64,000 nt of DNA from Selenobaculum gibii (GTDB lineage: Bacteria; Bacillota; Negativicutes; ICN-92133), in NCBI RefSeq assembly GCF_030273445.1, contig NZ_CP120678.1:476401-540400 (forward strand), given 5' to 3'. This document shows positions 1-64,000 of the stretch, piece after piece. Position numbers and translations under genes: made by a program. How positions within the stretch are numbered: the first letter of the stretch is position 1; every line of letters starts with the position of its first letter. The notes beneath the pieces were generated by a model. That model was not told where the DNA came from. It made no database searches and was given only the letters and a program-made list of their open reading frames with translations.

Positions 1-206
1 CCTGCTCCGGCGATTGCGGCAAAATGATGCCCAAAGGTTACCCATTTGTTTGTAGGAACATAATCGTGCCCATCTTCGTGGATGATTGCAGGGGTTGGTC
101 GATTTGGATCTAATGCTAAAACTTTTGCGGCTATAAAGGCACCATAAAACCGATAACAAATTACAAGAATTAATGCTGAAATAATAACCATGTAAAGTCC
201 GTTCAT
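1..206 (-). CDS. cstA: Carbon starvation protein CstA (N-terminal part; runs off the window)
   Basis: Only the first 68 codons are inside the window; the gene continues beyond base 1. The minus-strand reading starts with a hydrophobic helix and then shows CstA-family signatures: YRFYG, VLALDPNRPTPA, DGHDYVPT and GHHFAAIAGAG, in the same order as the N-terminus of E. coli CstA. CstA proteins are many-helix inner-membrane transporters for peptides or pyruvate, induced on carbon starvation. The ATG at 206 is preceded by GGGGGAATCTTT, a good ribosome site. It is divergent from the V4R/diguanylate cyclase pair. Identity is seen directly in the motifs; the substrate cannot be decided from this fragment. 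Confidence 0.93.
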   Translation of the reverse strand, partial: MNGLYMVIISALILVICYRFYGAFIAAKVLALDPNRPTPAIIHEDGHDYVPTNKWVTFGHHFAAIAGA

Positions 207-591
207 AAAGATTCCCCCAATGTGAATTTTATAAGAGCGTAAATAAATTTATAAAAACCCAAAACATTTTGAATTTTTGAAATTTTCATTATAGAAATAG
301 TTGATTAAAACATAGTGACAAACAATTCATATGTTTTGGATAATTTTTCATGTTAAGTATAGCAGAAAAAATTTTCTTTCTCAATGAATTTGCAGTTAAA
401 ACTTATAAAAATAACGCAAGCTAGAGAATTAAATAAATAATAACAATTTCTGAATAAATATAATTATAAAAATGTATTTATTTAAGTTGTTTTGTATAGA
501 TATGTAAAATGTTTTGATGTAGAATAGAATTTATTAATATTTTACTAATAAATCTTAAAACCTAATATTTAAAAAGAGATTGGTGATAAAA
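207..591. other. Intergenic region between divergent cstA and V4R gene
   Basis: About 385 very AT-rich bases that separate two divergent genes and so must hold both promoters. I see no convincing -35/-10 pair with normal spacing, no terminator and no recognisable RNA element here. Confidence 0.5.
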
Positions 592-1131
592 ATGATAAAA
601 TTTTTACAAGATGGTAATGGAAAATTTTCTTGGAATAGCATTAGTAATATTTCAAAGAGGAGAAACAATCTTGGTGATGAGATGCCAGTATTTATGTATA
701 GATTATTTCAATATACGCTGCGTGACGAATTGATAGCACGATTTGGTAAAGAAGTTACAATTGATATTTTTCGCAAATCTGGTGAACGTGCTGGTTGTGA
801 ATTTGCCCAAAATATATTGGATTTGGCACTTCCATTTAATGAGTTTTTTGCGCAATTGCAAGAGGTTTTGCAAGAAAAGAAAATTGGTATTTTACGAATC
901 GAAAAATTTGATTCTTCAACAGGGCATATAGTTTTAACGATAAGTGAAGATTTAGATTGTTCTGGATTACCGGTTGTAGGTGAAACGGTTTGTAATTATG
1001 ACGAGGGATTGTTAGCTGGAATATTAAAAAGCTATACAAAAAAATCTTATCAGGTCGTGGAAGTAGATTGTTGGTCAACAGGTTCTAGGGTATGTAGATT
1101 TGAAGGGTTTTTAATAAATGAGAAAGAGTAA
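592..1131 (+). CDS. V4R-domain sensor protein with conserved zinc-site pattern
   Basis: A 179-residue soluble protein whose second half matches the V4R (4-vinyl reductase) small-molecule-binding fold used by aromatic sensors such as DmpR, XylR and MopR. Residues C134, E157, C160 and C168 reproduce the spacing C-x22-E-x2-C-x7-C that I recall for the structural zinc site of MopR/PoxR. I chose the ATG at 592 because GGTGAT lies just upstream of it; an upstream TTG at 580 would put the ribosome site inside the gene. Its stop codon overlaps the ATG of the following diguanylate cyclase (TAATG), so the two are translationally coupled. That suggests the V4R protein is the ligand-sensing partner of the cyclase. 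The ligand is unknown. Confidence 0.8.
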   Translation: MIKFLQDGNGKFSWNSISNISKRRNNLGDEMPVFMYRLFQYTLRDELIARFGKEVTIDIFRKSGERAGCEFAQNILDLALPFNEFFAQLQEVLQEKKIGILRIEKFDSSTGHIVLTISEDLDCSGLPVVGETVCNYDEGLLAGILKSYTKKSYQVVEVDCWSTGSRVCRFEGFLINEKE

Positions 1132-2357
1132 TGAGGAAAATGAGCAGTTCGCGTGATATTCAAAGTTTAACTGAACAATTAAAAAATATCATATTAAATA
1201 AACCATTATTAACAATAGAAAAGGTTAAATCACCTAAACTTGACAGAATACAAGAGATGGTTACTTACTTAGGACAGTGTTTGAGTGAATCAAATGAATT
1301 TTTGCAACAATTATCTATAGGAAATTTAGAGGCAAAGGTGCCAAATCGGTATAATTTTTTAGCAAGTGGATTAAAAGAAATTCATGCAGGATTAAGACAC
1401 TTAAGCTGGCAAGCTACCCAAGTAGCAAAAGGTGATTATAAACAGCGTGTGAAATTTCTGGGTGATTTTTCTACAGCTTTTAATTCTATGATAGAGCAAT
1501 TGGAGGAACGAGAAAAAAGATTGAAAGATAAAACTGTAGCTTTAGAGCAGTCAAGAAATCTTTTAATATCAATTATCAATGGGATTGAAGAGTGGATTGT
1601 TGTTATTGATAAAGTGGAGAAGAAAGTAATCTATTCTAATCAAGCTGTACGATGTTTAGGTTGTGATGTTAAAAATAATCGAAATTTTTGTGGATACACT
1701 TGTGGAGTCATTGAAAAATTAATTGACAAAATGTCCAAAGATGAAAATGATGTAATCGAATTGGAATGTGAATATAATGCAAAATTTGTGGAAGCAAAAG
1801 CATATCCTATTGAGTGGAATGAAGTTGCTGCTTGTGCATACTTAATTAGGGATATTACAAATCGCAAACGAGAGCAGGAAGAAATGGAAAATGCCGTTTT
1901 TAAAGATGAATTGACGGGCGTTTATAATCGTAGATACTGCATGAAATTATTAAGTGAATTACAACAAGGACACAAAGGGTTTTCAGTTTGTTTTATAGAT
2001 TTAGATGGACTTAAATATGTTAATGATAATTTTGGACATCATACTGGTGATCGATATATAAAGTTTGTTGCAAAAGAATTTTTTGAGCATACGCGAGATT
2101 CTGACCGATTATGCAGAATTGGTGGGGATGAATTTATCGTACTTTTCCCTAATTGCACACCAAAAAAAATTCGAGGGAAATTAGCTGAATTGTATGAAAA
2201 AATTTCACATAAAGATACAGAGTATCCTATGTCAATTAGTTATGGTCTTATTTATATTTGTAAAGATAATCAATTGTTGCCGCAAGAAATTTTGGCAAAG
2301 GCGGATAAAAAAATGTATCATTGGAAGAACCGAAAGAAAAATAGGAAAATGATATAA
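1131..2357 (+). CDS. Diguanylate cyclase with HAMP-like, PAS and GGDEF domains
   Basis: A 408-residue protein with no membrane segment. A HAMP-like helical region covers about 60-130, a PAS domain about 140-245, and a C-terminal GGDEF domain about 255-405. The active-site GGDEF motif is intact at 331-335 and an RxxD product-inhibition site (RDSD, 322-325) lies five residues upstream, so the enzyme should make cyclic di-GMP from two GTP and be feedback inhibited. The PAS region is cysteine-rich (C175, C178, C187, C191), which could hold a cofactor or metal; that is inference. The start codon overlaps the stop of the V4R gene, suggesting a two-protein signalling unit. It is the only cyclase with an intact active site in this window. 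Confidence 0.92.
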   Translation: MRKMSSSRDIQSLTEQLKNIILNKPLLTIEKVKSPKLDRIQEMVTYLGQCLSESNEFLQQLSIGNLEAKVPNRYNFLASGLKEIHAGLRHLSWQATQVAKGDYKQRVKFLGDFSTAFNSMIEQLEEREKRLKDKTVALEQSRNLLISIINGIEEWIVVIDKVEKKVIYSNQAVRCLGCDVKNNRNFCGYTCGVIEKLIDKMSKDENDVIELECEYNAKFVEAKAYPIEWNEVAACAYLIRDITNRKREQEEMENAVFKDELTGVYNRRYCMKLLSELQQGHKGFSVCFIDLDGLKYVNDNFGHHTGDRYIKFVAKEFFEHTRDSDRLCRIGGDEFIVLFPNCTPKKIRGKLAELYEKISHKDTEYPMSISYGLIYICKDNQLLPQEILAKADKKMYHWKNRKKNRKMI

Positions 2358-2514
2358 AAAAAGTATATGTTCATTCATGAAGGTTTTTTATTTTGATTTC
2401 ATTGATAAAAATCTAAATTATTAAATGATAGATATACTAAAAATTTGTACTTATAGTCTTCTAGTAATTTACGGATTTATGAGGACATAACTAGTAATTG
2501 ATAAATGAATAGGC

Positions 2515-2520
2515 TATAAT
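2515..2520 (+). promoter_or_regulatory. -10 box upstream of the folate riboswitch
   Basis: A perfect TATAAT sits about 15 bases before the first paired base of the THF aptamer, so transcription would start almost at the riboswitch. A matching -35 at 17-base spacing is weak. Confidence 0.45.
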
Positions 2521-2534
2521 ATTATACTGAAGGA

Positions 2535-2640
2535 ATAGCAGAGTAAACATTTGTGCGTTAAGTGTCAGATGAACGGGGAGTTGTCACTGAACGAAAAACT
2601 TAAGTTAAGTTTGCGGTACAAATGTTGCATCCCGCTGCTG
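2535..2640 (+). promoter_or_regulatory. Tetrahydrofolate (THF) riboswitch, folT type
   Basis: The stretch carries the conserved THF-riboswitch blocks in order: GCGTTAAGTG (2555-2564), GGGGAGTTGTCACTGAACGA (2575-2594) and TTGCATCCCGCTGCT (2624-2638). P1 can form between AGCAG (2537-2541) and CTGCT (2634-2638), and P2 between ACATTTGT (2547-2554) and ACAAATGT (2618-2625), both perfect. It precedes a gene for a FolT-like folate transporter, the classic regulon of this RNA. No terminator follows, so control is probably at translation; a small hairpin around TGTTGAT/ATCAACA (2675-2695) lies just before the ribosome site. Confidence 0.9.
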
Positions 2641-2721
2641 CATAGAAAGGAACTCCTCTATATGTAGCAACGATGTGTTGATGAATTTATCAACATAAAT
2701 TTCATATGGAGGTGTATTTTT

Positions 2722-3237
2722 TTGCAAAAAAACAAAAAGACAGAGGTTATTGTTTTTGCTGGCGTCTTTATCGCTTTGACGATTATTTTTACTCATGTTT
2801 TTGCTATTCAAACTATTTTTATGCGGGTGAGCTTTGGATTTTTACCGATTGCTTTATTTGCAATGAAGTTTGGTCGTTGGCAGGGAGCTGTTATGGCTGC
2901 TATTGCTGATGTATTGGGGGGCGTGATTTTCTTCCCAGGATTATTCTTCCCTGGATTTACAGTGAGTGCATTTTGCACAGGATGGATTTTTGGACATTTT
3001 TTTTATGAGAAAAAAATCTCTTTCAGCCATATTCTTATTACGGTTACATTGATTACTTTATTCGTTGATTTAGGGCTGAATACAGTTTGGCTTGCTTTGT
3101 TATACAATAAAGCTGCTGCTACTTTTTTTGTTAGTCGCCTGCTTAAAGCAATCGTGTTCTTACCAATAGAGGCTTGTTTAATTCATATCATGTATAAGCA
3201 GGTTGGACACTTTACTTTATTTCAGAGGCAAGTTTGA
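2722..3237 (+). CDS. folT: Folate-family ECF transporter S component (FolT-like)
   Basis: A 171-residue integral membrane protein with about six hydrophobic helices, typical in size and layout of ECF S components. Features such as GFLPIALFAMKFGRWQGA and the ADVLGG segment resemble folate-family S components. It should bind folate in the membrane and use a shared ECF energising module (two ATPases and EcfT), none of which is encoded nearby. Translation starts at TTG 2722, seven bases after GGAGGTG (2708-2714). The THF riboswitch directly upstream is strong independent evidence for folate as substrate. Confidence 0.88.
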   Translation: MQKNKKTEVIVFAGVFIALTIIFTHVFAIQTIFMRVSFGFLPIALFAMKFGRWQGAVMAAIADVLGGVIFFPGLFFPGFTVSAFCTGWIFGHFFYEKKISFSHILITVTLITLFVDLGLNTVWLALLYNKAAATFFVSRLLKAIVFLPIEACLIHIMYKQVGHFTLFQRQV

Positions 3238-3322
3238 ATACTGGTTTGTCAATAGGATAAAACTATGGTAATATCAATAACGATAACGAAAAACCTATAG
3301 ATGAATGGAGAATGAAAAGTTT

Positions 3323-3664
3323 ATGAGTGATTTCCCAAATTGTCCAAAATGTAATTCTGAATTTACGTATGAAGATAGAGGACTTTTTATTTGTCCCGAA
3401 TGTGCACATGAATGGAATGACATGGATACTTCTGCGGAAAATGATGAAAATGTAATAAAAGATGCGAATGGAAATGTTCTGCAGGATGGTGACACAGTAA
3501 CAGTAATTAAAGATTTAAAAGTAAAAGGTACTTCCTCTGTTGTGAAGATGGGGACAAAAGTAAAATCAATTCGTTTAGTATTTGAAGGTGACCACAATAT
3601 TGATTGCAAAATTGATGGAATTGGTGCAATGAAATTGAAATCTGAGTTTGTGAAAAAGATTTAA
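3323..3664 (+). CDS. yjdM: YjdM/PhnA-like zinc-ribbon protein
   Basis: The 113-residue product closely follows E. coli YjdM (old name PhnA): an N-terminal zinc ribbon (CPKC...CPEC) and then a beta-rich KOW-like domain with [31 protein letters not shown] and a KLKSEFVKK tail. Family length is about 111-114. The ATG at 3323 is preferred to the in-frame ATG at 3305 because only the later one has a purine-rich site (GGAG at 3307-3310) upstream and gives the usual MS-start before the first CxxC. Despite the old name, a role in alkylphosphonate use is unproven. It stands alone after folT. Confidence 0.93.
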
Positions 3665-3672
3665 ATATATAT

Positions 3673-3702
3673 TTGACATAAACTTTGTAAGTATGATATA
3701 TT
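3673..3702 (+). promoter_or_regulatory. Promoter for the Mn riboswitch-CaCA exchanger transcript
   Basis: TTGACA (3673-3678) and TATATT (3697-3702) are spaced by 18 bases, placing the start of transcription near 3709, just upstream of the riboswitch. Confidence 0.65.
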
Positions 3703-3721
3703 GCGTCATAGAACATATTAA

Positions 3722-3850
3722 TTCCTGTGAGGGAGTAGTTTGCAGCAAGAGCTGTGGTAATGCCAACATCATGATGAAAATCTGGTATTATCTTAAAAAA
3801 CGAGACTCATGGACAATGACTATTTTAGTCAGCGTCTATGAGTCTTTTAT
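3722..3850 (+). promoter_or_regulatory. yybP-ykoY family Mn2+ riboswitch with terminator
   Basis: The RNA has the two hallmark loop sequences of the manganese riboswitch: GGGAGTAG (3731-3738) and CGAGAC (3801-3806). The flanking bases CTGTGAG (3725-3731) and CTCATGG (3806-3812) can pair as P1, and GCAGC/GCTGT forms an inner hairpin. The 3' P1 strand is also the 5' arm of a strong terminator, AGACTCATGGAC (3803-3814) with GTCTATGAGTCT (3834-3845) and a T tract. P1 and terminator therefore exclude each other, so ligand binding should prevent termination, as known for this class. The next gene is a cation exchanger. Confidence 0.78.
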
Positions 3851-3867
3851 TTTGAAGGGAAGAAATT

Positions 3868-4815
3868 ATGATTTATTTATTTTATTTAATTGTAGCAGCA
3901 GGAGTGGTTTATTTATCGCAAAAAGCTTCAGAGTATGTGGATTTAATTGATAAGACAACGAAACTTTCGGGGGCTTTTATTGGCGGGATTATGTTATCGG
4001 CAGTTACTTCATTGCCAGAACTTTTTACAAGTGTTTCAGCTACCCTTTTCTTGAATAAGCCTGGATTATGTATGGGAAATATTTTAGGCAGCAATTTATT
4101 TAATTTGGCTGTTTTAGGTAGCCTAATTTTGATTTTTTTAAAATCTTTTTGCAAAGCGAGGATTTCATCAGGCCATTTAGCTGTTACATTTTCAACGACA
4201 TTGATTTATATAGCGATAATGTTGAACATGAATCATATATTAAATTTTGAAATCATGACAGTTAGTATTACTTCCTTTATTATATTGGCATTATATTTAT
4301 TTACATTAAAAAATTTATCGGCAGAAAATGGTGGTAGTGAAGAACAACAACAATTAACTGTTACAGATCTAACGCTAAAACAAATTGTAACAAGATTTAT
4401 TCTTGTAAGTATAGGGATTATTGTCCTAAGTATTATTATTACCTACATTACGGATGATATTGCAGAGCGTCTTAATTTAGGTGAAGGATTAGCCGGAGCC
4501 ATCTTTTTAGGAGTAGCAACATCTCTTCCGGAAGTGTCATCCACAATTGCTTTATTTAGAATGAGAAGTTATGACATTGCGATTGGTAATATTATAGGCA
4601 GCAACATTTTTAATTTCTTGGTATTATGCATTGCTGATATACTATATATTGGACAAGGAATCTATGATTTTTCTGATCCAAAAACTTTAAGTCTACTTGT
4701 CTATGGTGCTGTAGCTACACCATTATTTATGATTTTATTAAAAGCTAGAAATAAAACAACACAAGTTCTTTGCCCGTTTGCTATGGTGGTTTGTTATATA
4801 GCATTTTTATTGTAA
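3868..4815 (+). CDS. CaCA-family cation exchanger (Na+/Ca2+ exchanger domains); possible Mn2+ exporter
   Basis: A 315-residue membrane protein of about ten helices built from two inverted halves. Each half carries the CaCA alpha-repeat: AVTSLPELFTS...GNILGSNLFN (about 45-79) and GVATSLPEVSS...GNIIGSNIFN (about 210-245), containing the acidic ion-binding residues. Family members exchange Ca2+ or other divalent cations for Na+, H+ or K+. AAGGGA lies upstream of the ATG. The Mn2+ riboswitch in front suggests the physiological substrate is manganese, to be expelled in excess; the family is certain, that substrate is inference. Confidence 0.9.
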   Translation: MIYLFYLIVAAGVVYLSQKASEYVDLIDKTTKLSGAFIGGIMLSAVTSLPELFTSVSATLFLNKPGLCMGNILGSNLFNLAVLGSLILIFLKSFCKARISSGHLAVTFSTTLIYIAIMLNMNHILNFEIMTVSITSFIILALYLFTLKNLSAENGGSEEQQQLTVTDLTLKQIVTRFILVSIGIIVLSIIITYITDDIAERLNLGEGLAGAIFLGVATSLPEVSSTIALFRMRSYDIAIGNIIGSNIFNFLVLCIADILYIGQGIYDFSDPKTLSLLVYGAVATPLFMILLKARNKTTQVLCPFAMVVCYIAFLL

Positions 4816-5019
4816 TTGAATGAACCCCGTAATTTTTGCATAGATCATTCCATAAATAAATTTGATGATTAAGAAACTAAAAAATAATTGTTCTCGTTTC
4901 TCTAAAGAAAAGGATAGGAATTTAGACCTATTTTTAGTATAATGAAATTAGTAAGAATGAGGAATAAAGTTTAGTTTTAAATTAACTTCTATTGAGCGCA
5001 ATAGAATGGGGTGACCAGA

Positions 5020-5871
5020 ATGAAAACGAGTAGTGAACGGATAAAAAAAGATATTGGAATAGCTTTTTTGCTTGAATTTTTGATAGGAATAAATTGTTGG
5101 TTTTCTGAAGTGTATGTATATGAAGAAATTGCTTATGGGTTGAGTGTGTTGCTTTGCGTTCCGCTGTTTTTTGTTTTAAAACGAATTGTTTTTTTGAGCA
5201 CATTATCTGATAAAAAAGTCATAGATACTGTAATGGCTGAAAAAGAAGATACTCTTGCAGAGCTACCACTACAGCTGGAAAATGAAAATGTTGATTTATT
5301 TTTAGATAAAGTAGTAGAGCATTCAGGGCAATATCAAGAAAAAAGTGAAATTGATGAATGGTTTAAGCTCCATATTAAAAAGGTAAAAGAGAATGAAAAA
5401 GAAAATATGGATGAATTTTATGTAGGTAGCAATCGAGAAACTGTAACTGAATTTGAAAAAGAAGTTGGAGAAACTGTAGAGAATGTGTGTGGGGAAGAAA
5501 TTGAAATACTCTTTAATCAGCACTTATCCAATAGTGAAGCGAACCCAGAGAAAATGGATGACTTATATATAGGGGCTAAACAAGAAGTAGAGGTACAGTC
5601 TGAGCAATTAGTTGCAGAACCAGTACAGAATGTATGTAGAGAAGAAGTTGAAGTATTATTTAGTGAGCTTTTGACTAGATTAGATATAGAGCCAGAGAAT
5701 ATGAATGAATGCTTGGCAGATAATAAGCTTGAAGGAATGAGGAGCGAAGAGGTTGCTGTTCATTCGGTAGAGAATATATATGGAGAAGAAATTGAAGTAT
5801 TGTTTGAAAAGCATGTTCAAACAGAAAAGTTGAACCCAAAGTGCTATGAACAGTATGCGTATTGTGTATGA
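5020..5871 (+). CDS. Unrecognised membrane-anchored acidic protein with three tandem 49-residue repeats
   Basis: I do not recognise this 283-residue protein. Two hydrophobic helices (about 12-28 and 37-60) anchor the N-terminus; the rest is soluble, highly acidic and charged. Residues 128-176, 177-225 and 226-273 are three tandem repeats of 49, 49 and 48 residues. Each opens with E-N/K-M-(D/N)-(E/D), has a centre (V/I)xN(V/I)(C/Y)xEE(I/V)E(I/V)LF and ends in a proline. A weaker half-copy may precede at 85-100. The start is ATG 5020, after GGGGTG (5008-5013); an upstream in-frame GTG at 5011 overlaps that site. The repeats are diverged at DNA level, so the duplication is old. A scaffold or binding role is possible but unproven. 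Confidence 0.8.
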   Translation: MKTSSERIKKDIGIAFLLEFLIGINCWFSEVYVYEEIAYGLSVLLCVPLFFVLKRIVFLSTLSDKKVIDTVMAEKEDTLAELPLQLENENVDLFLDKVVEHSGQYQEKSEIDEWFKLHIKKVKENEKENMDEFYVGSNRETVTEFEKEVGETVENVCGEEIEILFNQHLSNSEANPEKMDDLYIGAKQEVEVQSEQLVAEPVQNVCREEVEVLFSELLTRLDIEPENMNECLADNKLEGMRSEEVAVHSVENIYGEEIEVLFEKHVQTEKLNPKCYEQYAYCV

Positions 5872-5880
5872 TGGATAAGT

Positions 5881-5922
5881 AGGCAAGAATTTATGAGAAA
5901 TAATTATCATAAATTTTTGCCT
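5881..5922 (+). terminator. Inverted repeat / terminator after the repeat protein
   Basis: AGGCAAGAATTTATGA pairs with TCATAAATTTTTGCCT, a 16-bp stem with one wobble and an AT loop. There is no long T tract, so termination strength is uncertain. Confidence 0.5.
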
Positions 5923-6070
5923 ATTGTTATGTAGTGAAAGAAACATTCGGTGACTGAGAGTCAAAGAATTTAGTTCTATTTTTACAGATTATTTATATTG
6001 TATTGAATTATCTAATATTCTTTTATAAAATAAGATAAAAGTATGGATAAGTTAAAGTGAGGAGAGAGCA

Positions 6071-6307
6071 GTGCAGAAGAAAGGGTTAATCTTATTTTCG
6101 ATAATTGCTGTAATCGTTGGTCTAGTAGCAATTTCAGATGAAAGTTCTAGTCAAGGGCGTTCTGAAAAAACACTAAGTTATGATTATGACAATAATGATG
6201 AATATTATGAAAATGACTTTATTAATCCAGATAGCTCGAAAAAGGAAGAAGAAGAAAATGAGGATTCAGATAATGAAAAAGAAAATATGGCAGGGATGAT
6301 TTTGTAA
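6071..6307 (+). CDS. Small acidic membrane-anchored or secreted protein, unknown function
   Basis: A 78-residue product that starts at GTG 6071 after GGAGAG. One hydrophobic segment (about 5-22) acts as anchor or signal. The remainder is hydrophilic with Tyr/Asp/Asn and then Glu/Lys-rich low complexity. Its tail NEKENM is encoded by 19 bases (6272-6290) identical to a stretch at 5392-5410 in the preceding repeat-protein gene, which hints at common ancestry or a local duplication. A strong terminator follows. Function unknown. Confidence 0.6.
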   Translation: MQKKGLILFSIIAVIVGLVAISDESSSQGRSEKTLSYDYDNNDEYYENDFINPDSSKKEEEENEDSDNEKENMAGMIL

Positions 6308-6332
6308 GTTTAAAAATAGAAGAAGAATAATA

Positions 6333-6362
6333 AAAACCAGTAGAATATTCTACTGGTTTTTA
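6333..6362 (+). terminator. Intrinsic terminator (bidirectional)
   Basis: A perfect palindrome AAAACCAGTAGAAT/ATTCTACTGGTTTT followed by T-rich sequence, directly after the small acidic protein gene. Confidence 0.85.
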
Positions 6363-6469
6363 TTATATGAAAGTTGCTGTATTTTTGTGAATGAATTATA
6401 CTTATAAGGTAGAAAAATGTAAATTGCTAAAAAACAATATGGCGTTTAGCTTCGATAAAGGGGGATCGT

Positions 6470-7168
6470 ATGAAAGTTATAGGGCTTATTGGCGGTATGA
6501 GTTGGGAGAGTACATCAATGTATTATCAAATCATCAATCGCACAATAAAAGAAAACCTAGGAGGATTGCATTCGGCGAAATGTATTCTTTATAGTGTAGA
6601 TTTTGCTGAAATTGAAGCCTGCCAATCTAGCGGAGATTGGGAAAAATGTGCAGCGATTTTATCGGGTGCAGCGCGGAGCTTAGAACGAGCTGGAGCGGAT
6701 TGTATCGTAATTTGTACAAATACAATGCATAAGATAGCAAAACAAGTAGAAATGGCTGTAAAAATTCCTTTGTTACATATTGCGACATTAACCGCAAAGG
6801 TTTTACTTACTGAAAATATTTGCAAGGTTGCGTTGCTGGGGACAAAATATACAATGGAACAGAATTTTTATAAAGATAAATTAATTGAAAAAAATATACA
6901 AGTTTTGATTCCAAATGACATAGATCGAGAATTAGTTCATCGAGTGATTTATGATGAATTATGTTTAGGAAGTATATCGGAAATATCAAGACGAAAAATC
7001 CTGAAGATTATTGACAAATTAGCAGCCGCTGGCGCGGAAGGTGTCATTTTAGGGTGTACGGAAATTGGTTTGCTTGTCAAACAAAAGGATACAAGTATAA
7101 AATTATTTGATACAACGCAGATTCATGCGCGAAATGCAGCGCTTTATGCGATTGACATGCAAAAATAA
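6470..7168 (+). CDS. Aspartate/glutamate racemase family protein
   Basis: A 232-residue cytoplasmic enzyme of the PLP-independent Asp/Glu racemase family. The N-terminal IGGMSWEST is typical of YgeA/RacX-type aspartate racemases. Both catalytic cysteines are present, C82 in CTNTMH and C196 in GCTEI, so two-base racemisation should be possible. It would produce D-amino acids for wall or signalling use, or interconvert imported ones. It starts at ATG 6470 after GGGGGATCGT, and the ABC transporter genes follow after 42 bases, so it probably shares a transcript with them. The exact substrate cannot be told from sequence. Confidence 0.9.
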   Translation: MKVIGLIGGMSWESTSMYYQIINRTIKENLGGLHSAKCILYSVDFAEIEACQSSGDWEKCAAILSGAARSLERAGADCIVICTNTMHKIAKQVEMAVKIPLLHIATLTAKVLLTENICKVALLGTKYTMEQNFYKDKLIEKNIQVLIPNDIDRELVHRVIYDELCLGSISEISRRKILKIIDKLAAAGAEGVILGCTEIGLLVKQKDTSIKLFDTTQIHARNAALYAIDMQK

Positions 7169-7210
7169 TATTTTGCTACGGTAAAGATTTTAAATTTGGA
7201 GGGAATCGAA

Positions 7211-8155
7211 TTGAAAAAAATAATGGCAGTAATTTTAATGGGTATGATGATTATGATGTTAGGTGGATGTGGTAATTCGTCTGCGCCGAAAACAGGAAAA
7301 TTACAAGAGCTGACGATTGGAACGATGCCTGATGTTGATTCAATTCCATTCATTATTGCCCAGGAAAAGGGGTATTTTGCTCAAGAGGGATTGACAGTTC
7401 AGATTAAACCATTTAAAAGTGCGATGGATCGTGATAGTGCATTACAGAGTGGGAATTTAGATGGAGCAATTTCTGATATGTTAGCGGTAGCTTTTGCTAA
7501 AGAGGGTGGATTTAATGTCAAGATTACCTCTTTAACAAATGGAAGTTACAAATTAATTGCTTCACCAAATGAAAAAGCTGAAACTATGGCGGATTTGGCG
7601 GGAAAAGATATTGCCGTGTCAAAAAATACAATCATTGAGTATGTAACAGATAAAATCCTTGTAGAAAACAAAATGAATGAGGAACAAATTAATAAAGTTG
7701 TTATTCCACAAATTCCGACACGCTTAGAAATGTTGTCAAATGGTAAGTTAGCAGCGGCAACTTTACCAGAACCTATGGCAAGTATTGCAATGAAAAATGG
7801 TGGCAAATTAATCAATAGCTCTGATAAATTGGGGATCAATCCGGGGGTTTTGATGTTTACAACAAAGTCGGTTCATGAGAAGAAAGCAGAATTGGAAGCA
7901 ATGTATAGAGCCTACAATAAAGCGATTGATTACTTGAATAATGAGCCTAAGGAAAAATATATTGATTTATTAATTGAAAAGGGTGGATTCCCACCAAGCG
8001 TTAAAGATTCTTTAGTATTGCCAACATATAAAAAGGCAAATAAACCAACTGAAACAGATATAGATTCTTGTATTGCGTGGTTAAAAGGCAAGAATTTAAT
8101 AAAGCAAATGTATAGCTATCAAGATCTTGTTGATGATACGTTTATTCAGGATTAA
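7211..8155 (+). CDS. ABC transporter substrate-binding lipoprotein, NMT1/TauA-like
   Basis: A 314-residue protein with a signal peptide ending in the lipobox LGGC (Cys about residue 19), so it is a membrane-tethered binding protein. The mature part has the NMT1/SsuA/TauA pattern: an opening like GTMPDVDSIPFIIAQEKGYF, then GLTVQI, ALQSGNLDGA and LPEPMA. Members bind thiamine precursors, sulfonates, nitrate or similar small organics. The start is taken as TTG 7211, seven bases after GGAGGG (7198-7203). ATPase and permease genes follow at once. The substrate is unknown; the racemase upstream might hint at an amino-acid-like compound. Confidence 0.88.
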   Translation: MKKIMAVILMGMMIMMLGGCGNSSAPKTGKLQELTIGTMPDVDSIPFIIAQEKGYFAQEGLTVQIKPFKSAMDRDSALQSGNLDGAISDMLAVAFAKEGGFNVKITSLTNGSYKLIASPNEKAETMADLAGKDIAVSKNTIIEYVTDKILVENKMNEEQINKVVIPQIPTRLEMLSNGKLAAATLPEPMASIAMKNGGKLINSSDKLGINPGVLMFTTKSVHEKKAELEAMYRAYNKAIDYLNNEPKEKYIDLLIEKGGFPPSVKDSLVLPTYKKANKPTETDIDSCIAWLKGKNLIKQMYSYQDLVDDTFIQD

Positions 8156-8157
8156 TC

Positions 8158-8919
8158 ATGCTGGAAATCAAAGACTTATCAGTAACCTATCAGAGTTCAG
8201 ATGAATCCTATATCGCTTTGCAGAATATTAACTTATCTCTGCCAAGCGGTGGTACTTGTGCCATTATTGGACCATCTGGTTGTGGCAAATCTACCTTACT
8301 AAAAGTATTGGCAGGCATTATTACTGATTATGAAGGAACGGTTTTGTTTGATGGAAACCCAATTTTACCATCAAAGCAGAAAATTGGCTTTATTCCGCAA
8401 AATTATGGATTATTGCCCTGGAAAAATGTCTATGAAAATATTTGTTTAGGTGTAAAATTAAAAAATCGTCAATTAAAAGTGAATAAAAGCTCCGTAGAAT
8501 TCATGATGCGACAATTGGGAATTGATGGTTTGGAAAAGCGCTATCCTGGAGAATTAAGTGGTGGGCAGCAGCAACGTGTAAGTTTGGCGCGTTCGTTTTT
8601 ATTAAAACCAGATTTATTGTTAATGGATGAGCCTTTTTCTGCTTTAGATGCGATAACAAGAGAAGAGATTCAAGATGTGTTCCTAGAGGTTTGGAAAAGG
8701 CAAGCAGTTTCTACCATTTTAGTTACACATTATGTAGAAGAAGCAGTTTACTTAGGACAAAAGATTATTATTCTCTCCAGTCACTTGGGGCAGGTGAGCA
8801 AGATCATTGATAATCCCTTATTTGGCGGAAAAGATATTCGAAAGGATAAGGGGTTTTTTGAATTAAGTCTATATCTCAGAAATTTTATTAAAAAGGACTG
8901 GGCAGATGTTGGGGAATAA
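8158..8919 (+). CDS. ABC transporter ATP-binding protein, SsuB/TauB type
   Basis: A 253-residue ATPase with Walker A GPSGCGKS (38-45), Q-loop, signature LSGGQQQR (from 133), Walker B LLLMDEP and the switch His in LVTHYVEEA. Length and motifs match the nitrate/sulfonate/taurine subgroup. It begins two bases after the binding-protein stop and overlaps the permease gene by 14 bases, so the three subunits are co-translated. It energises uptake of the ligand of the upstream lipoprotein. Confidence 0.93.
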   Translation: MLEIKDLSVTYQSSDESYIALQNINLSLPSGGTCAIIGPSGCGKSTLLKVLAGIITDYEGTVLFDGNPILPSKQKIGFIPQNYGLLPWKNVYENICLGVKLKNRQLKVNKSSVEFMMRQLGIDGLEKRYPGELSGGQQQRVSLARSFLLKPDLLLMDEPFSALDAITREEIQDVFLEVWKRQAVSTILVTHYVEEAVYLGQKIIILSSHLGQVSKIIDNPLFGGKDIRKDKGFFELSLYLRNFIKKDWADVGE

Positions 8920-9652
8920 AACATGGACATATTATCTTATTGGTATTGTGACTTTTATTGGTTTGTGGCAGATGATTGCTGTTTTAGTTGATTTACCGAT
9001 TATTCCTTCGCCATTTAAAGTGATGGATAATTTAGTGAATATTTTTATGAAATATATTGCGATTCATGGTTTTTATAGCTTGTGGAGAATTATCGGTGGC
9101 GTTTTTTTAGCAATTGTGATTGGTGTCCCAATTGGGCTATGTATGGGATATTTCCCAACATGTGATAAGTTTTTAGCACCACTTGTTTATTTAACTTATC
9201 CAATTCCTAAAATCGCACTTATGCCGATTCTCATGTTGATTTTTGGTCTAGGAGAAATATCGAAAGTACTGATGATTTTCTTGATTATTGTATTTCAAGT
9301 AATTGTTGCTGTTCGTGATGGAATTAAAAGCATTCCAAAAGAAACATATTATCCGTTGTACTCTTTAGGAGCTGGCTTTTGGGATGTCTGTCGAGAAATT
9401 TTAATTGAGGCATCGATGCCAAAATTTTTAACTTCTGTTCGTGTAGCAATGGCGACTTCTATTTCAGTACTTTTTTTTACGGAAACCTTTGGTACGGAAT
9501 ACGGAATGGGCTATTTTATTATGGATGCATGGCTGCGTGTAAATTATCTTGAAATGTATTCGGGAATTGTTGTTTTAAGTTTTATTGGATTATTCTTATT
9601 TGCGATGATCGACCTCATTGAAAAGAAAATCTGTCATTGGCAATATAAATAG
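8906..9652 (+). CDS. ABC transporter permease, SsuC/TauC type
   Basis: A 248-residue inner-membrane protein with about six helices and the binding-protein-dependent transport domain. The EAA-like loop that contacts the ATPase reads about YYPLYSLGAGFWDVCREILIEA. The segment YPIPKIALMPILMLIFGLG is characteristic of this permease subgroup. It overlaps the ATPase gene and completes a three-gene importer. No terminator is obvious downstream; a promoter for the next gene follows. Confidence 0.92.
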   Translation: MLGNKTWTYYLIGIVTFIGLWQMIAVLVDLPIIPSPFKVMDNLVNIFMKYIAIHGFYSLWRIIGGVFLAIVIGVPIGLCMGYFPTCDKFLAPLVYLTYPIPKIALMPILMLIFGLGEISKVLMIFLIIVFQVIVAVRDGIKSIPKETYYPLYSLGAGFWDVCREILIEASMPKFLTSVRVAMATSISVLFFTETFGTEYGMGYFIMDAWLRVNYLEMYSGIVVLSFIGLFLFAMIDLIEKKICHWQYK

Positions 9653-9720
9653 AAGCTAATATAGAAATAGCAATATTTACTATCAACAAAACGACAAAAA
9701 ACGACATAATATTTTAAATA

Positions 9721-9755
9721 TTGACAATGGTTTTTCGTGGGAGTACACTTATAAT
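9721..9755 (+). promoter_or_regulatory. Promoter of the SGNH hydrolase gene
   Basis: TTGACA (9721-9726) is followed 17 bases later by TACACT (9744-9749), with a perfect TATAAT just beyond (9750-9755). Either -10 would start transcription near 9757-9763, which rules out a translation start at 9721. Confidence 0.55.
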
Positions 9756-9792
9756 GATATTTATAATCTTTATGAAAGAAGCGTGTATTTTT

Positions 9793-10557
9793 ATGAGATT
9801 AAAAAAGTCTATCACCGTTGGATTAGTAATAATGTTGATTTTAGCATTATCGGGGACGATTTGTCTGGCATCAGAAGGTGGTGCAGGGGAAAAAATTCGC
9901 ATTATGTGTTACGGAGATTCGAATACTTGGGGATTTACGCAGCGTCCAAATGTAAAGCGCTATCCGAGCGATGTACGATGGACTGGGGTATTGCAAAATA
10001 ATTTAGGGAATGACTATCAAATTATTGAAGAAGGATTAAGTAGCCGTACAGCAGGAATTGATGATTATAAAAATGGATTAAATGAGTATATTCAATACGA
10101 TATGAACTTTAATGGGCGTCCAACATTATTACCCTTGTTAAAAAGTCATATTCCATTAGATGTTGTGGTGATAATGCTTGGAACGAATGATTTTAAGGTT
10201 AAGTTTCGCCAAACACCAGAAATGGTTGCTGAATCTATGGATAAATTAGTAAAACTCGTTACAAATAGCGTTGATCCGGAACAAGAATGGTATGGCTATA
10301 GTGTACCGAAAGTCTTAATTGTTGCTCCAACTCCGTTAAATGCGACAAAGGAATCTTTTGCTGCGAATAATGGTCCATCACATGAATTAGCTAAACTGTA
10401 TGAAAAAGTTGCACAAGCTAATGGAGTAGATTTTTTTGATGCTGGAAAAGTTGTACCAGTTCCAGGGATGAAAGATGGAATTCATTTAACAGCAAATCAG
10501 CATAAAATCTTGGGAGATGCACTTACTCAAAAAATAAGATCTATGTTAAACGAATAA
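9793..10557 (+). CDS. Secreted SGNH/GDSL hydrolase, MsAcT-like
   Basis: A 254-residue protein with a clear signal peptide (about 1-26, ending near CLASEG). SGNH blocks are intact: block I GDSNTWG with nucleophile Ser about 43, block III GTND, and block V DGIHL with the catalytic Asp/His. Segments VRWTGVL, IIEEGLSSRT and VVIMLGTND closely follow the Mycobacterium smegmatis acyltransferase/esterase MsAcT, which is cytoplasmic, whereas this one is exported. It likely hydrolyses or transfers short acyl esters outside the membrane. The ATG at 9793 gives a normal signal peptide. It has its own promoter and terminator, so it is monocistronic. Confidence 0.85.
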   Translation: MRLKKSITVGLVIMLILALSGTICLASEGGAGEKIRIMCYGDSNTWGFTQRPNVKRYPSDVRWTGVLQNNLGNDYQIIEEGLSSRTAGIDDYKNGLNEYIQYDMNFNGRPTLLPLLKSHIPLDVVVIMLGTNDFKVKFRQTPEMVAESMDKLVKLVTNSVDPEQEWYGYSVPKVLIVAPTPLNATKESFAANNGPSHELAKLYEKVAQANGVDFFDAGKVVPVPGMKDGIHLTANQHKILGDALTQKIRSMLNE

Positions 10558-10580
10558 AAAATGATTATATAGAATACATA

Positions 10581-10627
10581 AAAACGACTACAGTAAGCGA
10601 TTAAATCTAAGTACTGTAGCCGTTTTT
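10581..10627 (+). terminator. Intrinsic terminator after SGNH gene
   Basis: AAAACG-CTACAGTA pairs with TACTGTAG-CGTTTT around an AT loop and is followed by a T tract; it may also stop the convergent minus-strand gene. Confidence 0.85.
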
Positions 10628-10665
10628 TATTTATAGGGATAAATACTTTATTCTGAGAATATGAT

Positions 10666-11328
10666 TTATTTTATATTTACTACCTCAATATCATAGCCAT
10701 TAATATAATAGTCACTATCGTTATAGCCATAGGTTTCGCCATGGTAACCGTAATAATCACCAAAGTTAGCACGGTCAGCAAATACTGTGTTGATTGCCTG
10801 AATTACTTCATCTATATCAGCTCTAGATAATCCGATTTGGCTACCGACATCATACCAAGAAACGAAACTTTTTTTGGACATAACGATTTCTAGGTCTGCA
10901 TTTGCTTTTTGTGATAATGCAGAAGCTAAAGCAACTGCTTTAGGGTGATACTGTTGTTTTAATAAACTCATAACGATTGTTTTATCTACATCGAATAAAT
11001 TGTGAAGCTGGTTTGCCATTAAAGCATGTTGTCCATACCGAATATGCCAGTCGGTAAGTCCTGCAAGTGACGCAGTGCCATTCCAGTCTCCGGCAATCGT
11101 TTTGTATTTAATCACTTGTTCTAAACTCTGGTTTGTTGCTAGCGCGATAAAGGATGCGCGATTAATATCTTGGAAGCTGAAGCCTTCGCTTTGGGCATTG
11201 ATGATATCGGTTTGACTAACATTATAATCTTCCGCAATGATTTGTGTCGGAGATTGATTCGCAAAAGAAATGGAAGAAAAGATAAGCAAAAAGATTGATA
11301 GTAATGTTAGAAATCTAATTTTGTTCAT
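10666..11328 (-). CDS. Secreted helical-repeat protein, unknown function
   Basis: A 220-residue protein with a signal peptide (about 1-23, SISFA-N). The mature part contains two copies of a roughly 58-residue helical unit, about 33-91 and 111-167. Each unit runs from (N)V(S/D)(Q/K)T through a helix-turn-helix, an 'ASxIA...N..LE.V' helix and a terminal W...(S/G)..(A/I)GL. The same unit occurs once in the secreted protein at 32023-32481. The C-terminal 35 residues are Tyr/Gly/Asp-rich (YYGYHGETYGYND). I do not recognise a named family. It is preceded by AGGAGG, and is convergent with the SGNH gene. Confidence 0.75.
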   Translation of the reverse strand: MNKIRFLTLLSIFLLIFSSISFANQSPTQIIAEDYNVSQTDIINAQSEGFSFQDINRASFIALATNQSLEQVIKYKTIAGDWNGTASLAGLTDWHIRYGQHALMANQLHNLFDVDKTIVMSLLKQQYHPKAVALASALSQKANADLEIVMSKKSFVSWYDVGSQIGLSRADIDEVIQAINTVFADRANFGDYYGYHGETYGYNDSDYYINGYDIEVVNIK

Positions 11329-11458
11329 ATAAATCCTCCTGTAAGTTATTATTATATTTAGTGTAAATTTAACATTGAATTGCTGATATTGTCAATTTGT
11401 TTATTTTGGCAAAATGTAGATAAGTTTATTCTGGGGAATAATTGCGTAGTATTTTGGA

Positions 11459-11487
11459 TTGTTTAGAAAATCTGAAAATAATATAAT
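11459..11487 (+). promoter_or_regulatory. Promoter for the Cof-type phosphatase gene
   Basis: TTGTTT (11459-11464), 17-base spacer, perfect TATAAT (11482-11487). It implies a leader of about 190 bases before the phosphatase ATG. Confidence 0.6.
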
Positions 11488-11609
11488 GGATATAATAAAA
11501 CTAAAAAATGAAGAGAGGGAGGCATTATAAAGGAGGTAATATCTTTAGTGCTCATAGTAGTCATTAATTGAAGAGTATCAAGATCAATTGTCTGAACGTT
11601 TTAGGAAGT

Positions 11610-11652
11610 GTAGCTTTCAGATGGAGTAAAAGCTCATCTGAATCAAGTATCA
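11610..11652 (-). repeat. Recurrent hairpin element, copy A
   Basis: TTCAGATGGAG and CTCATCTGAA form a stem with a small loop (11616-11642), followed on the plus strand by the element's typical ATCAAG. Read on the minus strand it starts CTTGATTCAG. It lies about 280 bases upstream of the minus-strand secreted protein gene, farther than the other copies. Confidence 0.6.
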
Positions 11653-11681
11653 TTTTATTAATGGTTAGAAAGTAGGAGATT

Positions 11682-12521
11682 ATGATTCATTATCAAGATT
11701 GTATTCTAGTTACGGATATGGATGGGACTTTACTCAATAGTAACAGCAAAATATCAGAAAAAAATTGTAAGGCAATTGAGTTTTTTAAAATGCATGGAGG
11801 AAAATTTGCCATTGCAACTGGGAGGACAGAAAAATCTGTTGCAACATTCTTTAAACAAGCAAAACCAAATGCACCTTGCATTTTTTATAATGGTGCAGTC
11901 CTTTATGATTGGGATGAACAAAAGTTTTTAAAGATGCAAAATGTAAAAAGTAAAGAATTGATAGAATTTTTAGAAGACTGTATGGAGATATATCCCACGC
12001 TTTGTATTCGTGTATATACGCCAGATAAAAATTACATCGTTACAGGAGAGAAATCTTTAAATCGTTTTGTAGTAGGAAGCACAATGGAGTTTATTTTTGC
12101 CAATTTATCAGAAATATTAAATAAAAGCTGGTTAAAAGTGCTGCTCGCAGAGGAAAGAGATATTTTAGAAACCTGTAAAGCAAAGTTGAATAAATATCAT
12201 CTAGAAGATACAACAAATCACTTTTTTTCGGCTGATTATTATTTTGAATTTGTTGATAAAGGTGTATCGAAAGGTGCAATGGTAAAGATGATGAAATCAT
12301 TAAATGAATTTGAAGGTAAAATTGTATTTGCCACCGGGGATTTTCATAATGATATTGAAATGCTGCAAGTTGCTGATGTTGGCATAGCTCCTGCAAATGC
12401 CGAGCCAGAAGTAAAAGCTGTAGCTGATATGATTTCAGTAACAAATGATAATGATTTAATACATCAGATTATTTATCATATCATACCGGATTATTTCAAT
12501 AAAAGGATGAAAGGTCAATAA
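11682..12521 (+). CDS. Cof-type HAD-IIB family phosphatase
   Basis: A 279-residue cytoplasmic enzyme of the haloacid dehalogenase superfamily. Motif I is DMDGTLLNS (nucleophile Asp near residue 11), motif II ATGRT, and motif IV TGDFHNDIEML; the C2B-type cap lies between. Members dephosphorylate sugar phosphates, flavin precursors or other small phosphates, usually with broad range. The motif-IV loop is DFHND rather than the usual DxxND with small residues, but both acidic residues are kept. GTAGGAG precedes the ATG. It is a single-gene unit with its own promoter and terminator. Confidence 0.9.
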   Translation: MIHYQDCILVTDMDGTLLNSNSKISEKNCKAIEFFKMHGGKFAIATGRTEKSVATFFKQAKPNAPCIFYNGAVLYDWDEQKFLKMQNVKSKELIEFLEDCMEIYPTLCIRVYTPDKNYIVTGEKSLNRFVVGSTMEFIFANLSEILNKSWLKVLLAEERDILETCKAKLNKYHLEDTTNHFFSADYYFEFVDKGVSKGAMVKMMKSLNEFEGKIVFATGDFHNDIEMLQVADVGIAPANAEPEVKAVADMISVTNDNDLIHQIIYHIIPDYFNKRMKGQ

Positions 12522-12590
12522 AAATTTTCGGATAACCTATCTTTCTTGCTTAATTATAGAAATTTGAACTTTAAATATTGAATATAGAAT

Positions 12591-12624
12591 ATTGTCGTTT
12601 TTTGAATAAATAACGACAATTTTA
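12591..12624 (+). terminator. Intrinsic terminator after the HAD gene
   Basis: ATTGTCGTT pairs with AACGACAAT around a 12-base AT loop and is followed by TTTTATA. Confidence 0.75.
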
Positions 12625-12722
12625 TATAAAATGGTAGAATTTTATAGGAAAAGTTTAGTATAATTAATTATATAAATTTATATAAGATTGTATAAAATAA
12701 TATAAGCAAGAAGGTGAACGAA

Positions 12723-14837
12723 ATGAAGGGGAATTTAGAAAATACAAGTTCATTCTATATAAATGTAGAGAACCGTAATATGTATCAATATTTAAATTTA
12801 ATGCCGATTGCATTTACGGCTATACGAGTTATTGTTGATGAAGTCGGAGCGCCGATTGACTTTATTTGCGAGTTTGCAAATAAAGAATTTGCTATCTTAG
12901 AAAATAAGAACTTAAAGGAAATTATCGGGAAGTCATTTTATGAAATATCCCCTGATGTTTCACAAAAATGGTTAAGAGGCTGTTGGGAAGTCGCTTATAA
13001 AGGGATAATAAGAGAATGGAAGGATTATAGTTCAGGGCTTGGAAAATATTTATCCATTTATTGCTATCAGCCGAAAAAAGGTTTGTGTGCATGCATCATA
13101 AGAGATATAACGCATGATGTTGATATAGCAAATGAATTAAAATATTTGTCTGAATATGATGATTTAACTTGTATCTATAATAAAAGAAGTTTTTATGAAA
13201 AAACACATGACTTGATAATGAACAATTTTGATACGCAATATGTAGTTGGTAGAATTGATATAGAAAAATTTAAGATTGTTAATGATGTTTTTGGAGCGGA
13301 AGAAGGCGATCTTTTACTAAAATATCTTGCAACAAAGATTAAACATTACGTGCAGGATTTTGGTACATATGGTAGATTGGATGCGGATATTTTTGCGGTA
13401 TGTTTTCCTTGGTCGCTAAATAATGTAGAACGGTTTGTCAATTATATGCAAACACAGGTAAAGGAATATCCACTTGACTTTGATGTGATTCCTTGTTTTG
13501 GTTTTTATATTGTTGACGTTGTGACTTTGCCAGTGGATATTATGTGCGATCGAGCAAACCTAGCGTTGCGCACAATTAAAGGGAATTATGTAAAAAGCTA
13601 CGCTATATACGATGATAGATTGCGGAGAAGTCTGATAGAGGAGCAATCTATTGTCAGTCAGATGAATAGTGCTTTGGAGTCTGGTCAATTTGAGTTTTAT
13701 TTGCAACCTAAATGCAGCATTGATACAGGCAATATTGTCGGCGCGGAAGCATTAGTGCGTTGGCGGCATCCGATGAAAGGCTTAATTTCGCCAGGAAAAT
13801 TTATTCCTGTTTTTGAGAAGAATGGCTTTATTTTAAAATTGGATGTGTATATATGGGAATCTGTATGTAAGTTGTTGCGGCAATGGATAGATGAAGGGCG
13901 TCAGCCAATGCCGATATCGGTAAATGTATCTAGAATTAATTTGTATAATCCAAAGCTATGTGATATCTTAATTGGTTTGGTTGAGAAGTATCAATTAGAA
14001 CCTTATCTATTAGAGTTAGAACTAACAGAAAGTGCCTATACAGAGAATGAGAAGCTATTGGTTTCTATTATTGAAAGATTAAGAGGATATGGTTTTCGAA
14101 TATTGATGGATGATTTTGGAAGTGGATATTCGTCCTTAAATATTTTAAAAAACTTGCCAGTTGATGTGTTGAAAATTGATTTACATTTTCTTGGCGGCAG
14201 TGATAAATTTAATCGAGGGGGGAATATACTTACTTCGGTTGTTCGTATGGCAAAGTGGATGGCGCTTCCTGTTATTGTTGAAGGGGTAGAAACGCGTGAA
14301 CAAGTGGATTTCCTCTGCAGTATTGCTTGTACAACAGCACAGGGGTATTATTTCTCGCCGCCGATTCCAGTACTTGATTATGAAAAAATGTTGGATTCTT
14401 TAGTGAAATGTAATGAAAATTTAAGTATAACGTTTGAAACAGATATACAATTAAAGGATTTTTGGGATCAGAATTCTGGGAAAAATGTATTATTCAATAC
14501 GTTAATTGGGGCAGTAGCAATTTATGAGCTCTGTCAGGATAATCTTGAAATGTTGCGTGCAAATGACGACTATTTTAAAATGGTAGAATGGTCAAGAGAG
14601 GACTTTTTTGCCAAAAGTCATAAAATGCTCGACTATATTCATCATGAGGATCGAAAGCGTATTTTAAAAATATTTTATGAAGCTGTAGGAAGGCGTGAAA
14701 TTTTAACTTGTAAATTTCGTCGGTTTATATCAGAGGACAAGTATATTTCGATATATGCCAAAATAAGATTTATCGCAGGCAGTCATGACAGGTTTCTATT
14801 TTTTGCAGCTATGGAAAAAACATCAGAGGTTTTTTAG
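12723..14837 (+). CDS. PAS-GGDEF(degenerate)-EAL-PAS cyclic di-GMP phosphodiesterase
   Basis: A 704-residue cytoplasmic protein. A PAS domain (about 20-130) precedes a GGDEF-fold domain whose signature is RLDADIF (218-224), so it cannot be a cyclase. The EAL domain (about 310-565) has a complete active site: EALVRW (E342), SVN, ELTES, DDFGSGYSSL, LKID, VEGVET and AQGYYF. A second PAS-like domain (about 575-700) is C-terminal, an unusual position. It should hydrolyse c-di-GMP to pGpG under PAS control. The start is ATG 12723 after AAGGTG; the in-frame GTG at 12714 overlaps that site. It precedes the TRAP-TAXI cluster but has its own terminator. Confidence 0.92.
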   Translation: MKGNLENTSSFYINVENRNMYQYLNLMPIAFTAIRVIVDEVGAPIDFICEFANKEFAILENKNLKEIIGKSFYEISPDVSQKWLRGCWEVAYKGIIREWKDYSSGLGKYLSIYCYQPKKGLCACIIRDITHDVDIANELKYLSEYDDLTCIYNKRSFYEKTHDLIMNNFDTQYVVGRIDIEKFKIVNDVFGAEEGDLLLKYLATKIKHYVQDFGTYGRLDADIFAVCFPWSLNNVERFVNYMQTQVKEYPLDFDVIPCFGFYIVDVVTLPVDIMCDRANLALRTIKGNYVKSYAIYDDRLRRSLIEEQSIVSQMNSALESGQFEFYLQPKCSIDTGNIVGAEALVRWRHPMKGLISPGKFIPVFEKNGFILKLDVYIWESVCKLLRQWIDEGRQPMPISVNVSRINLYNPKLCDILIGLVEKYQLEPYLLELELTESAYTENEKLLVSIIERLRGYGFRILMDDFGSGYSSLNILKNLPVDVLKIDLHFLGGSDKFNRGGNILTSVVRMAKWMALPVIVEGVETREQVDFLCSIACTTAQGYYFSPPIPVLDYEKMLDSLVKCNENLSITFETDIQLKDFWDQNSGKNVLFNTLIGAVAIYELCQDNLEMLRANDDYFKMVEWSREDFFAKSHKMLDYIHHEDRKRILKIFYEAVGRREILTCKFRRFISEDKYISIYAKIRFIAGSHDRFLFFAAMEKTSEVF

Positions 14838-14922
14838 TGAAAGACATTCTTGCGTATTTTTCTTAAATAATATATAATAATTTATAGATATTTTACTATA
14901 GACGAATAAAGAAAAAGAATGC

Positions 14923-14985
14923 AAAGGCGCATTTTCCTAAAATATATCTTATTATATTTGCTAGGATTATTGCGCCTTTTTTGCG
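14923..14985 (+). terminator. Intrinsic terminator after the first EAL gene
   Basis: AAAGGCGCA pairs with TGCGCCTTT (14923-14931 with 14971-14979), with an inner TTCCTA/TAGGA stem, followed by T residues. Confidence 0.8.
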
Positions 14986-15247
14986 TGGAAATTTAAATTC
15001 TGTTATTTAGATATTAAAATTTTCAGAAATGTATTCGAATTTATTGATTTATAAATATTAAGTTTTTATGCATAAAAAGGAATAATATTAGCTATTTGAG
15101 AAAAGAAGCTTTTTATATTTAAGTTTCGAATTGATTATTTTAATGGAATTTAAAGAGGGATAAATTTGAGAAGAAAATAAGTGAAGGTAATTTAACTGGA
15201 GGGGATTTGATCTAACTTTGACTATAATTAAGATTTTTGAAGAATTT

Positions 15248-15282
15248 GCACTTTTTATTAAATTCACCTCAATAAAAAGTGC
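15248..15282 (+). repeat. 12-bp perfect inverted repeat upstream of the TAXI receptor
   Basis: GCACTTTTTATT and AATAAAAAGTGC flank an 11-base loop. It lies about 80 bases before the receptor gene and just ahead of the candidate -10, so it could be an operator or the end of an unseen transcript; there is no T tract after it. Confidence 0.45.
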
Positions 15283-15361
15283 TAGTAGATGCACTACTTT
15301 TGATGTATAATTATTTTTATAAAAATACATAAAATATTTTATGAAAGAGGGGAAAGTTGTA

Positions 15362-16330
15362 ATGAGATTAAATCGAATGAGTAAGTTATGGGTGCTTTCT
15401 TTAGTTCTAGTTTTTGTTGTTTCAATGATTGCCGGATGTGGTGGAGATAATAAATCTGCTGAGAAGCAATTTATAAATATCGCAACTGGTGGTACAGCTG
15501 GGACGTATTATCCGTTAGGTGGTGCAGTAGCTGAAATTTTAAATAAAAATATCCCGGGGATGAATGCAAGTGCACAAAGTACTGGTGCTACTGTAGCAAA
15601 TATTAATATGTTAAAAGAAGGCACCGTTGAGTTGGCATTTGTTCAAAATGATATTGTTTATTATGCAGCAAATGGAATTGAGATGTTTAAGGACAAAAAG
15701 GTTGACACATTAAAAGGGATTACTACTTTGTATCCGGAAACAGTGCAAATTGTTACGCTTGAATCAAGTGGAATAAAAAATGTTAGTGAATTAAAAGGTA
15801 AACGTGTAGCAGTTGGTGCAGCTGGAAGCGGTGTTGAAGCAAATGCACGTCAGATTTTAGAAGCTTATAGTATTACATATAATGATATCAATGTTCAGTA
15901 TCTATCTTTTGCTGAAGCAGCAAGCGCATTAAAAGATGGTAACGTTGATGTTGCATTCGTAACTGCAGGCTTTCCAACAGCAGCAGTACAGGACATTGCC
16001 TCTCAAAATCAAGTTAGATTATTACCTGTAGATGCAGCAAAAGCTGATGAAATGATTAAAAAATATCCGTTTTATACAAAAACAATAATTCCGGCAGATA
16101 CCTATGCTGGCTTAGCAACAGATACGCCAGCAGTTGCTGTAATGGCAATGCTTGTAGTGAATGAAAAAGTGAGTCCGGAACTTGGGTATGACATTACAAA
16201 AGCAATTTTTAGTAACTTGGAAAGACTACAATCTTCACATAGCGTAGGTAAAATGATTACTAAAGAAGGTGCCCGTCAAGGGATGCCAATTGAGCTTAAT
16301 GCTGGCGCTGAAAAATTCTTTAAAGAATAA
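15362..16330 (+). CDS. TRAP transporter solute receptor, TAXI family
   Basis: A 322-residue exported binding protein. The signal peptide ends in the lipobox IAGC (about residue 24), so it is a lipoprotein. The TAXI-family motif appears as INIATGGTAGTYYPLGGAVAE, followed by NMLKEGTVELAFVQND. TAXI receptors deliver ligands such as glutamate or other organic acids to a fused TRAP permease driven by an ion gradient. The ATG at 15362 is eight bases after AGAGGGGA; an in-frame ATG at 15341 overlaps that site. DUF1850 and the permease follow, the standard TAXI cluster. Ligand unknown. Confidence 0.95.
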   Translation: MRLNRMSKLWVLSLVLVFVVSMIAGCGGDNKSAEKQFINIATGGTAGTYYPLGGAVAEILNKNIPGMNASAQSTGATVANINMLKEGTVELAFVQNDIVYYAANGIEMFKDKKVDTLKGITTLYPETVQIVTLESSGIKNVSELKGKRVAVGAAGSGVEANARQILEAYSITYNDINVQYLSFAEAASALKDGNVDVAFVTAGFPTAAVQDIASQNQVRLLPVDAAKADEMIKKYPFYTKTIIPADTYAGLATDTPAVAVMAMLVVNEKVSPELGYDITKAIFSNLERLQSSHSVGKMITKEGARQGMPIELNAGAEKFFKE

Positions 16331-16365
16331 TCCTAGATTAATTCAAGGATTCATGCAAGGAGGAT

Positions 16366-16395
16366 ACCGGGTGTCGTTATGGCATCCGGTTTTTT
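16366..16395 (+). terminator. Hairpin with T tract between receptor and DUF1850 genes
   Basis: ACCGGGTG pairs with CATCCGGT and is followed by five T residues. Inside an operon it would act as a partial terminator or 3' stabiliser, giving more receptor than permease mRNA. Confidence 0.7.
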
Positions 16396-16418
16396 ACCAA
16401 TATGAAGTTAAAAGATAA
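16371..16418 (+). CDS. Possible 15-codon leader ORF overlapping the DUF1850 start
   Basis: A GTG at 16371 lies seven bases after a perfect AAGGAGG (16357-16363) and opens a 15-codon frame (MSLWHPVFYQYEVKR) ending at TAA 16418. It runs through the hairpin and over the ATG of the DUF1850 gene, which has no ribosome site of its own. It may exist to carry ribosomes through the hairpin and couple translation to DUF1850. Expression is inferred only from the ribosome site. Confidence 0.4.
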   Translation: MSLWHPVFYQYEVKR

Positions 16419-16899
16419 GAAACTTATTGTTATTGTAGTTATCCTTGGCATATTTTTCTGTTATTTGCTAAGCCGCCCATATTTATTTGTTTGTACGGAT
16501 GCAAATACACTTTTGGCTTTTCCAACGCAGAAAGAAGATGTGATTTCCATATGGTTTGTTCACTCAGTGCAAAAGACGCCTGTGCTTGAAAATTTGGCGG
16601 TTAATAAATCGTGTGATGGATTTACTTTACAATCAACAAAATATCAGTCCTTTGGTGTTGGGTTACCTTTTTTGCCTGATGAAGGTGAATTTAAACAAGT
16701 TGGTAAATATTTTATCTTGGATAATATCAATCGTCGCTTTAAAACGGTTGATTTGAGAACTGGTTTAGGTACAGAGCTCACTTTAATTTATCATGAAAAA
16801 AAATACCCGATTTATCATGAATTACCTTTAGGTTGTAAGGTTGAATTAAAGGTTTTGCCTTACTATAGGTATTATTTAGATCGATTGATGAATCTTTAA
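16402..16899 (+). CDS. DUF1850 protein of the TRAP-TAXI cluster
   Basis: A 165-residue protein with an N-terminal membrane helix (about 8-26) and an extracytoplasmic domain. The pattern WFVHSVQKTPVLE and the FGVGLPF segment match DUF1850, a small family almost always encoded beside TAXI-type TRAP transporters. Its role is unknown but context suggests an accessory of the transporter. The ATG at 16402 lacks its own Shine-Dalgarno site and is overlapped by a short leader frame, so it is probably translated by coupling. Confidence 0.85.
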   Translation: MKLKDKKLIVIVVILGIFFCYLLSRPYLFVCTDANTLLAFPTQKEDVISIWFVHSVQKTPVLENLAVNKSCDGFTLQSTKYQSFGVGLPFLPDEGEFKQVGKYFILDNINRRFKTVDLRTGLGTELTLIYHEKKYPIYHELPLGCKVELKVLPYYRYYLDRLMNL

Positions 16900-16931
16900 A
16901 TAAGGTCATAAAAAGAAGAGGAGGCCGAACG

Positions 16932-18860
16932 ATGAAAGAAAAATCAGCAGAAGAAATGCTAAGAGATCTAGAACCAGAATCTGATATACGTGAATATAAA
17001 GGATTTATGGCAAAAGTTATCTCGGCAATTGCAATTACATTTTCAATATTTCAATTATATACCGCTATTTATGGCGTTTTAGATGCGCAATTACAAAGAG
17101 CTGTTCATCTAGGATTTGGTTTAGCCTTGATTTATTTGCTATATCCAACTTGTAAATCATGGTCACGAAACAAATTACATCCATTAGATTTTATTTTATC
17201 TATTTTAGGTGCGGCAGCACCAGCATATATTTTAATTTCTTATAACGAATTAGTACTTAGAGCAGGTGCGATTAATAATACTGACATGTTTGTTGGTTGT
17301 TTAGGTGTTTTACTTGTTATTGAGGCCACACGGCGTGTGGTTGGAATTCCAATGGTGTTGGTCGCATTGATATTTTTAGCTTATGCATTTGTCGGACCCT
17401 ATGCACCGGGAATACTTGCTCATAGAGGGCTATCACTTAAAGAATTGATTGGACATTTATATTTTACAACAGAAGGTATCTTCGGTATTCCATTAGGAGT
17501 TTCCTCGACATTTATCTTTTTGTTCATTTTATTTGGGGCATATTTAGAAGCTACAGGTCTTGGAAAATTCTTCATTGATATTGCAAATGCAATTGCAGGA
17601 TGGGCAAGCGGCGGCCCTGCGAAAGTGGCTGTTCTTTCTAGTGGACTTATGGGAACAGTATCAGGTAGTTCAGTAGCTAATGTTGCAGGTACGGGTAGCT
17701 TTACAATTCCGATGATGAAGAAGCTTGGGTATCATAAAGACTTTGCTGGAGCGGTAGAAGCAGCAGCTTCTACTGGCGGACAGTTAATGCCCCCAGTTAT
17801 GGGTGCAGCGGCATTTTTAATGGCGGAATTTGTTGGTGTGCCATTTTTGGAAATCGTTAAAGCGGCTACAATTCCTGCTTGTTTATATTTTGCTGGTGTA
17901 TGGATTGGCGTCCATTTAGAAGCAAAACGCAATAATTTAAAAGGAATTCCACGCGATCAATTACCGAAGGCCTGGATTTTATTTAAAGAACGCGGTCATT
18001 TAGCAATTCCATTGATTGTTATTATTTATTTGTTGGTATCTGGTTATACACCAATGAAGGCAGCTTTGTGGGCAATTTTCTTGTCTATTGCGGTCTCTAT
18101 GCTTAGAAAGTCAACGCGAATGAAGCCGATTGAGATTGTTCGGGGCTTAGAAAAGGGAGCAAAAGGTGTGCTTGGTGTACTTGTTGCTTGTGCATCTGCC
18201 GGGATTATTATCGGTGTAGTAACGAAAACGGGTGTTGGATTAAAACTGGCTTCTGCACTGCTAGACTTGTCAGGCGGGTTATTACTACCAACAATGTTCT
18301 TTACAATGTTAACCGCAATTATATTGGGTATGGGTGTACCAACGACGGCGAATTATGTTATCACATCCACGATTGCAGCGCCTGCATTAGTGCAAATGGG
18401 AATTCCGATATTAGCTGCGCACATGTTCGTTTTCTATTTTGGTATCATTGCAGATGTAACGCCTCCAGTTGCCTTAGCCGCGTATGCAGGCTCGGCAATT
18501 AGTGGCGGCAATGCCTTAAAAACGGGAGTCAATGCATCGAAATTGGCAATCGCAGCATTCCTGATTCCCTATATTTTCGTGGCTTCTCCTGTGCTATTAA
18601 TGATTGATGCAACGCCTGGTGCCTTAATATGGGCAACATTTACTGCACTTGTTGGCATGATTGGTTTATCTGCTGCCATGATTGGTTATCTAATTGCGCC
18701 AATTCATCCAATTATGCGTGTGCTATTCTTTGTAGGTGGACTTATGATGGTGGATCCAGCTTCTATTACTGATTTTATCGGAGCAGCAATTTTAATTGTA
18801 TGTATGATTTTACAATATTATAAGAAGAGAAAAATAAACCAACAAGCATTAAATATTTAA
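16932..18860 (+). CDS. TRAP transporter fused 4TM/12TM permease (DctQM type)
   Basis: A 642-residue integral membrane protein combining the small (DctQ-like, about 25-150) and large (DctM-like, about 150-630) TRAP subunits, as is normal for TAXI systems. Signature segments include GLMGTVSGSSVANVAGTGSFTIP, GGQLMPPVMGAAAF, LGMGVPTTANYV and DVTPPVALAAYAGSAI, which form the ion- and substrate-handling core. It completes a secondary high-affinity uptake system with the upstream receptor. AGAAGAGGAGG precedes the ATG. A strong terminator follows. Confidence 0.96.
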   Translation: MKEKSAEEMLRDLEPESDIREYKGFMAKVISAIAITFSIFQLYTAIYGVLDAQLQRAVHLGFGLALIYLLYPTCKSWSRNKLHPLDFILSILGAAAPAYILISYNELVLRAGAINNTDMFVGCLGVLLVIEATRRVVGIPMVLVALIFLAYAFVGPYAPGILAHRGLSLKELIGHLYFTTEGIFGIPLGVSSTFIFLFILFGAYLEATGLGKFFIDIANAIAGWASGGPAKVAVLSSGLMGTVSGSSVANVAGTGSFTIPMMKKLGYHKDFAGAVEAAASTGGQLMPPVMGAAAFLMAEFVGVPFLEIVKAATIPACLYFAGVWIGVHLEAKRNNLKGIPRDQLPKAWILFKERGHLAIPLIVIIYLLVSGYTPMKAALWAIFLSIAVSMLRKSTRMKPIEIVRGLEKGAKGVLGVLVACASAGIIIGVVTKTGVGLKLASALLDLSGGLLLPTMFFTMLTAIILGMGVPTTANYVITSTIAAPALVQMGIPILAAHMFVFYFGIIADVTPPVALAAYAGSAISGGNALKTGVNASKLAIAAFLIPYIFVASPVLLMIDATPGALIWATFTALVGMIGLSAAMIGYLIAPIHPIMRVLFFVGGLMMVDPASITDFIGAAILIVCMILQYYKKRKINQQALNI

Positions 18861-18905
18861 CTTTAAACTGATTTAAGAATAATTGAGACTAGGATTACTT
18901 CGAAA

Positions 18906-18952
18906 ATAGAGCAAGAAATTCTTTTGGAAAGAATTTTCTTGCTCTATTTTTA
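18906..18952 (+). terminator. Strong intrinsic terminator after the TRAP-TAXI operon
   Basis: An almost unbroken stem: ATAGAGCAAGAAA with TTTCTTGCTCTAT, and inner AATTCTTT/AAAGAATT, followed by T residues. Confidence 0.9.
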
Positions 18953-19231
18953 TAATGAAAAAAGCCTATTGAAGAAATTTTTCATGATTGGGATTTTCAG
19001 CATCCTAAAGAATATATTTAATATATACATAGGCTTATTTCCCATAAATTAGCGAAGTATATTTGATAGAAAATAGTAAGTTGCGACTTTATCTCATCGT
19101 TAAGAATATAAAAACACTAAAAATACAAAAATATACTTAAAATACATAAAGAGGTTGTTGATTTTTTGCTAAAATGATATAATAGGCATGTATGCAATGG
19201 AAAATTTTGTGTTGATAATATGAGGTGGATT
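18953..19231. other. Intergenic region with a large stem-loop (18962-19035)
   Basis: AAGCCTAT near 18965 pairs with ATAGGCTT near 19027 around a loop that itself holds a small stem (TTGGGAT/ATCCTAA). No gene or promoter is convincing; it may be a structured remnant or a second terminator. Confidence 0.35.
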
Positions 19232-21094
19232 ATGAATTCTAAACGGGAATCCGCAGGTAGACATATAAATTATATTGCTTCCAATGAGTTTTATATTGAT
19301 GATACATTTGTGCAAAGTATCATTGAATTACTTTTTTTTAGTAGAAATATCAACTCTACAATTCAGACTGTTTTAATGATGCTAAGCGAGTACTATGATG
19401 CGCCGTATGTTAATATCGTAGAAGAGATATCAAAACAAGAAGGCTGTATTACGACATACGAATATAAGAATTCTAGAATTGATTTAAAAATGAACAAAGT
19501 TTTAAATCTAAATCATACAGTTTGGATACGATATCAAGAGCTTTTTAATCAACAAGGTTTATTTTCTTTCAATCTGCTTGCTGATTTGCAGAATGATAAT
19601 GCAGATTTATATAATTTTATTCAAGGCTTTCATTTAAAATCAACGTTACAATGTGCAATTTTTGAAAATGGTATACAACAAGGATTTATTGCTTTATATG
19701 ATAGAACGTCGAATCGTAAATGGTCGCAAATTGAGCTTAATACATTTGCAGTTATTTCTAAAATATTGAGTGCTTATTTATTGAAACTTCGCTTATCGGA
19801 GATAAATGAGAAAAATTTATGGATTGATCCACTTACGGGAATTTGGAATTTAACAAAATTTACGATGGAAGCAAATGCTTTCCTAGCAAAAAAAACTAAA
19901 CAAAAATATGTCGTGATTTACGTTGATATTCGCAAATTTAAGTTTATTAATGATGTATATGGTTATGCAGAAGGTGATCGAGTTCTAGTTACATTTGCTC
20001 GTCTTTTAAAATCATCTTTATATCGGGATGAAATGTTTGCTAGAGTTACTTCAGATCACTTTATTTGTTTAGCCAGATATGATACTACAGAAAAGTTAGT
20101 CAAAAGATTTAAAAATTTTGCAACTCAAATGAATAATATAAAAAAGAATTGCGTTGAGCAATATAAAATTTTACTGAATGGCGGTGTTTGCCTCGTCGAT
20201 CCTAATATTGCCTCTATTACATCTAGTATAGATAAAGCCAATATTGCAAGAAAAGCAATTAAAGGTCAACATAAGAGTATGTATAATTTTTATAATGCAG
20301 AATTGAAACAGCAACTTGCTAAAGAAAAGTCTATAGAGGATCATATGGAAGAGGCGTTGCAAAATGACGAATTTGTTGTTTATTATCAGCCTAAGATAGA
20401 GCTTCTAAGTAATAAAATGGTTGGTGCAGAAGCATTAGTGCGCTGGTGCAGACCAAATTATGGACTTGTACCGCCAGATGAATTTATTCCTATTTTCGAA
20501 AAAAATGGATTTATTGTCGAAATGGATTTTCACGTTTTTGAAAAAGTATGTAAAAGCGTCCGTAAATGGCTAGATCAAAACTTAGAAGTAGTACCGATAT
20601 CCGTAAACTTTTCACGTGTTCATTTGAAAACTTCGCTTTTTATAGACCGATTAGTCGAAGTTGCTGATAAATATCAAATTCCAAGAGGTTTGATAGAATT
20701 AGAATTAACGGAAAGTGCATTTATTGAAAATGCAGATGCCTTATTAACTTTATTTAATCAGCTAAAAGATTTACGCTTTATGATTTCCCTTGATGATTTT
20801 GGGACAGGGTTTTCAGCACTGAAATTATTGACTGAATTGCCAGTAGACGTCTTGAAATTAGATAAAGACTTTCTAAAGAAGGGGCAGACAACAAAACGAG
20901 AACAAATTGTTTTGGAACATGTTATTCGAATGTCAAAGGATTTAGATATTAAGGTTGTTTCAGAGGGAGTAGAAACGGAAGAACAAGCAAAATTTCTTAC
21001 TAGAATAGGATGTAATTTAGCTCAGGGATATTTATTTTCCAAACCTATGCCCGAAAGTGATTTTCTTGATAGATTACGAGCAATGACAAGATAA
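19232..21094 (+). CDS. GAF-GGDEF(degenerate)-EAL cyclic di-GMP phosphodiesterase
   Basis: A 620-residue cytoplasmic protein: a GAF-like sensor (about 20-190), a GGDEF fold with the signature replaced by TSDHF (273-277), and an EAL domain (about 370-615). Catalytic EAL residues are all kept: EALVRW (E400), SVNFSR, ELTES, DDFGTGFSAL, LKLDKDF, SEGVET and AQGYLFSKPM. It should therefore hydrolyse c-di-GMP; the dead GGDEF may bind GTP as an allosteric site, as known for related proteins. GAGGTGG precedes the ATG at 19232. It sits between the TRAP-TAXI operon and a second EAL gene, separated from the latter by about 115 bases. Confidence 0.92.
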   Translation: MNSKRESAGRHINYIASNEFYIDDTFVQSIIELLFFSRNINSTIQTVLMMLSEYYDAPYVNIVEEISKQEGCITTYEYKNSRIDLKMNKVLNLNHTVWIRYQELFNQQGLFSFNLLADLQNDNADLYNFIQGFHLKSTLQCAIFENGIQQGFIALYDRTSNRKWSQIELNTFAVISKILSAYLLKLRLSEINEKNLWIDPLTGIWNLTKFTMEANAFLAKKTKQKYVVIYVDIRKFKFINDVYGYAEGDRVLVTFARLLKSSLYRDEMFARVTSDHFICLARYDTTEKLVKRFKNFATQMNNIKKNCVEQYKILLNGGVCLVDPNIASITSSIDKANIARKAIKGQHKSMYNFYNAELKQQLAKEKSIEDHMEEALQNDEFVVYYQPKIELLSNKMVGAEALVRWCRPNYGLVPPDEFIPIFEKNGFIVEMDFHVFEKVCKSVRKWLDQNLEVVPISVNFSRVHLKTSLFIDRLVEVADKYQIPRGLIELELTESAFIENADALLTLFNQLKDLRFMISLDDFGTGFSALKLLTELPVDVLKLDKDFLKKGQTTKREQIVLEHVIRMSKDLDIKVVSEGVETEEQAKFLTRIGCNLAQGYLFSKPMPESDFLDRLRAMTR

Positions 21095-21208
21095 TTTGAT
21101 AGGACGAAAAAGGTCATAATAAGAACAAAAAGGTAGTCAGCGTGCGAAATATAGGATATAATTAACTATATCCTATATTTTTTTACTCTTTTAAAGGAAT
21201 TGTTATAG

Positions 21209-23473
21209 ATGAATAATAAAGCAAGATATAATCATTGCCAAATTTGGTTTGTTGGTTTATTCATTTCAATTGCATGTATTTTGTCCTGCGGATTATACAT
21301 ATATAATATACAATCTGATATGGAAGACGATGTTCTAAGAGATATTAGAAATTTGATGTTAAGAAACTCGTTGGCAATTGCAAATAAATTAAATGACCAG
21401 AGTAAACTTACTGAAATGTTAGCAGCAGGACTTGAACAAAGAAATTATTCCAATGAAAATGAATATGCGCTTTTTTTAAACTCAATCGTTATGGATGGGG
21501 CATTTGAACGTGTAGGTGTATTTGATAAAAATGGTGACATGTTTACATCAGATAAGAAAAAACTTAATATTGCAGATGAACCGCAATATAAAGAAAGTAT
21601 GGAAGGGCGGTTCAGTATTAGTCAACCGATAAATGATAAGATTGGTGATAAAAAGATTATTGTGTTCACCGCTCCTATCTTATCAAAAAATCGAGCTTAT
21701 GGTGGAATTGTACTTGCGAAATCTATTGAATCAATAGAAAAGGAATTTTTGCAGGGATTTTTTCAAGGGAGAGGTTCTTTTTATATTATAGATAATAAGG
21801 GCGATATCTTGATGTGTTCTGAATCTTTGGATGAAAATAGTTTTGAAAATTTATATGATAAAATTGGACACGAAGAAAGTAATGAAAAAAATTCAAAAAA
21901 GATTATTGAGGAAATTAAATCAAGCTTAGTTATAGGTAAGGTTGGAACTGTAAAATCTGTTTTTGATGGTGAAACAAAGTATATTAGTTATGCAACAATT
22001 CATAATCCATATACATCATGGAATTTGGTATCTATTGTTGACGAAGAAGTCATTTTAAATAAAATTCATAAAATGGTAACAAAAGCGTTTGTTCTTTGTA
22101 GTGTAGTAATCTTATTGTTTTTAATTATGGCCGGATATATCTTTAGAATGGAGGAGAAAACAAAGCACGAATTGGAGCAACTGGCTTATACAGATTCTTT
22201 AACTAAAATTAATAATGTACATAGATTTTATATAAAGGCATCCGAAATTTTAAGGCGTAATAAAGATATTGCTTATTCAATTATCTGTATAGATGTAAAT
22301 AATTTTAAATATATTAATGAAACCTATGGATATAAGATTGGAGATCAGCTACTTATCCAAATAGCACAGAAATTGAGTGATACTTTTAAGGATGATGAAA
22401 TTTGTGCCAGGATAAATAATGATCATTTTGTAGTTTTAATTAAAAGTGTTTTTGAAAATCCGGAAGTTAAATACCAAAGCTTAGAACGAGCTTTCTTAAA
22501 TGAAATTAATCAGGGAATAATTAAATATCCGATTTCCTTTTCTGTAGGAGTTTATCGTGTAGAAGATAAAAGTGAAGCAGTCATTTCAATGGTAGATAAA
22601 GCTTTGCTAACTTTAAAGAATATAAAGAAAAGAAAAAATATTTATTTTGCATATTATAGTAATGATTTATTGCAAAAATTTATAAAAAATAATCAAATTG
22701 AAAATATGATGCAACCTGCGTTGGACAATCAGGAGTTTAAAGTTTTTTTGCAGCCGAAAATTGATTTACACACCTTATCTATTATCGGTGCAGAGGCTTT
22801 AGTACGCTGGGTGTCTCCATCAAAAGGTTTTATGCAGCCAGATGATTTTATTCCACTCTTTGAGAAGAATGGCTTTATTGTAGAACTAGATTTTTACGTA
22901 TTAGAAGAGTGTTGTAAAAAGATTCGCGAATGGATAGATAACGGGATAGAGCCAATTCCTATCTCGGTAAATCAATCACGCATTAATTTAGATGATCCCT
23001 TTTATGTTGAAAAATTAAATGATATACTTCAAAAATATGAATTGCCAGTAAATCTTATAGAGATTGAATTAACAGAAGGGATGTTTTCATCTAGTAATAC
23101 GAAGTTGGTTAAAATAATGGAACGGATGCGCAAAATTGGCTTTAGCATCTCTATGGATGATTTTGGGTCGGGATATTCATCTTTAAATTTATTAAAAGAA
23201 ATACCGGTGGATATTTTGAAAATTGATAAAGTCTTTTTAGATGAAACTGCAAATTCTCGTAAGAGTAGGATTATTATTTCACAGGTTGTATCTATGGCAA
23301 GAAAACTCGGGATGAAGGTTGTTTGTGAGGGTGTAGAAAATGAAGAACAGGCAGCTTTCTTGCGAAAGATTCATTGCGATTTTGCCCAAGGATATTTATA
23401 TGCTAAGCCGATGACTATTGCTGATTTTGAAGAGTATAGAGACAGAAATTTAAAAGAAGTTGGATTTAAATAA
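21209..23473 (+). CDS. Membrane dCACHE-GGDEF(degenerate)-EAL cyclic di-GMP phosphodiesterase
   Basis: A 754-residue membrane protein. Helices at about 12-33 and 293-312 bracket an extracytoplasmic dCACHE-like sensor. The cytoplasmic part has a GGDEF fold with NNDHF (403-407) in place of the active motif and an EAL domain (about 500-745). EAL residues are complete: EALVRW (E529), SVNQSR, ELTEG, DDFGSGYSSL, LKIDKVF, CEGVEN and AQGYLYAKPM. It should lower c-di-GMP in response to an external small molecule. Being close to the TAXI transporter, it might sense the same solute; that is inference. Confidence 0.92.
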   Translation: MNNKARYNHCQIWFVGLFISIACILSCGLYIYNIQSDMEDDVLRDIRNLMLRNSLAIANKLNDQSKLTEMLAAGLEQRNYSNENEYALFLNSIVMDGAFERVGVFDKNGDMFTSDKKKLNIADEPQYKESMEGRFSISQPINDKIGDKKIIVFTAPILSKNRAYGGIVLAKSIESIEKEFLQGFFQGRGSFYIIDNKGDILMCSESLDENSFENLYDKIGHEESNEKNSKKIIEEIKSSLVIGKVGTVKSVFDGETKYISYATIHNPYTSWNLVSIVDEEVILNKIHKMVTKAFVLCSVVILLFLIMAGYIFRMEEKTKHELEQLAYTDSLTKINNVHRFYIKASEILRRNKDIAYSIICIDVNNFKYINETYGYKIGDQLLIQIAQKLSDTFKDDEICARINNDHFVVLIKSVFENPEVKYQSLERAFLNEINQGIIKYPISFSVGVYRVEDKSEAVISMVDKALLTLKNIKKRKNIYFAYYSNDLLQKFIKNNQIENMMQPALDNQEFKVFLQPKIDLHTLSIIGAEALVRWVSPSKGFMQPDDFIPLFEKNGFIVELDFYVLEECCKKIREWIDNGIEPIPISVNQSRINLDDPFYVEKLNDILQKYELPVNLIEIELTEGMFSSSNTKLVKIMERMRKIGFSISMDDFGSGYSSLNLLKEIPVDILKIDKVFLDETANSRKSRIIISQVVSMARKLGMKVVCEGVENEEQAAFLRKIHCDFAQGYLYAKPMTIADFEEYRDRNLKEVGFK

Positions 23474-23474
23474 T

Positions 23475-23507
23475 AAAAAGGCTGTGCCTAGGGCACAGCC
23501 TTTTTAT
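23475..23507. terminator. Bidirectional intrinsic terminator
   Basis: AAAAAGGCTGTGCC and GGCACAGCCTTTTT form a perfect stem between the convergent EAL and LysR genes and can stop both. Confidence 0.92.
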
Positions 23508-24388
23508 TATAAAGCGAAGTGTTTTTTCGTTAGCTCTATCCATTTTCGCGTAGCGAAAGATAGATACTTATCTTTTTTCCAAATTAAGGCTAAATTCCAC
23601 GGGATAATCGTTTTCTCGAGTTTAACGCTAACAAGCCTATCATCTAAATCCTTGCAAATTGTTTCTGGCAAGAGTGCGATTCCTAGACTTTCAGCGACCA
23701 TTTCAGCGATAAAATCCCAGTGGGAGCTTTGGCAAACAACTCTAGGTGAAAAGCCATTTACTCTGCATTGTTCATAAATCAAGTCGTTCAAAGAAAAATC
23801 ATTGCTGTATAAAATAAAATTTTGGTCGTTTAATTCAGGCAATTCAATAGATGATCTATTAGCTAATGGATGTGTGGCAGGTAATACCACTTGTAGAGCT
23901 TCTTTTAGAAAAGAAAAAGAAATGATATCTTCTTCTGATATCGGCAATGCAATGACACCAATATCAAGAAGCCCATTTTTGACATCAAGTTCAATTTGCT
24001 TTGAACCAACTTCAATTAATTTAATTGTTACTTTAGGATAGTGTTTCTTAAATCTGCGTAATATTTTTGGGAAAAAATTGGCGCCTATCATTGGCGGAAG
24101 ACCAACGATAATTTGTCCATGCTGAATATTTACAACATCGTGAATCTCATTTGACAAATCGTTAAATTCACTAACAACGAGCTGAGCACGTTTAAATACA
24201 GCATACCCTACATCCGTTAACTCAATTTGACGTCCAGACCGCTCAAAGAGTGTTACGCCTAATTCATTTTCTAGTGTTTTAATCACCTTACTTATCGATG
24301 GTTGGCTGACGTGAAGAATTTGAGATGCTTTTGTAAAGCTTTTTTGCCTAGCAACTTCGATAAAATAGTTTAAATGTAAAATGTCCAT
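23507..24388 (-). CDS. cidR: LysR-family regulator, CidR-like
   Basis: A 293-residue LysR-type regulator. The N-terminal winged helix (about 1-60) has the typical FIEVARQKSFTKASQILHVSQPSISK pattern, followed by the periplasmic-binding-protein-like effector domain. It is divergent from a CidA/LrgA and LrgB pair, the same arrangement as CidR with cidAB in Bacillus and Staphylococcus, where it responds to acetate or overflow metabolites. The family is certain; the CidR assignment rests on position. A copy of the recurrent hairpin element lies in its upstream region. Confidence 0.88.
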   Translation of the reverse strand: MDILHLNYFIEVARQKSFTKASQILHVSQPSISKVIKTLENELGVTLFERSGRQIELTDVGYAVFKRAQLVVSEFNDLSNEIHDVVNIQHGQIIVGLPPMIGANFFPKILRRFKKHYPKVTIKLIEVGSKQIELDVKNGLLDIGVIALPISEEDIISFSFLKEALQVVLPATHPLANRSSIELPELNDQNFILYSNDFSLNDLIYEQCRVNGFSPRVVCQSSHWDFIAEMVAESLGIALLPETICKDLDDRLVSVKLEKTIIPWNLALIWKKDKYLSFATRKWIELTKKHFAL

Positions 24389-24797
24389 TATAAAAATCCT
24401 CTTTTTAAAATTTATCCGATGATGAAATCAATCATCTAACGAAATAAGCAATTCACATAAAATCAAAGATTTTGGTTCTCTGCTTATAAAACTCTACCCA
24501 TAGGGCACATGCGATCGGCTAACTTCCTAGATAAGTACAGTAGGCTTCAGATGGAGTTGTAGCTCCATTTGGATCAAGACTTACCTTATTATAACTTAAA
24601 CGCATAATAGATATATATAACAAGTATTTTATTATTCCTGCAAAATCGGTTAAAGTATAATCCATACGAAAAAGACAAGTTGTTAATTATATATAATATT
24701 TATGATTGATTAACTCGAAGATAATATATTTTCGTTTCAGATAAGAATTTTACAGCCAAATGATTACTTGGCTAAGGATAGTATTGGAGTGTTTAAG
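24389..24797. other. Divergent regulatory region between LysR gene and lrgAB
   Basis: About 400 bases holding promoters for both directions and one copy of the hairpin element (24541-24580). LysR operators are expected here but I cannot single out a T-N11-A site with confidence. Confidence 0.5.
24541..24585 (-). repeat. Recurrent hairpin element, copy B
   Basis: CTTCAGATGGAG and CTCCATTTGGA form the stem (24546-24573). On the minus strand a TATAAT (about 24592-24597) lies a few bases before the CTTGATCC start of the element, so it would be at the 5' end of the LysR transcript. Confidence 0.65.
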
Positions 24798-25163
24798 ATG
24801 AAATTATTAATGATGATTATGCAAATTTGCTTATTATGCTTGATTAGTTTGTTCGGCAATTTTGTTGCAGAACATTTAGCAATTGGGATTCCTGGGAATA
24901 TTATAGGAATGTTTTTGTTGCTTTTATTATTACAGCAAAAAATCATATCCATGGATAAAATTGAAATGGGAGCGAACTTTTTGATTGCTGAATTATTACT
25001 CTTCTTTATCCCGTCTGCAATTGGTGTGATTCAATTTCAAGAGGCGCTTCAACAAGAGTGGTTGCAAATCGTTTTTGTTATTGTAGCAAGCACTCTTGCT
25101 GTATTGTTGTTTGTGGCTGTTGCGACTGAAAGTGCCTTAAAGCGGAAAGTGGCAAAGGAGTGA
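24798..25163 (+). CDS. lrgA: CidA/LrgA-family holin-like protein
   Basis: A 121-residue membrane protein with four helices. Motifs such as GIPGNIIGMFLLLLLL and LFFIPSAIGVI are typical of CidA/LrgA. These proteins work with LrgB/CidB in overflow-metabolite (pyruvate or acetate) transport and control of cell lysis. The start is ATG 24798 after TTGGAG; an upstream in-frame TTG at 24768 has no ribosome site. It overlaps the lrgB reading frame region and is presumably controlled by the divergent LysR protein. LrgA and CidA cannot be told apart here. Confidence 0.9.
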   Translation: MKLLMMIMQICLLCLISLFGNFVAEHLAIGIPGNIIGMFLLLLLLQQKIISMDKIEMGANFLIAELLLFFIPSAIGVIQFQEALQQEWLQIVFVIVASTLAVLLFVAVATESALKRKVAKE

Positions 25164-25168
25164 GTATA

Positions 25169-25861
25169 GTGTTTATCATTGCCTCTATTTTATTAACCGT
25201 TATTATATATTTAGTTTCAAAAAGAATTTATATAAAAACGGGGAAGATGGTTTTTTCACCAATTATTTTATGTCCAGTTATTATTATTGCTTTTTTAATG
25301 TTTTTTCATATTCCCTATGAATCTTATGCAAAGGGTGGCAATTGGCTAAGCTATATGCTACAGCCAGCGACAGTGGCTTTGGCTGTGCCAATGTATAAAT
25401 ATCGTGCGACGGTTAAGAAATATTTATTTGAAATTATGATTAGTGTAACAGGCGGGGCGATTGTAGCAATTGTAAGCTCAATGTTGATTGCACAATTCTT
25501 AGGAGTAAACTCTACCTTTGTTACGAGTTTGGCACCCCGTTCTGTAACGACACCAATTGCGATGAGTGTGTCAGAAATAATCGGGGGCAATCCTTCGATT
25601 ACGGCTGTATTTGTTATTTGCACAGGGATTATTGGAGCTGTACTAACTTCTGTTATCTTAAAGTATCTGCCAATAAAAAATCCAGTTACAAAAGGAATGT
25701 TGTTTGGGATATCCGCTCATGGTACAGGAACATCAAAAGCCTATGAAGCAGGGCAAGTCGAAGGAACAATTGCAAGTTTAGCTATGATTTTCATGGGAAT
25801 TATTACAACAGTTATTGCACCAGAAGTAGTCGATTTATGTGTTCATATTTTAGTAAAATAA
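25169..25861 (+). CDS. lrgB: LrgB/CidB-family protein
   Basis: A 230-residue membrane protein of about seven helices with the conserved family blocks SLAPRSVTTPIAM, GGNPSITAVFVICTGIIGA and GISAHGTGTSKAYE. It forms a two-component transporter/holin-like unit with the preceding CidA/LrgA. I take GTG 25169 as start, eight bases after AAGGAG (25155-25160); an in-frame GTG at 25160 overlaps that site. The genes are translationally coupled and end at a terminator. Confidence 0.93.
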   Translation: MFIIASILLTVIIYLVSKRIYIKTGKMVFSPIILCPVIIIAFLMFFHIPYESYAKGGNWLSYMLQPATVALAVPMYKYRATVKKYLFEIMISVTGGAIVAIVSSMLIAQFLGVNSTFVTSLAPRSVTTPIAMSVSEIIGGNPSITAVFVICTGIIGAVLTSVILKYLPIKNPVTKGMLFGISAHGTGTSKAYEAGQVEGTIASLAMIFMGIITTVIAPEVVDLCVHILVK

Positions 25862-25901
25862 AAAGAAGCGTTTTAGATTTATCTAGAACGCTTCTTTTTA
25901 A
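25861..25901. terminator. Bidirectional intrinsic terminator
   Basis: AAAAGAAGCGTTTTAGAT and ATCTAGAACGCTTCTTTTT form a long stem between the convergent lrgB and AI-2E permease genes. Confidence 0.9.
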
Positions 25902-25906
25902 ATTTT

Positions 25907-26908
25907 TTATTCTATTACACGATGAGCGAAAATGTCTTCAATGACAAGTTTGATAATGACCATACAAGGCACTGCTAAAAACATTCCTAGTGCACCTAAT
26001 AGTTGACCTCCTAAGAGAATCCCCAGCATAATTGCTACAGGATGCAGGTTGAGAGATTTACCAATTAAATAAGGATAAACAATATTATGATTGACTTGTG
26101 TCAAGATAAGATAGAAAAATAAAGTTTCTATTCCATAAGAAATAGATAGCGTTGCTGCAAAGAGTGATCCAGCAGCAGAGGCAATGGTAGGTCCGACGAC
26201 AGGAATGAACTCTCCGATAGCAGAAAGTACGGCGAATACAGATGCGTAAGGAATGCCCATAATGGAGAAATAAGCAAATACACATATTCCTGTGATTGAG
26301 CAAACGAGTAGTTGACCACGGATATAATGAATTAGGGCTAAAATAATTTGATTGAATAACGTAATGATACGTGTTTTATCTTTTTGAGGAAATAAACTAG
26401 CAAGGTAAAGTTTTATTTGTTTACCGTCTTTTAATAAATAGAAAGTAACAAATAGAATAATAATTAAGTCTAATACCTTGGAGAATAAATCAAACACAAT
26501 ATCAAGAGAGGATTTTAAAGCAGTTACGCTAAAGCTAGCGAAATTTTTAAAAATTGTATCTAACTCTTGATTGAAATTGTTGATAGATGCAAAGATAGGA
26601 AGATTCTTCATATCATTTGCCATGGATGGTAGATCTGCGATAAAACTCATTAAATTAGGAATGAAAGTCTGAGATATGGTGATAAATAAGTAACTTAGTA
26701 ACGTGATAAATACGCCTAAAACCCCAGCAGCAGCTAAGCCTCGAGGCACTTTTTTTGTAGTTAACTTATCTACCGTAGAATTGAGAAGAACGGTTAATAG
26801 AAGCGATAGAAAAATTACCATCGCAACGGAGCGTAAAAACCAAAACATTGAAAATAGTACAAGAAGGCTTACGCTGACGAGAATAGAAGTCTGATACTGT
26901 GACCACAT
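25907..26908 (-). CDS. AI-2E transporter family permease (PerM/YtvI/TqsA group)
   Basis: A 333-residue membrane protein with about eight helices and the family's conserved C-terminal blocks: SAIGEFIPVVGPTIA, HNIVYPYLIGKSLNLHP and LLGGQLLGALGMFLAVP. Members export autoinducer-2 or act as Na+/H+ antiporters; the individual role cannot be assigned. The ATG at 26908 is used because GGGGTG precedes it at six bases, whereas the in-frame ATG at 26923 lies upstream of that site. It is a single minus-strand gene convergent with lrgB and divergent from aspA. Confidence 0.9.
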   Translation of the reverse strand: MWSQYQTSILVSVSLLVLFSMFWFLRSVAMVIFLSLLLTVLLNSTVDKLTTKKVPRGLAAAGVLGVFITLLSYLFITISQTFIPNLMSFIADLPSMANDMKNLPIFASINNFNQELDTIFKNFASFSVTALKSSLDIVFDLFSKVLDLIIILFVTFYLLKDGKQIKLYLASLFPQKDKTRIITLFNQIILALIHYIRGQLLVCSITGICVFAYFSIMGIPYASVFAVLSAIGEFIPVVGPTIASAAGSLFAATLSISYGIETLFFYLILTQVNHNIVYPYLIGKSLNLHPVAIMLGILLGGQLLGALGMFLAVPCMVIIKLVIEDIFAHRVIE

Positions 26909-27018
26909 AGATAAGCACCCCATATATATAAAATTAAGAATAATTATATATTATTTTTATTATTTCGTATAGTGAGGGAAAATATTTTCAATAAGAGAAA
27001 AATAATTGTAAAAAAGAC

Positions 27019-27047
27019 TTGAATGTATTTTGTATACAGAGTACAAT
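27019..27047 (+). promoter_or_regulatory. Promoter of aspA
   Basis: TTGAAT (27019-27024), 17-base spacer, TACAAT (27042-27047); a good housekeeping promoter about 90 bases before the aspA start. Confidence 0.7.
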
Positions 27048-27136
27048 ATAAGTATAAAATATTTATCATACGATAAACGAAATTGATGCGTAAAGAAAAG
27101 AAAGAATTGGTCATAATAGAACTGGAGGGACAAAAT

Positions 27137-28546
27137 ATGAGATTAGAACACGATTTTTTAGGAGATATGGAAGTACCAGATGATGCATATTATGGTGTAC
27201 AAACATTAAGAGCTATGGAAAACTTCAGTATTACAGGTGAAAAATTGGATGCTGATTTTATTGTTGCCATGGCAATTGTAAAGAAAGCGGCGGCGCTTGC
27301 AAATATAGCAACAGGAAGATTAGATCCGAAAATTGGTGCTGCGTTAGTTACAGCAGCTGATGAAGTAATTGCGGGCAAACTCCATGACCAATTTCCCGTA
27401 GATCCGATTCAAGGCGGAGCAGGGACATCGATTAATATGAATACAAATGAAGTATTAGTAAACCGTGCGTTAGAATTAATTGGTGAAGCAAAAGGACGAT
27501 ACGATATTATTTCGCCAAACAATCATGCTAATATGGCGCAGTCAACAAATGATGCTTTTCCAACAGGAATTAAAGTATGTATTATTAGAAAAAGCAAAAG
27601 CTTATTGAAAGCATTAAATTATTTAGCAGATACATTAGATAAAAAAGCAGTTGAATTTAAAGATGTATTAAAAATGGGTCGTACTCACTTGCAAGATGCG
27701 ATTCCTATTACATTAGGACAAGAATTTGCATCTTATGCATCGGCAGTTAGACGTGGTATTAAACGTATTGAAAGTGCAATGCTTAGCATCCATACGATTA
27801 ATATGGGCGCAACTGCAATTGGTACAGGCTTGAACGCTGAACCGGAATACATTGTTGAAGTAGCACGTCAATTGGCAGAAATTACAGGTGAGCCATTTGT
27901 AACAGCTACAAATCTAATTGATGCAACGAACAATACGGATGGATTTGCCGATGTGTCTGCATCTTTAAAAATTACTGCGCTAGTATTAATTAAAATGGCA
28001 AATGATTTCCGTTTGATGGCATCTGGTCCTCGTTGTGGGTTAAACGAAATCAAATTACCTCCTCGTCAACCGGGGTCTTCGATTATGCCTGGGAAAGTAA
28101 ATCCAGTTATGCCGGAAGTATTAAATCAAACTTGTTATCAAGTATTGGGTAATGACGTTGCCGTTGGGATGGGTGTAGAAAATGGACAATTTGAATTAAA
28201 TGTTATGGAACCAGTGATTGCGTTTAATATATTTAATTCGATGCGTTATTTGACAAATGCAGTAAATAAATTTACAAAACTTTGTGTGGAAAATGTTCAA
28301 GCAAATGAAGAGCAATGTCAAATGTGGTTAGACCGTAGTGTGGGTATTGTAACAGCACTTCTTCCACATATAGGTTACGAAAATTCTTCCATGCTTGCAA
28401 AAGAAGCTTATAATACAGGCAGACCAATTCGCGAAATTATCTTAGAAAAAGGTTTACTCACGAAAGAAGCGATGGATCATATTCTTTCACCGGAAGAAAT
28501 GACGCATCCTGGTATTGCAGGTAAAGATTTGCTTGAAAAAGAATAA
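27137..28546 (+). CDS. aspA: Aspartate ammonia-lyase (aspartase)
   Basis: A 469-residue enzyme of the fumarase/aspartase superfamily that interconverts L-aspartate with fumarate and ammonia. N-terminal MRLEHDFLGDMEVPDDAYYGVQT matches bacterial aspartases rather than fumarases. The substrate loop GSSIMPGKVNP starts at 313, giving catalytic Ser about 315; GTGLN, TNDAFPT and GRTHLQDA(I/V)P blocks are also present. The start is ATG 27137 after GGAGGG. In an anaerobe it would supply fumarate as electron acceptor. It has its own promoter and terminator. Confidence 0.97.
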   Translation: MRLEHDFLGDMEVPDDAYYGVQTLRAMENFSITGEKLDADFIVAMAIVKKAAALANIATGRLDPKIGAALVTAADEVIAGKLHDQFPVDPIQGGAGTSINMNTNEVLVNRALELIGEAKGRYDIISPNNHANMAQSTNDAFPTGIKVCIIRKSKSLLKALNYLADTLDKKAVEFKDVLKMGRTHLQDAIPITLGQEFASYASAVRRGIKRIESAMLSIHTINMGATAIGTGLNAEPEYIVEVARQLAEITGEPFVTATNLIDATNNTDGFADVSASLKITALVLIKMANDFRLMASGPRCGLNEIKLPPRQPGSSIMPGKVNPVMPEVLNQTCYQVLGNDVAVGMGVENGQFELNVMEPVIAFNIFNSMRYLTNAVNKFTKLCVENVQANEEQCQMWLDRSVGIVTALLPHIGYENSSMLAKEAYNTGRPIREIILEKGLLTKEAMDHILSPEEMTHPGIAGKDLLEKE

Positions 28547-28563
28547 TATCCTCTCCATTTTTT

Positions 28564-28593
28564 GACTGCTGGCTAGTGCTAGCAGTCTTTTTT
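28564..28593 (+). terminator. Intrinsic terminator after aspA
   Basis: GACTGCTGGC and GCTAGCAGTC form a stem with a short loop followed by six T residues. Confidence 0.88.
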
Positions 28594-28622
28594 GTGTCAT
28601 ATAACGTATGGAGGTGATACGT

Positions 28623-30344
28623 TTGCGACGCGGTGTTGTATTGAGAAGCGCTTGGAAAATGGGGCGCGGGTATTTTTTTTCAGAAAGTAAAAAAGAGGCT
28701 TGGTTATTGCTTCTTATCGTAATAAGTTTAAACTTATTTTTAGTATATATCACAGTTGAATTAAATATTTGGCAAGGAAACTTCTATCAAGTTCTGCAGT
28801 TGAAAGATCATAGAGGCTTTTTAGAAGCAATTGCTATTTATGCAGGATTAGCGATTATTTTAATCGTAGTCAAAGGGGCACAGACCTATTTTCGGCTGCT
28901 CTTACAAATTAATTGGCGAAGGTGGCTGACAAAAGAATATCTAAGGCGGTGGCTGGATAGAAAATCATATTATCGGCTTCAATTTGTTCATAAAGATTAT
29001 GCAGACAATCCTGATCAACGGATTAGTGAAGATGTAGATTTATTTGTATCGCTTACTTTACGACTATCTTTAGATTGTTTGCATGATATGATTACGGTGA
29101 TTTCTTTCGTTGTGATTTTATGGAACCTATCTGGACTTTTGGTTGTAGCAATTTTTGGCTATACTTTCATGATTCAGGGGTATATGGTTTGGGCAGCGTT
29201 TATTTATGCTATTTTTGGAACGTATTTTACGGTGAAGTTTGGTAAGCCGCTAATTCAATTAGACTATGATAAACAAAAATATGAAGCGGATTTTCGTTAT
29301 AGTTTAATTCGTGTAAGAGAATATTCGGAAAGTATTGCTTTATATGGTGGTGAACTCGCTGAAGAAAAAAATTGCCTAGCGCATTTTTCTTATTTAGTAC
29401 GAAACTTTCGACAGATTATTCAAGTGCGAAAGCAATTAACGTGGCTGACGACAGCCTATGCACATATTGCTGTTGTGTTTGCAGTTGCCGCTGCATCACC
29501 GAGATATTTTGCGGGAAAAATTCAATTGGGACAATTGTTTCAAATTACAGATGCATTTTATCATGTACAAAATGGTTTGTCTTTTATTATTGACAGTTTT
29601 ACAAAAGTGGCGCATTGGCGTGCAGTTGTAAATCGTTTGAATGGATTTCTTGTGAGTATGGAAGAGTTGGACATAAAAATGATTTCATCTAGTCGAGGGG
29701 AATGCAAAATTGGCAGCGATATTCACTTGTCACAGGTATCTATTTATAAACCTGATAAAATTGTATTAATCAAGGGATTAAAGTTACATTTACCGAAGAG
29801 TAAAAGTCTAATCGTTACTGGTGCATCCGGATGTGGGAAAAGTACATTAGTGAAAACATTAGCTGGCTTATGGAAAAACTATGATGGAAATGTGTCAATT
29901 CCAAATCCAAGAGAAAGTTTATTTGTTCCACAAAAGCCATATATGCCAATTGATACGCTTAGGAACGCCTTGTTTTATCCAGATATTAAAAGAAAAATAA
30001 CGGATGAAGAAATTGGCAGTTTATTAGAAAAGTGTTGTTTGCCTAGTTTTAAAAATCGCTTGAATGAATTTGGCGACTGGGGAAAAATTCTATCATTAGG
30101 TGAACAACAGAGAATTGCTTTCGTTCGAATTTTGATTCATCAACCGAAGTGGTTGTTTTTAGATGAAGCGACTTCGGCACTTGATGAAGTGAATCAAGAA
30201 ATCATGTATGGGCTGGTTAAAAAATTTTTACCAGATACGGCAATTATCAGTGTTGGGCACCGTCAAAGTATTATGAGATATCATCAATTATGTTTAAATA
30301 TCGAAAAAGACACAAGCTGGAGTTTGAAAGCAGTAAAAATATAG
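28623..30344 (+). CDS. ABC transporter, fused permease-ATPase, SbmA/BacA-YddA type
   Basis: A 573-residue half-transporter: a membrane domain of the ABC_membrane_2 type (about 20-330) with the NPDQRI(S)ED motif, followed by an ATPase (about 360-570) with Walker A TGASGCGKST, signature LSLGEQQR, and Walker B WLFLDEATSALDE. This architecture matches E. coli YddA and the peroxisomal/ALD-like group related to SbmA/BacA, which move peptides, vitamin B12 or very-long-chain acyl compounds. The start is TTG 28623, after GGAGGTGAT. Its substrate is unknown. It is a single gene. Confidence 0.9.
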   Translation: MRRGVVLRSAWKMGRGYFFSESKKEAWLLLLIVISLNLFLVYITVELNIWQGNFYQVLQLKDHRGFLEAIAIYAGLAIILIVVKGAQTYFRLLLQINWRRWLTKEYLRRWLDRKSYYRLQFVHKDYADNPDQRISEDVDLFVSLTLRLSLDCLHDMITVISFVVILWNLSGLLVVAIFGYTFMIQGYMVWAAFIYAIFGTYFTVKFGKPLIQLDYDKQKYEADFRYSLIRVREYSESIALYGGELAEEKNCLAHFSYLVRNFRQIIQVRKQLTWLTTAYAHIAVVFAVAAASPRYFAGKIQLGQLFQITDAFYHVQNGLSFIIDSFTKVAHWRAVVNRLNGFLVSMEELDIKMISSSRGECKIGSDIHLSQVSIYKPDKIVLIKGLKLHLPKSKSLIVTGASGCGKSTLVKTLAGLWKNYDGNVSIPNPRESLFVPQKPYMPIDTLRNALFYPDIKRKITDEEIGSLLEKCCLPSFKNRLNEFGDWGKILSLGEQQRIAFVRILIHQPKWLFLDEATSALDEVNQEIMYGLVKKFLPDTAIISVGHRQSIMRYHQLCLNIEKDTSWSLKAVKI

Positions 30345-30700
30345 AGATATTTTTACTATAAAACAGTCAAATAAAAATAATAAATGAAAAAGATGATTTC
30401 TGCCGTCAGCAGAAGTCATCTTTTCATTTTATGTAGAGAAAATTTATTGAATGAAAACGATAGTAAATGAAAAATATATTGATAAATAGAGTTAATTTAT
30501 ATACAATGTAAGATAATTAGTAGATGCTTTAGATTTTGTAAAATATTTTGTGATGCAGAAATTTTGCAAAGAAAATATTTAAATGAGTTATAAGTACTTA
30601 ATGTAAAGTAGAAATAAAAATGAATGAACTAAAAGTATTCTGTCAATGAAGTTGAAAGGTACTGTAAATGTATTAAAGAGCAGTGATAGGAGGGATTGAA
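30345..30700. other. Intergenic region before the thioredoxin reductase gene
   Basis: About 355 bases. A terminator sits at 30387-30425; the remaining AT-rich 270 bases must hold the trxB-like promoter but no clear pair of boxes or structured RNA is visible. Confidence 0.5.
30387..30425 (+). terminator. Intrinsic terminator after the ABC gene
   Basis: AAAAGATGATTTCTGC and GCAGAAGTCATCTTTT form a 16-bp stem with a five-base loop and a T-rich tail. Confidence 0.88.
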
Positions 30701-31642
30701 ATGGAGAAAAAACGGCAGAGTAAAGATGTGATTATTATTGGTGGTGGTGTTGCTGGTCTTACTGCGGCACTTTATGTTGGTCGAATGAATTTAGATGTTT
30801 TGGTACTTGAATCTGAACTTGTTGGCGGGCAGATTATCAATGCATATGGAATTGAAAACTATCCTGGGTTTGCCTCTATTAAAGGCAGTGAATTAGTTGA
30901 AACAGTCCAAAAGCAGGCGGAAGAGTTTGGAGCAGTCATTGATGAATTTGATAAGATAAAGTCAGTTGAGCTTACAGGTAAGATAAAAATAATAGAAACA
31001 GAAAGTTATATTTATGAAACTAAGGTCGTGATTATTGCTTCAGGGATGACACGCCGTAAATTACCAGTTGATAATGAAGCAAAATATCTTGGCAAAGGAA
31101 TTCATTATTGTGAGCTTTGTGATGGACACATGTATCAAGATAAAACGATTGCGGTTGTCGGTGGTGGTAATGCAGCAGTTGATGCAGCGAATTTCTTGAC
31201 TAAATATGCAAAAAAATTATATTTGATTCAGCGTTCGGATATATTAACTGCAGATGATATTTCACAGGAAAAGTTAAAACAGCATTCTATAGTTGAATTT
31301 TTGTTTAATAGTGAAATTAAGAGTTTGCAGGGAGAAGAATCCTTAGAAGCTATAAGTATCTATAATAGAAACGAACAGAAAGAAATAGATATTCCAGTGG
31401 ATGGGGTTTTCGTTAATATTGGAGTTGTACCAAATACTGATATGTTTAAAGGTGTCTTAGAGCTTGATGAGTCTGGACATATTATTGCTGGGGAAGATTG
31501 TCGGACGAATTTACCTGGAGTATTCGCAGCTGGGGATGTGAGGACGAAGCTAATTCGCCAGCTTACAACCGCTGCTGCTGACGGAACGATTGCAGCACTT
31601 TTGTCAGAAAAATATTTAGAGTCATTAAAGGAGGAAAAGTAA
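30701..31642 (+). CDS. Thioredoxin reductase-like flavoprotein
   Basis: A 313-residue FAD-dependent pyridine nucleotide-disulfide oxidoreductase of thioredoxin reductase size. The FAD motif GGGVAGLTAALY is at the N-terminus, the redox-active CxxC is CELC (C137, C140), the nucleotide motif GGGNAAVDAANFL follows, and the C-terminal FAD contact is FAAGDVR. It should transfer electrons from NAD(P)H to the small redoxin encoded next. RBS AGGAGG precedes ATG 30701. The downstream gene starts on the base after its stop. Similar reductase-glutaredoxin pairs in clostridia act in peroxide detoxification or ribonucleotide reduction. Confidence 0.9.
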   Translation: MEKKRQSKDVIIIGGGVAGLTAALYVGRMNLDVLVLESELVGGQIINAYGIENYPGFASIKGSELVETVQKQAEEFGAVIDEFDKIKSVELTGKIKIIETESYIYETKVVIIASGMTRRKLPVDNEAKYLGKGIHYCELCDGHMYQDKTIAVVGGGNAAVDAANFLTKYAKKLYLIQRSDILTADDISQEKLKQHSIVEFLFNSEIKSLQGEESLEAISIYNRNEQKEIDIPVDGVFVNIGVVPNTDMFKGVLELDESGHIIAGEDCRTNLPGVFAAGDVRTKLIRQLTTAAADGTIAALLSEKYLESLKEEK

Positions 31643-31873
31643 ATGGTAAAAGTATATTCGATTACAACATGCCCATGGTGTGACAAGGTGAAAAAATATT
31701 TAAAAACTAAAAGCGTAGAGTTTGAAGAACTTAATATAGAATCAGATGAGTCGGCGCGCCGTCTATGTTATAAGCTTTCAGGAGATCTTACTGTACCAGT
31801 AACGACGCCAGATGGTGAAAATTATGTAGTTGGTTTTGATAAGGATAAGCTTGATCATATGCTTGGAATTTAA
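31643..31873 (+). CDS. Glutaredoxin-like redox protein
   Basis: A 76-residue thioredoxin-fold protein with the active site CPWC (C10-C13) near the N-terminus, a TVPVTTPDG segment carrying the cis-proline, and the size of NrdH/glutaredoxin-like redoxins. The ATG directly follows the stop of the reductase gene, with GGAGG inside that gene, so it is the reductase's likely partner. It would reduce a peroxidase or ribonucleotide reductase; no such target lies nearby. Confidence 0.9.
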   Translation: MVKVYSITTCPWCDKVKKYLKTKSVEFEELNIESDESARRLCYKLSGDLTVPVTTPDGENYVVGFDKDKLDHMLGI

Positions 31874-31892
31874 ATAAGAAAAATTTATAAGA

Positions 31893-31946
31893 AATACCCT
31901 ATAGAATGATCGTTATTATATCGACGCTATAGGGTATTATTTTTGC
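31893..31946 (+). terminator. Intrinsic terminator after the redoxin gene
   Basis: AATACCCTATAG and CTATAGGGTATT form a 12-bp stem with a T-rich tail. Confidence 0.8.
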
Positions 31947-32022
31947 CATAATTTGTCCATAGTAATTCTTATCTATACCATAGTATAATAAAGACGAATT
32001 TTTGCGAAAGAAGGCGATAAAA

Positions 32023-32481
32023 ATGAAGATACATTTGAAAAAATGGATCATTAGTTTTTTAGTTGTATGTTTTGCAATTACAGGGATGGCTCCGGTTGCA
32101 CTTGCATACTCAAATGGAAAAGGACATAATGGACATAAGTATGAAAAGCATGGAAATCGCTATGATAGAGGAGAACGTGATCGCTTTGTTTTAAAGCACT
32201 TAAATGTTTCGCAAAAAGTTTTGGACTACGCGCGCCGCAATAAGATGACTATGCGTGATATTATGATTGCAAAACGCATTGCAGAAAAGAGCCCTCGTAT
32301 TGGGGTAATTGATGTATTAAAATTACGTAAAAAAGGTCATACATATCGTTCGATTGCGAATCGTTATCAGGTAAGATGGGATAATTTCGATGATGATGTA
32401 AATAATTCACATAATAATATCGTTCGTGACGCTATTAAAATTGGACTTGTAATCTGGGCACTTGATGAATTATTAAATTAA
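32023..32481 (+). CDS. Secreted basic protein with one helical-repeat unit, unknown function
   Basis: A 152-residue protein with a signal peptide (about 1-29, PVALAYS). The early mature part is His/Gly/Lys-rich (GKGHNGHKYEKHGNRYDRGERDR). Residues 57-117 match the repeat unit of the secreted protein encoded at 10666-11328: a LNVSQ opening, an 'MTMRDIMIAKRIAEKS' helix, a VLKLRKKG helix and a YRSIANRYQV end. No named family is recognised. The start is ATG 32023 after AAGG; an upstream in-frame TTG at 32002 would spoil the signal peptide. Confidence 0.75.
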   Translation: MKIHLKKWIISFLVVCFAITGMAPVALAYSNGKGHNGHKYEKHGNRYDRGERDRFVLKHLNVSQKVLDYARRNKMTMRDIMIAKRIAEKSPRIGVIDVLKLRKKGHTYRSIANRYQVRWDNFDDDVNNSHNNIVRDAIKIGLVIWALDELLN

Positions 32482-32490
32482 TATTAGTAA

Positions 32491-32539
32491 AAAGGCTGCT
32501 TTGGCAAGAGGATTTCCTCAAGGCTAAAGCAGTTTTTTA
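32491..32539 (+). terminator. Intrinsic terminator
   Basis: CTGCTTTGGC and GCTAAAGCAG with an inner GAGGA/TCCTC hairpin, followed by six T residues. Confidence 0.85.
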
Positions 32540-32596
32540 TATAGAAAGAATTGCATTTATTACGTTCATCTATTATGCTAAAACCGAGGTGGGAAA

Positions 32597-33403
32597 ATGA
32601 AACTTAAAGTTTTAGTAGAGAATCATACGTATATTGATCAATATTTTTGTGGAGAACCGGCCGTAAGTTTTTATATAGAGGATGAGGATAAGCGAATTTT
32701 ATTTGATGTGGGATATTCAGATTTAATCATAAAAAATGCCTCTGCAATGAATATCGACTTAAGTAGGATTGATACAATTGTTTTTTCTCATGGGCATAAC
32801 GATCATACACGAGGGCTTGCGTATTTAACGGAGCGGTATGATTTATCTGGTGTAGAGGTGATTGCCCATTCAGATGCATTTAAACGCAGAGTTTGCAAGG
32901 GGCAAGAAATCGGTTCACCTATTTTAGAAGGGGATTTAAAAAATTTGTGTCAATTACGTTTATTAAAAGAACCGCTAAAAGTAAGCAACAATTTAACTTT
33001 TCTTGGGGAAATTCCAACGTTATGTGAATTTGAACCAAGAAGAGCTGTCGGAAAGTTAGAAGAAGGTTCAGCATGGAAAGCGGACTTGATTTTGGATGAT
33101 ACTGCACTGGTTTACAAAAATGAACAAGGACTTTATATTATTACTGGATGTTCTCATAGTGGAATCTGTAATATTATTGAATATGCAAAACGTATTTGTA
33201 AGGATGAACGAATCGTAGCAGTTATCGGTGGATTTCATCTGTTTGAAGTGAATGATAGAGTGAAAGCCGTTGTTAATTATTTCAAAGAAAATCATATTCA
33301 GTCCTTATATCCTTGTCATTGTGTATCTTTTCAAGTAAAGGCGTATATTCACCAAGAAATTCCAATTCGTGAAGTAGGTGTGGGATTGGAGTTAGAATGG
33401 TAA
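32597..33403 (+). CDS. MBL-fold metallo-hydrolase, COG1237 (MptE-like) group
   Basis: A 268-residue metallo-beta-lactamase-fold protein with metal motif HGHNDH (H65, H67, D69, H70), a later GCSH and a GGFHL segment. This combination is seen in the group related to archaeal 7,8-dihydropterin-6-methyl-4-(beta-D-ribofuranosyl)aminobenzene-5'-phosphate synthase. Most bacterial members have no proven substrate. AGGTGGG precedes the ATG. It stands alone or with the following exporter gene. Confidence 0.85.
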   Translation: MKLKVLVENHTYIDQYFCGEPAVSFYIEDEDKRILFDVGYSDLIIKNASAMNIDLSRIDTIVFSHGHNDHTRGLAYLTERYDLSGVEVIAHSDAFKRRVCKGQEIGSPILEGDLKNLCQLRLLKEPLKVSNNLTFLGEIPTLCEFEPRRAVGKLEEGSAWKADLILDDTALVYKNEQGLYIITGCSHSGICNIIEYAKRICKDERIVAVIGGFHLFEVNDRVKAVVNYFKENHIQSLYPCHCVSFQVKAYIHQEIPIREVGVGLELEW

Positions 33404-33464
33404 TTTATTCATACAAATGTAAGCGCAAGATTTTTGTTAGTTAATGAATCTAGGAGTGTTAATT

Positions 33465-34094
33465 ATGGAGAATATTATACTTTTTACAATGATGGCATTG
33501 TTTTTTACGATGATGCCGGGCCCCGACTTTGCATTGGTCATGAAAACAACTTTAGCAGGTGGGCGAAAAGCCGGTACTTATACTGCGTGGGGAATTTCAA
33601 CAGGACTTATCATACATACTCTTTTTGCAATTTTGGGACTTTCGGCGTTAATTGCGCAATCTATCCATTTATTTGAAATGGTAAAATATATAGGTGCAGC
33701 ATATCTATCTTATTTGGGAATAAAAGCTTTTATTGAAAAGCCAAAACAAGATGATATGCTAGAAAAGGAAGAAGAAAGTGCACCTTCGAGAAAACAGGCG
33801 ATATCGTTTTTCGGGGAGGCTGTTTTAGCAAATGTGCTAAACCCAAAGGTTATTTTATTCTACTTAACGTTTATTCCTCAGTTTGTTAATCTAGAAAATG
33901 CAGTTATGCCGCAATTTATCATGCTAGGGAGTATTTATGTAATGTTAACGTTTGTCTGGTTTACTTTGCTTGCTTATCTACTCAATCATGTAAAAAAATT
34001 ATTGGCGAGCAAGATATTTCAAGAAAGAATGCAAAAGGTTACAGGGGTATTACTTATTTCTTTTGGAATTAAACTGGTGTTGTCAGATAGATAA
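33465..34094 (+). CDS. LysE/RhtB-family amino acid exporter
   Basis: A 209-residue inner-membrane protein with six predicted helices. The N-terminal MMPGPDFALV and the following GRKAGTYTAWGISTGL are the LysE/RhtB signature, and NVLNPKVILFYLTFIPQF marks the second half. Such proteins export lysine, threonine, homoserine or similar. AGGAGTG precedes ATG 33465. A strong terminator after it isolates it from the heme operon. Confidence 0.92.
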   Translation: MENIILFTMMALFFTMMPGPDFALVMKTTLAGGRKAGTYTAWGISTGLIIHTLFAILGLSALIAQSIHLFEMVKYIGAAYLSYLGIKAFIEKPKQDDMLEKEEESAPSRKQAISFFGEAVLANVLNPKVILFYLTFIPQFVNLENAVMPQFIMLGSIYVMLTFVWFTLLAYLLNHVKKLLASKIFQERMQKVTGVLLISFGIKLVLSDR

Positions 34095-34133
34095 AAAATG
34101 TGTTCAGCCAAATCGGTTGAACACATTTTTTTG
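34093..34133 (+). terminator. Intrinsic terminator before the iron-regulated operon
   Basis: AATGTGTTCA and TTGAACACATT with a ten-base loop and a T7 tail. Confidence 0.9.
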
Positions 34134-34152
34134 TAAAAAGATAATTATTATA

Positions 34153-34181
34153 TTGACATTGATAATCATTATCAATATAAT
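34153..34181 (+). promoter_or_regulatory. Promoter of the heme/iron operon
   Basis: TTGACA (34153-34158), exactly 17 bases, TATAAT (34176-34181): both hexamers are perfect. The spacer is the Fur operator, so bound Fur would block polymerase directly. Confidence 0.9.
34158..34176. promoter_or_regulatory. Fur box
   Basis: ATTGATAATCATTATCAAT is a perfect 9-1-9 palindrome and contains the 7-1-7 Fur consensus TGATAATnATTATCA. It lies between the -35 and -10 hexamers, so the operon should be repressed in iron-replete cells. Confidence 0.93.
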
Positions 34182-34187
34182 AATGTT

Positions 34188-34268
34188 TGACGAAAGCAAA
34201 AGCAAAAGGTAAAAATTAGAGGGCCTATAGAGCTCCGTACATATATTGATATATGTGCGGATTTTTTT
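34188..34268 (+). ncRNA. Leader with intrinsic terminator; candidate Fur-regulated small RNA or attenuator
   Basis: From the predicted start near 34188 the transcript has an A-rich stretch and then CCGTACATATA paired with TATATGTGCGG (34235-34260) and seven T residues (34262-34268), a standard intrinsic terminator. This would release an RNA of about 80 bases unless bypassed. The exbB ribosome site lies 25 bases further on. A Fur promoter, a short RNA and a terminator is the layout of RyhB-like sRNAs; alternatively it is a transcription attenuator for the operon. Confidence 0.55.
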
Positions 34269-34303
34269 CGTTAAAAATTCGTATTTATGTAGTGGAGGTC
34301 AAG

Positions 34304-34924
34304 ATGGAAGAGTTTTTAAAATGTTTTGATTGGTTTGTGCAAGGGGGGCTTGTGATGTATCCCTTACTATTTTGTTCAATCTTTGTTGTAGCAATTGCCA
34401 TTGAACGTTTCTTATTTTATCGTAATCATTGTGGGCAGATGATGACATTTTTACAAGCGGTGAAAAATTCTGTAGCTGAAGGAAAGTGGCAGGAAATCCA
34501 AGATGAATGTTTAGTTCATGATAATATATTAAGCCGTATCTTAGGGCAAGGATTAAGATACCGTAAAAATTTTGATTATATGAAAGAAAGTTTTGAGAGT
34601 CTGACGGTTGCAGAAACAACGGGATTACGCAAAAATTTAAGTTATTTAGATACCATTGTAACCATGGCTCCTTTATTAGGGCTACTTGGTACAGTTATGG
34701 GGATGATTGGTTCGTTTCAAGTTCTTGATATTGCAGGTAGCAATCCATCGGTGATTACGGGAAGTGTTGGCGAAGCATTAATTGCGACAGCTTCGGGACT
34801 TTGTGTCGCAGTTTTGGCACTAACCGTTCATAGTTATTTTACTCACTGGCTTGATCATATTGTTACACATATTGAACAGACTTGTATTATGATACTAGAA
34901 AAAAATAAAGGTGAATTATTATGA
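34304..34924 (+). CDS. exbB: ExbB/TolQ-family proton channel protein
   Basis: A 206-residue inner-membrane protein with three helices and the MotA/TolQ/ExbB core: ETTGLRKNLSYLDTIVTMAPLLGLLGTVMGMIGSF and then EALIATASGLCVAV. With ExbD it uses the proton gradient to energise TonB. ATG 34304 follows GGAGGTC. Its stop overlaps the exbD start (ATGA). It is the first protein gene of the Fur-controlled operon. Confidence 0.94.
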   Translation: MEEFLKCFDWFVQGGLVMYPLLFCSIFVVAIAIERFLFYRNHCGQMMTFLQAVKNSVAEGKWQEIQDECLVHDNILSRILGQGLRYRKNFDYMKESFESLTVAETTGLRKNLSYLDTIVTMAPLLGLLGTVMGMIGSFQVLDIAGSNPSVITGSVGEALIATASGLCVAVLALTVHSYFTHWLDHIVTHIEQTCIMILEKNKGELL

Positions 34925-35331
34925 AGGTAAGAAGTGCACGAATTGAGTCTTCGCCTAAATTAATGATTATTCCAATGATTGATATTATTTTCTTTTTATT
35001 AGTATTTTTTATGATGAGTACGTTGAATATGATACATCAAAAAGCGTTACCAGTAGATTTGCCAAAAGCGATGACTGCGAATCAGATGGAAAGAAAAACA
35101 ACGTCGATTACTTTGTTGGCAGATGGGATGATTCAAATAGATGAAACAATTGTATCCAAAGCGGAAATGAAAAATTCTGTGATGCAAAAGCTTCAGGAGA
35201 ATAATGAAATGGCAGTTGTATTACGGGCTGATAAATTGACGGAACATGGAAAAGTAATTGAAGTGATGGATACCTTAAAAGAAGTTGGAGTAAAAAAACT
35301 TTCAATTGCTGCAGAAAAGAAAGGAACGTGA
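34921..35331 (+). CDS. exbD: ExbD/TolR-family biopolymer transport protein
   Basis: A 136-residue protein with one N-terminal helix (about 17-36) containing the essential Asp (IPMIDIIFFLLVFFM) and a periplasmic ExbD domain. It overlaps exbB by four bases and forms the ExbB-ExbD motor. The presence of this motor in an otherwise Firmicute-like genome points to a diderm envelope. Confidence 0.94.
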   Translation: MKVRSARIESSPKLMIIPMIDIIFFLLVFFMMSTLNMIHQKALPVDLPKAMTANQMERKTTSITLLADGMIQIDETIVSKAEMKNSVMQKLQENNEMAVVLRADKLTEHGKVIEVMDTLKEVGVKKLSIAAEKKGT

Positions 35332-35336
35332 TGTAA

Positions 35337-36083
35337 GTGCAAACTTATTGTTCGGATTTTTTAGGGCGCAGCTTTAGAATCTCGTGTGCGATACATGTTT
35401 TGCTCCTTGCGCTGATGGGAACAACCTTTTCCGAGATGCATAAACCGGAAAAAAACGTTGATGAATATATTTTTATTGATATTGAAGAGCCGGCTGCGCA
35501 AGTTGATGAGAAATCTTTTATAACAAACCACTTGGAACAGGTAATACAGCCACCTTCTTTAACAAAAAATTCTGCTATGCAAGAACAAAAAAATTTAACA
35601 CAGCAGCAAGTAACAGCGCAATCTTCTTATCATAAAGATAAGCAAGCAATCGGATCTGTGAATGCTCCTACGTCTGGCAGTGCCGGTTATGGACTGGAGA
35701 GCAATAGGAATGATGCTGGTGCTGGACAGGAAAAAGCGCAAGGGCAAGCTGATTTTGTATCTGCAACAAGCGAAGCAATTACTTCTGGTGGTTATCAAAC
35801 GGTCAATATTGCACAGCTTGCAACTCAATTTGCAAGTTTGGTTGAGGCAAAAAAAGAGTACCCTTATATCGCATTAAAACGTGGTGAGACGGGCAGAGTT
35901 GGTGTTCTTGTACGCTTAAATGCGGATGGGAGTTTAGCTGCAGCAGAAGTGATGCAATCGTCAGGGGTAAAAAGTTTAGATGCGGGGGCAATTAAAGCAG
36001 TGCAGAAAGCTTGTCCGTTTATTCATGGTGCAAAACAAGTCATTGAATTTATGGTTCCGATTTATTATGAATTGAATGGATAA
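35337..36083 (+). CDS. tonB: TonB-family energy transducer
   Basis: A 248-residue protein with an N-terminal helix (about 14-30), a variable Gln/Ser/Gly-rich linker (about 60-150) and a C-terminal TonB domain: RGETGRVGVLVRLNADGSLAAAEVMQSSGVKSLDAGAIKAV, ending VPIYYELNG. The linker is not the Pro-rich type of E. coli TonB. It transfers energy from ExbBD to the receptor encoded at 42496. The start is GTG 35337, five bases after the exbD stop, with AAGGA upstream. Confidence 0.9.
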   Translation: MQTYCSDFLGRSFRISCAIHVLLLALMGTTFSEMHKPEKNVDEYIFIDIEEPAAQVDEKSFITNHLEQVIQPPSLTKNSAMQEQKNLTQQQVTAQSSYHKDKQAIGSVNAPTSGSAGYGLESNRNDAGAGQEKAQGQADFVSATSEAITSGGYQTVNIAQLATQFASLVEAKKEYPYIALKRGETGRVGVLVRLNADGSLAAAEVMQSSGVKSLDAGAIKAVQKACPFIHGAKQVIEFMVPIYYELNG

Positions 36084-36097
36084 TGGAGGATAAGGTC

Positions 36098-36241
36098 ATG
36101 CAGCGAGAAAGTGAAAAGTCAAAACAGGAATTGCCACAAAAACGTTGTGGAAACTGTAATCGACTTTTGTTTTATGGCTATGCAAAATCATTAAAGATAA
36201 AATGTCCAAAATGCGGCAATATTCTTTTTTTTGAAAATTGA
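36098..36241 (+). CDS. Small Com-like zinc-ribbon protein
   Basis: A 47-residue protein with a CGNC...CPKC zinc ribbon (C17, C20, C35, C38) resembling the Mu Com family: CxxCNRLLF, then an IKCPKCG segment. GGAGG lies seven bases upstream of ATG 36098, so translation is very likely. It is embedded between tonB and the binding-protein gene, 14 and 41 bases from them. Mu Com is a translational regulator; whether this one binds RNA, or handles metal, is unknown. Confidence 0.75.
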   Translation: MQRESEKSKQELPQKRCGNCNRLLFYGYAKSLKIKCPKCGNILFFEN

Positions 36242-36242
36242 A

Positions 36243-36257
36243 TGAGAATGATAATCA
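36243..36257. promoter_or_regulatory. Second Fur-like site, inside the operon
   Basis: TGAGAATGATAATCA matches the 7-1-7 Fur consensus with two differences. It lies just before the binding-protein gene. No good promoter surrounds it, so it may be a weak internal operator. Confidence 0.5.
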
Positions 36258-36282
36258 AAATCCCGAAAGGAAACTTTACTGA

Positions 36283-37236
36283 ATGAAAAAAATTAGTGTA
36301 ATAATCATAAGTGGACTTATTCTTTTATTTGGCTGTTTGTATTTTGTGAATCAGAATACTGAAAAAAATAGCAATGACCAACAAAAAGTTGTCGATAGTT
36401 TGAAGCGAGAGGTGATGATTCCGAAACATCCACAGCGGGTGGTGATTTTAAATGCATCAAATTTAGAATTATTTTGTGCAGTAGGTGGAGCTGAGTTTGT
36501 TGTTGGTAAGCCGACTTCACAGGCATTGTCGGAAAAAATTCAATTAAACACAAAAAATGCGGCAGAAGTAGGCGTGATTCATAGCCCTGATATTGAGAAA
36601 ATTTTAGAGCTTAAACCAGATTTAGTGGTGGGGATTAATGTCCCGTTTCATCATTCTTTGATTCCAATTTTGGAAGCTGCCAATATTCCACTCTATGTAC
36701 GAGCTTTAGATACCTATGAAGATGTAATTGAAACTTTAGATTTTTATGGAAAGTTAACGAACAAAGAACAAAAAGCACAGGAACAAATTGATTTTGTTCA
36801 GGCGAAATATAAGCAAGCATTATCTTTAGCGGAGGGGAAACAAGCGCCGAAAAATTTAATCATCTGGGGTTCAACAGAGAGCTTTAATATGGCAACAAGT
36901 CAGAGCTTTGTTGGAGATTTAGTAAATCGTCTGGGGGGGAATAATATTGCGGATCGTACGGAAGGTGAAACAGGCAGTTTCGTTCCATTAAGTATGGAAT
37001 ATATTGCAAAAGAAAATCCGGAAGTGATTTTTCTTGTTACCCATAGTTCGGATGAAAAAGTAAATCAAAAATTTCAGAATGAATTGGCAAAACATCCTGC
37101 ATGGCAAGGGATTCAAGCAGTAAAAAATGGGCGTGTGTATACGCTCCCTTATGAATTGTTTGCAGTAAATCCGGGAACGCAGGTTGCTGAAGCAATGTGT
37201 ATTTTAGCAGAAAAACTTTATCCGGAGGGTAAATAA
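36283..37236 (+). CDS. Heme/iron-complex ABC transporter substrate-binding lipoprotein
   Basis: A 317-residue class III (BtuF/FhuD/HmuT-like) binding protein. The signal peptide has a lipobox (LFGC). Then come the family segments KHPQRVVILNASNLEL, SPDIEKILELKPDLVVG, GDLVNRLGGNNIAD and HPAWQGIQAVKNGRVYTLP. It should deliver heme or another iron-tetrapyrrole or siderophore from the periplasm to the permease encoded next. A stop-to-start gap of two bases and the operon context with a heme-degrading enzyme favour heme. Confidence 0.9.
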   Translation: MKKISVIIISGLILLFGCLYFVNQNTEKNSNDQQKVVDSLKREVMIPKHPQRVVILNASNLELFCAVGGAEFVVGKPTSQALSEKIQLNTKNAAEVGVIHSPDIEKILELKPDLVVGINVPFHHSLIPILEAANIPLYVRALDTYEDVIETLDFYGKLTNKEQKAQEQIDFVQAKYKQALSLAEGKQAPKNLIIWGSTESFNMATSQSFVGDLVNRLGGNNIADRTEGETGSFVPLSMEYIAKENPEVIFLVTHSSDEKVNQKFQNELAKHPAWQGIQAVKNGRVYTLPYELFAVNPGTQVAEAMCILAEKLYPEGK

Positions 37237-37238
37237 GT

Positions 37239-38255
37239 GTGATGATACAAACGAAAGTTTCCGAGGATCCACGATTGAAAAAACGAACGCTTGTCATGCT
37301 TGCAGGTTTAGTTGCCGTTATTTTAACAATTATCACAGGGGTTACTTTTGGTGCGGTAGAAATTCCTTTTACAGAATTTTGGGCGGCAATGACACAAAAA
37401 GAAATAACGGAAAATTATCAAATCTTATTTCAAATTCGTATTCCCCGTGTGATTGTCGGTGCGCTGACTGGAATGAATTTAGCTTTGGCAGGTTGTATTT
37501 TGCAAGGAATTTTGCGTAATCCGTTAGCTGATCCTGGTATTATTGGTGTATCAGCCGGAGCTGGCGTGGCGGCAATGCTCGTGATGGTACTTTACCCTGA
37601 GCAAACAATGCTTGTGCCAATGGTTGCTTTTCTTGGCGCGTTAATTGCAACAGGATTGGTATTTTTATTGTCCTGGGAACGGGGGATTCATCCATTGAGA
37701 ATGATTTTAGCAGGAGTTGCAGTTGGAGCTTTTTTTGGTGGGGCGATGAGTGCTATTATGGTGTTTCATTCGGATAAAATTCAAGGTACGGTAAATTGGC
37801 TGGCTGGTGGTTTTCAAGGGCGTTCTTGGGAACATGTCAAAATGATTTTGCCTTATAGTCTAATTGGAGTCGTTGGAATAATGATTGGTTCTAGGTATTT
37901 AAATGCGTTGCAGCTTGGCGATGATATGGCGAAAAGCATCGGTACAAATGTAGAAAAAATACGGTTTTATATGGTAACGCTGGCGGCGCTACTTGCGGCA
38001 TCGGCGGTAAGTGTAGCCGGTATGCTCGGTTTTGTCGGTTTGGTTGTGCCACATATGATTCGAATGCTGGTAGGTTCTGATTTTGAATATTTATTGCCTT
38101 GTTCAGCCTTGTTTGGCGCTGCGTTAGTCGTTGGCGCAGATACGGTTGCAAGGACTGCATTTTCACCAATTGAAGTGCCCGTGGGTATCTTTATGGCATT
38201 TTTAGGTGCACCATTTTTCTTATATTTATTAAAAAAGGGGTTGAGAAAGGAATGA
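37239..38255 (+). CDS. FecCD-type ABC permease (HmuU-like)
   Basis: A 338-residue permease with about ten helices, the FecCD family length. Typical blocks: RIPRVIVGALTGMNLALAGCILQGILRNPLADPGIIGVSAGAG, GTVNWLAGGFQG, and GFVGLVVPHMIRMLVG. It imports the iron complex carried by the upstream lipoprotein. Start GTG 37239 or ATG 37242; GGAGGGT precedes both. It overlaps the ATPase gene by four bases. Confidence 0.95.
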   Translation: MMIQTKVSEDPRLKKRTLVMLAGLVAVILTIITGVTFGAVEIPFTEFWAAMTQKEITENYQILFQIRIPRVIVGALTGMNLALAGCILQGILRNPLADPGIIGVSAGAGVAAMLVMVLYPEQTMLVPMVAFLGALIATGLVFLLSWERGIHPLRMILAGVAVGAFFGGAMSAIMVFHSDKIQGTVNWLAGGFQGRSWEHVKMILPYSLIGVVGIMIGSRYLNALQLGDDMAKSIGTNVEKIRFYMVTLAALLAASAVSVAGMLGFVGLVVPHMIRMLVGSDFEYLLPCSALFGAALVVGADTVARTAFSPIEVPVGIFMAFLGAPFFLYLLKKGLRKE

Positions 38256-39052
38256 TTTTGGAAGCGCAATCCTTGAAACTTCAATACGGAACAAAAACGA
38301 TTATTGAAGAAATGAACTTTTCAGTGGATAAGTCAGAAATTATTTCAATTATCGGTCCAAATGGATCGGGGAAATCGACGTTGCTAAAATCGCTGGGACG
38401 CCTTTTAGTCCCAACAAAAGGCAAGGTGCTTCTCAGTGAAACAGATATTTTTCATATGGAGATTGGTAAGTTTACGAGGAAAGTTGCCATTGTTCCGCAA
38501 TCAGCGTCAGCGCCAGGTGATATGACGGTGTATGATCTTGTTGCTTACGGGCGGATGCCATATCAGAAGCTGTTTGGCGAGAGAACTCAGGCAGATGAAA
38601 CGGCGATTGAAGAAGCGATGATAAAAACAGGTGTTGTACATATGAAATATCGGCGACTAGATGCTTTATCAGGTGGAGAGCGACAGAGAGTTTGGCTTGC
38701 GCTTGCGCTTGCGCAGAAACCGGAGATTTTACTTTTGGATGAGCCGACAACGTATTTAGATATTCATCATCAGTTAGAGATCATGCATTTAGTGCAAAAT
38801 TTGCAACAGATGTTAAAAATGACAGTCATTATGGTTCTCCATGATTTGAACCATGCAGCACGCTTTAGCCATCGCCTCGTTGCTGTAAAACAGGGGAAGA
38901 TTCTCGCGGATGGCAAAGTGGAAGATGTGTTTACGACGGAAACGTTACGTGAATTGTACGGCGTAGAGCCAAACATTATGAGAATTCAGCAGGGAGGAAA
39001 AGAACAACTCGTTTGTTTTCCACAGGAATGTTGCTTAAAAACAGGAGCGTGA
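38252..39052 (+). CDS. Iron-complex/heme ABC importer ATPase (FecE/HmuV-like)
   Basis: A 266-residue ATPase with Walker A GPNGSGKST, signature LSGGERQRV, Walker B LLLDEPTTYLD and switch His HDLNHAARF, the FecE/FhuC/HmuV subgroup. It overlaps the permease gene by four bases and completes the importer. The ATPase of the next transporter begins two bases after its stop. Confidence 0.95.
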   Translation: MILEAQSLKLQYGTKTIIEEMNFSVDKSEIISIIGPNGSGKSTLLKSLGRLLVPTKGKVLLSETDIFHMEIGKFTRKVAIVPQSASAPGDMTVYDLVAYGRMPYQKLFGERTQADETAIEEAMIKTGVVHMKYRRLDALSGGERQRVWLALALAQKPEILLLDEPTTYLDIHHQLEIMHLVQNLQQMLKMTVIMVLHDLNHAARFSHRLVAVKQGKILADGKVEDVFTTETLRELYGVEPNIMRIQQGGKEQLVCFPQECCLKTGA

Positions 39053-39053
39053 A

Positions 39054-39794
39054 ATGGTTAGCTTTAGCATAGAAAATATTCGAAAAAAATATGGGCAAAA
39101 AGAAGTATTAAAGGGCGTATCAATTTTTGCAAATCATGGTGAAGTTATAGGGCTGATCGGTACGAATGGAGCAGGCAAGACAACATTGATTAAGATTATC
39201 GCTGGATTGAGTAAGGCTGATGCAGGAACGATCAATATTTTAAAGAGTTGCCCAATAAAAAATCGTACTTTGGTTAGACAACAAATTGCTTTAGTTCCAC
39301 AAGAAAATAATTTAGAGCGTGAGTGCAGTGTATTTGAAGTTTTATATTTATATGCGCGATTATTTGGGGTAGTAGAGGCAAAAAAGCGTGTGAGGGAAAT
39401 TTTGCATGAATTTACAATGCAAGACTGGCAAACGAAGAAGGTAGAGCATTTGTCGGGAGGGATGGCGAGAAAAGTTTTAATCGCTCGGGCGATGCTTACC
39501 AATCCTAAAATTATATTGCTGGATGAGCCAAGCGTTGGACTTGATCCTGATGTAAGGCAAGAAATCTGGCAGATGATTTTACAATTAAGAAGTTTAGGTA
39601 AGACAATTTTGATTACGACGCATTATATGGATGAAGCAGAATTTCTTTGTGATAGAGTTGCGTTATTGAAAGAGGGAAGACTACTTTATATGGATACAGT
39701 AGAAGGTTTGAAAGAGCATGTGCAAGTTGCGACGGAAAAAATCAGTTTAGAAACAGCGTTTTTACATTTTGTCCGTGAAAAGGAGAAGCTGTAG
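39054..39794 (+). CDS. ABC-2 exporter ATPase (CcmA/NodI-like)
   Basis: A 246-residue ATPase of the drug/polysaccharide export subgroup: Walker A GTNGAGKTT, signature LSGGMARKV, Walker B ILLDEPSVGLDPDVR and TTHYMDEAE. It is coupled to the ABC-2 permease gene by a one-base overlap. Within a heme uptake and degradation operon it may expel a tetrapyrrole product, surplus heme or a siderophore-like molecule; this is inference from context. Confidence 0.9.
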   Translation: MVSFSIENIRKKYGQKEVLKGVSIFANHGEVIGLIGTNGAGKTTLIKIIAGLSKADAGTINILKSCPIKNRTLVRQQIALVPQENNLERECSVFEVLYLYARLFGVVEAKKRVREILHEFTMQDWQTKKVEHLSGGMARKVLIARAMLTNPKIILLDEPSVGLDPDVRQEIWQMILQLRSLGKTILITTHYMDEAEFLCDRVALLKEGRLLYMDTVEGLKEHVQVATEKISLETAFLHFVREKEKL

Positions 39795-40528
39795 TGGGTT
39801 GGTTGGCAGTATATCAACGAGAAATGGTGTTGATGCAAAAGAAGATTGGCAAACTTGGTTATGTATTTTCAACGCTGCTTTTTCCTTTAATCTATTTATT
39901 TGCTTTTGGTTGGGGGATTGGCGGGAATATTTCTGTCGAAGGTGGATATGTACCTTTTTTAGCTAAGGGGATGGTCACAATTACCGTTATGTTAAATGCG
40001 TTTCAGCAAACAGCTTTATCGGTAAGCGTAGGAAGATTCTATTTTGGCAGTTTTCAAACGTTGATGTTGAGTCCTGTATCGCTCAAACAGATTGCACTTG
40101 GTATTGTATTAAGTGGAATGACACGGGGAATTTTAGCAGGTACTTCCATTTACGCAATTGCGATGCTGATTTTTGATGTACCGATGATGAATCTCCCTGG
40201 AATACTGGGGATTATTTTGACTTCAATTTGTTTTGCTTCTTTTGGAATCGCTGTTGGCATGTGGGTGAAGAATCCTGATTCTTTATCTTTAGTCATTAAT
40301 TTTTTGATTACACCGATGACGTTTTTTTGTGGTTCGTTTTTCCCAATTCATAACTTGCCGACTGTGGTAAAAGGAATCGTAAAGTTTTTGCCGCTTAGTT
40401 TAGCAAATGACTTGTTAAGAATGAATGCGTGGACAATAGAGGTAATTTATGCGATGGGAATCCTCGTTTTTATGGCGCTGCTTATGTTTCTTTTCGGCGT
40501 TTATCAATTGAATCAATATACAGAATAA
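39794..40528 (+). CDS. ABC-2 type exporter permease
   Basis: A 244-residue membrane protein with six helices of the ABC-2 family: VSVGRFYFGSFQTLMLSPVS and the late NFLITPMTFFCGSFFPIHNLP motif typical of NodJ/DrrB-like permeases. Start GTG 39794 overlaps the ATPase stop. It forms an exporter with the preceding ATPase; substrate unknown. Confidence 0.9.
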   Translation: MGWLAVYQREMVLMQKKIGKLGYVFSTLLFPLIYLFAFGWGIGGNISVEGGYVPFLAKGMVTITVMLNAFQQTALSVSVGRFYFGSFQTLMLSPVSLKQIALGIVLSGMTRGILAGTSIYAIAMLIFDVPMMNLPGILGIILTSICFASFGIAVGMWVKNPDSLSLVINFLITPMTFFCGSFFPIHNLPTVVKGIVKFLPLSLANDLLRMNAWTIEVIYAMGILVFMALLMFLFGVYQLNQYTE

Positions 40529-40544
40529 TAGGAGTGTTTAATTT

Positions 40545-41063
40545 ATGAAAAGTTTAGTTGTTTATTCAAGTTTAACTGGAAATACAAAAATGGTTGCGGA
40601 GGCAATTGTTGAAGAATTGGGTGAAAATACTGTGTTAGCAGCTGTTGAAGAAAATCCGTCCGTAGAATCGTATGATTTAGTTGCCGTAGGCTTTTGGGTA
40701 GATAGAGGGACTGCCGATAGAAAGAGTGCAGATTATTTAGGAACGATTAAAAATAAACGGGTAGCTTTATTTGCTACTTTAGGTGCTGATCCTCATTCAG
40801 ATCATGCCAAGAAAAGTTTGGAGAATGCGGCTGCTTTATTAGATGCATCGAATGAAGTTGTTGGTCAGTTTATTTGTCAGGGAAAAGTTGATCCTAAATT
40901 AATTGAAAAAATGGAAAAAATGTTCTCGGCGAATCATCCGCATGGGATGAATGAAGAGCGTAAAGCACGTCACAAAATAGCGAGTACACATCCTGATACA
41001 AATGATTTATTAGCGGCAAAGACTGTGTTTAATAAAATCAAGTCGGAATTGTTAGGAGGCTAA
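40545..41063 (+). CDS. Flavodoxin-family protein, probable electron donor in heme breakdown
   Basis: A 172-residue flavodoxin-fold protein. The FMN phosphate loop is SSLTGNTKM near the N-terminus, followed by VGFWVDRGTAD and LFATLGADP. It is only three bases upstream of the ChuW/HutW-like radical SAM gene. In Fusobacterium a flavodoxin-family protein works with the related HmuW in heme trafficking and anaerobilin reduction, so a similar role is likely. The His-rich segment SANHPHGMN (about 127-135) could contribute to heme binding; that is speculative. Confidence 0.88.
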   Translation: MKSLVVYSSLTGNTKMVAEAIVEELGENTVLAAVEENPSVESYDLVAVGFWVDRGTADRKSADYLGTIKNKRVALFATLGADPHSDHAKKSLENAAALLDASNEVVGQFICQGKVDPKLIEKMEKMFSANHPHGMNEERKARHKIASTHPDTNDLLAAKTVFNKIKSELLGG

Positions 41064-41066
41064 AGG

Positions 41067-42473
41067 ATGAAAAAAACATTAGCAGAAATTTTGGCTCAAA
41101 TGAATGAAGAACAATACCGCTTGACCGTTGGAAAAAATACAGATCATCCATTGCAAGATGCATTTGATAAGAAAAGAGTTGTTCATCCAAGTGTGCAAGG
41201 ACGGCCTCTAAGTGAAGAAGAAAGGCTGATTGCTTGGCAAAATACAATGCATACAGAACTGATAAAAGTAGAAAAGCGCACTGCCTATATCCATATCCCT
41301 TTTTGTAGCCATATTTGTTTATATTGTGGTTTTTTTCAAAACTACTCGAATGAAGAACGAGAAACGCTTTATGTGGATTGTTTAATCAAAGAATTATCCA
41401 TGTCGGCAAATGATTGCTATTTAAAGAATGGACTTATTCATGCGGTATTCATTGGAGGGGGAACACCTAGTGCTTTATCCTCGTACAATGTAACGCGTGT
41501 TTTACAGGCAATTCAAATGTATTTGCCGTTAGCGAATGATTGTGAGATTACGCTTGAGGCGCGTATTCATGATTTAGTGAAAGAGAAAATGGATGCGTGG
41601 TTTGCCTGTGGTGTGAATCGAGTTTCAGTTGGGGTACAATCCTTTCTCACGAACCTTAGAAAGTCGATGGGGCGCTTAGATGATTATGAAACGGTGGTTG
41701 CCAGATTAAAAGAGTTAGCAGCCTATGGACAAGCTTCGATTATTATTGATTTAATTTATGGATTGCCGGGGCAGACAGTTGAGGATTTATTGTTTGATTT
41801 GCAAATGGTAGACAGTTTGCCGATTGATGGCATGGATCTTTATCAATTAAATTTATTTGATGTAAGTCCGTTAAAAAAAGCGATTGATGCAGGGAATTTA
41901 CCACCAGCGGCTACAACCGCGGAGCAAGCACAAATGTTTGCCATTGCAAATGCTTGGCTAAAAGAGCGCGCGTATAGACAATTGAGTAATTGTCACTGGG
42001 CAAAGGGGATACGTGAGCGCAATATGTATAACTTACTAACAAAAAGTGGAGCAGAAGTATTTGCTTTTGGTTCTGGTGCTGGAGGAAACATCGGCGCATA
42101 TAGTATTTTCTTACAACGTGATTTAAAAAAATATATGGAAAACATTCAAGCGGGCAAAAAACCGTTGATGTTTATGGCAAAGAAATCAGCGAAGCAAGAG
42201 CTGCACAATGACATGCTAAGACAATTAGAAAGCGGCTATTTTAATTTAGAATTTTTAGCAGCAAAATATGGTGGGTGTATAAGAGAACTAGATTATTTAC
42301 TTGAAATTTGGCAAAAGCATGGATTGGTTAACAAGGGGAAAGTATTGAGTCGTTTAACTGAGGCAGGACAATTTTGGCATATTAATATTGCGCAGTCGTT
42401 ACTTGAATGTACAGAGGCTTTACTTGAGGGTAATTTAAAAACAGAAGTACAGGCGATTGCAGCGCAAGGGTAG
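41067..42473 (+). CDS. hutW: Anaerobic heme-degrading radical SAM enzyme, ChuW/HutW family
   Basis: A 468-residue radical SAM protein. The cluster motif is CSHICLYC (C80, C84, C87) within HIPFCSHICLYCGFFQN, a ChuW/HutW signature. Other matching blocks are FIGGGTPSALS, NRVSVGVQSF, DLIYGLPGQT and the N-terminal KRVVHPSVQGRPLS. In E. coli O157 ChuW opens the heme ring by SAM-dependent radical methyl transfer without oxygen, releasing iron and giving anaerobilin. HemN-like coproporphyrinogen oxidase is the main alternative, but the N-terminus, the operon and the FFQN pattern argue for ChuW/HutW. It follows the flavodoxin gene by three bases. Confidence 0.93.
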   Translation: MKKTLAEILAQMNEEQYRLTVGKNTDHPLQDAFDKKRVVHPSVQGRPLSEEERLIAWQNTMHTELIKVEKRTAYIHIPFCSHICLYCGFFQNYSNEERETLYVDCLIKELSMSANDCYLKNGLIHAVFIGGGTPSALSSYNVTRVLQAIQMYLPLANDCEITLEARIHDLVKEKMDAWFACGVNRVSVGVQSFLTNLRKSMGRLDDYETVVARLKELAAYGQASIIIDLIYGLPGQTVEDLLFDLQMVDSLPIDGMDLYQLNLFDVSPLKKAIDAGNLPPAATTAEQAQMFAIANAWLKERAYRQLSNCHWAKGIRERNMYNLLTKSGAEVFAFGSGAGGNIGAYSIFLQRDLKKYMENIQAGKKPLMFMAKKSAKQELHNDMLRQLESGYFNLEFLAAKYGGCIRELDYLLEIWQKHGLVNKGKVLSRLTEAGQFWHINIAQSLLECTEALLEGNLKTEVQAIAAQG

Positions 42474-42495
42474 AAAAGGGAGGAGAAAGTAAAAG

Positions 42496-44439
42496 ATGAG
42501 ATTCGTTGGCAAAAATAAAAAAGCATTATTAACCATGGCAATAGGATTATATCTAACGGCGCCGGTATCTGCTGCGCAGGCAAATGATGAAATCGTGCAA
42601 AGTAGAGATGTTATCGTTTCGGCTACCAGAACGCAGCAAGAAATTAAAGAAACTCCAGCGAGCGTAGAGGTAATCACGCGCGAAGATATTGAAAACCTTG
42701 GGGCAGATAGTGTAGTAAGTGCATTAAAATTAGCGGCTAACGTAGATATTACGAAAACGGGAATGACAGGGAAGAAGGTATCTATTCGCGGTATGAATAC
42801 GAGCCAAACTCTTATATTAATTGATGGACGGCGTATGGCAGGTGAAGATACGTCAGTTACGGCCAATTTTTATGAATTGGATCGGATTAATTTGACCAAT
42901 GTTGAACGAATTGAAATTGTGCGTGGACCAGTCAGCTCGCTTTACGGTTCGGATGCACTTGGCGGTGTGATCAATATTATTACGAGAAAATCAGATGCAA
43001 CGACAAGCCAACTTGGTTTATCCACAGGAAGTGAACAAAGAAATGTGGATTATCATTTAGATTTAGGAAAAAATGGGAAATGGGCCTGGAGTTTTGATAC
43101 TCGTTATAGCGATATTCTGAAACAGACCTATGCAACTGAAAACACCAACATGTTTGGTGATCGTCATTTCTTTAATATTTCAGGAACTTATGATTTGACA
43201 GAAGATAAAAAAATAGATGTGTTTTATGAGTATATGAAAGAGAATTTAGAGGAAGATTATGCTTCTGGGAACAAAGAGTATTGGGAAAATCAAAGACGTT
43301 CTTATGGCATTACTTATCGTGGTGAAAAAGCGGCGGGCGATTATGAACTTCGAATGTACTTTAATAAGTTAGAAAAAGATGATAATACATATACTTCTGC
43401 TAGGAAATTGAGTGATTTTGATGTTGCAAAATACGAAACTTTCGTTGTCGATGGCAAAAATACAACACAAATTGGCGATAATCATTTACTGACTTATGGT
43501 GGGGAATATCGTCAAACTTCTTATCGAGGGACTAGATTAGGAAATGGTGGAGATGATATCTTTAGCATTGAACGGGATGGCGTAACGAAAACTGGTTCAG
43601 AAGCAACGATTGATTATTATGCAGCATACGTACAAGATGAATGGGTGATAAATGATCGTTTATTAGTGATTCCATCCTTGCGTTATGATGATAGTGACAA
43701 ATTTGGTGATAAAGTAAGTCCGAAAATTGGCATGACGTATAAAATGAATGATAATTATCGGTTAAAAGCAAGTTATGGAACTGGATTCAAAGCCCCGAGT
43801 ATCAGTGAACTGTATATGAATATGACACGTCAAATGGGAACGATGAAAGTTACTGTAGCCGGTAATCCAGACTTACAGCCAGAAGAATCTAAAAACTTTG
43901 AATTGAGTTTAGAAGGCGAACGTGGCAATAGTTTTGGAAAATTAACTTATTTTCACAATGATGTAGATAATTTAATTGGGACAGAAACAAAAATGAGTTA
44001 TATTCCAGGTTCCGGAATGGTAGCGACAAGCAAATACGTCAATGTTAATAAAGCAAAAATTGATGGTGTCGAATTGGAATTGGGACGTCATTTAAATGAT
44101 AAATGGACGGTAAAACTGACAAGTAATTATTTAGACGCAATTGATAAAAAAGATGATTCAAGATTAGAAGATCGTGCAAAAAATCGGACAACATTACAGT
44201 TGCAATATGATGATATAGACAATAGTGGTATCCATGCAGTGATTTGGAATGAGTGGATAAATGAATATCGTTATAGTAAATCGGATTATGATTATAGTAC
44301 ATTTAATGTCAGCGTAAGTAAAAAATTCAATGACACCGTGAATGGCTATGTTGCAGTAGAAAATATCTTTGATAAAAAGATAGATGACTTAGCAATTGAC
44401 GGTAGAGTTTGGAGATGTGGAGTTCAAATGCAATTATGA
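42496..44439 (+). CDS. TonB-dependent outer-membrane receptor, likely heme
   Basis: A 647-residue receptor: signal peptide (about 1-27), a TonB box near DVIVSAT, a plug domain (about 40-155, with IRGMNTSQTLILIDGRR and RGPVSSLYGSDALGGVINIIT) and a 22-strand-type barrel. FKAP (431-434) and NPDL (457-460) correspond to the FRAP and NPNL boxes of heme receptors. The His usually found between them is missing; instead there are four Met (441, 443, 447, 450). Operon context points to heme or a heme protein as ligand. It overlaps the next gene by four bases. Confidence 0.93.
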   Translation: MRFVGKNKKALLTMAIGLYLTAPVSAAQANDEIVQSRDVIVSATRTQQEIKETPASVEVITREDIENLGADSVVSALKLAANVDITKTGMTGKKVSIRGMNTSQTLILIDGRRMAGEDTSVTANFYELDRINLTNVERIEIVRGPVSSLYGSDALGGVINIITRKSDATTSQLGLSTGSEQRNVDYHLDLGKNGKWAWSFDTRYSDILKQTYATENTNMFGDRHFFNISGTYDLTEDKKIDVFYEYMKENLEEDYASGNKEYWENQRRSYGITYRGEKAAGDYELRMYFNKLEKDDNTYTSARKLSDFDVAKYETFVVDGKNTTQIGDNHLLTYGGEYRQTSYRGTRLGNGGDDIFSIERDGVTKTGSEATIDYYAAYVQDEWVINDRLLVIPSLRYDDSDKFGDKVSPKIGMTYKMNDNYRLKASYGTGFKAPSISELYMNMTRQMGTMKVTVAGNPDLQPEESKNFELSLEGERGNSFGKLTYFHNDVDNLIGTETKMSYIPGSGMVATSKYVNVNKAKIDGVELELGRHLNDKWTVKLTSNYLDAIDKKDDSRLEDRAKNRTTLQLQYDDIDNSGIHAVIWNEWINEYRYSKSDYDYSTFNVSVSKKFNDTVNGYVAVENIFDKKIDDLAIDGRVWRCGVQMQL

Positions 44440-45314
44440 TGCGTAAATGGTTATCAGTAATTTTTATTGTGGGAGTGTTTTTTATCAGTTTACCAATGCA
44501 GGCAGAGGCAGCATTGCAAGATGGTTTTTATCAGAAAAATGGCGAACTGTTATCGGTTAAAGACGTTGCCCGTCGTTTTTCAACGTATGATGTGATTTTC
44601 TTTGGGGAATATCATGATAATACATGGATTCATGAACAAGAAAATGAATTTTTAAAAGCTTTATATAAAGAAAAGCCCAATTTAATTTTGTCGTTAGAAA
44701 TGTTTGAACGCGATGTACAGCCTTATTTAGATAAATATTTGAGAAATCAAATTTCTGAAAAAGATTTTTTAGAAAATTCACGTCCGTGGAAGAACTATTC
44801 AGAGGATTATAAACCTTGTATTGAGTTTGCAAAAAATAAACAAATTGCCGTATTGGGCGGAAATATCCCGCGCTATCTAGCCGCTGAATATGCGAAAAGT
44901 GGAACGCTATACAGCATAGAAGAAGTTAAGAAAAAGTATCTGCCATCTAAGCATATCGTGAATCATGATGTGTATTATGCTGCATTTGTTTCTTATATGA
45001 AATCGGGACAGGTTGGGATGCGACTGGATGATGCACAGATTGAAAGGTATTATCAAGCGCAATGCTTAAAAGATGATGCGATGGCGGAAAGTATAGTTGA
45101 AGCATTAAAGCAGAATAAAGGTAAAACTATTCTTCATTTACAAGGGGAGTTTCATGGGAGAAATCGACTTGGCGTAGTAGAGAAGGTACGGTTATTGAAT
45201 CCTAATTTACGTACCGGACTGATTACCTCTGTTTATGTGAGCTCAGAAGCAGAAAAAAATTTGGCAATACAAAATTTAGCAGACGGAGATATTGCACTTA
45301 TTGTTCAAAAATAA
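44436..45314 (+). CDS. ChaN-like heme-binding protein (Tiki/ChaN domain)
   Basis: A 292-residue protein with a signal peptide (about 1-26, MQAEA-A). The mature domain has the ChaN pattern: VIFFGEYHDNTWIHEQENEFLKAL, LSLEMFERDVQPYLDKYL and LHLQGEFHGRNRLGV. Campylobacter ChaN is an iron-regulated lipoprotein that binds stacked heme molecules; here there is no lipobox, so the protein may be periplasmic. It overlaps the receptor gene (ATGA) and is the last gene of the operon. Start is ATG 44436 or the next ATG at 44439. Confidence 0.9.
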   Translation: MMRKWLSVIFIVGVFFISLPMQAEAALQDGFYQKNGELLSVKDVARRFSTYDVIFFGEYHDNTWIHEQENEFLKALYKEKPNLILSLEMFERDVQPYLDKYLRNQISEKDFLENSRPWKNYSEDYKPCIEFAKNKQIAVLGGNIPRYLAAEYAKSGTLYSIEEVKKKYLPSKHIVNHDVYYAAFVSYMKSGQVGMRLDDAQIERYYQAQCLKDDAMAESIVEALKQNKGKTILHLQGEFHGRNRLGVVEKVRLLNPNLRTGLITSVYVSSEAEKNLAIQNLADGDIALIVQK

Positions 45315-45315
45315 G

Positions 45316-45351
45316 AAAAGTACCGAAGAAAATTTTCTTCGGTACTTTTTT
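45316..45351. terminator. Bidirectional intrinsic terminator ending the heme operon
   Basis: AAAAGTACCGAAGAAA and TTTCTTCGGTACTTTT form a near-perfect stem with T tails on both strands; it also ends the convergent amidohydrolase gene. Confidence 0.92.
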
Positions 45352-45367
45352 AGTGGTTGATATAAAT

Positions 45368-46528
45368 CTAGGCTTTGGCTAAATCAATAGCTGTTCGTGC
45401 CATGACTTCCATTCCGTAAAGAATTGCACGTTCATCGATATCAAATTTTGGATGATGATGTGGATAAATCATTTTATCCGTACCTGTGCCAATAAAGAAA
45501 AAAGCTCCGGGAACATGCTTTAGATAGTAAGAAAAATCTTCGCCACACATCACAGGAGGAACTTCTTCTACTTTGATTGGTGCGTGACATTTTTCTACTG
45601 CCTTAGCGATTGCTTTACTGTAGCTAGGAACATTGATAATTGCTGGATGCCCCAATAAAGTTTCAATTTTAGCAGTAGCATCATTCGCCGCACAGATTCC
45701 ACTCACAATAGCTTCAATGCGAGCGAAGATTTGTTGGCGTACATTTTCATCAAAAGAGCGAACAGTTCCCTCAAGGGTTGCCGTTTCGGGGATGATATTG
45801 AAAGCATTTCCCGCTTGGATTGAGCCAACGGAAACAACAGCAAGTTCAAGTGGATCAATCGAGCGGCTCACAATCGTATTTAAACCGAGAACGATTTGAG
45901 AGGCAATTAAGATTGGATCAACGGTTTGCTGTGGCATCGAACCGTGCCCGCCTTTCCCATGTACAGTGATTTTAAATTTATCAGGCGATGCCATGAGATT
46001 GCCATAGGTAATGCCGATTGTACCGAGCGAAATTGGCTGCCAAATATGTGCGCCGATAATCGCATCTACATTATCTAATGCACCATCTTCAATCATAGAA
46101 ACAGCACCACTGGGAAATTGCTCTTCACGAGGTTGAAAGATAAAGCGAAACGTTCCTTGAAGTTTATCACGCAGTTCGTGAATTATTTGTAAGGTGCCAA
46201 AGACAACAGCGATATGACCGTCATGACCACAAGCATGGCAAGCATTTTTATTTTTCGATTGATACGGTGTATTACATTCATCTTGGATTGGCAATGCATC
46301 AATATCAGCGCGAATCGCGATGGTTTTGCCTGAAATTTTACCTTGAATTTCGGCAATTACACCTGTAGTTCCCGCAGGGCGGCAGTTAATTTGCAGCGCT
46401 TTTAATTCAGCTAATAATTTTGCTTGGGTTTGATATTCCTCACCGCTAACTTCAGGATATTGATGAAAATGGCGACGAAGTGAAACTGCCCAAGGATGAT
46501 GTTTTTGTGTAAGTGTATAGAGATTCAT
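45368..46528 (-). CDS. M20-family amidohydrolase (N-acyl-amino-acid/hippurate hydrolase type)
   Basis: A 386-residue metallopeptidase of the M20D group. Metal-binding and catalytic segments are present: ADIDALP, NACHACGHDGH, REEQFPSGA, GAHIW and the late CGEDFSYY. Such enzymes remove acyl groups from amino acids (hippurate, N-acetyl-amino acids, indole-acetyl conjugates). Start is ATG 46528, nine bases after GAGG; the in-frame ATG at 46537 touches that site. It has its own promoter (46611-46639) and a copy of the hairpin element in its leader. Confidence 0.92.
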   Translation of the reverse strand: MNLYTLTQKHHPWAVSLRRHFHQYPEVSGEEYQTQAKLLAELKALQINCRPAGTTGVIAEIQGKISGKTIAIRADIDALPIQDECNTPYQSKNKNACHACGHDGHIAVVFGTLQIIHELRDKLQGTFRFIFQPREEQFPSGAVSMIEDGALDNVDAIIGAHIWQPISLGTIGITYGNLMASPDKFKITVHGKGGHGSMPQQTVDPILIASQIVLGLNTIVSRSIDPLELAVVSVGSIQAGNAFNIIPETATLEGTVRSFDENVRQQIFARIEAIVSGICAANDATAKIETLLGHPAIINVPSYSKAIAKAVEKCHAPIKVEEVPPVMCGEDFSYYLKHVPGAFFFIGTGTDKMIYPHHHPKFDIDERAILYGMEVMARTAIDLAKA

Positions 46529-46559
46529 AAGATACATCCTCGTAGAATAAATTTAGATT

Positions 46560-46605
46560 TGTATAGAAACGCAGCTGGAGTAAGAAATCCAACTGAATTA
46601 AGTCT
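46560..46605 (-). repeat. Recurrent hairpin element, copy C
   Basis: CAGCTGGA and TCCAACTG pair (46572-46595), with GTATAGA and TCTAC able to extend the stem. On the minus strand the element starts GACTTAATTCAG, right at the predicted transcription start, and ends about 30 bases before the amidohydrolase ATG. Confidence 0.7.
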
Positions 46606-46610
46606 ACTTT

Positions 46611-46639
46611 ATTATATAAAGAAATCATAAGGATGGCAA
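46611..46639 (-). promoter_or_regulatory. Promoter of the M20 amidohydrolase gene
   Basis: On the minus strand TTGCCA (46639-46634) and TATAAT (46616-46611) are separated by exactly 17 bases. Transcription would start near 46604, the foot of hairpin element copy C. Confidence 0.75.
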
Positions 46640-46764
46640 AATAAACTTGCGAAATATTTGTGTGCCCTCTAAAATAAGAAATATATTTTGGTAAATACTA
46701 TAAAGAATAAATAGTCTACATTGCATTTTAAATAAATGAGATGAAAGAATATAGGAGGAGAAAG

Positions 46765-47991
46765 ATGGAACAAAAGTTAGAAAAGTATGCACGCCTTGTT
46801 GTGCGCAAAGGTGTAAATATTGAGAAAAACCAGATTCTTGTGATTAATGCGCCGATTGAATGTGCAGATTTTGCCCGCAAGATTGCAAAAGAAGCTTACT
46901 TGGCTGGAGCAAGGGATGTTGTGGTCAGTTGGAATGATGAGGTATTGGGGCGGATTCGGTTTATGCATGCGCCAGAAGAAATCTTTGATGAATTTCCTGA
47001 CTGGCGCAAAGAAATGTATATCGGGTATGCACGGCAAGGCGCCGCATTTATCTCTATCGCAGCATCAGATCCGGAAATTTTAAAGGGCGTAAATCCGGAT
47101 CGTATTGCAAGAACGCAAAAAGCGAGTGGAAATGCGTTAAAAGAATATCGTGAACGCATGATGAACAATAAAAATACCTGGTGTGTTGTATCAATTCCAA
47201 CGGTTAACTGGGCGAAAAAAATGTTTCCGAAGTTGAGTGAAAGGGAAGCCATGGCGAAATTGTGGGAAGCGATTTTGGAAACGGTACGCGTTGGCGATGG
47301 AGACCCAATAGAAAGCTGGGAAAAACATTTGAATATATTGAAAAAAAATAAAGAGTTGATGAATCAATACAATTTTAAAAGTTTACATTACAAAAATTCG
47401 CTAGGAACAGATTTGACGATTGAATTACCAAAAGGACATATTTGGTTCAGTGGTTCTGAATTTACACCAGAAGGTAGAGAATTCGTTGCGAATATGCCAA
47501 CAGAGGAAGTTTATACAATGCCGAAAAAACATGGCGTAAATGGTACCGTGGTTAGTTCGAAACCGTTAAATTATCATGGAAATTTGATTGAGGAGTTCAA
47601 ATTGACGTTCAAAGACGGAAAAGTTATCGAGTATTCAGCAAAAAGAGGCCAGGAAATTTTAGAAAAGTTGTTGACTGCGGATGATAGTTCTGCTTATCTT
47701 GGCGAAGTTGCACTTGTTCCCCATGATTCACCGATTTCGAATTTGAATATTTTATTTTACAATACACTATTCGATGAAAATGCCTCTTGCCACTTAGCAT
47801 TCGGTAAAGCATATCCAGTTTGTATTGCAGGCGGCGATAAAATGAATGAATCAGAACTGGAAGCTGCTGATGTGAATGATTCGATTATTCATGAAGATTT
47901 TATGGTTGGTACGAAAGATTTAGAAATTATCGGTATTACGGAAGATGGTAAAGAAGTAGCGGTATTTAAAAATGGCAATTTTGCTTGGTGA
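46765..47991 (+). CDS. M29-family aminopeptidase (AmpS/PepS type)
   Basis: A 408-residue cytoplasmic metallo-aminopeptidase. Matches include the YARLVVRKGVNIEKNQ opening, the metal-site pattern IWFSGSEFTPEGREFVANMPTEEVYTMP, GEVALVPHDSPI, the NASCHLAFGKAYP block and the C-terminal DFMVGTKDLEI. M29 enzymes remove N-terminal residues from peptides with two metal ions. ATG 46765 follows GGAGGAG. It is divergent from the M20 amidohydrolase, with both acting on peptides or acyl amino acids. Confidence 0.94.
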   Translation: MEQKLEKYARLVVRKGVNIEKNQILVINAPIECADFARKIAKEAYLAGARDVVVSWNDEVLGRIRFMHAPEEIFDEFPDWRKEMYIGYARQGAAFISIAASDPEILKGVNPDRIARTQKASGNALKEYRERMMNNKNTWCVVSIPTVNWAKKMFPKLSEREAMAKLWEAILETVRVGDGDPIESWEKHLNILKKNKELMNQYNFKSLHYKNSLGTDLTIELPKGHIWFSGSEFTPEGREFVANMPTEEVYTMPKKHGVNGTVVSSKPLNYHGNLIEEFKLTFKDGKVIEYSAKRGQEILEKLLTADDSSAYLGEVALVPHDSPISNLNILFYNTLFDENASCHLAFGKAYPVCIAGGDKMNESELEAADVNDSIIHEDFMVGTKDLEIIGITEDGKEVAVFKNGNFAW

Positions 47992-48065
47992 GGTAGAATT
48001 AAGAATTTTTACTGAAGGTCTTGTTTATTCCATGAAACATGAAGAATAAATCAGGAGGAAAAGCT

Positions 48066-48575
48066 ATGTTAATCAGACAGGAAACAAGCAAAGATTGCAA
48101 TATGGTTTATAGTCTTGTAAAAGATGCATTTGCAACCGCAGAATACAGCGATGGAAATGAGCAGGATTTAGTTGCTGCTTTAAGAAATGGGGTGGCATTT
48201 GTACCGGAACTTTCTCTAATCGCGGAGATTGACGGCAGGATTGCAGGACATATTATGTTCACAAAAGCAAGGGTGGGAGAGGACACAGTACTTGTCTTGG
48301 CACCGTTGTCCGTGCTGCCAGAATTTCAAAAGCAGGGCATAGGTACTGCTTTAATTGAAGAAGGTCACAAAATTGCCAAGAAATTAGGATATCAGTATTC
48401 GCTGGTCTTAGGAAGTGAAAAATATTATCCGCGATTTGGTTACCGTCCAGCAGAACAGTTTGGTATTGAAGTTCCTGAGGGGATATCTTCTGCCAATTTT
48501 ATGGCAATCAACCTGCAAGATAATGTAAAGCCTATAAGTGGAACGGTAACTTATGCAAAAGAGTTTGGGATTTAA
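48066..48575 (+). CDS. GNAT-family N-acetyltransferase (YhbS-like)
   Basis: A 169-residue acetyltransferase. The acetyl-CoA loop is QKQGIGTALI, preceded by LAPLSVLPEF, and followed by VLGSEKYYPRFGYRPA, a pattern typical of the YhbS-like subgroup. Substrate unknown. ATG 48066 follows CAGGAGG; an upstream in-frame ATG at 48039 lacks a ribosome site. It ends at a terminator shared with the convergent helicase gene. Confidence 0.88.
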   Translation: MLIRQETSKDCNMVYSLVKDAFATAEYSDGNEQDLVAALRNGVAFVPELSLIAEIDGRIAGHIMFTKARVGEDTVLVLAPLSVLPEFQKQGIGTALIEEGHKIAKKLGYQYSLVLGSEKYYPRFGYRPAEQFGIEVPEGISSANFMAINLQDNVKPISGTVTYAKEFGI

Positions 48576-48585
48576 GAGTTATAGT

Positions 48586-48625
48586 AAAGCCGGATGATCA
48601 GCTTCATGTCGATCGTCCGGCTTTT
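48586..48625. terminator. Bidirectional intrinsic terminator
   Basis: AAAGCCGGATGATC and GATCGTCCGGCTTT form a GC-rich stem between the convergent GNAT and helicase genes. Confidence 0.9.
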
Positions 48626-48636
48626 GTTGTATATCG

Positions 48637-51600
48637 TTAGGTTAGATTAAATAATTCGCGTAATTCTTTTTCGTTAAGTTTGGATAAGAAATTTTCTCCC
48701 GGCTGGATGATGCTATCGATGAGCGATTTTTTCTTTTGTTGCAGGTTGAAGATTTTTTCTTCGATAGTATTTTTGGTGATTAATTTAAAGACTTGCACGG
48801 TATTATCCTGTCCTAAGCGATAGGCGCGGTCGGTTGCCTGCTCCTCAACTGAGGGATTCCACCATGGGTCGTAATGAATAACCATATCAGCGCCAATTAA
48901 ATTCAGTCCTGTGCCACCAGCTTTGAGCGAGATTAAGAATACCGACTGATCACCGCTATTAAAGGAGTTTGCCATTTGCACGCGGTCAAGTGCCGGGGTA
49001 GATCCGTCTAAGTAGTAATAGGAAATGTTGCGATTTTTTAATTCGTTTTGCAGAATCGCCAACATGCTGGTAAATTGAGAGAAAATCAAAACGCGATGAT
49101 TCCCGTTTATGGCATCGACTAACATCTCCAGCATCAATTCAAGTTTCCCACTACTGCCGTGATAATCTTCGAGGAATAAACTTGGATGACAGCAGATTTG
49201 GCGTAAGCGCGTTAAAATAGATAAAATTTTTATTCGACTTTGCTCAAAGCCATTTTTAGCAAGTTCGGCTTGAAATTCTTTTTGGGCTTGAATGAAATAG
49301 CTTTGATAAATTTTTGCTTGCTTGTCGGTCATTGTATTGATTAATTTACTTTCAATTTTTGGCGGTAATTCCGTTAATACTTTGCTTTTGATTCGGCGGA
49401 GAATAAATGGGGTAATATAACGGTTTAAATCTCGCATAACGAGAGGGTCTTGTTTTTTTACAATCGGAATTTCAAATTTTTTCTTAAAGGCACTATGTGA
49501 TAATAGATAGTCAGGCATGATGAAGTCAAAAATCGACCACAATTCAGTCAATGTGTTTTCAATCGGTGTGCCTGTGAGGGCAAAATAACCATCAGTTTGA
49601 AGATGTTTTACGGATTTTGCATTTTGTGTATTGGGGTTTTTAATATGTTGCGCTTCATCGAGAAAACAATAGTGAAAATGGCGGTTTTCGTAGTCTGTAA
49701 TATCACGTTTTAAGATATTATAGGTAGTGATAATAATATCATAATTGTTACTCTGTTTGAGTAGCTCAAGTCGTTCTGCTCGTGATCCAGTGATGACGAG
49801 TGAGGTAAGTTCTGGTGCAAATCGCTCAATTTCTTCTTGCCAATTGTAAATGAGTGAAGTCGGAGCAATCACGATGGACGGCAGTGGAGATTTTGATTTT
49901 TCCGATAAGATGAAGGTGATGACTTGCAACGTTTTCCCCAAGCCCATATCATCAGCGAGGATTCCGCCCAATTTGTAATGAGCCAAAGTTTTAAGCCATT
50001 TAAAGCCGATTTTCTGATAGTCGCGTAAGATGGCATTGAGTGATGGCGGTATAGCAATATCCAGCTTTGCCGGTTCGGTAATATCAGAAATGAGCTGATT
50101 GAATGCCTGATTACGTGATAATTTTAATCCTTCAATATCGCGCGATAAGTTGTCGAGGTAGAGCGCTTTTGCCAAGGAGAGTTTGATTGTATTGCTATTT
50201 TTAGGGACTTTTAGATTTAAGTGTTCAGCTAAATCAGCTAAATTTGCTAATTCATCATTGTCTAAATTGATAAAGGTACCATTTTTCAAACGATGGTAGC
50301 GTTTTTTTAAGCGATAGGAACGCAGCATGGAAAAAATATCTGGCAAATTTAAATCGTCTGCTTCAAATGACATTTCAAGTACATTGTCATCGCTTACACG
50401 AATGCCAGTAGAGAGATTTTCGATTCTTTTTATTGGGTTTGCTTTCATCGTGTCGCTGTAATAGATTTCGGCGCAATTGGTAAGTTCACGAATTCCATCA
50501 TTCAAGAAGTCATAAATCTGCATTTCATCTGATTGTACATAGTGATTTTTTTGTGGGGTAAATGCATATTTGGCGAATAACGCATGAATTTTATCTTCTT
50601 CTTGTTGATCGCGAATCAAAATTTTATCTCCGGTATGATTAACGATTTCTTTATTGAGAAAAGGATTAATTTCGATATCACCGTATTTGAATTTGAGATC
50701 GGCATAGAGAGAGTTTTTATCTTGATCAAGATAAATCGCAGCATTAAGCGGCAAAATATCATATTTTTTCATAATTGTATTGGAAACATCCAAAGATGCT
50801 ATTTTTTCTAATTCAGGCATAACATTTGAAAAAAAACGTGGTAGGTCTTCGGTATGAATCGGGAGTGTAATCCCGGGACTTTGTTCAAAAGCTAGTGAAA
50901 GCGGCTTTATATAGGTTGAAAACTCTTTATCAACATGATATAAAGTATCGTTTACCCACAAATAACGATAATGATGGTCTAGCGGGAGAATTGATGTTTT
51001 TCCAAGTGATAATACGGCTTTGCCGTAAGCGTTATTTTCTAATTTGATTTTTAGATTGGGTCGATCATTTAGGATGATTGTCTGTGGATACAAATATCCA
51101 TCAAAAGAAAGGTCAAACGGGGTGTTTTCCATGATTGCGAAAAATTTCTGTAAACTGGTAGGAGTTAAAAGAAAACTTTTATTCACCGCTACTTTACTGT
51201 CACTAATCGTGTACGGTGATAGACTTTGTTCATCTTCATATGCCGTTATTAAGAGATTGTAAAGTTGTGCAGAGATAGAATCGAAATTTGGCATTACAGA
51301 ATGTAAGGTGAATTTTGCGCCAAATTTAATATCTTCTTTTAGATACGCGGAAGATAGAAAATTTTTCATATTGCGAATTACATATTGTCGTTCACTGCCA
51401 ATTGTAAACTCAAGGTCAGCGGCAATTTTTTTATAGTAACGACGAATATTTAATGTTGGAATAAGATGGGCGACTTTTTCATTTTGGGGAGACTGGCGAA
51501 TGCTTTGGAAAAAATGAAAAAGCAAGTTACTAGGCTCTTGCTTCTTTACAGGCGGCTGTTTATCTAAATTACATTCTTGAATTCGCTTTAAAACAGCAAT

Positions 51601-51846
51601 GACGTGTTTACAAGCGCCAATATATTTATGGGATGCAGGACAATCACAATGATATGCGGAGATATGGTCGGCATTTTCGTTCAAAGTGATACGCACGTTA
51701 TAGATGTCAGAGCCGTAAACTAAGGCGCTAAATGTATTTTGATTGGCAGTGAAATCTTTTACATAATGATTTCGATAATAAGATAAGCCGCGACTAAACG
51801 TTTCAATGGTCGCAGCCGATTTTTTTATAAGTTCATCGGTAAGCAT
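48637..51846 (-). CDS. SNF2-family DNA helicase/ATPase with SWIM zinc finger
   Basis: A 1069-residue protein. The N-terminal SWIM finger is CDC...CKH (C67, C69, C79, H81). A long middle region resembles the bacterial SNF2-associated domain. The C-terminal half is the SNF2 motor: DDMGLGKT (about 630), DEAQHIKN (about 730), LTGTPIENTLTELWSIFDF, and in the second lobe FSQFTSML, SLKAGGTGLNLIGAD and DRAYRLGQ. It likely translocates on DNA in repair, recombination or transcription recycling (RapA-like roles are an alternative). No methylase or nuclease neighbours suggest a defence island. A hairpin-element copy lies in its leader. Confidence 0.94.
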   Translation of the reverse strand: MLTDELIKKSAATIETFSRGLSYYRNHYVKDFTANQNTFSALVYGSDIYNVRITLNENADHISAYHCDCPASHKYIGACKHVIAVLKRIQECNLDKQPPVKKQEPSNLLFHFFQSIRQSPQNEKVAHLIPTLNIRRYYKKIAADLEFTIGSERQYVIRNMKNFLSSAYLKEDIKFGAKFTLHSVMPNFDSISAQLYNLLITAYEDEQSLSPYTISDSKVAVNKSFLLTPTSLQKFFAIMENTPFDLSFDGYLYPQTIILNDRPNLKIKLENNAYGKAVLSLGKTSILPLDHHYRYLWVNDTLYHVDKEFSTYIKPLSLAFEQSPGITLPIHTEDLPRFFSNVMPELEKIASLDVSNTIMKKYDILPLNAAIYLDQDKNSLYADLKFKYGDIEINPFLNKEIVNHTGDKILIRDQQEEDKIHALFAKYAFTPQKNHYVQSDEMQIYDFLNDGIRELTNCAEIYYSDTMKANPIKRIENLSTGIRVSDDNVLEMSFEADDLNLPDIFSMLRSYRLKKRYHRLKNGTFINLDNDELANLADLAEHLNLKVPKNSNTIKLSLAKALYLDNLSRDIEGLKLSRNQAFNQLISDITEPAKLDIAIPPSLNAILRDYQKIGFKWLKTLAHYKLGGILADDMGLGKTLQVITFILSEKSKSPLPSIVIAPTSLIYNWQEEIERFAPELTSLVITGSRAERLELLKQSNNYDIIITTYNILKRDITDYENRHFHYCFLDEAQHIKNPNTQNAKSVKHLQTDGYFALTGTPIENTLTELWSIFDFIMPDYLLSHSAFKKKFEIPIVKKQDPLVMRDLNRYITPFILRRIKSKVLTELPPKIESKLINTMTDKQAKIYQSYFIQAQKEFQAELAKNGFEQSRIKILSILTRLRQICCHPSLFLEDYHGSSGKLELMLEMLVDAINGNHRVLIFSQFTSMLAILQNELKNRNISYYYLDGSTPALDRVQMANSFNSGDQSVFLISLKAGGTGLNLIGADMVIHYDPWWNPSVEEQATDRAYRLGQDNTVQVFKLITKNTIEEKIFNLQQKKKSLIDSIIQPGENFLSKLNEKELRELFNLT

Positions 51847-51896
51847 GTTTATTAACCTCGAATCTTTTTAAATCACCCAGCTAATCCCTGGATAAC

Positions 51897-51945
51897 GAGT
51901 TCTAAGATTCAGGTGAAGTTAAAATTCCATCTAAATTAAGAACTC
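51897..51945 (-). repeat. Recurrent hairpin element, copy D
   Basis: GAGTTCTAAGATTCAGGTG and its partner ending AGAACTC form the longest stem of the family, a hairpin of 49 bases with an inner TTCAGGTGAA/TTCCATCTAAA part. It ends about 50 bases before the helicase ATG on the minus strand. Confidence 0.7.
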
Positions 51946-52121
51946 TGTTTATATTCTAGCCATCTGTTGAAATTCCTCTGACAGTATTATTTGCTAAAAC
52001 TTTACCTTAAAACCAGATAAATATTGAAAAATGCTGATTGAACCGCTATAATAACAAGAAGTGTTAGAAACGTTAAATATAAAGTTATAATTATGTTTTA
52101 TTTATTATTATTTAGGTTGAA

Positions 52122-52823
52122 GTGGGGGCGGCTATTATTTTTAAAGGTTTGCTGGATAAAGAGGTATGGAAAGCTGCATTACCGATTTGTTTTGGGTATT
52201 TATTTTTAGGTTCGGCTTGTGGCGTTTTTGCCCAAAAGGTAGGACTTACAGTGTGGCAGAGTGGAATTATGTCAATTCTCGTTTTTGCTGGCAGTGGACA
52301 ATTTATTGCCATTGCAATGATGGGGGGCGGCGCTTCTATCTTATCGATTGTTTTGACTACATTTATTGTTAATTTACGGCATGTATTATATAGTTCAACT
52401 TTAGCTACTTATTTGATGCGCCAATCTTCACGATATTTAGGTGTATTTGCACAAGGGATTACAGATGAAACTTTTGCTGTAAATTTAAGTAATTTTTCGC
52501 AACCAAGGTGGACACCGGATCGAGCATTGGCACTAAACATCATCTCGCATAGTGCTTGGATTTTCAGCAATATGCTTGGAAATGTATTAGGAAATATTAT
52601 CTTAGTCGATATCGCCGTTGTAAACTATACATTAACAGCGATGTTTATTGGCTTATGGACGTATCATTTTAGCAATAAATTACTGATTATGATTGGGTTA
52701 TTTGGCGGTGTTTTAGCTTTGGGATTATCAAGTGTTTTACCGCATAAATTACATATTGTTGTTGCAACGTTAATTGCAGCAACAGCAGGGTGTGTTATCG
52801 AAGGTGGGGCGAATAAGAAATGA
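52122..52823 (+). CDS. azlC: AzlC-family branched-chain amino acid exporter, large subunit
   Basis: A 233-residue membrane protein with the AzlC motif LPICFGYLFLGSACGVFAQKVGL, followed by FAGSGQFIAIAMM and LRHVLYSSTLA. With AzlD it exports branched-chain amino acids. The start is GTG 52122, with a weak AGGTTGA upstream. It overlaps azlD by four bases. Confidence 0.93.
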   Translation: MGAAIIFKGLLDKEVWKAALPICFGYLFLGSACGVFAQKVGLTVWQSGIMSILVFAGSGQFIAIAMMGGGASILSIVLTTFIVNLRHVLYSSTLATYLMRQSSRYLGVFAQGITDETFAVNLSNFSQPRWTPDRALALNIISHSAWIFSNMLGNVLGNIILVDIAVVNYTLTAMFIGLWTYHFSNKLLIMIGLFGGVLALGLSSVLPHKLHIVVATLIAATAGCVIEGGANKK

Positions 52824-53146
52824 TGAGTACAACTGAAATTATGTATTGTATATTAGGCATGTGTATTGTTTCTTATATTCCACGTGCATTACCTCCTTTT
52901 ATTTTAGCAAGAGTGAGCCTATCGCCAGTCGTTGAACGATGGTTACGTTATGTGCCAACATCAATTTTTGGTGCACTCGTCTTTTCAGAAATTTTTATTA
53001 ATGGCGATCATTTAAATCTAAGTCTAAATAATATAAATTTACTTGCTTCGCTGATTGTACTTGTCGTTTCGCTAAAGACAAAATCCTTAGCGAAGAGTAT
53101 TGTAACAGGGATACTTGTTTATTGGATATTAACGAATTTTATATAA
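52820..53146 (+). CDS. azlD: AzlD-family small subunit of the amino acid exporter
   Basis: A 108-residue membrane protein with about four helices. SYIPRALPPFIL near the N-terminus and RYVPTSIFGALVF are AzlD features. It pairs with AzlC through a four-base gene overlap. A terminator follows. Confidence 0.92.
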   Translation: MMSTTEIMYCILGMCIVSYIPRALPPFILARVSLSPVVERWLRYVPTSIFGALVFSEIFINGDHLNLSLNNINLLASLIVLVVSLKTKSLAKSIVTGILVYWILTNFI

Positions 53147-53171
53147 TGCTAACGATGGAGAATAGAGAAAA

Positions 53172-53205
53172 TCGACAATCCTTAAAGGATTGTCGACTTT
53201 TATTA
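53172..53205. terminator. Intrinsic terminator after azlCD
   Basis: TCGACAATCCTT and AAGGATTGTCGA form a perfect 12-bp stem with a one-base loop, followed by CTTTTATT. It can also serve the convergent minus-strand gene. Confidence 0.88.
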
Positions 53206-53215
53206 TGGATTAAAA

Positions 53216-53629
53216 TTAACTATTAAATGGTGGTGGGTTATAAATAGAAATAATATCGCCTATCTCCCCTATCGCAGTTGCAATAAGAAATAAATCGTCA
53301 ATATTGATTTCTTTTTGCTTACATTTACAAATTAAAATATTTTGTAAAATTTGTAGAGCAAAAAGCAATACACCATTTGCTCTTGCGGCGGCTCGATTGC
53401 TAGATTTAAATGCTTGGCACCTTGTTTCTTCAAGCAATTTTTGTAGATTGAGATGATGACAAGGACAACGGATAACTCTAGGATCGTTAATTGTTTGATT
53501 TGATGTTTTTGTTGTAGTTGTATTGTCTACACAAGTCGTTGTGACGGTTTTATCATCAACGGTATCTGTAACTACAGTTGTTTTGTTATCTTGGCAGGTT
53601 TCAGTACGAGTAATTGATGTTGTTTCCAT
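53216..53629 (-). CDS. Thr/Cys-rich small protein, paralogue 1, unknown function
   Basis: A 137-residue protein without signal peptide. Residues 1-48 are Thr-rich low complexity. A CPCHHLNLQKLLEE segment follows, then a mostly helical domain with a Cys-Lys-Cys near 102, and a NPPPFNS C-terminus. It is paralogous to the adjacent gene at 53646-54056: the same Thr-rich head, (C)PC(H/G)HL(N/D)L(Q/D)KL, AF(R/K)SSN, NxDDxxLI and NPxPFNS tail. No named family is recognised. It follows its paralogue by 16 bases with GGAGGAATAAATT as ribosome site, so the two are co-transcribed. Confidence 0.78.
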   Translation of the reverse strand: METTSITRTETCQDNKTTVVTDTVDDKTVTTTCVDNTTTTKTSNQTINDPRVIRCPCHHLNLQKLLEETRCQAFKSSNRAAARANGVLLFALQILQNILICKCKQKEINIDDLFLIATAIGEIGDIISIYNPPPFNS

Positions 53630-53645
53630 AATTTATTCCTCCTTC

Positions 53646-54056
53646 TTAACTATTGAATGGTTGCGGATTATTAATATTGATTCCATCGCCTAAAACTGCT
53701 AAGGCAGAAGTAATTAATACAACATCATCTAAATTGAAATTCTTAGAACGGCAAAGCTCTTTGAGGACTTCTTGTAGAATAATCATTGTAAATACCATAA
53801 TTGAATTGCTGGTTGCAATTACGATATTAGAAGATCTGAAAGCACATTGACATGCATCTTCAGCAAGCTTATCTAAATCTAAATGCCCACAAGGACAACA
53901 GCAATCATTTTCATCTGGTCTGGTAACGGTAATAGTTTCATTTACATCATTTGATTGGTTCGTCGTTATTTGCGTTGTTTTTGTATCTTCGGTAGCTGTT
54001 TCTACACTTTGTGTATTACAGGAGTTTTCTGTATTGGTTACTGTTGTATCAGCCAT
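53646..54056 (-). CDS. Thr/Cys-rich small protein, paralogue 2, unknown function
   Basis: A 136-residue protein, first gene of the pair. The N-terminal half is Thr/Asn-rich; the centre has CCCPCGHLDLDKLAEDACQC with six cysteines, suggesting metal binding or disulfides. A helical domain (about 75-125) with NLDDVVLITSALAVLGDGI precedes the NPQPFNS tail. AGGAGGTATATACT gives a good ribosome site. It has no signal or membrane segment long enough for an anchor, apart from a moderately hydrophobic helix near 85-100. Function unknown; a surface, coat or storage role is only a guess. Confidence 0.78.
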   Translation of the reverse strand: MADTTVTNTENSCNTQSVETATEDTKTTQITTNQSNDVNETITVTRPDENDCCCPCGHLDLDKLAEDACQCAFRSSNIVIATSNSIMVFTMIILQEVLKELCRSKNFNLDDVVLITSALAVLGDGININNPQPFNS

Positions 54057-54135
54057 AGTATATACCTCCTAGAAGAATTCATGCTAAATAATATGAGAAG
54101 ATACGCTACTCCATGCATAAAAATGGGAATGAATT

Positions 54136-54168
54136 AAAAACATCTACAGATTTTCTGTAGATGTTTTT
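54136..54168. terminator. Bidirectional intrinsic terminator
   Basis: AAAAACATCTACAGA and TCTGTAGATGTTTTT form a perfect stem. On the minus strand it ends the VWA/AAA operon before the paralogue pair. Confidence 0.9.
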
Positions 54169-54172
54169 AGGA

Positions 54173-55765
54173 TTAATTTAATTTAAATACATGCCCTTCT
54201 CCAGCTTTGGCTAAGGCATGTAAATAATCTTGCTTTTCATTTAATCCAATACAAGAAAAATGGATATGGTGCTTTTTTATTTCTTTTGCCATAAGTAGGG
54301 CATCTTCGAGGGGATTGTTTAAGTTACCGCTTGTATAGCAAGGAAGTCCATCTGTGATAAGAAATAAAAATGGCTTTCGTAGTCGTTCTGTTTTTAGGTA
54401 CTGTAGGCTGATTTTAAATCCTAATGCGAGCGGGGTTGCTCCACTTGGCTGTAGTTGATTTAAGGTATCAATCAGCTTGTTTTTATCTCTAGTAAAAGGT
54501 AGAGCAATCGTTGCATTTTGATTATGGAAAGTAATAATACTGATTTTGTGTGAGGTGATTTCACGCAACTTAAAGATAAGCTCTTTGGCAGTATCAATGC
54601 GCCATCCACCCATACTAGCGCTTGCATCAAGTAAGAGACAAATTTCTGCATTGGTTTTGCTATTGGTAGAGTAAAAGGCTAAATCATCGACTTGAATAGA
54701 AAAATTTTTTTTATATTGATTAAGTTGTCTTACGGCAGCATTATGAATGGTTGTTGAGATATCGAGTGAAAAATCATTTGCTGTTGATGATTTACTAATC
54801 TGCTTACTCACAATTGATTTAACGTTTTGAATGTTTTTTATTGGGTGATGTTGACCGGGTTTCTTTTTTAAATAATTTCTAATTCGCCAAATTAAATTGT
54901 GCAGTGATTGTGGAAGCGGAAATTTTTTCGATTTTGTTGCTTTGATTAGATTAGATGTATGGGGAATCTGCCTTAGTAAACCAAGTAGAGTTTGTTGTTG
55001 GCTTTTTTGCCCAGTCGTAGAAGCACTGCTTGCTTGCTGGTCTTGACCGGATAAAGTTTCATCGCCCATAGAGGGAGATGAAGATTTTTTCAATTCTTTC
55101 ATGGCAAAGGTTGTATCAGAAGTAGTTTCTCGGCGCAGTGCAGAATCATTTTTGTCAGCATAATCTGATACATTCATATATTGATTATCGTCACTATATC
55201 CATTGCTTATCTGTTCTATCTGGCGTAGTTCTAATTTATGGTTTAAAATAACTTTTTCTAAAGTTTCAACTAGATAGAAAAGTAAAACTAAATGTTCATG
55301 AGAGAGTGAGAAGGCTAAATGAATATGATTTTGATGGGTATAGCATAGAGATTCTTTTGTACCATAAGTTAAGCTTCCAGTAATTCTTCCACCGCCAGTT
55401 CCCGTTTGGATATCAAACAAATCTGGATTCGGCAAATTGGCTTTCTGCAGGCTATATTTCCCGTAAGATTTGATAGTTTCAATTACTTTTTTTGCGGCTT
55501 GGTGATGATTTACTTTGCCGCATTGATGGAAAACGTCAAGGTGAAAAATTTTATTTTCTATGATTTGTCCATAGAAAAACTTACCAGCATCTGCATTGAC
55601 GACAATTTGAATGTTTTGTGGTGAAGAGGCTTTGTAAAGATGAATTTTTTTACTTAATACACTGCTTTCTCCAATCCCGATACCGCTGTTTTTATTTAAT
55701 TGTAGTTGAAGTTCTTCAGATAAATATGTTAAATTTTCATTAGATAAATCGAATATATTCTTCAT
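54173..55765 (-). CDS. VWA-domain protein, ChlD/BchD-like
   Basis: A 530-residue protein whose C-terminal third is a von Willebrand A domain: MIDAS motif DASAS (380-384), then the conserved TDG (in FLITDGLPCY). The N-terminal 180 residues and a Ser/Gln-rich linker (about 190-260) match no family I know. It overlaps the AAA gene upstream by four bases, giving the AAA + VWA pairing of Mg-chelatase ChlI/ChlD and of MoxR-VWA chaperones. No large chelatase subunit (ChlH/CobN) is nearby, so chelation is doubtful. Confidence 0.85.
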   Translation of the reverse strand: MKNIFDLSNENLTYLSEELQLQLNKNSGIGIGESSVLSKKIHLYKASSPQNIQIVVNADAGKFFYGQIIENKIFHLDVFHQCGKVNHHQAAKKVIETIKSYGKYSLQKANLPNPDLFDIQTGTGGGRITGSLTYGTKESLCYTHQNHIHLAFSLSHEHLVLLFYLVETLEKVILNHKLELRQIEQISNGYSDDNQYMNVSDYADKNDSALRRETTSDTTFAMKELKKSSSPSMGDETLSGQDQQASSASTTGQKSQQQTLLGLLRQIPHTSNLIKATKSKKFPLPQSLHNLIWRIRNYLKKKPGQHHPIKNIQNVKSIVSKQISKSSTANDFSLDISTTIHNAAVRQLNQYKKNFSIQVDDLAFYSTNSKTNAEICLLLDASASMGGWRIDTAKELIFKLREITSHKISIITFHNQNATIALPFTRDKNKLIDTLNQLQPSGATPLALGFKISLQYLKTERLRKPFLFLITDGLPCYTSGNLNNPLEDALLMAKEIKKHHIHFSCIGLNEKQDYLHALAKAGEGHVFKLN

Positions 55766-57060
55766 TTTTCCTCAGGTTTTTGCAACCAATCAGCTTCTTT
55801 TAATTCACTAAGAGGCGTGGCAATTTTTGGTGGGGAGATGATATCTTCTTTTGTAGAAGTTTTTAATTGCGGTTGATGATGGGATGGATCTTCATTACGT
55901 TTAGTATTTGCAGTAAGGGCGGACATTGAAGGAAATTTGGGCAAAAGTTTGATGAGTTGTTTCAGAAATTGTTGCAATCTGGAAAGGGAGAATTTTTTTA
56001 TTGTAGGTTTAGGTGTATGTTCTGCGATGACACCAGCGCTTAGGGAAAAAGGTATTTCTTGATGGCTTTTAATTAGGTCAAGGTAGTGAAGAATTTGTTC
56101 TATTGTCTGCATGGATACACGATGGGATAAAGTTGGAAGGATCGCTTTTATGATATCGTCAATTTGTGCTGTGTTTCGTTGGCTAATCGCAGCTTCTAAG
56201 CGTGATGCAGTTTCAATTGCTTGAATAGATCGAATGCTTTCTAAATTGAATTGGACGTAAATGGTTGCAAGAATTTGTTGAAGGTCATCACGAAAAGAGA
56301 TATTATCCAGTTTAGGAATAGAAAAGGTTTGAAAAAGTTCTGTGTCTGGAGAGGTTTGATTTAGAATTCTCTGTACAGAAGTCACATCAGATGGTTGTTT
56401 TACTGGAATTGTTAAGTCGAAGCGATCTGATAGCTGCCGCCGAACATCGGCGAGTCTTCCGGGTTCTTCGTCTGGATTGGAAGCTGCCCATATACTAACC
56501 TCTACAGGCATTTCGACGATTGGTAGTCCAGCTTCTTCGATTTGGATTCTGCCCGGTTTTGTACCCATTACGTCTAGAAGAATATCAGCTAGTTCAGGGG
56601 AGGTATCAGCAAGACGATTAATTTCATCGACAAAAATAATTCCACGATGTGCTTGTGGTATTGTTCCAGGCAAAAGTGCAGCTGTACTATTTTCACTATT
56701 TACTAATTTACTTAAATCAATGCTGCCAACTACGGAGGCAATTTTAGCTGAATGGGAGATTTCTAAAAAAGGTCGTGGAACAAATTCAGTTCCGATTGTA
56801 GCAATTTCCTCTTGCGTCAAATTTTTGTGTTGTGGGCAATGAGGATTTTTAGGGTCGCAATTGTAAATGCAGCCTTTGATGCGTTCGATTGGTGGCAACA
56901 AAGCGTGAGCTGCACGAAGAGCCGTTGTTTTTCCCGTACCGCGCAATCCTTCGGCGTGCAGGTGAAAGGGTAGATGATTACAAGCGGCGATGACTGACAT
57001 TTCTATCGCATGAAACAGCGGCTCAATGCCGTTGTGACGAATCAGCTGATGATACTGCAT
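55762..57060 (-). CDS. AAA+ ATPase, magnesium-chelatase ChlI-like
   Basis: A 432-residue AAA+ protein. Walker A is GLRGTGKT (38-45), Walker B IIFVDEIN (D145), and WAASNPDEEPGRLADVRRQLSDRFDL carries sensor and arginine-finger residues in the ChlI/BchI style. A cysteine cluster lies between (C64, C68, C75: CIYNCDPKNPHC), seen in ChlI-like proteins. The C-terminal 100 residues are a variable tail. It is co-expressed with the VWA protein and probably remodels a partner or helps insert a metal. GGAGG precedes the ATG. Confidence 0.88.
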   Translation of the reverse strand: MQYHQLIRHNGIEPLFHAIEMSVIAACNHLPFHLHAEGLRGTGKTTALRAAHALLPPIERIKGCIYNCDPKNPHCPQHKNLTQEEIATIGTEFVPRPFLEISHSAKIASVVGSIDLSKLVNSENSTAALLPGTIPQAHRGIIFVDEINRLADTSPELADILLDVMGTKPGRIQIEEAGLPIVEMPVEVSIWAASNPDEEPGRLADVRRQLSDRFDLTIPVKQPSDVTSVQRILNQTSPDTELFQTFSIPKLDNISFRDDLQQILATIYVQFNLESIRSIQAIETASRLEAAISQRNTAQIDDIIKAILPTLSHRVSMQTIEQILHYLDLIKSHQEIPFSLSAGVIAEHTPKPTIKKFSLSRLQQFLKQLIKLLPKFPSMSALTANTKRNEDPSHHQPQLKTSTKEDIISPPKIATPLSELKEADWLQKPEEK

Positions 57061-57264
57061 AAAAATCCTCCTCCAATAAATTACGAGTTCGAAATATTAA
57101 AGAAAATACAGGAATGGTGTTATTTGTAATGTAAGCATAAATTTATGGTTTTCTCACCTGTAGGGTTCACTTTTTTAAAAAAACTTATTCTTGTTTTATT
57201 TGCATTGTCTTTATTTATTTTCGTGTATAATAAAGATAAGATATTTTGATTTAAGGAGAAGTTC

Positions 57265-59451
57265 ATGAGTAAAATTCTTGTTTTAGCAGAAAAACCGTCA
57301 GTGGGCCGAGATTTGGCACGTGTTTTAGGGTGTAATAAAAATGGCAACGGCTTTATTGAGGGAAATCGATATATTGTAACTTGGGCATTAGGACATCTTG
57401 TAACTCATGCCGATCCAGAAAAGTATGGTGCGAGTGCGAAAGCTTGGAAAATAGAAGAACTGCCAATTATGCCAGAAGCGTTAGACCTTGTGGTAATTAA
57501 GCAGACGGCAAAACAGTTTCAAAATGTAAAAACGCAATTGCATCGCAAAGATGTAAGTGAAATTGTAATTGCAACTGATGCCGGACGTGAAGGCGAATTG
57601 GTCGCAAGGTGGATTATTATTAAATCTGGTGTACATAAACCAATCAAGCGCCTTTGGATTTCCTCAGTTACGGATAAAGCGATTAAAGACGGGGTTGCGC
57701 ATTTAAAAGATGGCAGACTTTATGAAAATTTGTATCAATCTGCTGTTGCAAGGGCGGAAGCAGATTGGTATGTAGGAATTAATGCAACTCGCGCTTTGAC
57801 ATGTAAACATAATGCGCAACTTTCTTGTGGGCGAGTACAGACACCAACTTTAGCAATTATTGCAAAAAGGGAAGAACAAATTCAGAATTTTAAACCGCGT
57901 GAGTATTATGGAATTAAAGTTTGGGCAAATCAAGTGGAATGGACTTGGCAAGAGAAAAAAAGCAAAGCTACAAAAGTTTTCATGAAAGAGCAGGCAGAAA
58001 GTATTATAAAGGAAATCAAAGGACAAAAAGCACAGGTGGTTGAGGTCAACTCAGTGCAAAAGAAAATGTTTGCACCAGAGCTATATAATTTAACAGAATT
58101 ACAGCGAGATGCAAATAAGATTTTTGGTTTTTCGGCAAAAGAAACGCTTTCTATTATGCAAAAACTTTATGAGTCGCATAAAGTACTGACTTATCCAAGA
58201 ACGGATTCGCGTTATTTATCTGCAGATATTGTGCCAACGATTAAGGATCGCTTAAAAGCGTGCGGAGTGGCAAATTATACGAAGTTTGCATTTCAAGCAA
58301 GTAAACAGATCGTTGTTAGTAAACATTTTGTTGATGATAAAAAAGTTTCTGATCATCATGCGATCATTCCAACTGAACAATTTGTTAATTTAGGTGCAAT
58401 GACGGATAAAGAACGTAAAATTTATGATTTAGTGGTGAAACGCTTTATTGCAGTACTTTATCCACCATATGTATATGAGCAGAAAACGCTGCTTGCAAAA
58501 ATTGGTGAGGAGAGCTTCATTGCACGTGGTAAGACGGTACAAAGTTTAGGTTGGAAAGAAATTTATCAAAGATCTTTGGATGAAGAGAGTGACGGCGAGG
58601 TTAGAGAGCAAAAGTTGCCACAGATTAAAGAAGGCGATGGATTATCGGTAGGAAAAATTGAGTTAACGCAAGGAAAAACGAAACCGCCAGCACCGTTTAC
58701 GGAGGCTTCACTTTTAGCAGCGATGGAAAATCCTATACAGTATATGGAAGAATCAAATCAAGCGTTAAAGCAAACCTTGAATGAAGCTGGTGGCTTGGGA
58801 ACCGTGGCAACGCGAGCTGATATCATTGAAAAATTATTTGCGTCATTTTTATTAGAAAAACGCGGCAAGGATATTTTTATTACAGAAAAGGGTAGACAAT
58901 TACTTAATCTTGTTCCAAGTGAATTAAAATCGCCAGTTTTGACTGCAAAATGGGAACAAAAATTAAGTAGTATTGCAAATGGTGCATTAGGCAAAGCTAC
59001 CTTTATACAGGATATAAAAAGCTATGCTGCTCATGTTGTAAAAGCGATAAAAAATAGTGAAGATCGTTTTCGGCATGATAATTTAACAAGGACAAAATGC
59101 CCTGAGTGCGGAAAGTTTATGTTGGAAGTCAACGGGAAAAAAGGCAGAATGCTTGTCTGCCAAGATCGTGATTGCGGTTATCGTAAAGGTTTGGCTAAAG
59201 TAACAAATGCACGTTGTCCAAATTGTCATAAGAAGCTCGAATTGCGTGGGGAAGGTGCAGGACAAATTTTTGCGTGTGTTTGTGGATACCGGGAAAAGTT
59301 ATCGACATTTAAAGAGCGTAAAAGCAAAGAATCAAGCACGAAAGTATCAAAGCGTGATGTGGCAAGGTTTATGAAAGACCAAGCGAAAAGTTCAGAAACA
59401 CCAGTAAATAATGCTTTAGCGGAAGCATTAGCAAAATTAAAATTAAATTGA
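57265..59451 (+). CDS. topB: DNA topoisomerase III (type IA)
   Basis: A 728-residue type IA topoisomerase. The Toprim start is LVLAEKPSVGRDLARVLG with ATDAGREGELVAR (acidic metal site). The active tyrosine is Y310 in LTYPRTDSRYLS. Other blocks: QLSCGRVQTPTLA, HHAIIPT, GLGTVATRADIIEKL. The C-terminus carries CPECGKFM...CQDRDCGY and CPNCHKKL...CVCGY zinc ribbons. It decatenates and relaxes negatively supercoiled DNA. AGGAG precedes ATG 57265. Confidence 0.96.
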   Translation: MSKILVLAEKPSVGRDLARVLGCNKNGNGFIEGNRYIVTWALGHLVTHADPEKYGASAKAWKIEELPIMPEALDLVVIKQTAKQFQNVKTQLHRKDVSEIVIATDAGREGELVARWIIIKSGVHKPIKRLWISSVTDKAIKDGVAHLKDGRLYENLYQSAVARAEADWYVGINATRALTCKHNAQLSCGRVQTPTLAIIAKREEQIQNFKPREYYGIKVWANQVEWTWQEKKSKATKVFMKEQAESIIKEIKGQKAQVVEVNSVQKKMFAPELYNLTELQRDANKIFGFSAKETLSIMQKLYESHKVLTYPRTDSRYLSADIVPTIKDRLKACGVANYTKFAFQASKQIVVSKHFVDDKKVSDHHAIIPTEQFVNLGAMTDKERKIYDLVVKRFIAVLYPPYVYEQKTLLAKIGEESFIARGKTVQSLGWKEIYQRSLDEESDGEVREQKLPQIKEGDGLSVGKIELTQGKTKPPAPFTEASLLAAMENPIQYMEESNQALKQTLNEAGGLGTVATRADIIEKLFASFLLEKRGKDIFITEKGRQLLNLVPSELKSPVLTAKWEQKLSSIANGALGKATFIQDIKSYAAHVVKAIKNSEDRFRHDNLTRTKCPECGKFMLEVNGKKGRMLVCQDRDCGYRKGLAKVTNARCPNCHKKLELRGEGAGQIFACVCGYREKLSTFKERKSKESSTKVSKRDVARFMKDQAKSSETPVNNALAEALAKLKLN

Positions 59452-59461
59452 GGATTGTGTT

Positions 59462-59929
59462 ATGTTGAAAAAAATATTGAGTATAACTATATTATGTATG
59501 ATTTTGACGATTCATGGTTTTGCGGCGGAAAAGATAGATTTTTCTTATCGTGGTATAGAACTTGGGGAAAGTTATGAAGAAATGGTAAATAAAATCGGAC
59601 AGCCTCGTATGGATATTAGTCATTTAACGGATACAGCAGTAGTGACATACTATATTTATGGTGAAAATAACGATACACGTATTGGGATTGATGAAGCGAC
59701 AAAAAAAGTTGTGGATATCAGAATCAGTGACAAAACGTATGAAAGTAAGAAAGGTGTCAAAATCGGCGCTACCTTGTACAAGTTGAATAAAGCTTATGGG
59801 AAAGGTGAAAAGGAACGTATCGGGGGGAAGATTTATTATATTTATCAACAAAATGAAAAAGACCGGTTAATGCTTGATATCTCACAAGGATATTTAAACG
59901 AGATTAGAATAACAACACTTGAACAGTAG
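59462..59929 (+). CDS. Small secreted protein, unknown function, SmpA/BamE-like layout
   Basis: A 155-residue protein with a signal peptide (about 1-21, GFAA-E). The mature part has two similar halves: GIELGESYEEMVNKIGQP and GVKIGATLYKLNKAYGK, each followed by beta strands, the 'G.(s/t)...(v/l)...(l/y)G.p' pattern also seen in SmpA/BamE folds. No firm family. It follows topB by ten bases and precedes yitT, so it may be co-transcribed. Confidence 0.7.
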   Translation: MLKKILSITILCMILTIHGFAAEKIDFSYRGIELGESYEEMVNKIGQPRMDISHLTDTAVVTYYIYGENNDTRIGIDEATKKVVDIRISDKTYESKKGVKIGATLYKLNKAYGKGEKERIGGKIYYIYQQNEKDRLMLDISQGYLNEIRITTLEQ

Positions 59930-59950
59930 TATAGAGCGGAGGTGTTTTGT

Positions 59951-60838
59951 TTGCAGAGTAAAGTTACGCGTTATCTAATCCTCACTTTTGCCTGTTTGAT
60001 AAGTGCGAGTGCAATTAATTTGTTTTTAGTTCCCCATCAACTACTGAGTGGTGGAATTGGTGGGATTGCGATCATTTTGTATTACTTATTTGGGCTTCCT
60101 ATAGGGACAATGACGTTGATCATGAATATTCCATTACTATTTGCTGCATATCGATTATTAGGTAAACCTTATACGATGGATGTTATCTTTGGGACGGTTG
60201 TGTTTTCAGTGGCAATTGATGCAATGATGTTCTTGCAAAACTTTCCGATTGTAGATGATTCGTTATTAGCTGCAATTTATGGTGGTGTTTTTACTGGCAT
60301 AGGTTATGGAATTGTCTTTCGCTTTAACGGTAGTACGGGTGGCTTTGACATCGTCGCAGCAATTGTGAAAAAGTATTATGCACTCAACATGGGGGCGGTG
60401 AATTTTTCATTAAATTGTATCATTATGCTCGTTGCCGCAGGTTTTTTTGGACCGAAATTAGCAATGCTCACCTTAATTTCTATGTTTGTGGCAGCGAAGC
60501 TTACAGACAAGGTTGTAGCAGGGTTTAATAATAAGAAAACAGTCATGATTATATCTAGCAAAAGTGAGAAAATTGCTGATGAAATTATAAAAGAAGTTGG
60601 GCGTGGTGTAACTTTTCTAAAAGGAGAAGGGGCTTTTACACATCAACATAAGGATATCATTTTTGTTGTCGTAAATTTAACGCAGATTGGTAAAATTAAG
60701 TTGCTTGTAGATTTATTGGATCCAATGGCATTTATGATTGTACAAGATGCAAATGAAGTTATGGGGCGTGGTTTTACGCTGCCGGGCACGCAGATAGAAG
60801 AAATGATAAAATTAAAAAATAGTGCTGTTAGGAAATGA
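59951..60838 (+). CDS. YitT-family membrane protein (DUF161/DUF2179)
   Basis: A 295-residue protein: five to six N-terminal helices with LVPHQLLSGGIGGIAIILYYLFGLPIG and FRFNGSTGGFDIVA (YitT membrane domain), then a cytoplasmic DUF2179 domain (about 210-290) ending in GRGFTLPG. Members are conserved Firmicute membrane proteins with no settled function. Start TTG 59951 lies six bases after GGAGGTG (59938-59944). A terminator follows. Confidence 0.9.
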   Translation: MQSKVTRYLILTFACLISASAINLFLVPHQLLSGGIGGIAIILYYLFGLPIGTMTLIMNIPLLFAAYRLLGKPYTMDVIFGTVVFSVAIDAMMFLQNFPIVDDSLLAAIYGGVFTGIGYGIVFRFNGSTGGFDIVAAIVKKYYALNMGAVNFSLNCIIMLVAAGFFGPKLAMLTLISMFVAAKLTDKVVAGFNNKKTVMIISSKSEKIADEIIKEVGRGVTFLKGEGAFTHQHKDIIFVVVNLTQIGKIKLLVDLLDPMAFMIVQDANEVMGRGFTLPGTQIEEMIKLKNSAVRK

Positions 60839-60886
60839 AAGAAGGCTTGGAATACTAAAAGGAGTATTCTAAGCCTTCTTTTTTTA
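60838..60886. terminator. Bidirectional intrinsic terminator
   Basis: AAAGAAGGCTTGGAATACT and AGTATTCTAAGCCTTCTTT form a 19-bp stem with one mismatch, followed by T residues, between convergent genes. Confidence 0.92.
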
Positions 60887-61760
60887 ATGTTTCTATATAA
60901 GTTAAAATTTTTTGATGCGCTTGTGATGTTGTAATATCTGATGGAAGGAGCGGTAAATAAGTTTCAAAGCCACATTTTTTAAAATACTTTACTTTTATCC
61001 TGTTTGCTCCCAGTCTTGTTAACAAGTCAGCAAATTTTTTTGCATCTTCTAAATCATCATTCACCATTTGTACAATAGGGATGCAAATGGTGATATTTTT
61101 ATGAGTATATAATGCGGTTGATAAATTTCTAAGGATGATTTCATTAGATACCCCCGTCATTTCAAAATGTTTTTGGCTATTATAATGGGCAAGAGAAAAA
61201 TGTAGGAGGTCGGTATAGGAAAGTAATTTTTTAAAGTCATCCGGTTTTGCGTAGCCAGTTGTTTCGCAAATGGTAAAAAAGAAATGTTCTTTTAACTGTT
61301 TGAGTAAGGCTAGAATAAAAGTGCTTTGAGATAGAATCTCTCCACCTGATAAGGTAACTTGCAACTTTTTTTTGTTTTGATCATTTGAAGGTTTTTTAGG
61401 AAGAAGCTGATTTAAAAGCGAGATTATGCTAACTTTTTTCCCAATCGGTTTTAAGGCACCTCGGGGGCAAATTTCTACACAGCTCATACAACCAATGCAA
61501 TAATTACTTTGTATATGAATTTGATTGTTAAGGTTGATGATTCCAGTGGTAGGACAATCAGATACACAGGCCATACAGTGAACACATATTGTTTCGTTTG
61601 GTACAATTTCTATTTTTTTGCTTTTAAGTGCGGGAGAATTGCACCAAATACAATTTAAAGGGCATCCTTTAAATTGTATTTTATAGTGGATTTCATCAGG
61701 GAAAGGGGAGTTCGTTTCTATTTTTAAAATTGTCGCCAGAGGAGATTTATTAGACATCAT
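60855..61760 (-). CDS. Glycyl-radical-enzyme activating protein family, radical SAM
   Basis: A 301-residue enzyme with radical SAM motif C33-x3-C37-x2-C40 (KGCPLNCIWC) and an inserted pair of ferredoxin-type 4Fe-4S motifs (C59, C62, C65, C69 and C88, C91, C94, C98), the layout of PflA/HpdA/YjjW-type activases. VTLSGGEIL is the SAM-binding GGE motif. Such proteins abstract a hydrogen from a glycyl radical enzyme. No such enzyme lies in this window, so the partner is elsewhere or the protein has another role. AGGAAG precedes the ATG at 61760; a hairpin-element copy is in the leader. Confidence 0.9.
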   Translation of the reverse strand: MMSNKSPLATILKIETNSPFPDEIHYKIQFKGCPLNCIWCNSPALKSKKIEIVPNETICVHCMACVSDCPTTGIINLNNQIHIQSNYCIGCMSCVEICPRGALKPIGKKVSIISLLNQLLPKKPSNDQNKKKLQVTLSGGEILSQSTFILALLKQLKEHFFFTICETTGYAKPDDFKKLLSYTDLLHFSLAHYNSQKHFEMTGVSNEIILRNLSTALYTHKNITICIPIVQMVNDDLEDAKKFADLLTRLGANRIKVKYFKKCGFETYLPLLPSDITTSQAHQKILTYIETLKKEGLEYSF

Positions 61761-61794
61761 TTTATCTTCCTATACTTGATCATTTAGTTTTGTC

Positions 61795-61855
61795 CGATAA
61801 CTTAGGCGCTCTAAGATTCAGATGAACTGAAAACTCCACCTGAATCAAGCTTTAT
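61795..61855 (-). repeat. Recurrent hairpin element, copy E
   Basis: GATTCAGATG and CACCTGAATC pair (61815-61846) and a second small stem CTTAG/CTAAG (61801-61815) follows on the minus strand. The element starts CTTGATTCAG on that strand, a few bases after a possible -10 TAAAAT, and ends about 50 bases before the activase ATG. Confidence 0.7.
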
Positions 61856-62053
61856 TTTATCGTATCATAGATAGTAAAAAATGCAAAGAGTTAGATGAAG
61901 CTGCTTTTAGATGAGTGAATGGAGATGAAAATTTTAATTTTTTGTTAATTAACACGCGACTAAGTAGTCTCTTGGTGGGTTTTGGTTAAAAGAATGATAT
62001 AATAATTACAATAAAACTTTGTTAAAAAATGTCTTATAAAAGAGGTGTTGGTA

Positions 62054-64000
62054 ATGGCTAGGTTAAGTAAAAGCATTAAAGCAATTTTTGTTTTAAGTGT
62101 TATTGTGATCACTAGTGTATTGTTATGTATTCAGACCGGTTTTAATATTCATTTTTTCAGAGCGGGAATGGAGCAAGAAGTGGAAGGAAAGTTGCAAGCC
62201 AAATCTGGTGAAATCGTAAATGCGTTCAACTCTAGAATGTTACAGGTTGCTGAAAAAAATAAGGCTTTGACAGCAAATTTGGATGCAATGGAACAATATG
62301 ATATGAACGTTGTATTTAAGACTATGGAAAAGCTAATTAAATCTGATAGTTTGGTTTATGGCAGTGGCTGTTGGTTTGAGCCGAATGCTTATCAGGCTGA
62401 CTTAAAATATTATGGACCATATTTATATCGTGATACCGATGGATCGGTAAAGCTTACGATGGATTATAGTAATGAAGCGTATAACTATCCATCGTATGAA
62501 TGGTATAAAAATGGTGTGCAAGGGAATGGTGAAGTGGCATGGAGTGAACCATTTTATGATGATGTAAGTAAGACGACGATGATAACGAGTGCTAGTGCAA
62601 TCGAAAAAGATGGAAAGTTAGCGGGGGTACTTACAGTAGATATTGGATTAACGGAATTAGAAAATTATATTCGAGATATGAAAATTGGCGAAACTGGATA
62701 CTCCTTCATCATTACAAAAGCAGGCTATTATGTTGCGTATCGTGATGCTGAGAAAAATATGCAAGAAAAGATTACGGAAGATAAAGATAGTAATATAAGC
62801 AATCTTGGTAAGCAAATTGTAGAGCAAAAGGGACAGGCGTTATTAGAAAGTAGTGCCTTTGGCAGTGATAGTTATATTATGGTTTCGCCAATTGGAAATA
62901 CTGGGCTGAAGTTAGTTTTAGTATATCCGAAGGCAGAGATTTATGCTGCAGTTAATCAATCTGTCTATGTAAGTGTTGTAATCTCTGTTATTGTCATTAT
63001 TCTCCTCGTTTTAGCCTTGATCTACATCTTTAATCAAAAGGTGGATCGACCAATTCAAAAGTTAATTCTGGTAGCGGAAAAAATTGCAAAAGGTGATTTA
63101 TCAGCGACGATTATTGTTGATAGTGAAGATGAGATGGGAAGGTTAGCGAATAGTTTAAAGATTATGTCTGATCAGTTAAAGACAATGATTACACAAGTGA
63201 ATGGAATGGCTGAGCAGGTTGCAGCAGCGAGTGAAGAATTGTTTGCAAGTGCTGAACAATCTAGTTTTATGGCAGAAGAAGTTGCTGTGGCAATTGGAAA
63301 GGTAACAAAAGATAATGTAGAACAGGAGAGCCAAACTGGTTCAGCAGTGGGATTTGTAGAGAAAATCGCGCAGCGAATTGATAAAGTGGAAGGGAATACG
63401 CAGACGACATTAGAAAATGCACAAAATAGTGTAGCGGTAGCAAGAAAAGGGCGGGGCGCAATTGAAACAGCCGTTAGTCAAATACAACAAGTTGATACGA
63501 TGATAATGAAGACAAGCGATGTAATTACAAACTTGGGTGAGCGTTCGAAGGAAATTGGACAAATTGTACATACGATTTCAAGTATAGCTGCACAGACAAA
63601 TCTTTTGGCATTAAATGCAGCAATCGAAGCTGCTAGAGCCGGTGAACAAGGCAGAGGTTTTGCAGTTGTAGCAGATGAAGTAAGAAAATTAGCAGAGCAA
63701 TCACAAGAAGCAGCAAAACAAATAGATGCACTAATTAGTCATGTACAAGAAGAAACAAACGTTGCAGTAAGTGCAATGAATAATGGAACACAAGAAGTTA
63801 AAAAAGGGACGCAGATTGTTAATGAAGCAGGAGAGTCATTTAAAGAAATTGTTGATCATATTGAAAAAGTGAGAGAAAATGTTCAAGTCGTAGCAGATGA
63901 AGTTAAGCAAATTGTTACTGGAAATGCTGAGGTTGTAAATATTATGGCTCGCTTGCAGGATATTGGAGAAAATACGGTAGGCAATGTAAATAAGGTATCC
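62054..64000 (+). CDS. Methyl-accepting chemotaxis protein, dCACHE type (3' end outside the window)
   Basis: 649 codons are visible with no stop, so the gene continues past base 64000. An N-terminal helix (about 9-29), a dCACHE ligand-binding domain (about 35-295, with [27 protein letters not shown] and [11 protein letters not shown]), a second helix (about 303-325), a HAMP domain (about 326-378) and the signalling domain are in order. The conserved hairpin tip [20 protein letters not shown] is at about 514-533. It should sense an external small molecule and control CheA. AAGAGGTG precedes the ATG. Confidence 0.95.

What the first reader, a model, noticed from the sequence alone, without database searches (positions are those of the whole stretch)
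34153..45351. A complete Fur-controlled heme capture and oxygen-free heme degradation operon in a diderm Firmicute
Eleven to twelve tightly packed genes run without an internal strong terminator from a consensus Fur-regulated promoter to a bidirectional terminator. They cover each step: outer-membrane receptor, ChaN-type heme holder, TonB-ExbBD motor, binding protein with permease and ATPase, ChuW/HutW radical SAM enzyme and a flavodoxin donor, plus an ABC-2 exporter and a small zinc ribbon. Seen: gene order, motifs, overlaps. Known: ChuW/HutW open heme anaerobically; a Fusobacterium flavodoxin works with HmuW. Inference: the whole set is one heme-to-iron route including disposal of the tetrapyrrole.
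Basis: partly seen in the sequence, partly recalled or inferred. Interest (0 to 1): 0.78.

Follow-up and report, generated by a model that had tools for sequence, protein, structure and literature searches.

The report
Heme-eating operon with an RNA switch
An anaerobic bacterium carries a 13-gene operon that captures heme and opens it without oxygen to get iron, which is a known kind of system, but the operon also appears to be controlled by an undescribed RNA switch in which a tiny zinc protein made by the operon should unlock a transcription stop signal, and to carry its own pump for the leftover pigment.

Summary
The operon is real: 13 packed genes (not 11-12), exbB-exbD-tonB-zinc ribbon-hmuTUV-ABC-2 pair-hmuF-hmuW-hmuR-chaN. 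It starts at a perfect Fur box/promoter and ends at a terminator shared with the next gene. hmuW passes the ChuW/HutW cut-off. Its partner is not a plain electron donor but an HmuF/FldH-type heme flavodoxin. Such operons are already published in Fusobacterium and Veillonella.

Two layers look new. (1) The ABC-2 pair belongs to a distinct clade: of 36 members in 301 Negativicutes genomes, 22 sit beside hmuW, 2 in heme operons, 10 beside CobN/ChlI/CbiZ/CbiK, 2 undetermined. It is a tetrapyrrole exporter candidate. It belongs to a conserved RNA element with two GAGNNCC repeats, the selected binding motif of the phage Mu zinc finger Com. The operon's 52-aa zinc ribbon is a Com-family protein. In 201 genomes the element occurs in 21, all with this protein (p=1.6e-26), before heme/iron uptake genes. 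Relatives fuse the ribbon to a cytoplasmic heme-binding-type domain. Best model: Com-like antitermination of a Fur-controlled heme operon. Binding and direction of regulation are untested.

The parts
34153..34181 (+). sigma-70 type promoter TTGACA-17-TATAAT with an embedded Fur-type palindrome TGATAATCATTATCA at 34160-34174
   Evidence: 12/12 consensus; 14/14 Fur palindrome, sole exact match in window
34205..34273 (+). conserved leader RNA element R1 (candidate Com-type attenuator)
   Evidence: cmsearch 47.8 bits, E 9.4e-13 in window, only hit in the genome; no Rfam family
34219..34236 (+). tandem GAGNNCC repeats GAGGGCC-TATA-GAGCTCC (spacer 4 nt)
   Evidence: sequence; matches the SELEX consensus of Com except for spacer 4 instead of 2-3 (PMC6483171)
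34230..34268 (+). intrinsic terminator whose 5' arm contains the second repeat
   Evidence: 12-bp core stem plus T7
34304..34924 (+). exbB
   Evidence: PF01618 4.5e-29; GGAGG ribosome site before ATG 34304
34921..35331 (+). exbD
   Evidence: PF02472 8.8e-29
35337..36083 (+). tonB
   Evidence: PF03544 1.2e-14
36083..36241 (+). Com-family zinc ribbon, 52 aa, CxxC...CxxC; candidate RNA-binding antiterminator
   Evidence: PF10122 Zn_ribbon_Com 7.1e-9, 35.4 bits over cut-off 22.9; co-occurrence with R1
36243..36257 (+). second Fur-like site in the zinc ribbon-hmuT gap
   Evidence: 12/14; 1.35 such sites expected per 64 kb by chance
36283..37236 (+). hmuT, substrate-binding lipoprotein, IsdE-like
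   Evidence: PF01497 2.7e-43; best PDB relative IsdE 2q8p 1.1e-23; His254 aligned with the IsdE His in LPHGM
37239..38255 (+). hmuU, FecCD-type permease
   Evidence: PF01032 1.2e-100
38252..39052 (+). hmuV, import ATPase
   Evidence: PF00005 9.1e-33; Fe-dicitrate and heme ATPase models best
39054..39794 (+). abcA, ATPase of the ABC-2 exporter
   Evidence: PF00005 1.1e-34
39794..40528 (+). abcB, ABC-2 (type V) permease, tetrapyrrole-linked clade
   Evidence: PF01061 4.9e-19; clade and neighbourhoods; type V exporter folds best
40545..41063 (+). hmuF, HmuF/FldH-type heme flavodoxin
   Evidence: PF12641 1e-59; PDB 8g64 FldH 3.3e-24 by sequence, model TM 0.81, E 1e-14; His133 = FldH His134
41067..42473 (+). 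hmuW, ChuW/HutW radical SAM anaerobilin synthase
   Evidence: TIGR04107 495.7 bits over cut-off 400; CxxxCxxC at 80-87
42496..44439 (+). hmuR, TonB-dependent receptor
   Evidence: PF00593 5.1e-52 and PF07715 1.5e-27; heme-receptor model 216.7 bits, below cut-off 316.85
44436..45314 (+). chaN, heme-binding lipoprotein family
   Evidence: PF04187 1.1e-53
45316..45349 (.). terminator between convergent genes
   Evidence: 15-bp inverted repeat

Best explanation
This is a Fur-controlled heme-to-iron operon of the HmuW/HmuF kind with an added RNA-level switch. Low iron releases Fur and the leader is transcribed. The leader contains two GAGNNCC repeats; the second forms the 5' arm of an intrinsic terminator, so most transcripts should stop before exbB. 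The Com-family zinc ribbon encoded by gene 4 binds the tandem repeats as single strand and keeps the terminator from forming, so transcription continues through the 13 genes and the protein amplifies its own synthesis. The products take up heme (HmuR, TonB-ExbBD, ChaN, HmuTUV), HmuF carries heme to HmuW and reduces the anaerobilin that HmuW makes, and AbcAB exports the linear tetrapyrrole. In relatives the zinc ribbon is fused to a cytoplasmic HmuT-like domain, which may let heme gate the switch. Shown here by computation: gene content, Fur box, conserved terminator element, tandem motif, co-occurrence with Com-like genes, fusions, exporter clade. Inferred: RNA binding by this protein, antitermination (rather than termination), heme sensing, export substrate. 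Taken from papers: HmuF/HmuW chemistry, Com motif.
For: HutW equivalog over cut-off. HmuF nearest to FldH by sequence and model, with the axial His invariant in 27 homologs. Fur sites at 23/63 loci versus 0 for controls. Leader element: the terminator was found without using the motif, from Fur box plus hairpin. The covariance model finds 61 matches of >=32.8 bits in 21 of 201 genomes. Of 57 examined, 56 lie before hmuT, hmuR, tonB, exbB or the zinc-ribbon gene, and 51 carry tandem GAGNNCC, 48 of them with spacing 2-3, as in the Com SELEX consensus NGAGNNCC(N)2-3GAGNNCCNN; 20 of 24 matches outside the training set carry it too. Stem changes compensate: 18 two-sided changes versus 4.0 in shuffles, 0/500. 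Com-like gene and element co-occur: 21 both, 2 gene only, 0 element only, 178 neither, p=1.6e-26; within 87 hmuW-positive genomes p=3e-18. In family f11, GAGGACC-TA-GAGTCCC plus terminator precedes a Com-like gene and then FeoAB. In 5 of 6 out-of-class loci, elements with GAGAGCC/GAGCCCC flank Com-like genes. 14 zinc ribbon-Peripla_BP_2 fusions have no signal peptide and all keep the IsdE-type His.
Against: The window's own spacer is 4 nt, outside the 2-3 nt selected with Com, and its element scores lower than most (47.8 bits). Two genomes (G057, G105) have the gene in an identically ordered operon without a detectable element. Com's known action is on translation, not transcription, and its SELEX preferred a hairpin-loop context. 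Co-occurrence is partly one lineage history, since gene and element sit in the same operon. Nothing here measures RNA binding, termination or transport. The exporter's sister clade also lies near CbiK or zinc-uptake genes, so the transported substrate is uncertain. The receptor shows no heme-specific signature.
Confidence: 0.6

Rival explanations
1. Ordinary Fur-only heme operon: the leader hairpin is a leaky terminator that only tunes expression, and the Com-like ribbon does something else such as holding metal.
For: Fur box is perfect; two operons keep the ribbon without an element.
Against: A terminator alone needs no conserved unpaired GAGRGCC box, yet the box is kept across about ten families and matches an experimental Com motif; element and gene co-occur almost perfectly. 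The same pairing recurs next to FeoAB and thiolase genes in other lineages.
Confidence: 0.15
2. The ribbon binds the repeats but represses: it stabilises termination or blocks translation when iron or heme is sufficient, giving negative autoregulation.
For: The gene is inside the operon it would control; fusions with an HmuT-like domain could bring heme as corepressor.
Against: Repeat 2 is the 5' arm of the terminator stem, and Com binds its motif weakly in duplex form and activates its natural target, which favours opening the stem.
Confidence: 0.2
3. The terminated leader is a Fur-controlled small RNA (RyhB-like), with GAGRGCC as seed and the operon expressed by read-through.
For: Short leader with a strong terminator directly after a Fur promoter.
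Against: Copies also sit between hmuW and hmuR inside operons and before each of several genes of one locus, which fits cis control; the tandem Com motif is then unexplained.
Confidence: 0.07
4. AbcAB exports excess heme or a metal chelator, not the opened tetrapyrrole.
For: The sister clade of the exporter occurs beside CbiK/FecCD and zinc-uptake genes; 10 members of the clade itself lie beside corrin/chelatase genes, some near cobalamin riboswitches.
Against: Exporting heme under Fur derepression would be wasteful; 22 of 36 clade members sit beside hmuW and the common theme of the rest is tetrapyrrole processing.
Confidence: 0.35

Closest known systems
hmuTRUVWF operon of Fusobacterium nucleatum and its Veillonella, Leptotrichia, Campylobacter and Treponema counterparts (PMC10404700)
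   Same: Uptake receptor, binding protein, permease, ATPase, HmuW and HmuF together; ExbBD/TonB in several
   Different: The published figure legend lists no ABC-2 exporter, ChaN or Com-like zinc ribbon, and no leader attenuator; these are present here and in many Negativicutes
ChuW (E. coli O157:H7) / HutW (V. cholerae) anaerobilin synthases
   Same: TIGR04107 equivalog, CxxxCxxC radical SAM motif, Fur-controlled heme operon
   Different: Partner is HmuF rather than ChuX/ChuY or HutX/HutZ
Phage Mu Com and its mom mRNA target (PMC6483171)
   Same: PF10122 zinc ribbon with four Cys; tandem GAGNNCC RNA motif next to an inhibitory hairpin
   Different: Chromosomal genes in iron/heme or fatty-acid loci; the inhibitory hairpin is a transcription terminator, not a translation-inhibition structure; fusions to a binding-protein domain
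Protein-controlled terminators such as BglG/LicT, PyrR, TRAP and HutP (from general knowledge)
   Same: Several like-sequence terminators in one regulon, in leaders and between genes, paired with one regulator gene
   Different: Unrelated protein fold and RNA motif; no Rfam family matches
HmuS heme de-chelatase operons (PMC12583661)
   Same: Anaerobic iron release from heme; CobN-like proteins occur beside relatives of AbcAB
   Different: Different chemistry (metal removal, not ring opening); no HmuS in this operon

Membership tests
ChuW/HutW/HmuW anaerobilin synthase | Scores above the TIGR04107 equivalog cut-off | tested here: met
   495.7 versus 400 bits; the HemN/HemW-like paralogs of the genome score at most 205 bits
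ChuW/HutW/HmuW anaerobilin synthase | Radical SAM CxxxCxxC motif | tested here: met
   C80-x3-C84-x2-C87, invariant in 10 homologs
ChuW/HutW/HmuW anaerobilin synthase | Opens heme, releases Fe(II) and anaerobilin | not testable with these tools
   Needs enzyme assay
HmuF/FldH heme flavodoxin | Axial His in the helical cap (FldH His134) | tested here: met
   His133 aligned and invariant in 27 homologs
HmuF/FldH heme flavodoxin | Conserved cap-linker Ala147, His150, Pro151, Asp155 of FldH | tested here: met
   Ala146, His149, Pro150, Asp154 (residues named)
HmuF/FldH heme flavodoxin | Overall fold with helical cap | tested here: met
   Best PDB match 8g64, TM 0.81, E 1e-14; next 4e-7
HmuF/FldH heme flavodoxin | Binds heme and reduces anaerobilin | not testable with these tools
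   Needs protein
BilS flavodoxin (NF045594) | Scores above curated cut-off 155 | tested here: not met
   132.2 bits
TonB-dependent heme receptor | TIGR01785 cut-off and His between FRAP- and NPNL-like boxes | tested here: not met
   216.7 versus 316.85 bits; no His in the FKAP...NPDL segment
Fur regulon | Fur box overlapping the promoter | tested here: met
   14/14 at 34160-34174 inside the promoter; recurrent in relatives
Com-family zinc ribbon (PF10122) | Scores above Pfam cut-off with four Cys | tested here: met
   35.4 versus 22.9 bits; the four Cys invariant in 15 homologs
Com RNA target | NGAGNNCC(N)2-3GAGNNCCNN | tested here: inconclusive
   48 of 57 elements fit exactly; the window copy fits except for a 4-nt spacer
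Com-family zinc ribbon (PF10122) | Sequence-specific RNA binding | not testable with these tools
   Needs binding assay
ABC-2 (type V) exporter | ABC-2 permease domain plus ATPase, type V fold | tested here: met
   PF01061/PF00005; model matches ABCH, KpsM, Wzm and ABCG structures

The most novel reading that the evidence does not exclude
Com-family zinc ribbons are a chromosomal class of RNA-binding antiterminators. They recognise tandem GAGNNCC repeats overlapping intrinsic terminators, control Fur-regulated heme/iron uptake in Negativicutes and other genes in other Bacillota, and in many species are fused to a cytoplasmic binding-protein domain that senses heme, making a heme-gated RNA switch.
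Probability: 0.45. Interest if true: 0.88.

Novelty: new variant of a known kind. Interest (0 to 1): 0.8.

Why it matters
It would add a protein family to the short list of known transcription antiterminators, turn an orphan phage regulator (Com) into a widespread bacterial one with a ready-made RNA motif, and put a heme or iron signal at the RNA level on top of Fur. The exporter clade offers a first candidate for how anaerobes dispose of the tetrapyrrole left after oxygen-free heme opening; I found no report of such an exporter in the papers I could search. Both are testable with small proteins and short RNAs.

Tried and rejected
Plain electron-donor flavodoxin: rejected on family evidence. 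BilS identity: below cut-off. Known riboswitch or Rfam leader at 34205-34273: none. Leader copied elsewhere in the genome: only self-matches by DNA search and one R1 hit. AbcAB exclusive to hmuW: rejected, since 10 clade members lie beside corrin/chelatase genes. Use of the sister ABC-2 clade as a neutral control failed because it is itself near CbiK and zinc-uptake genes. R1 restricted to Negativicutes: rejected by out-of-class hits, which turned out mostly to flank Com-like genes. The second hmuW-type cluster of the genome (C1:2640644) carries no R1. R1 matches at 24-29 bits (e.g. L265, L266) look like noise. ABC exporters of another type (ABC_membrane) lie in some operons lacking AbcAB (7 such, 1 with both, of about 58); suggestive only. 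A heme signature in the receptor could not be shown. Two tool requests failed on coordinates or size and were redone.
Full report
WHAT IS THERE. The window is part of a 2.68-Mb genome of the class that also holds Sporomusa, Propionispora, Selenomonas and Mitsuokella, i.e. a Negativicute (class read from named contigs of the same length as those of same-class genomes). No second species of its family is among the genomes sampled. From 34153 to 45349 lies one likely transcription unit with 13 genes, gaps -4 to +41 nt: exbB, exbD, tonB, a 52-aa zinc ribbon, hmuT, hmuU, hmuV, an ABC-2 ATPase and permease (abcA, abcB), hmuF, hmuW, hmuR, chaN. It begins with a perfect promoter that contains a perfect Fur palindrome, is insulated upstream by a strong terminator after lysE and ends at an inverted repeat between convergent genes.

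THE ENZYMES. hmuW scores 495.7 bits against the ChuW/HutW equivalog (cut-off 400) and carries CxxxCxxC. The neighbouring flavodoxin is closest to FldH of Fusobacterium (PDB 8g64) by sequence and by model (TM 0.81, E 1e-14, next 4e-7); the heme-ligating His134 of FldH corresponds to His133, invariant in 27 homologs, and the cap-linker residues are kept. McGregor et al. showed that HmuF and FldH do not work as one-electron carriers but deliver heme to HmuW and reduce anaerobilin, and described such operons in Veillonella among others. The receptor is a TonB-dependent barrel without a heme signature. HmuT resembles IsdE and keeps the equivalent of its heme-ligand His (that this residue is the ligand is general knowledge).

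HOW COMMON. Among 301 Negativicutes genomes 101 hold a HutW-type gene over the cut-off. In about 58 loci examined, some 54 have hmuF and 39 have it directly adjacent. The exact gene order of the window recurs in another family (L113, L116). Fur-like sites of at least 12/14 lie upstream of 23 of 63 loci and control palindromes give none.

THE EXPORTER. abcB belongs to a sharply separated clade: 36 matches at or above 285 bits, the next at 156. 22 are next to hmuW, 2 are in heme-uptake operons of genomes that have hmuW elsewhere, 10 are next to CobN/ChlI/CbiZ/CbiK genes and 2 are on short contigs (Pfam check of representatives). The tree gives 100/99 support to a clade holding all of these and a Campylobacter MAG in which the pair sits between heme-type uptake genes and a CobN-ChlI-ChlD set. 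None was found in about 384 other Bacillota genomes. The common theme is tetrapyrrole handling, so export of the opened or demetallated tetrapyrrole is the simplest reading. The sister clade, however, is also near CbiK or zinc uptake genes, so I give the substrate only moderate confidence.

THE LEADER SWITCH. Between promoter and exbB there is a strong intrinsic terminator. When leaders after Fur boxes in other loci were scanned for hairpin plus T-run, without using any sequence motif, the hairpins shared GAGCTCCG, and upstream of it a conserved, unpaired GAGRGCC. A covariance model of 34 copies found 61 matches of at least 32.8 bits in 21 of 201 genomes, one of them in this genome. Of 57 examined, 56 precede hmuT, hmuR, tonB, exbB or the zinc-ribbon gene, some between hmuW and hmuR. 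The stem shows compensatory change: 18 two-sided cells versus 4.0 in shuffles, 0 of 500. Rfam has no match.

THE LINK TO COM. The 52-aa ribbon is a Zn_ribbon_Com protein. Com of Mu-like phages is an RNA-binding translational activator whose SELEX consensus is NGAGNNCC(N)2-3GAGNNCCNN (PMC6483171). The leader element fits it: 51 of 57 copies have tandem GAGNNCC, 48 with spacing 2-3, and 20 of 24 copies outside the training set have it. I noted the Com hypothesis before reading the consensus. Com-like genes and the element co-occur in 21 genomes, the gene alone in 2, the element alone in none, neither in 178 (p=1.6e-26). Within the 87 hmuW-positive genomes the figures are 21, 2, 0, 64 (p=3e-18); these tests ignore shared ancestry. 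Independent pairs exist: in family f11, GAGGACC-TA-GAGTCCC with a matching terminator precedes a Com-like gene followed by FeoAB. In other Bacillota, GAGAGCC/GAGCCCC terminators flank Com-like genes beside, for example, thiolase and acyl-CoA dehydrogenase genes. There the NN bases differ and the stem is re-matched while GAG and CC stay, as expected if the protein reads GAGNNCC.

THE FUSIONS. In at least 14 relatives the ribbon is the N-terminus of a Peripla_BP_2 protein (Pfam confirmed in 4). These lack a signal peptide (maximum 12-residue hydropathy 0.77-1.62 against 2.55-3.33 in ordinary HmuT) and keep the IsdE-type His in all 14. A cytoplasmic heme-type binding domain joined to an RNA-binding-type domain suggests a ligand-gated regulator. 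This is inference.

MECHANISM. Because repeat 2 is the 5' arm of the terminator stem and Com binds poorly in duplex, binding should exclude the terminator and allow read-through, with positive feedback because the ribbon gene is gene 4. The opposite sign is possible. In the window the spacer is 4 nt and the element weaker than most; the switch may be less tight here.

VERDICT. The operon is real and of a published kind. Its exporter clade and its Com-type attenuator are, as far as the held papers and databases show, undescribed (the paper library is open-licence only).

Noticed in passing
G000:C1:2640644-2641852 (L046 10016-15114, minus): A second, divergent hmuR-hmuT-hmuW-hmuF cluster in the same genome; its HutW-type protein is about 33-37% identical and just over the family cut-off (408 bits), with relatives in families f16 and f28.
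   Followed up: partly
L154 (Campylobacter sp. MAG) 187-13124: Receptor-T-U-V-abcA-abcB followed by CobN-, ChlI- and ChlD-like genes, no hmuW: the exporter pair beside a different tetrapyrrole metal enzyme.
   Followed up: partly
L281 7149-11451 and L285 (family f11): GAGGACC-TA-GAGTCCC terminator directly before a Com-like gene, followed by an HD-domain-like gene and FeoAB.
   Followed up: partly
L289-L293 (other Bacillota): Two or three GAGAGCC/GAGCCCC terminators flank Com-like genes, several beside thiolase and acyl-CoA dehydrogenase genes.
   Followed up: partly
L288 8007-8090 (G635): A strong R1-like element (50 bits) with no Com-like gene detected in the stretch read.
   Followed up: no
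L180, L183, L186, L142, L185: Cobalamin riboswitches near the CobN/CbiZ-linked relatives of abcAB, suggesting a corrin-related role there.
   Followed up: no
L114 (G127) hmu operon: abcB is reduced to a fragment (44 bits) beside a split abcA, apparently broken in this strain.
   Followed up: no
L058, L060, L061, L062, L104, L114, L119, L134: ABC_membrane-type exporters of about 580 aa in hmuW loci, mostly those lacking abcAB.
   Followed up: partly
window 2537-2639: THF riboswitch (88.7 bits), the only Rfam match in the window at gathering threshold.
   Followed up: no
window 36243-36257: Second Fur-like site in the 41-nt gap before hmuT, possibly an internal Fur-controlled start.
   Followed up: partly
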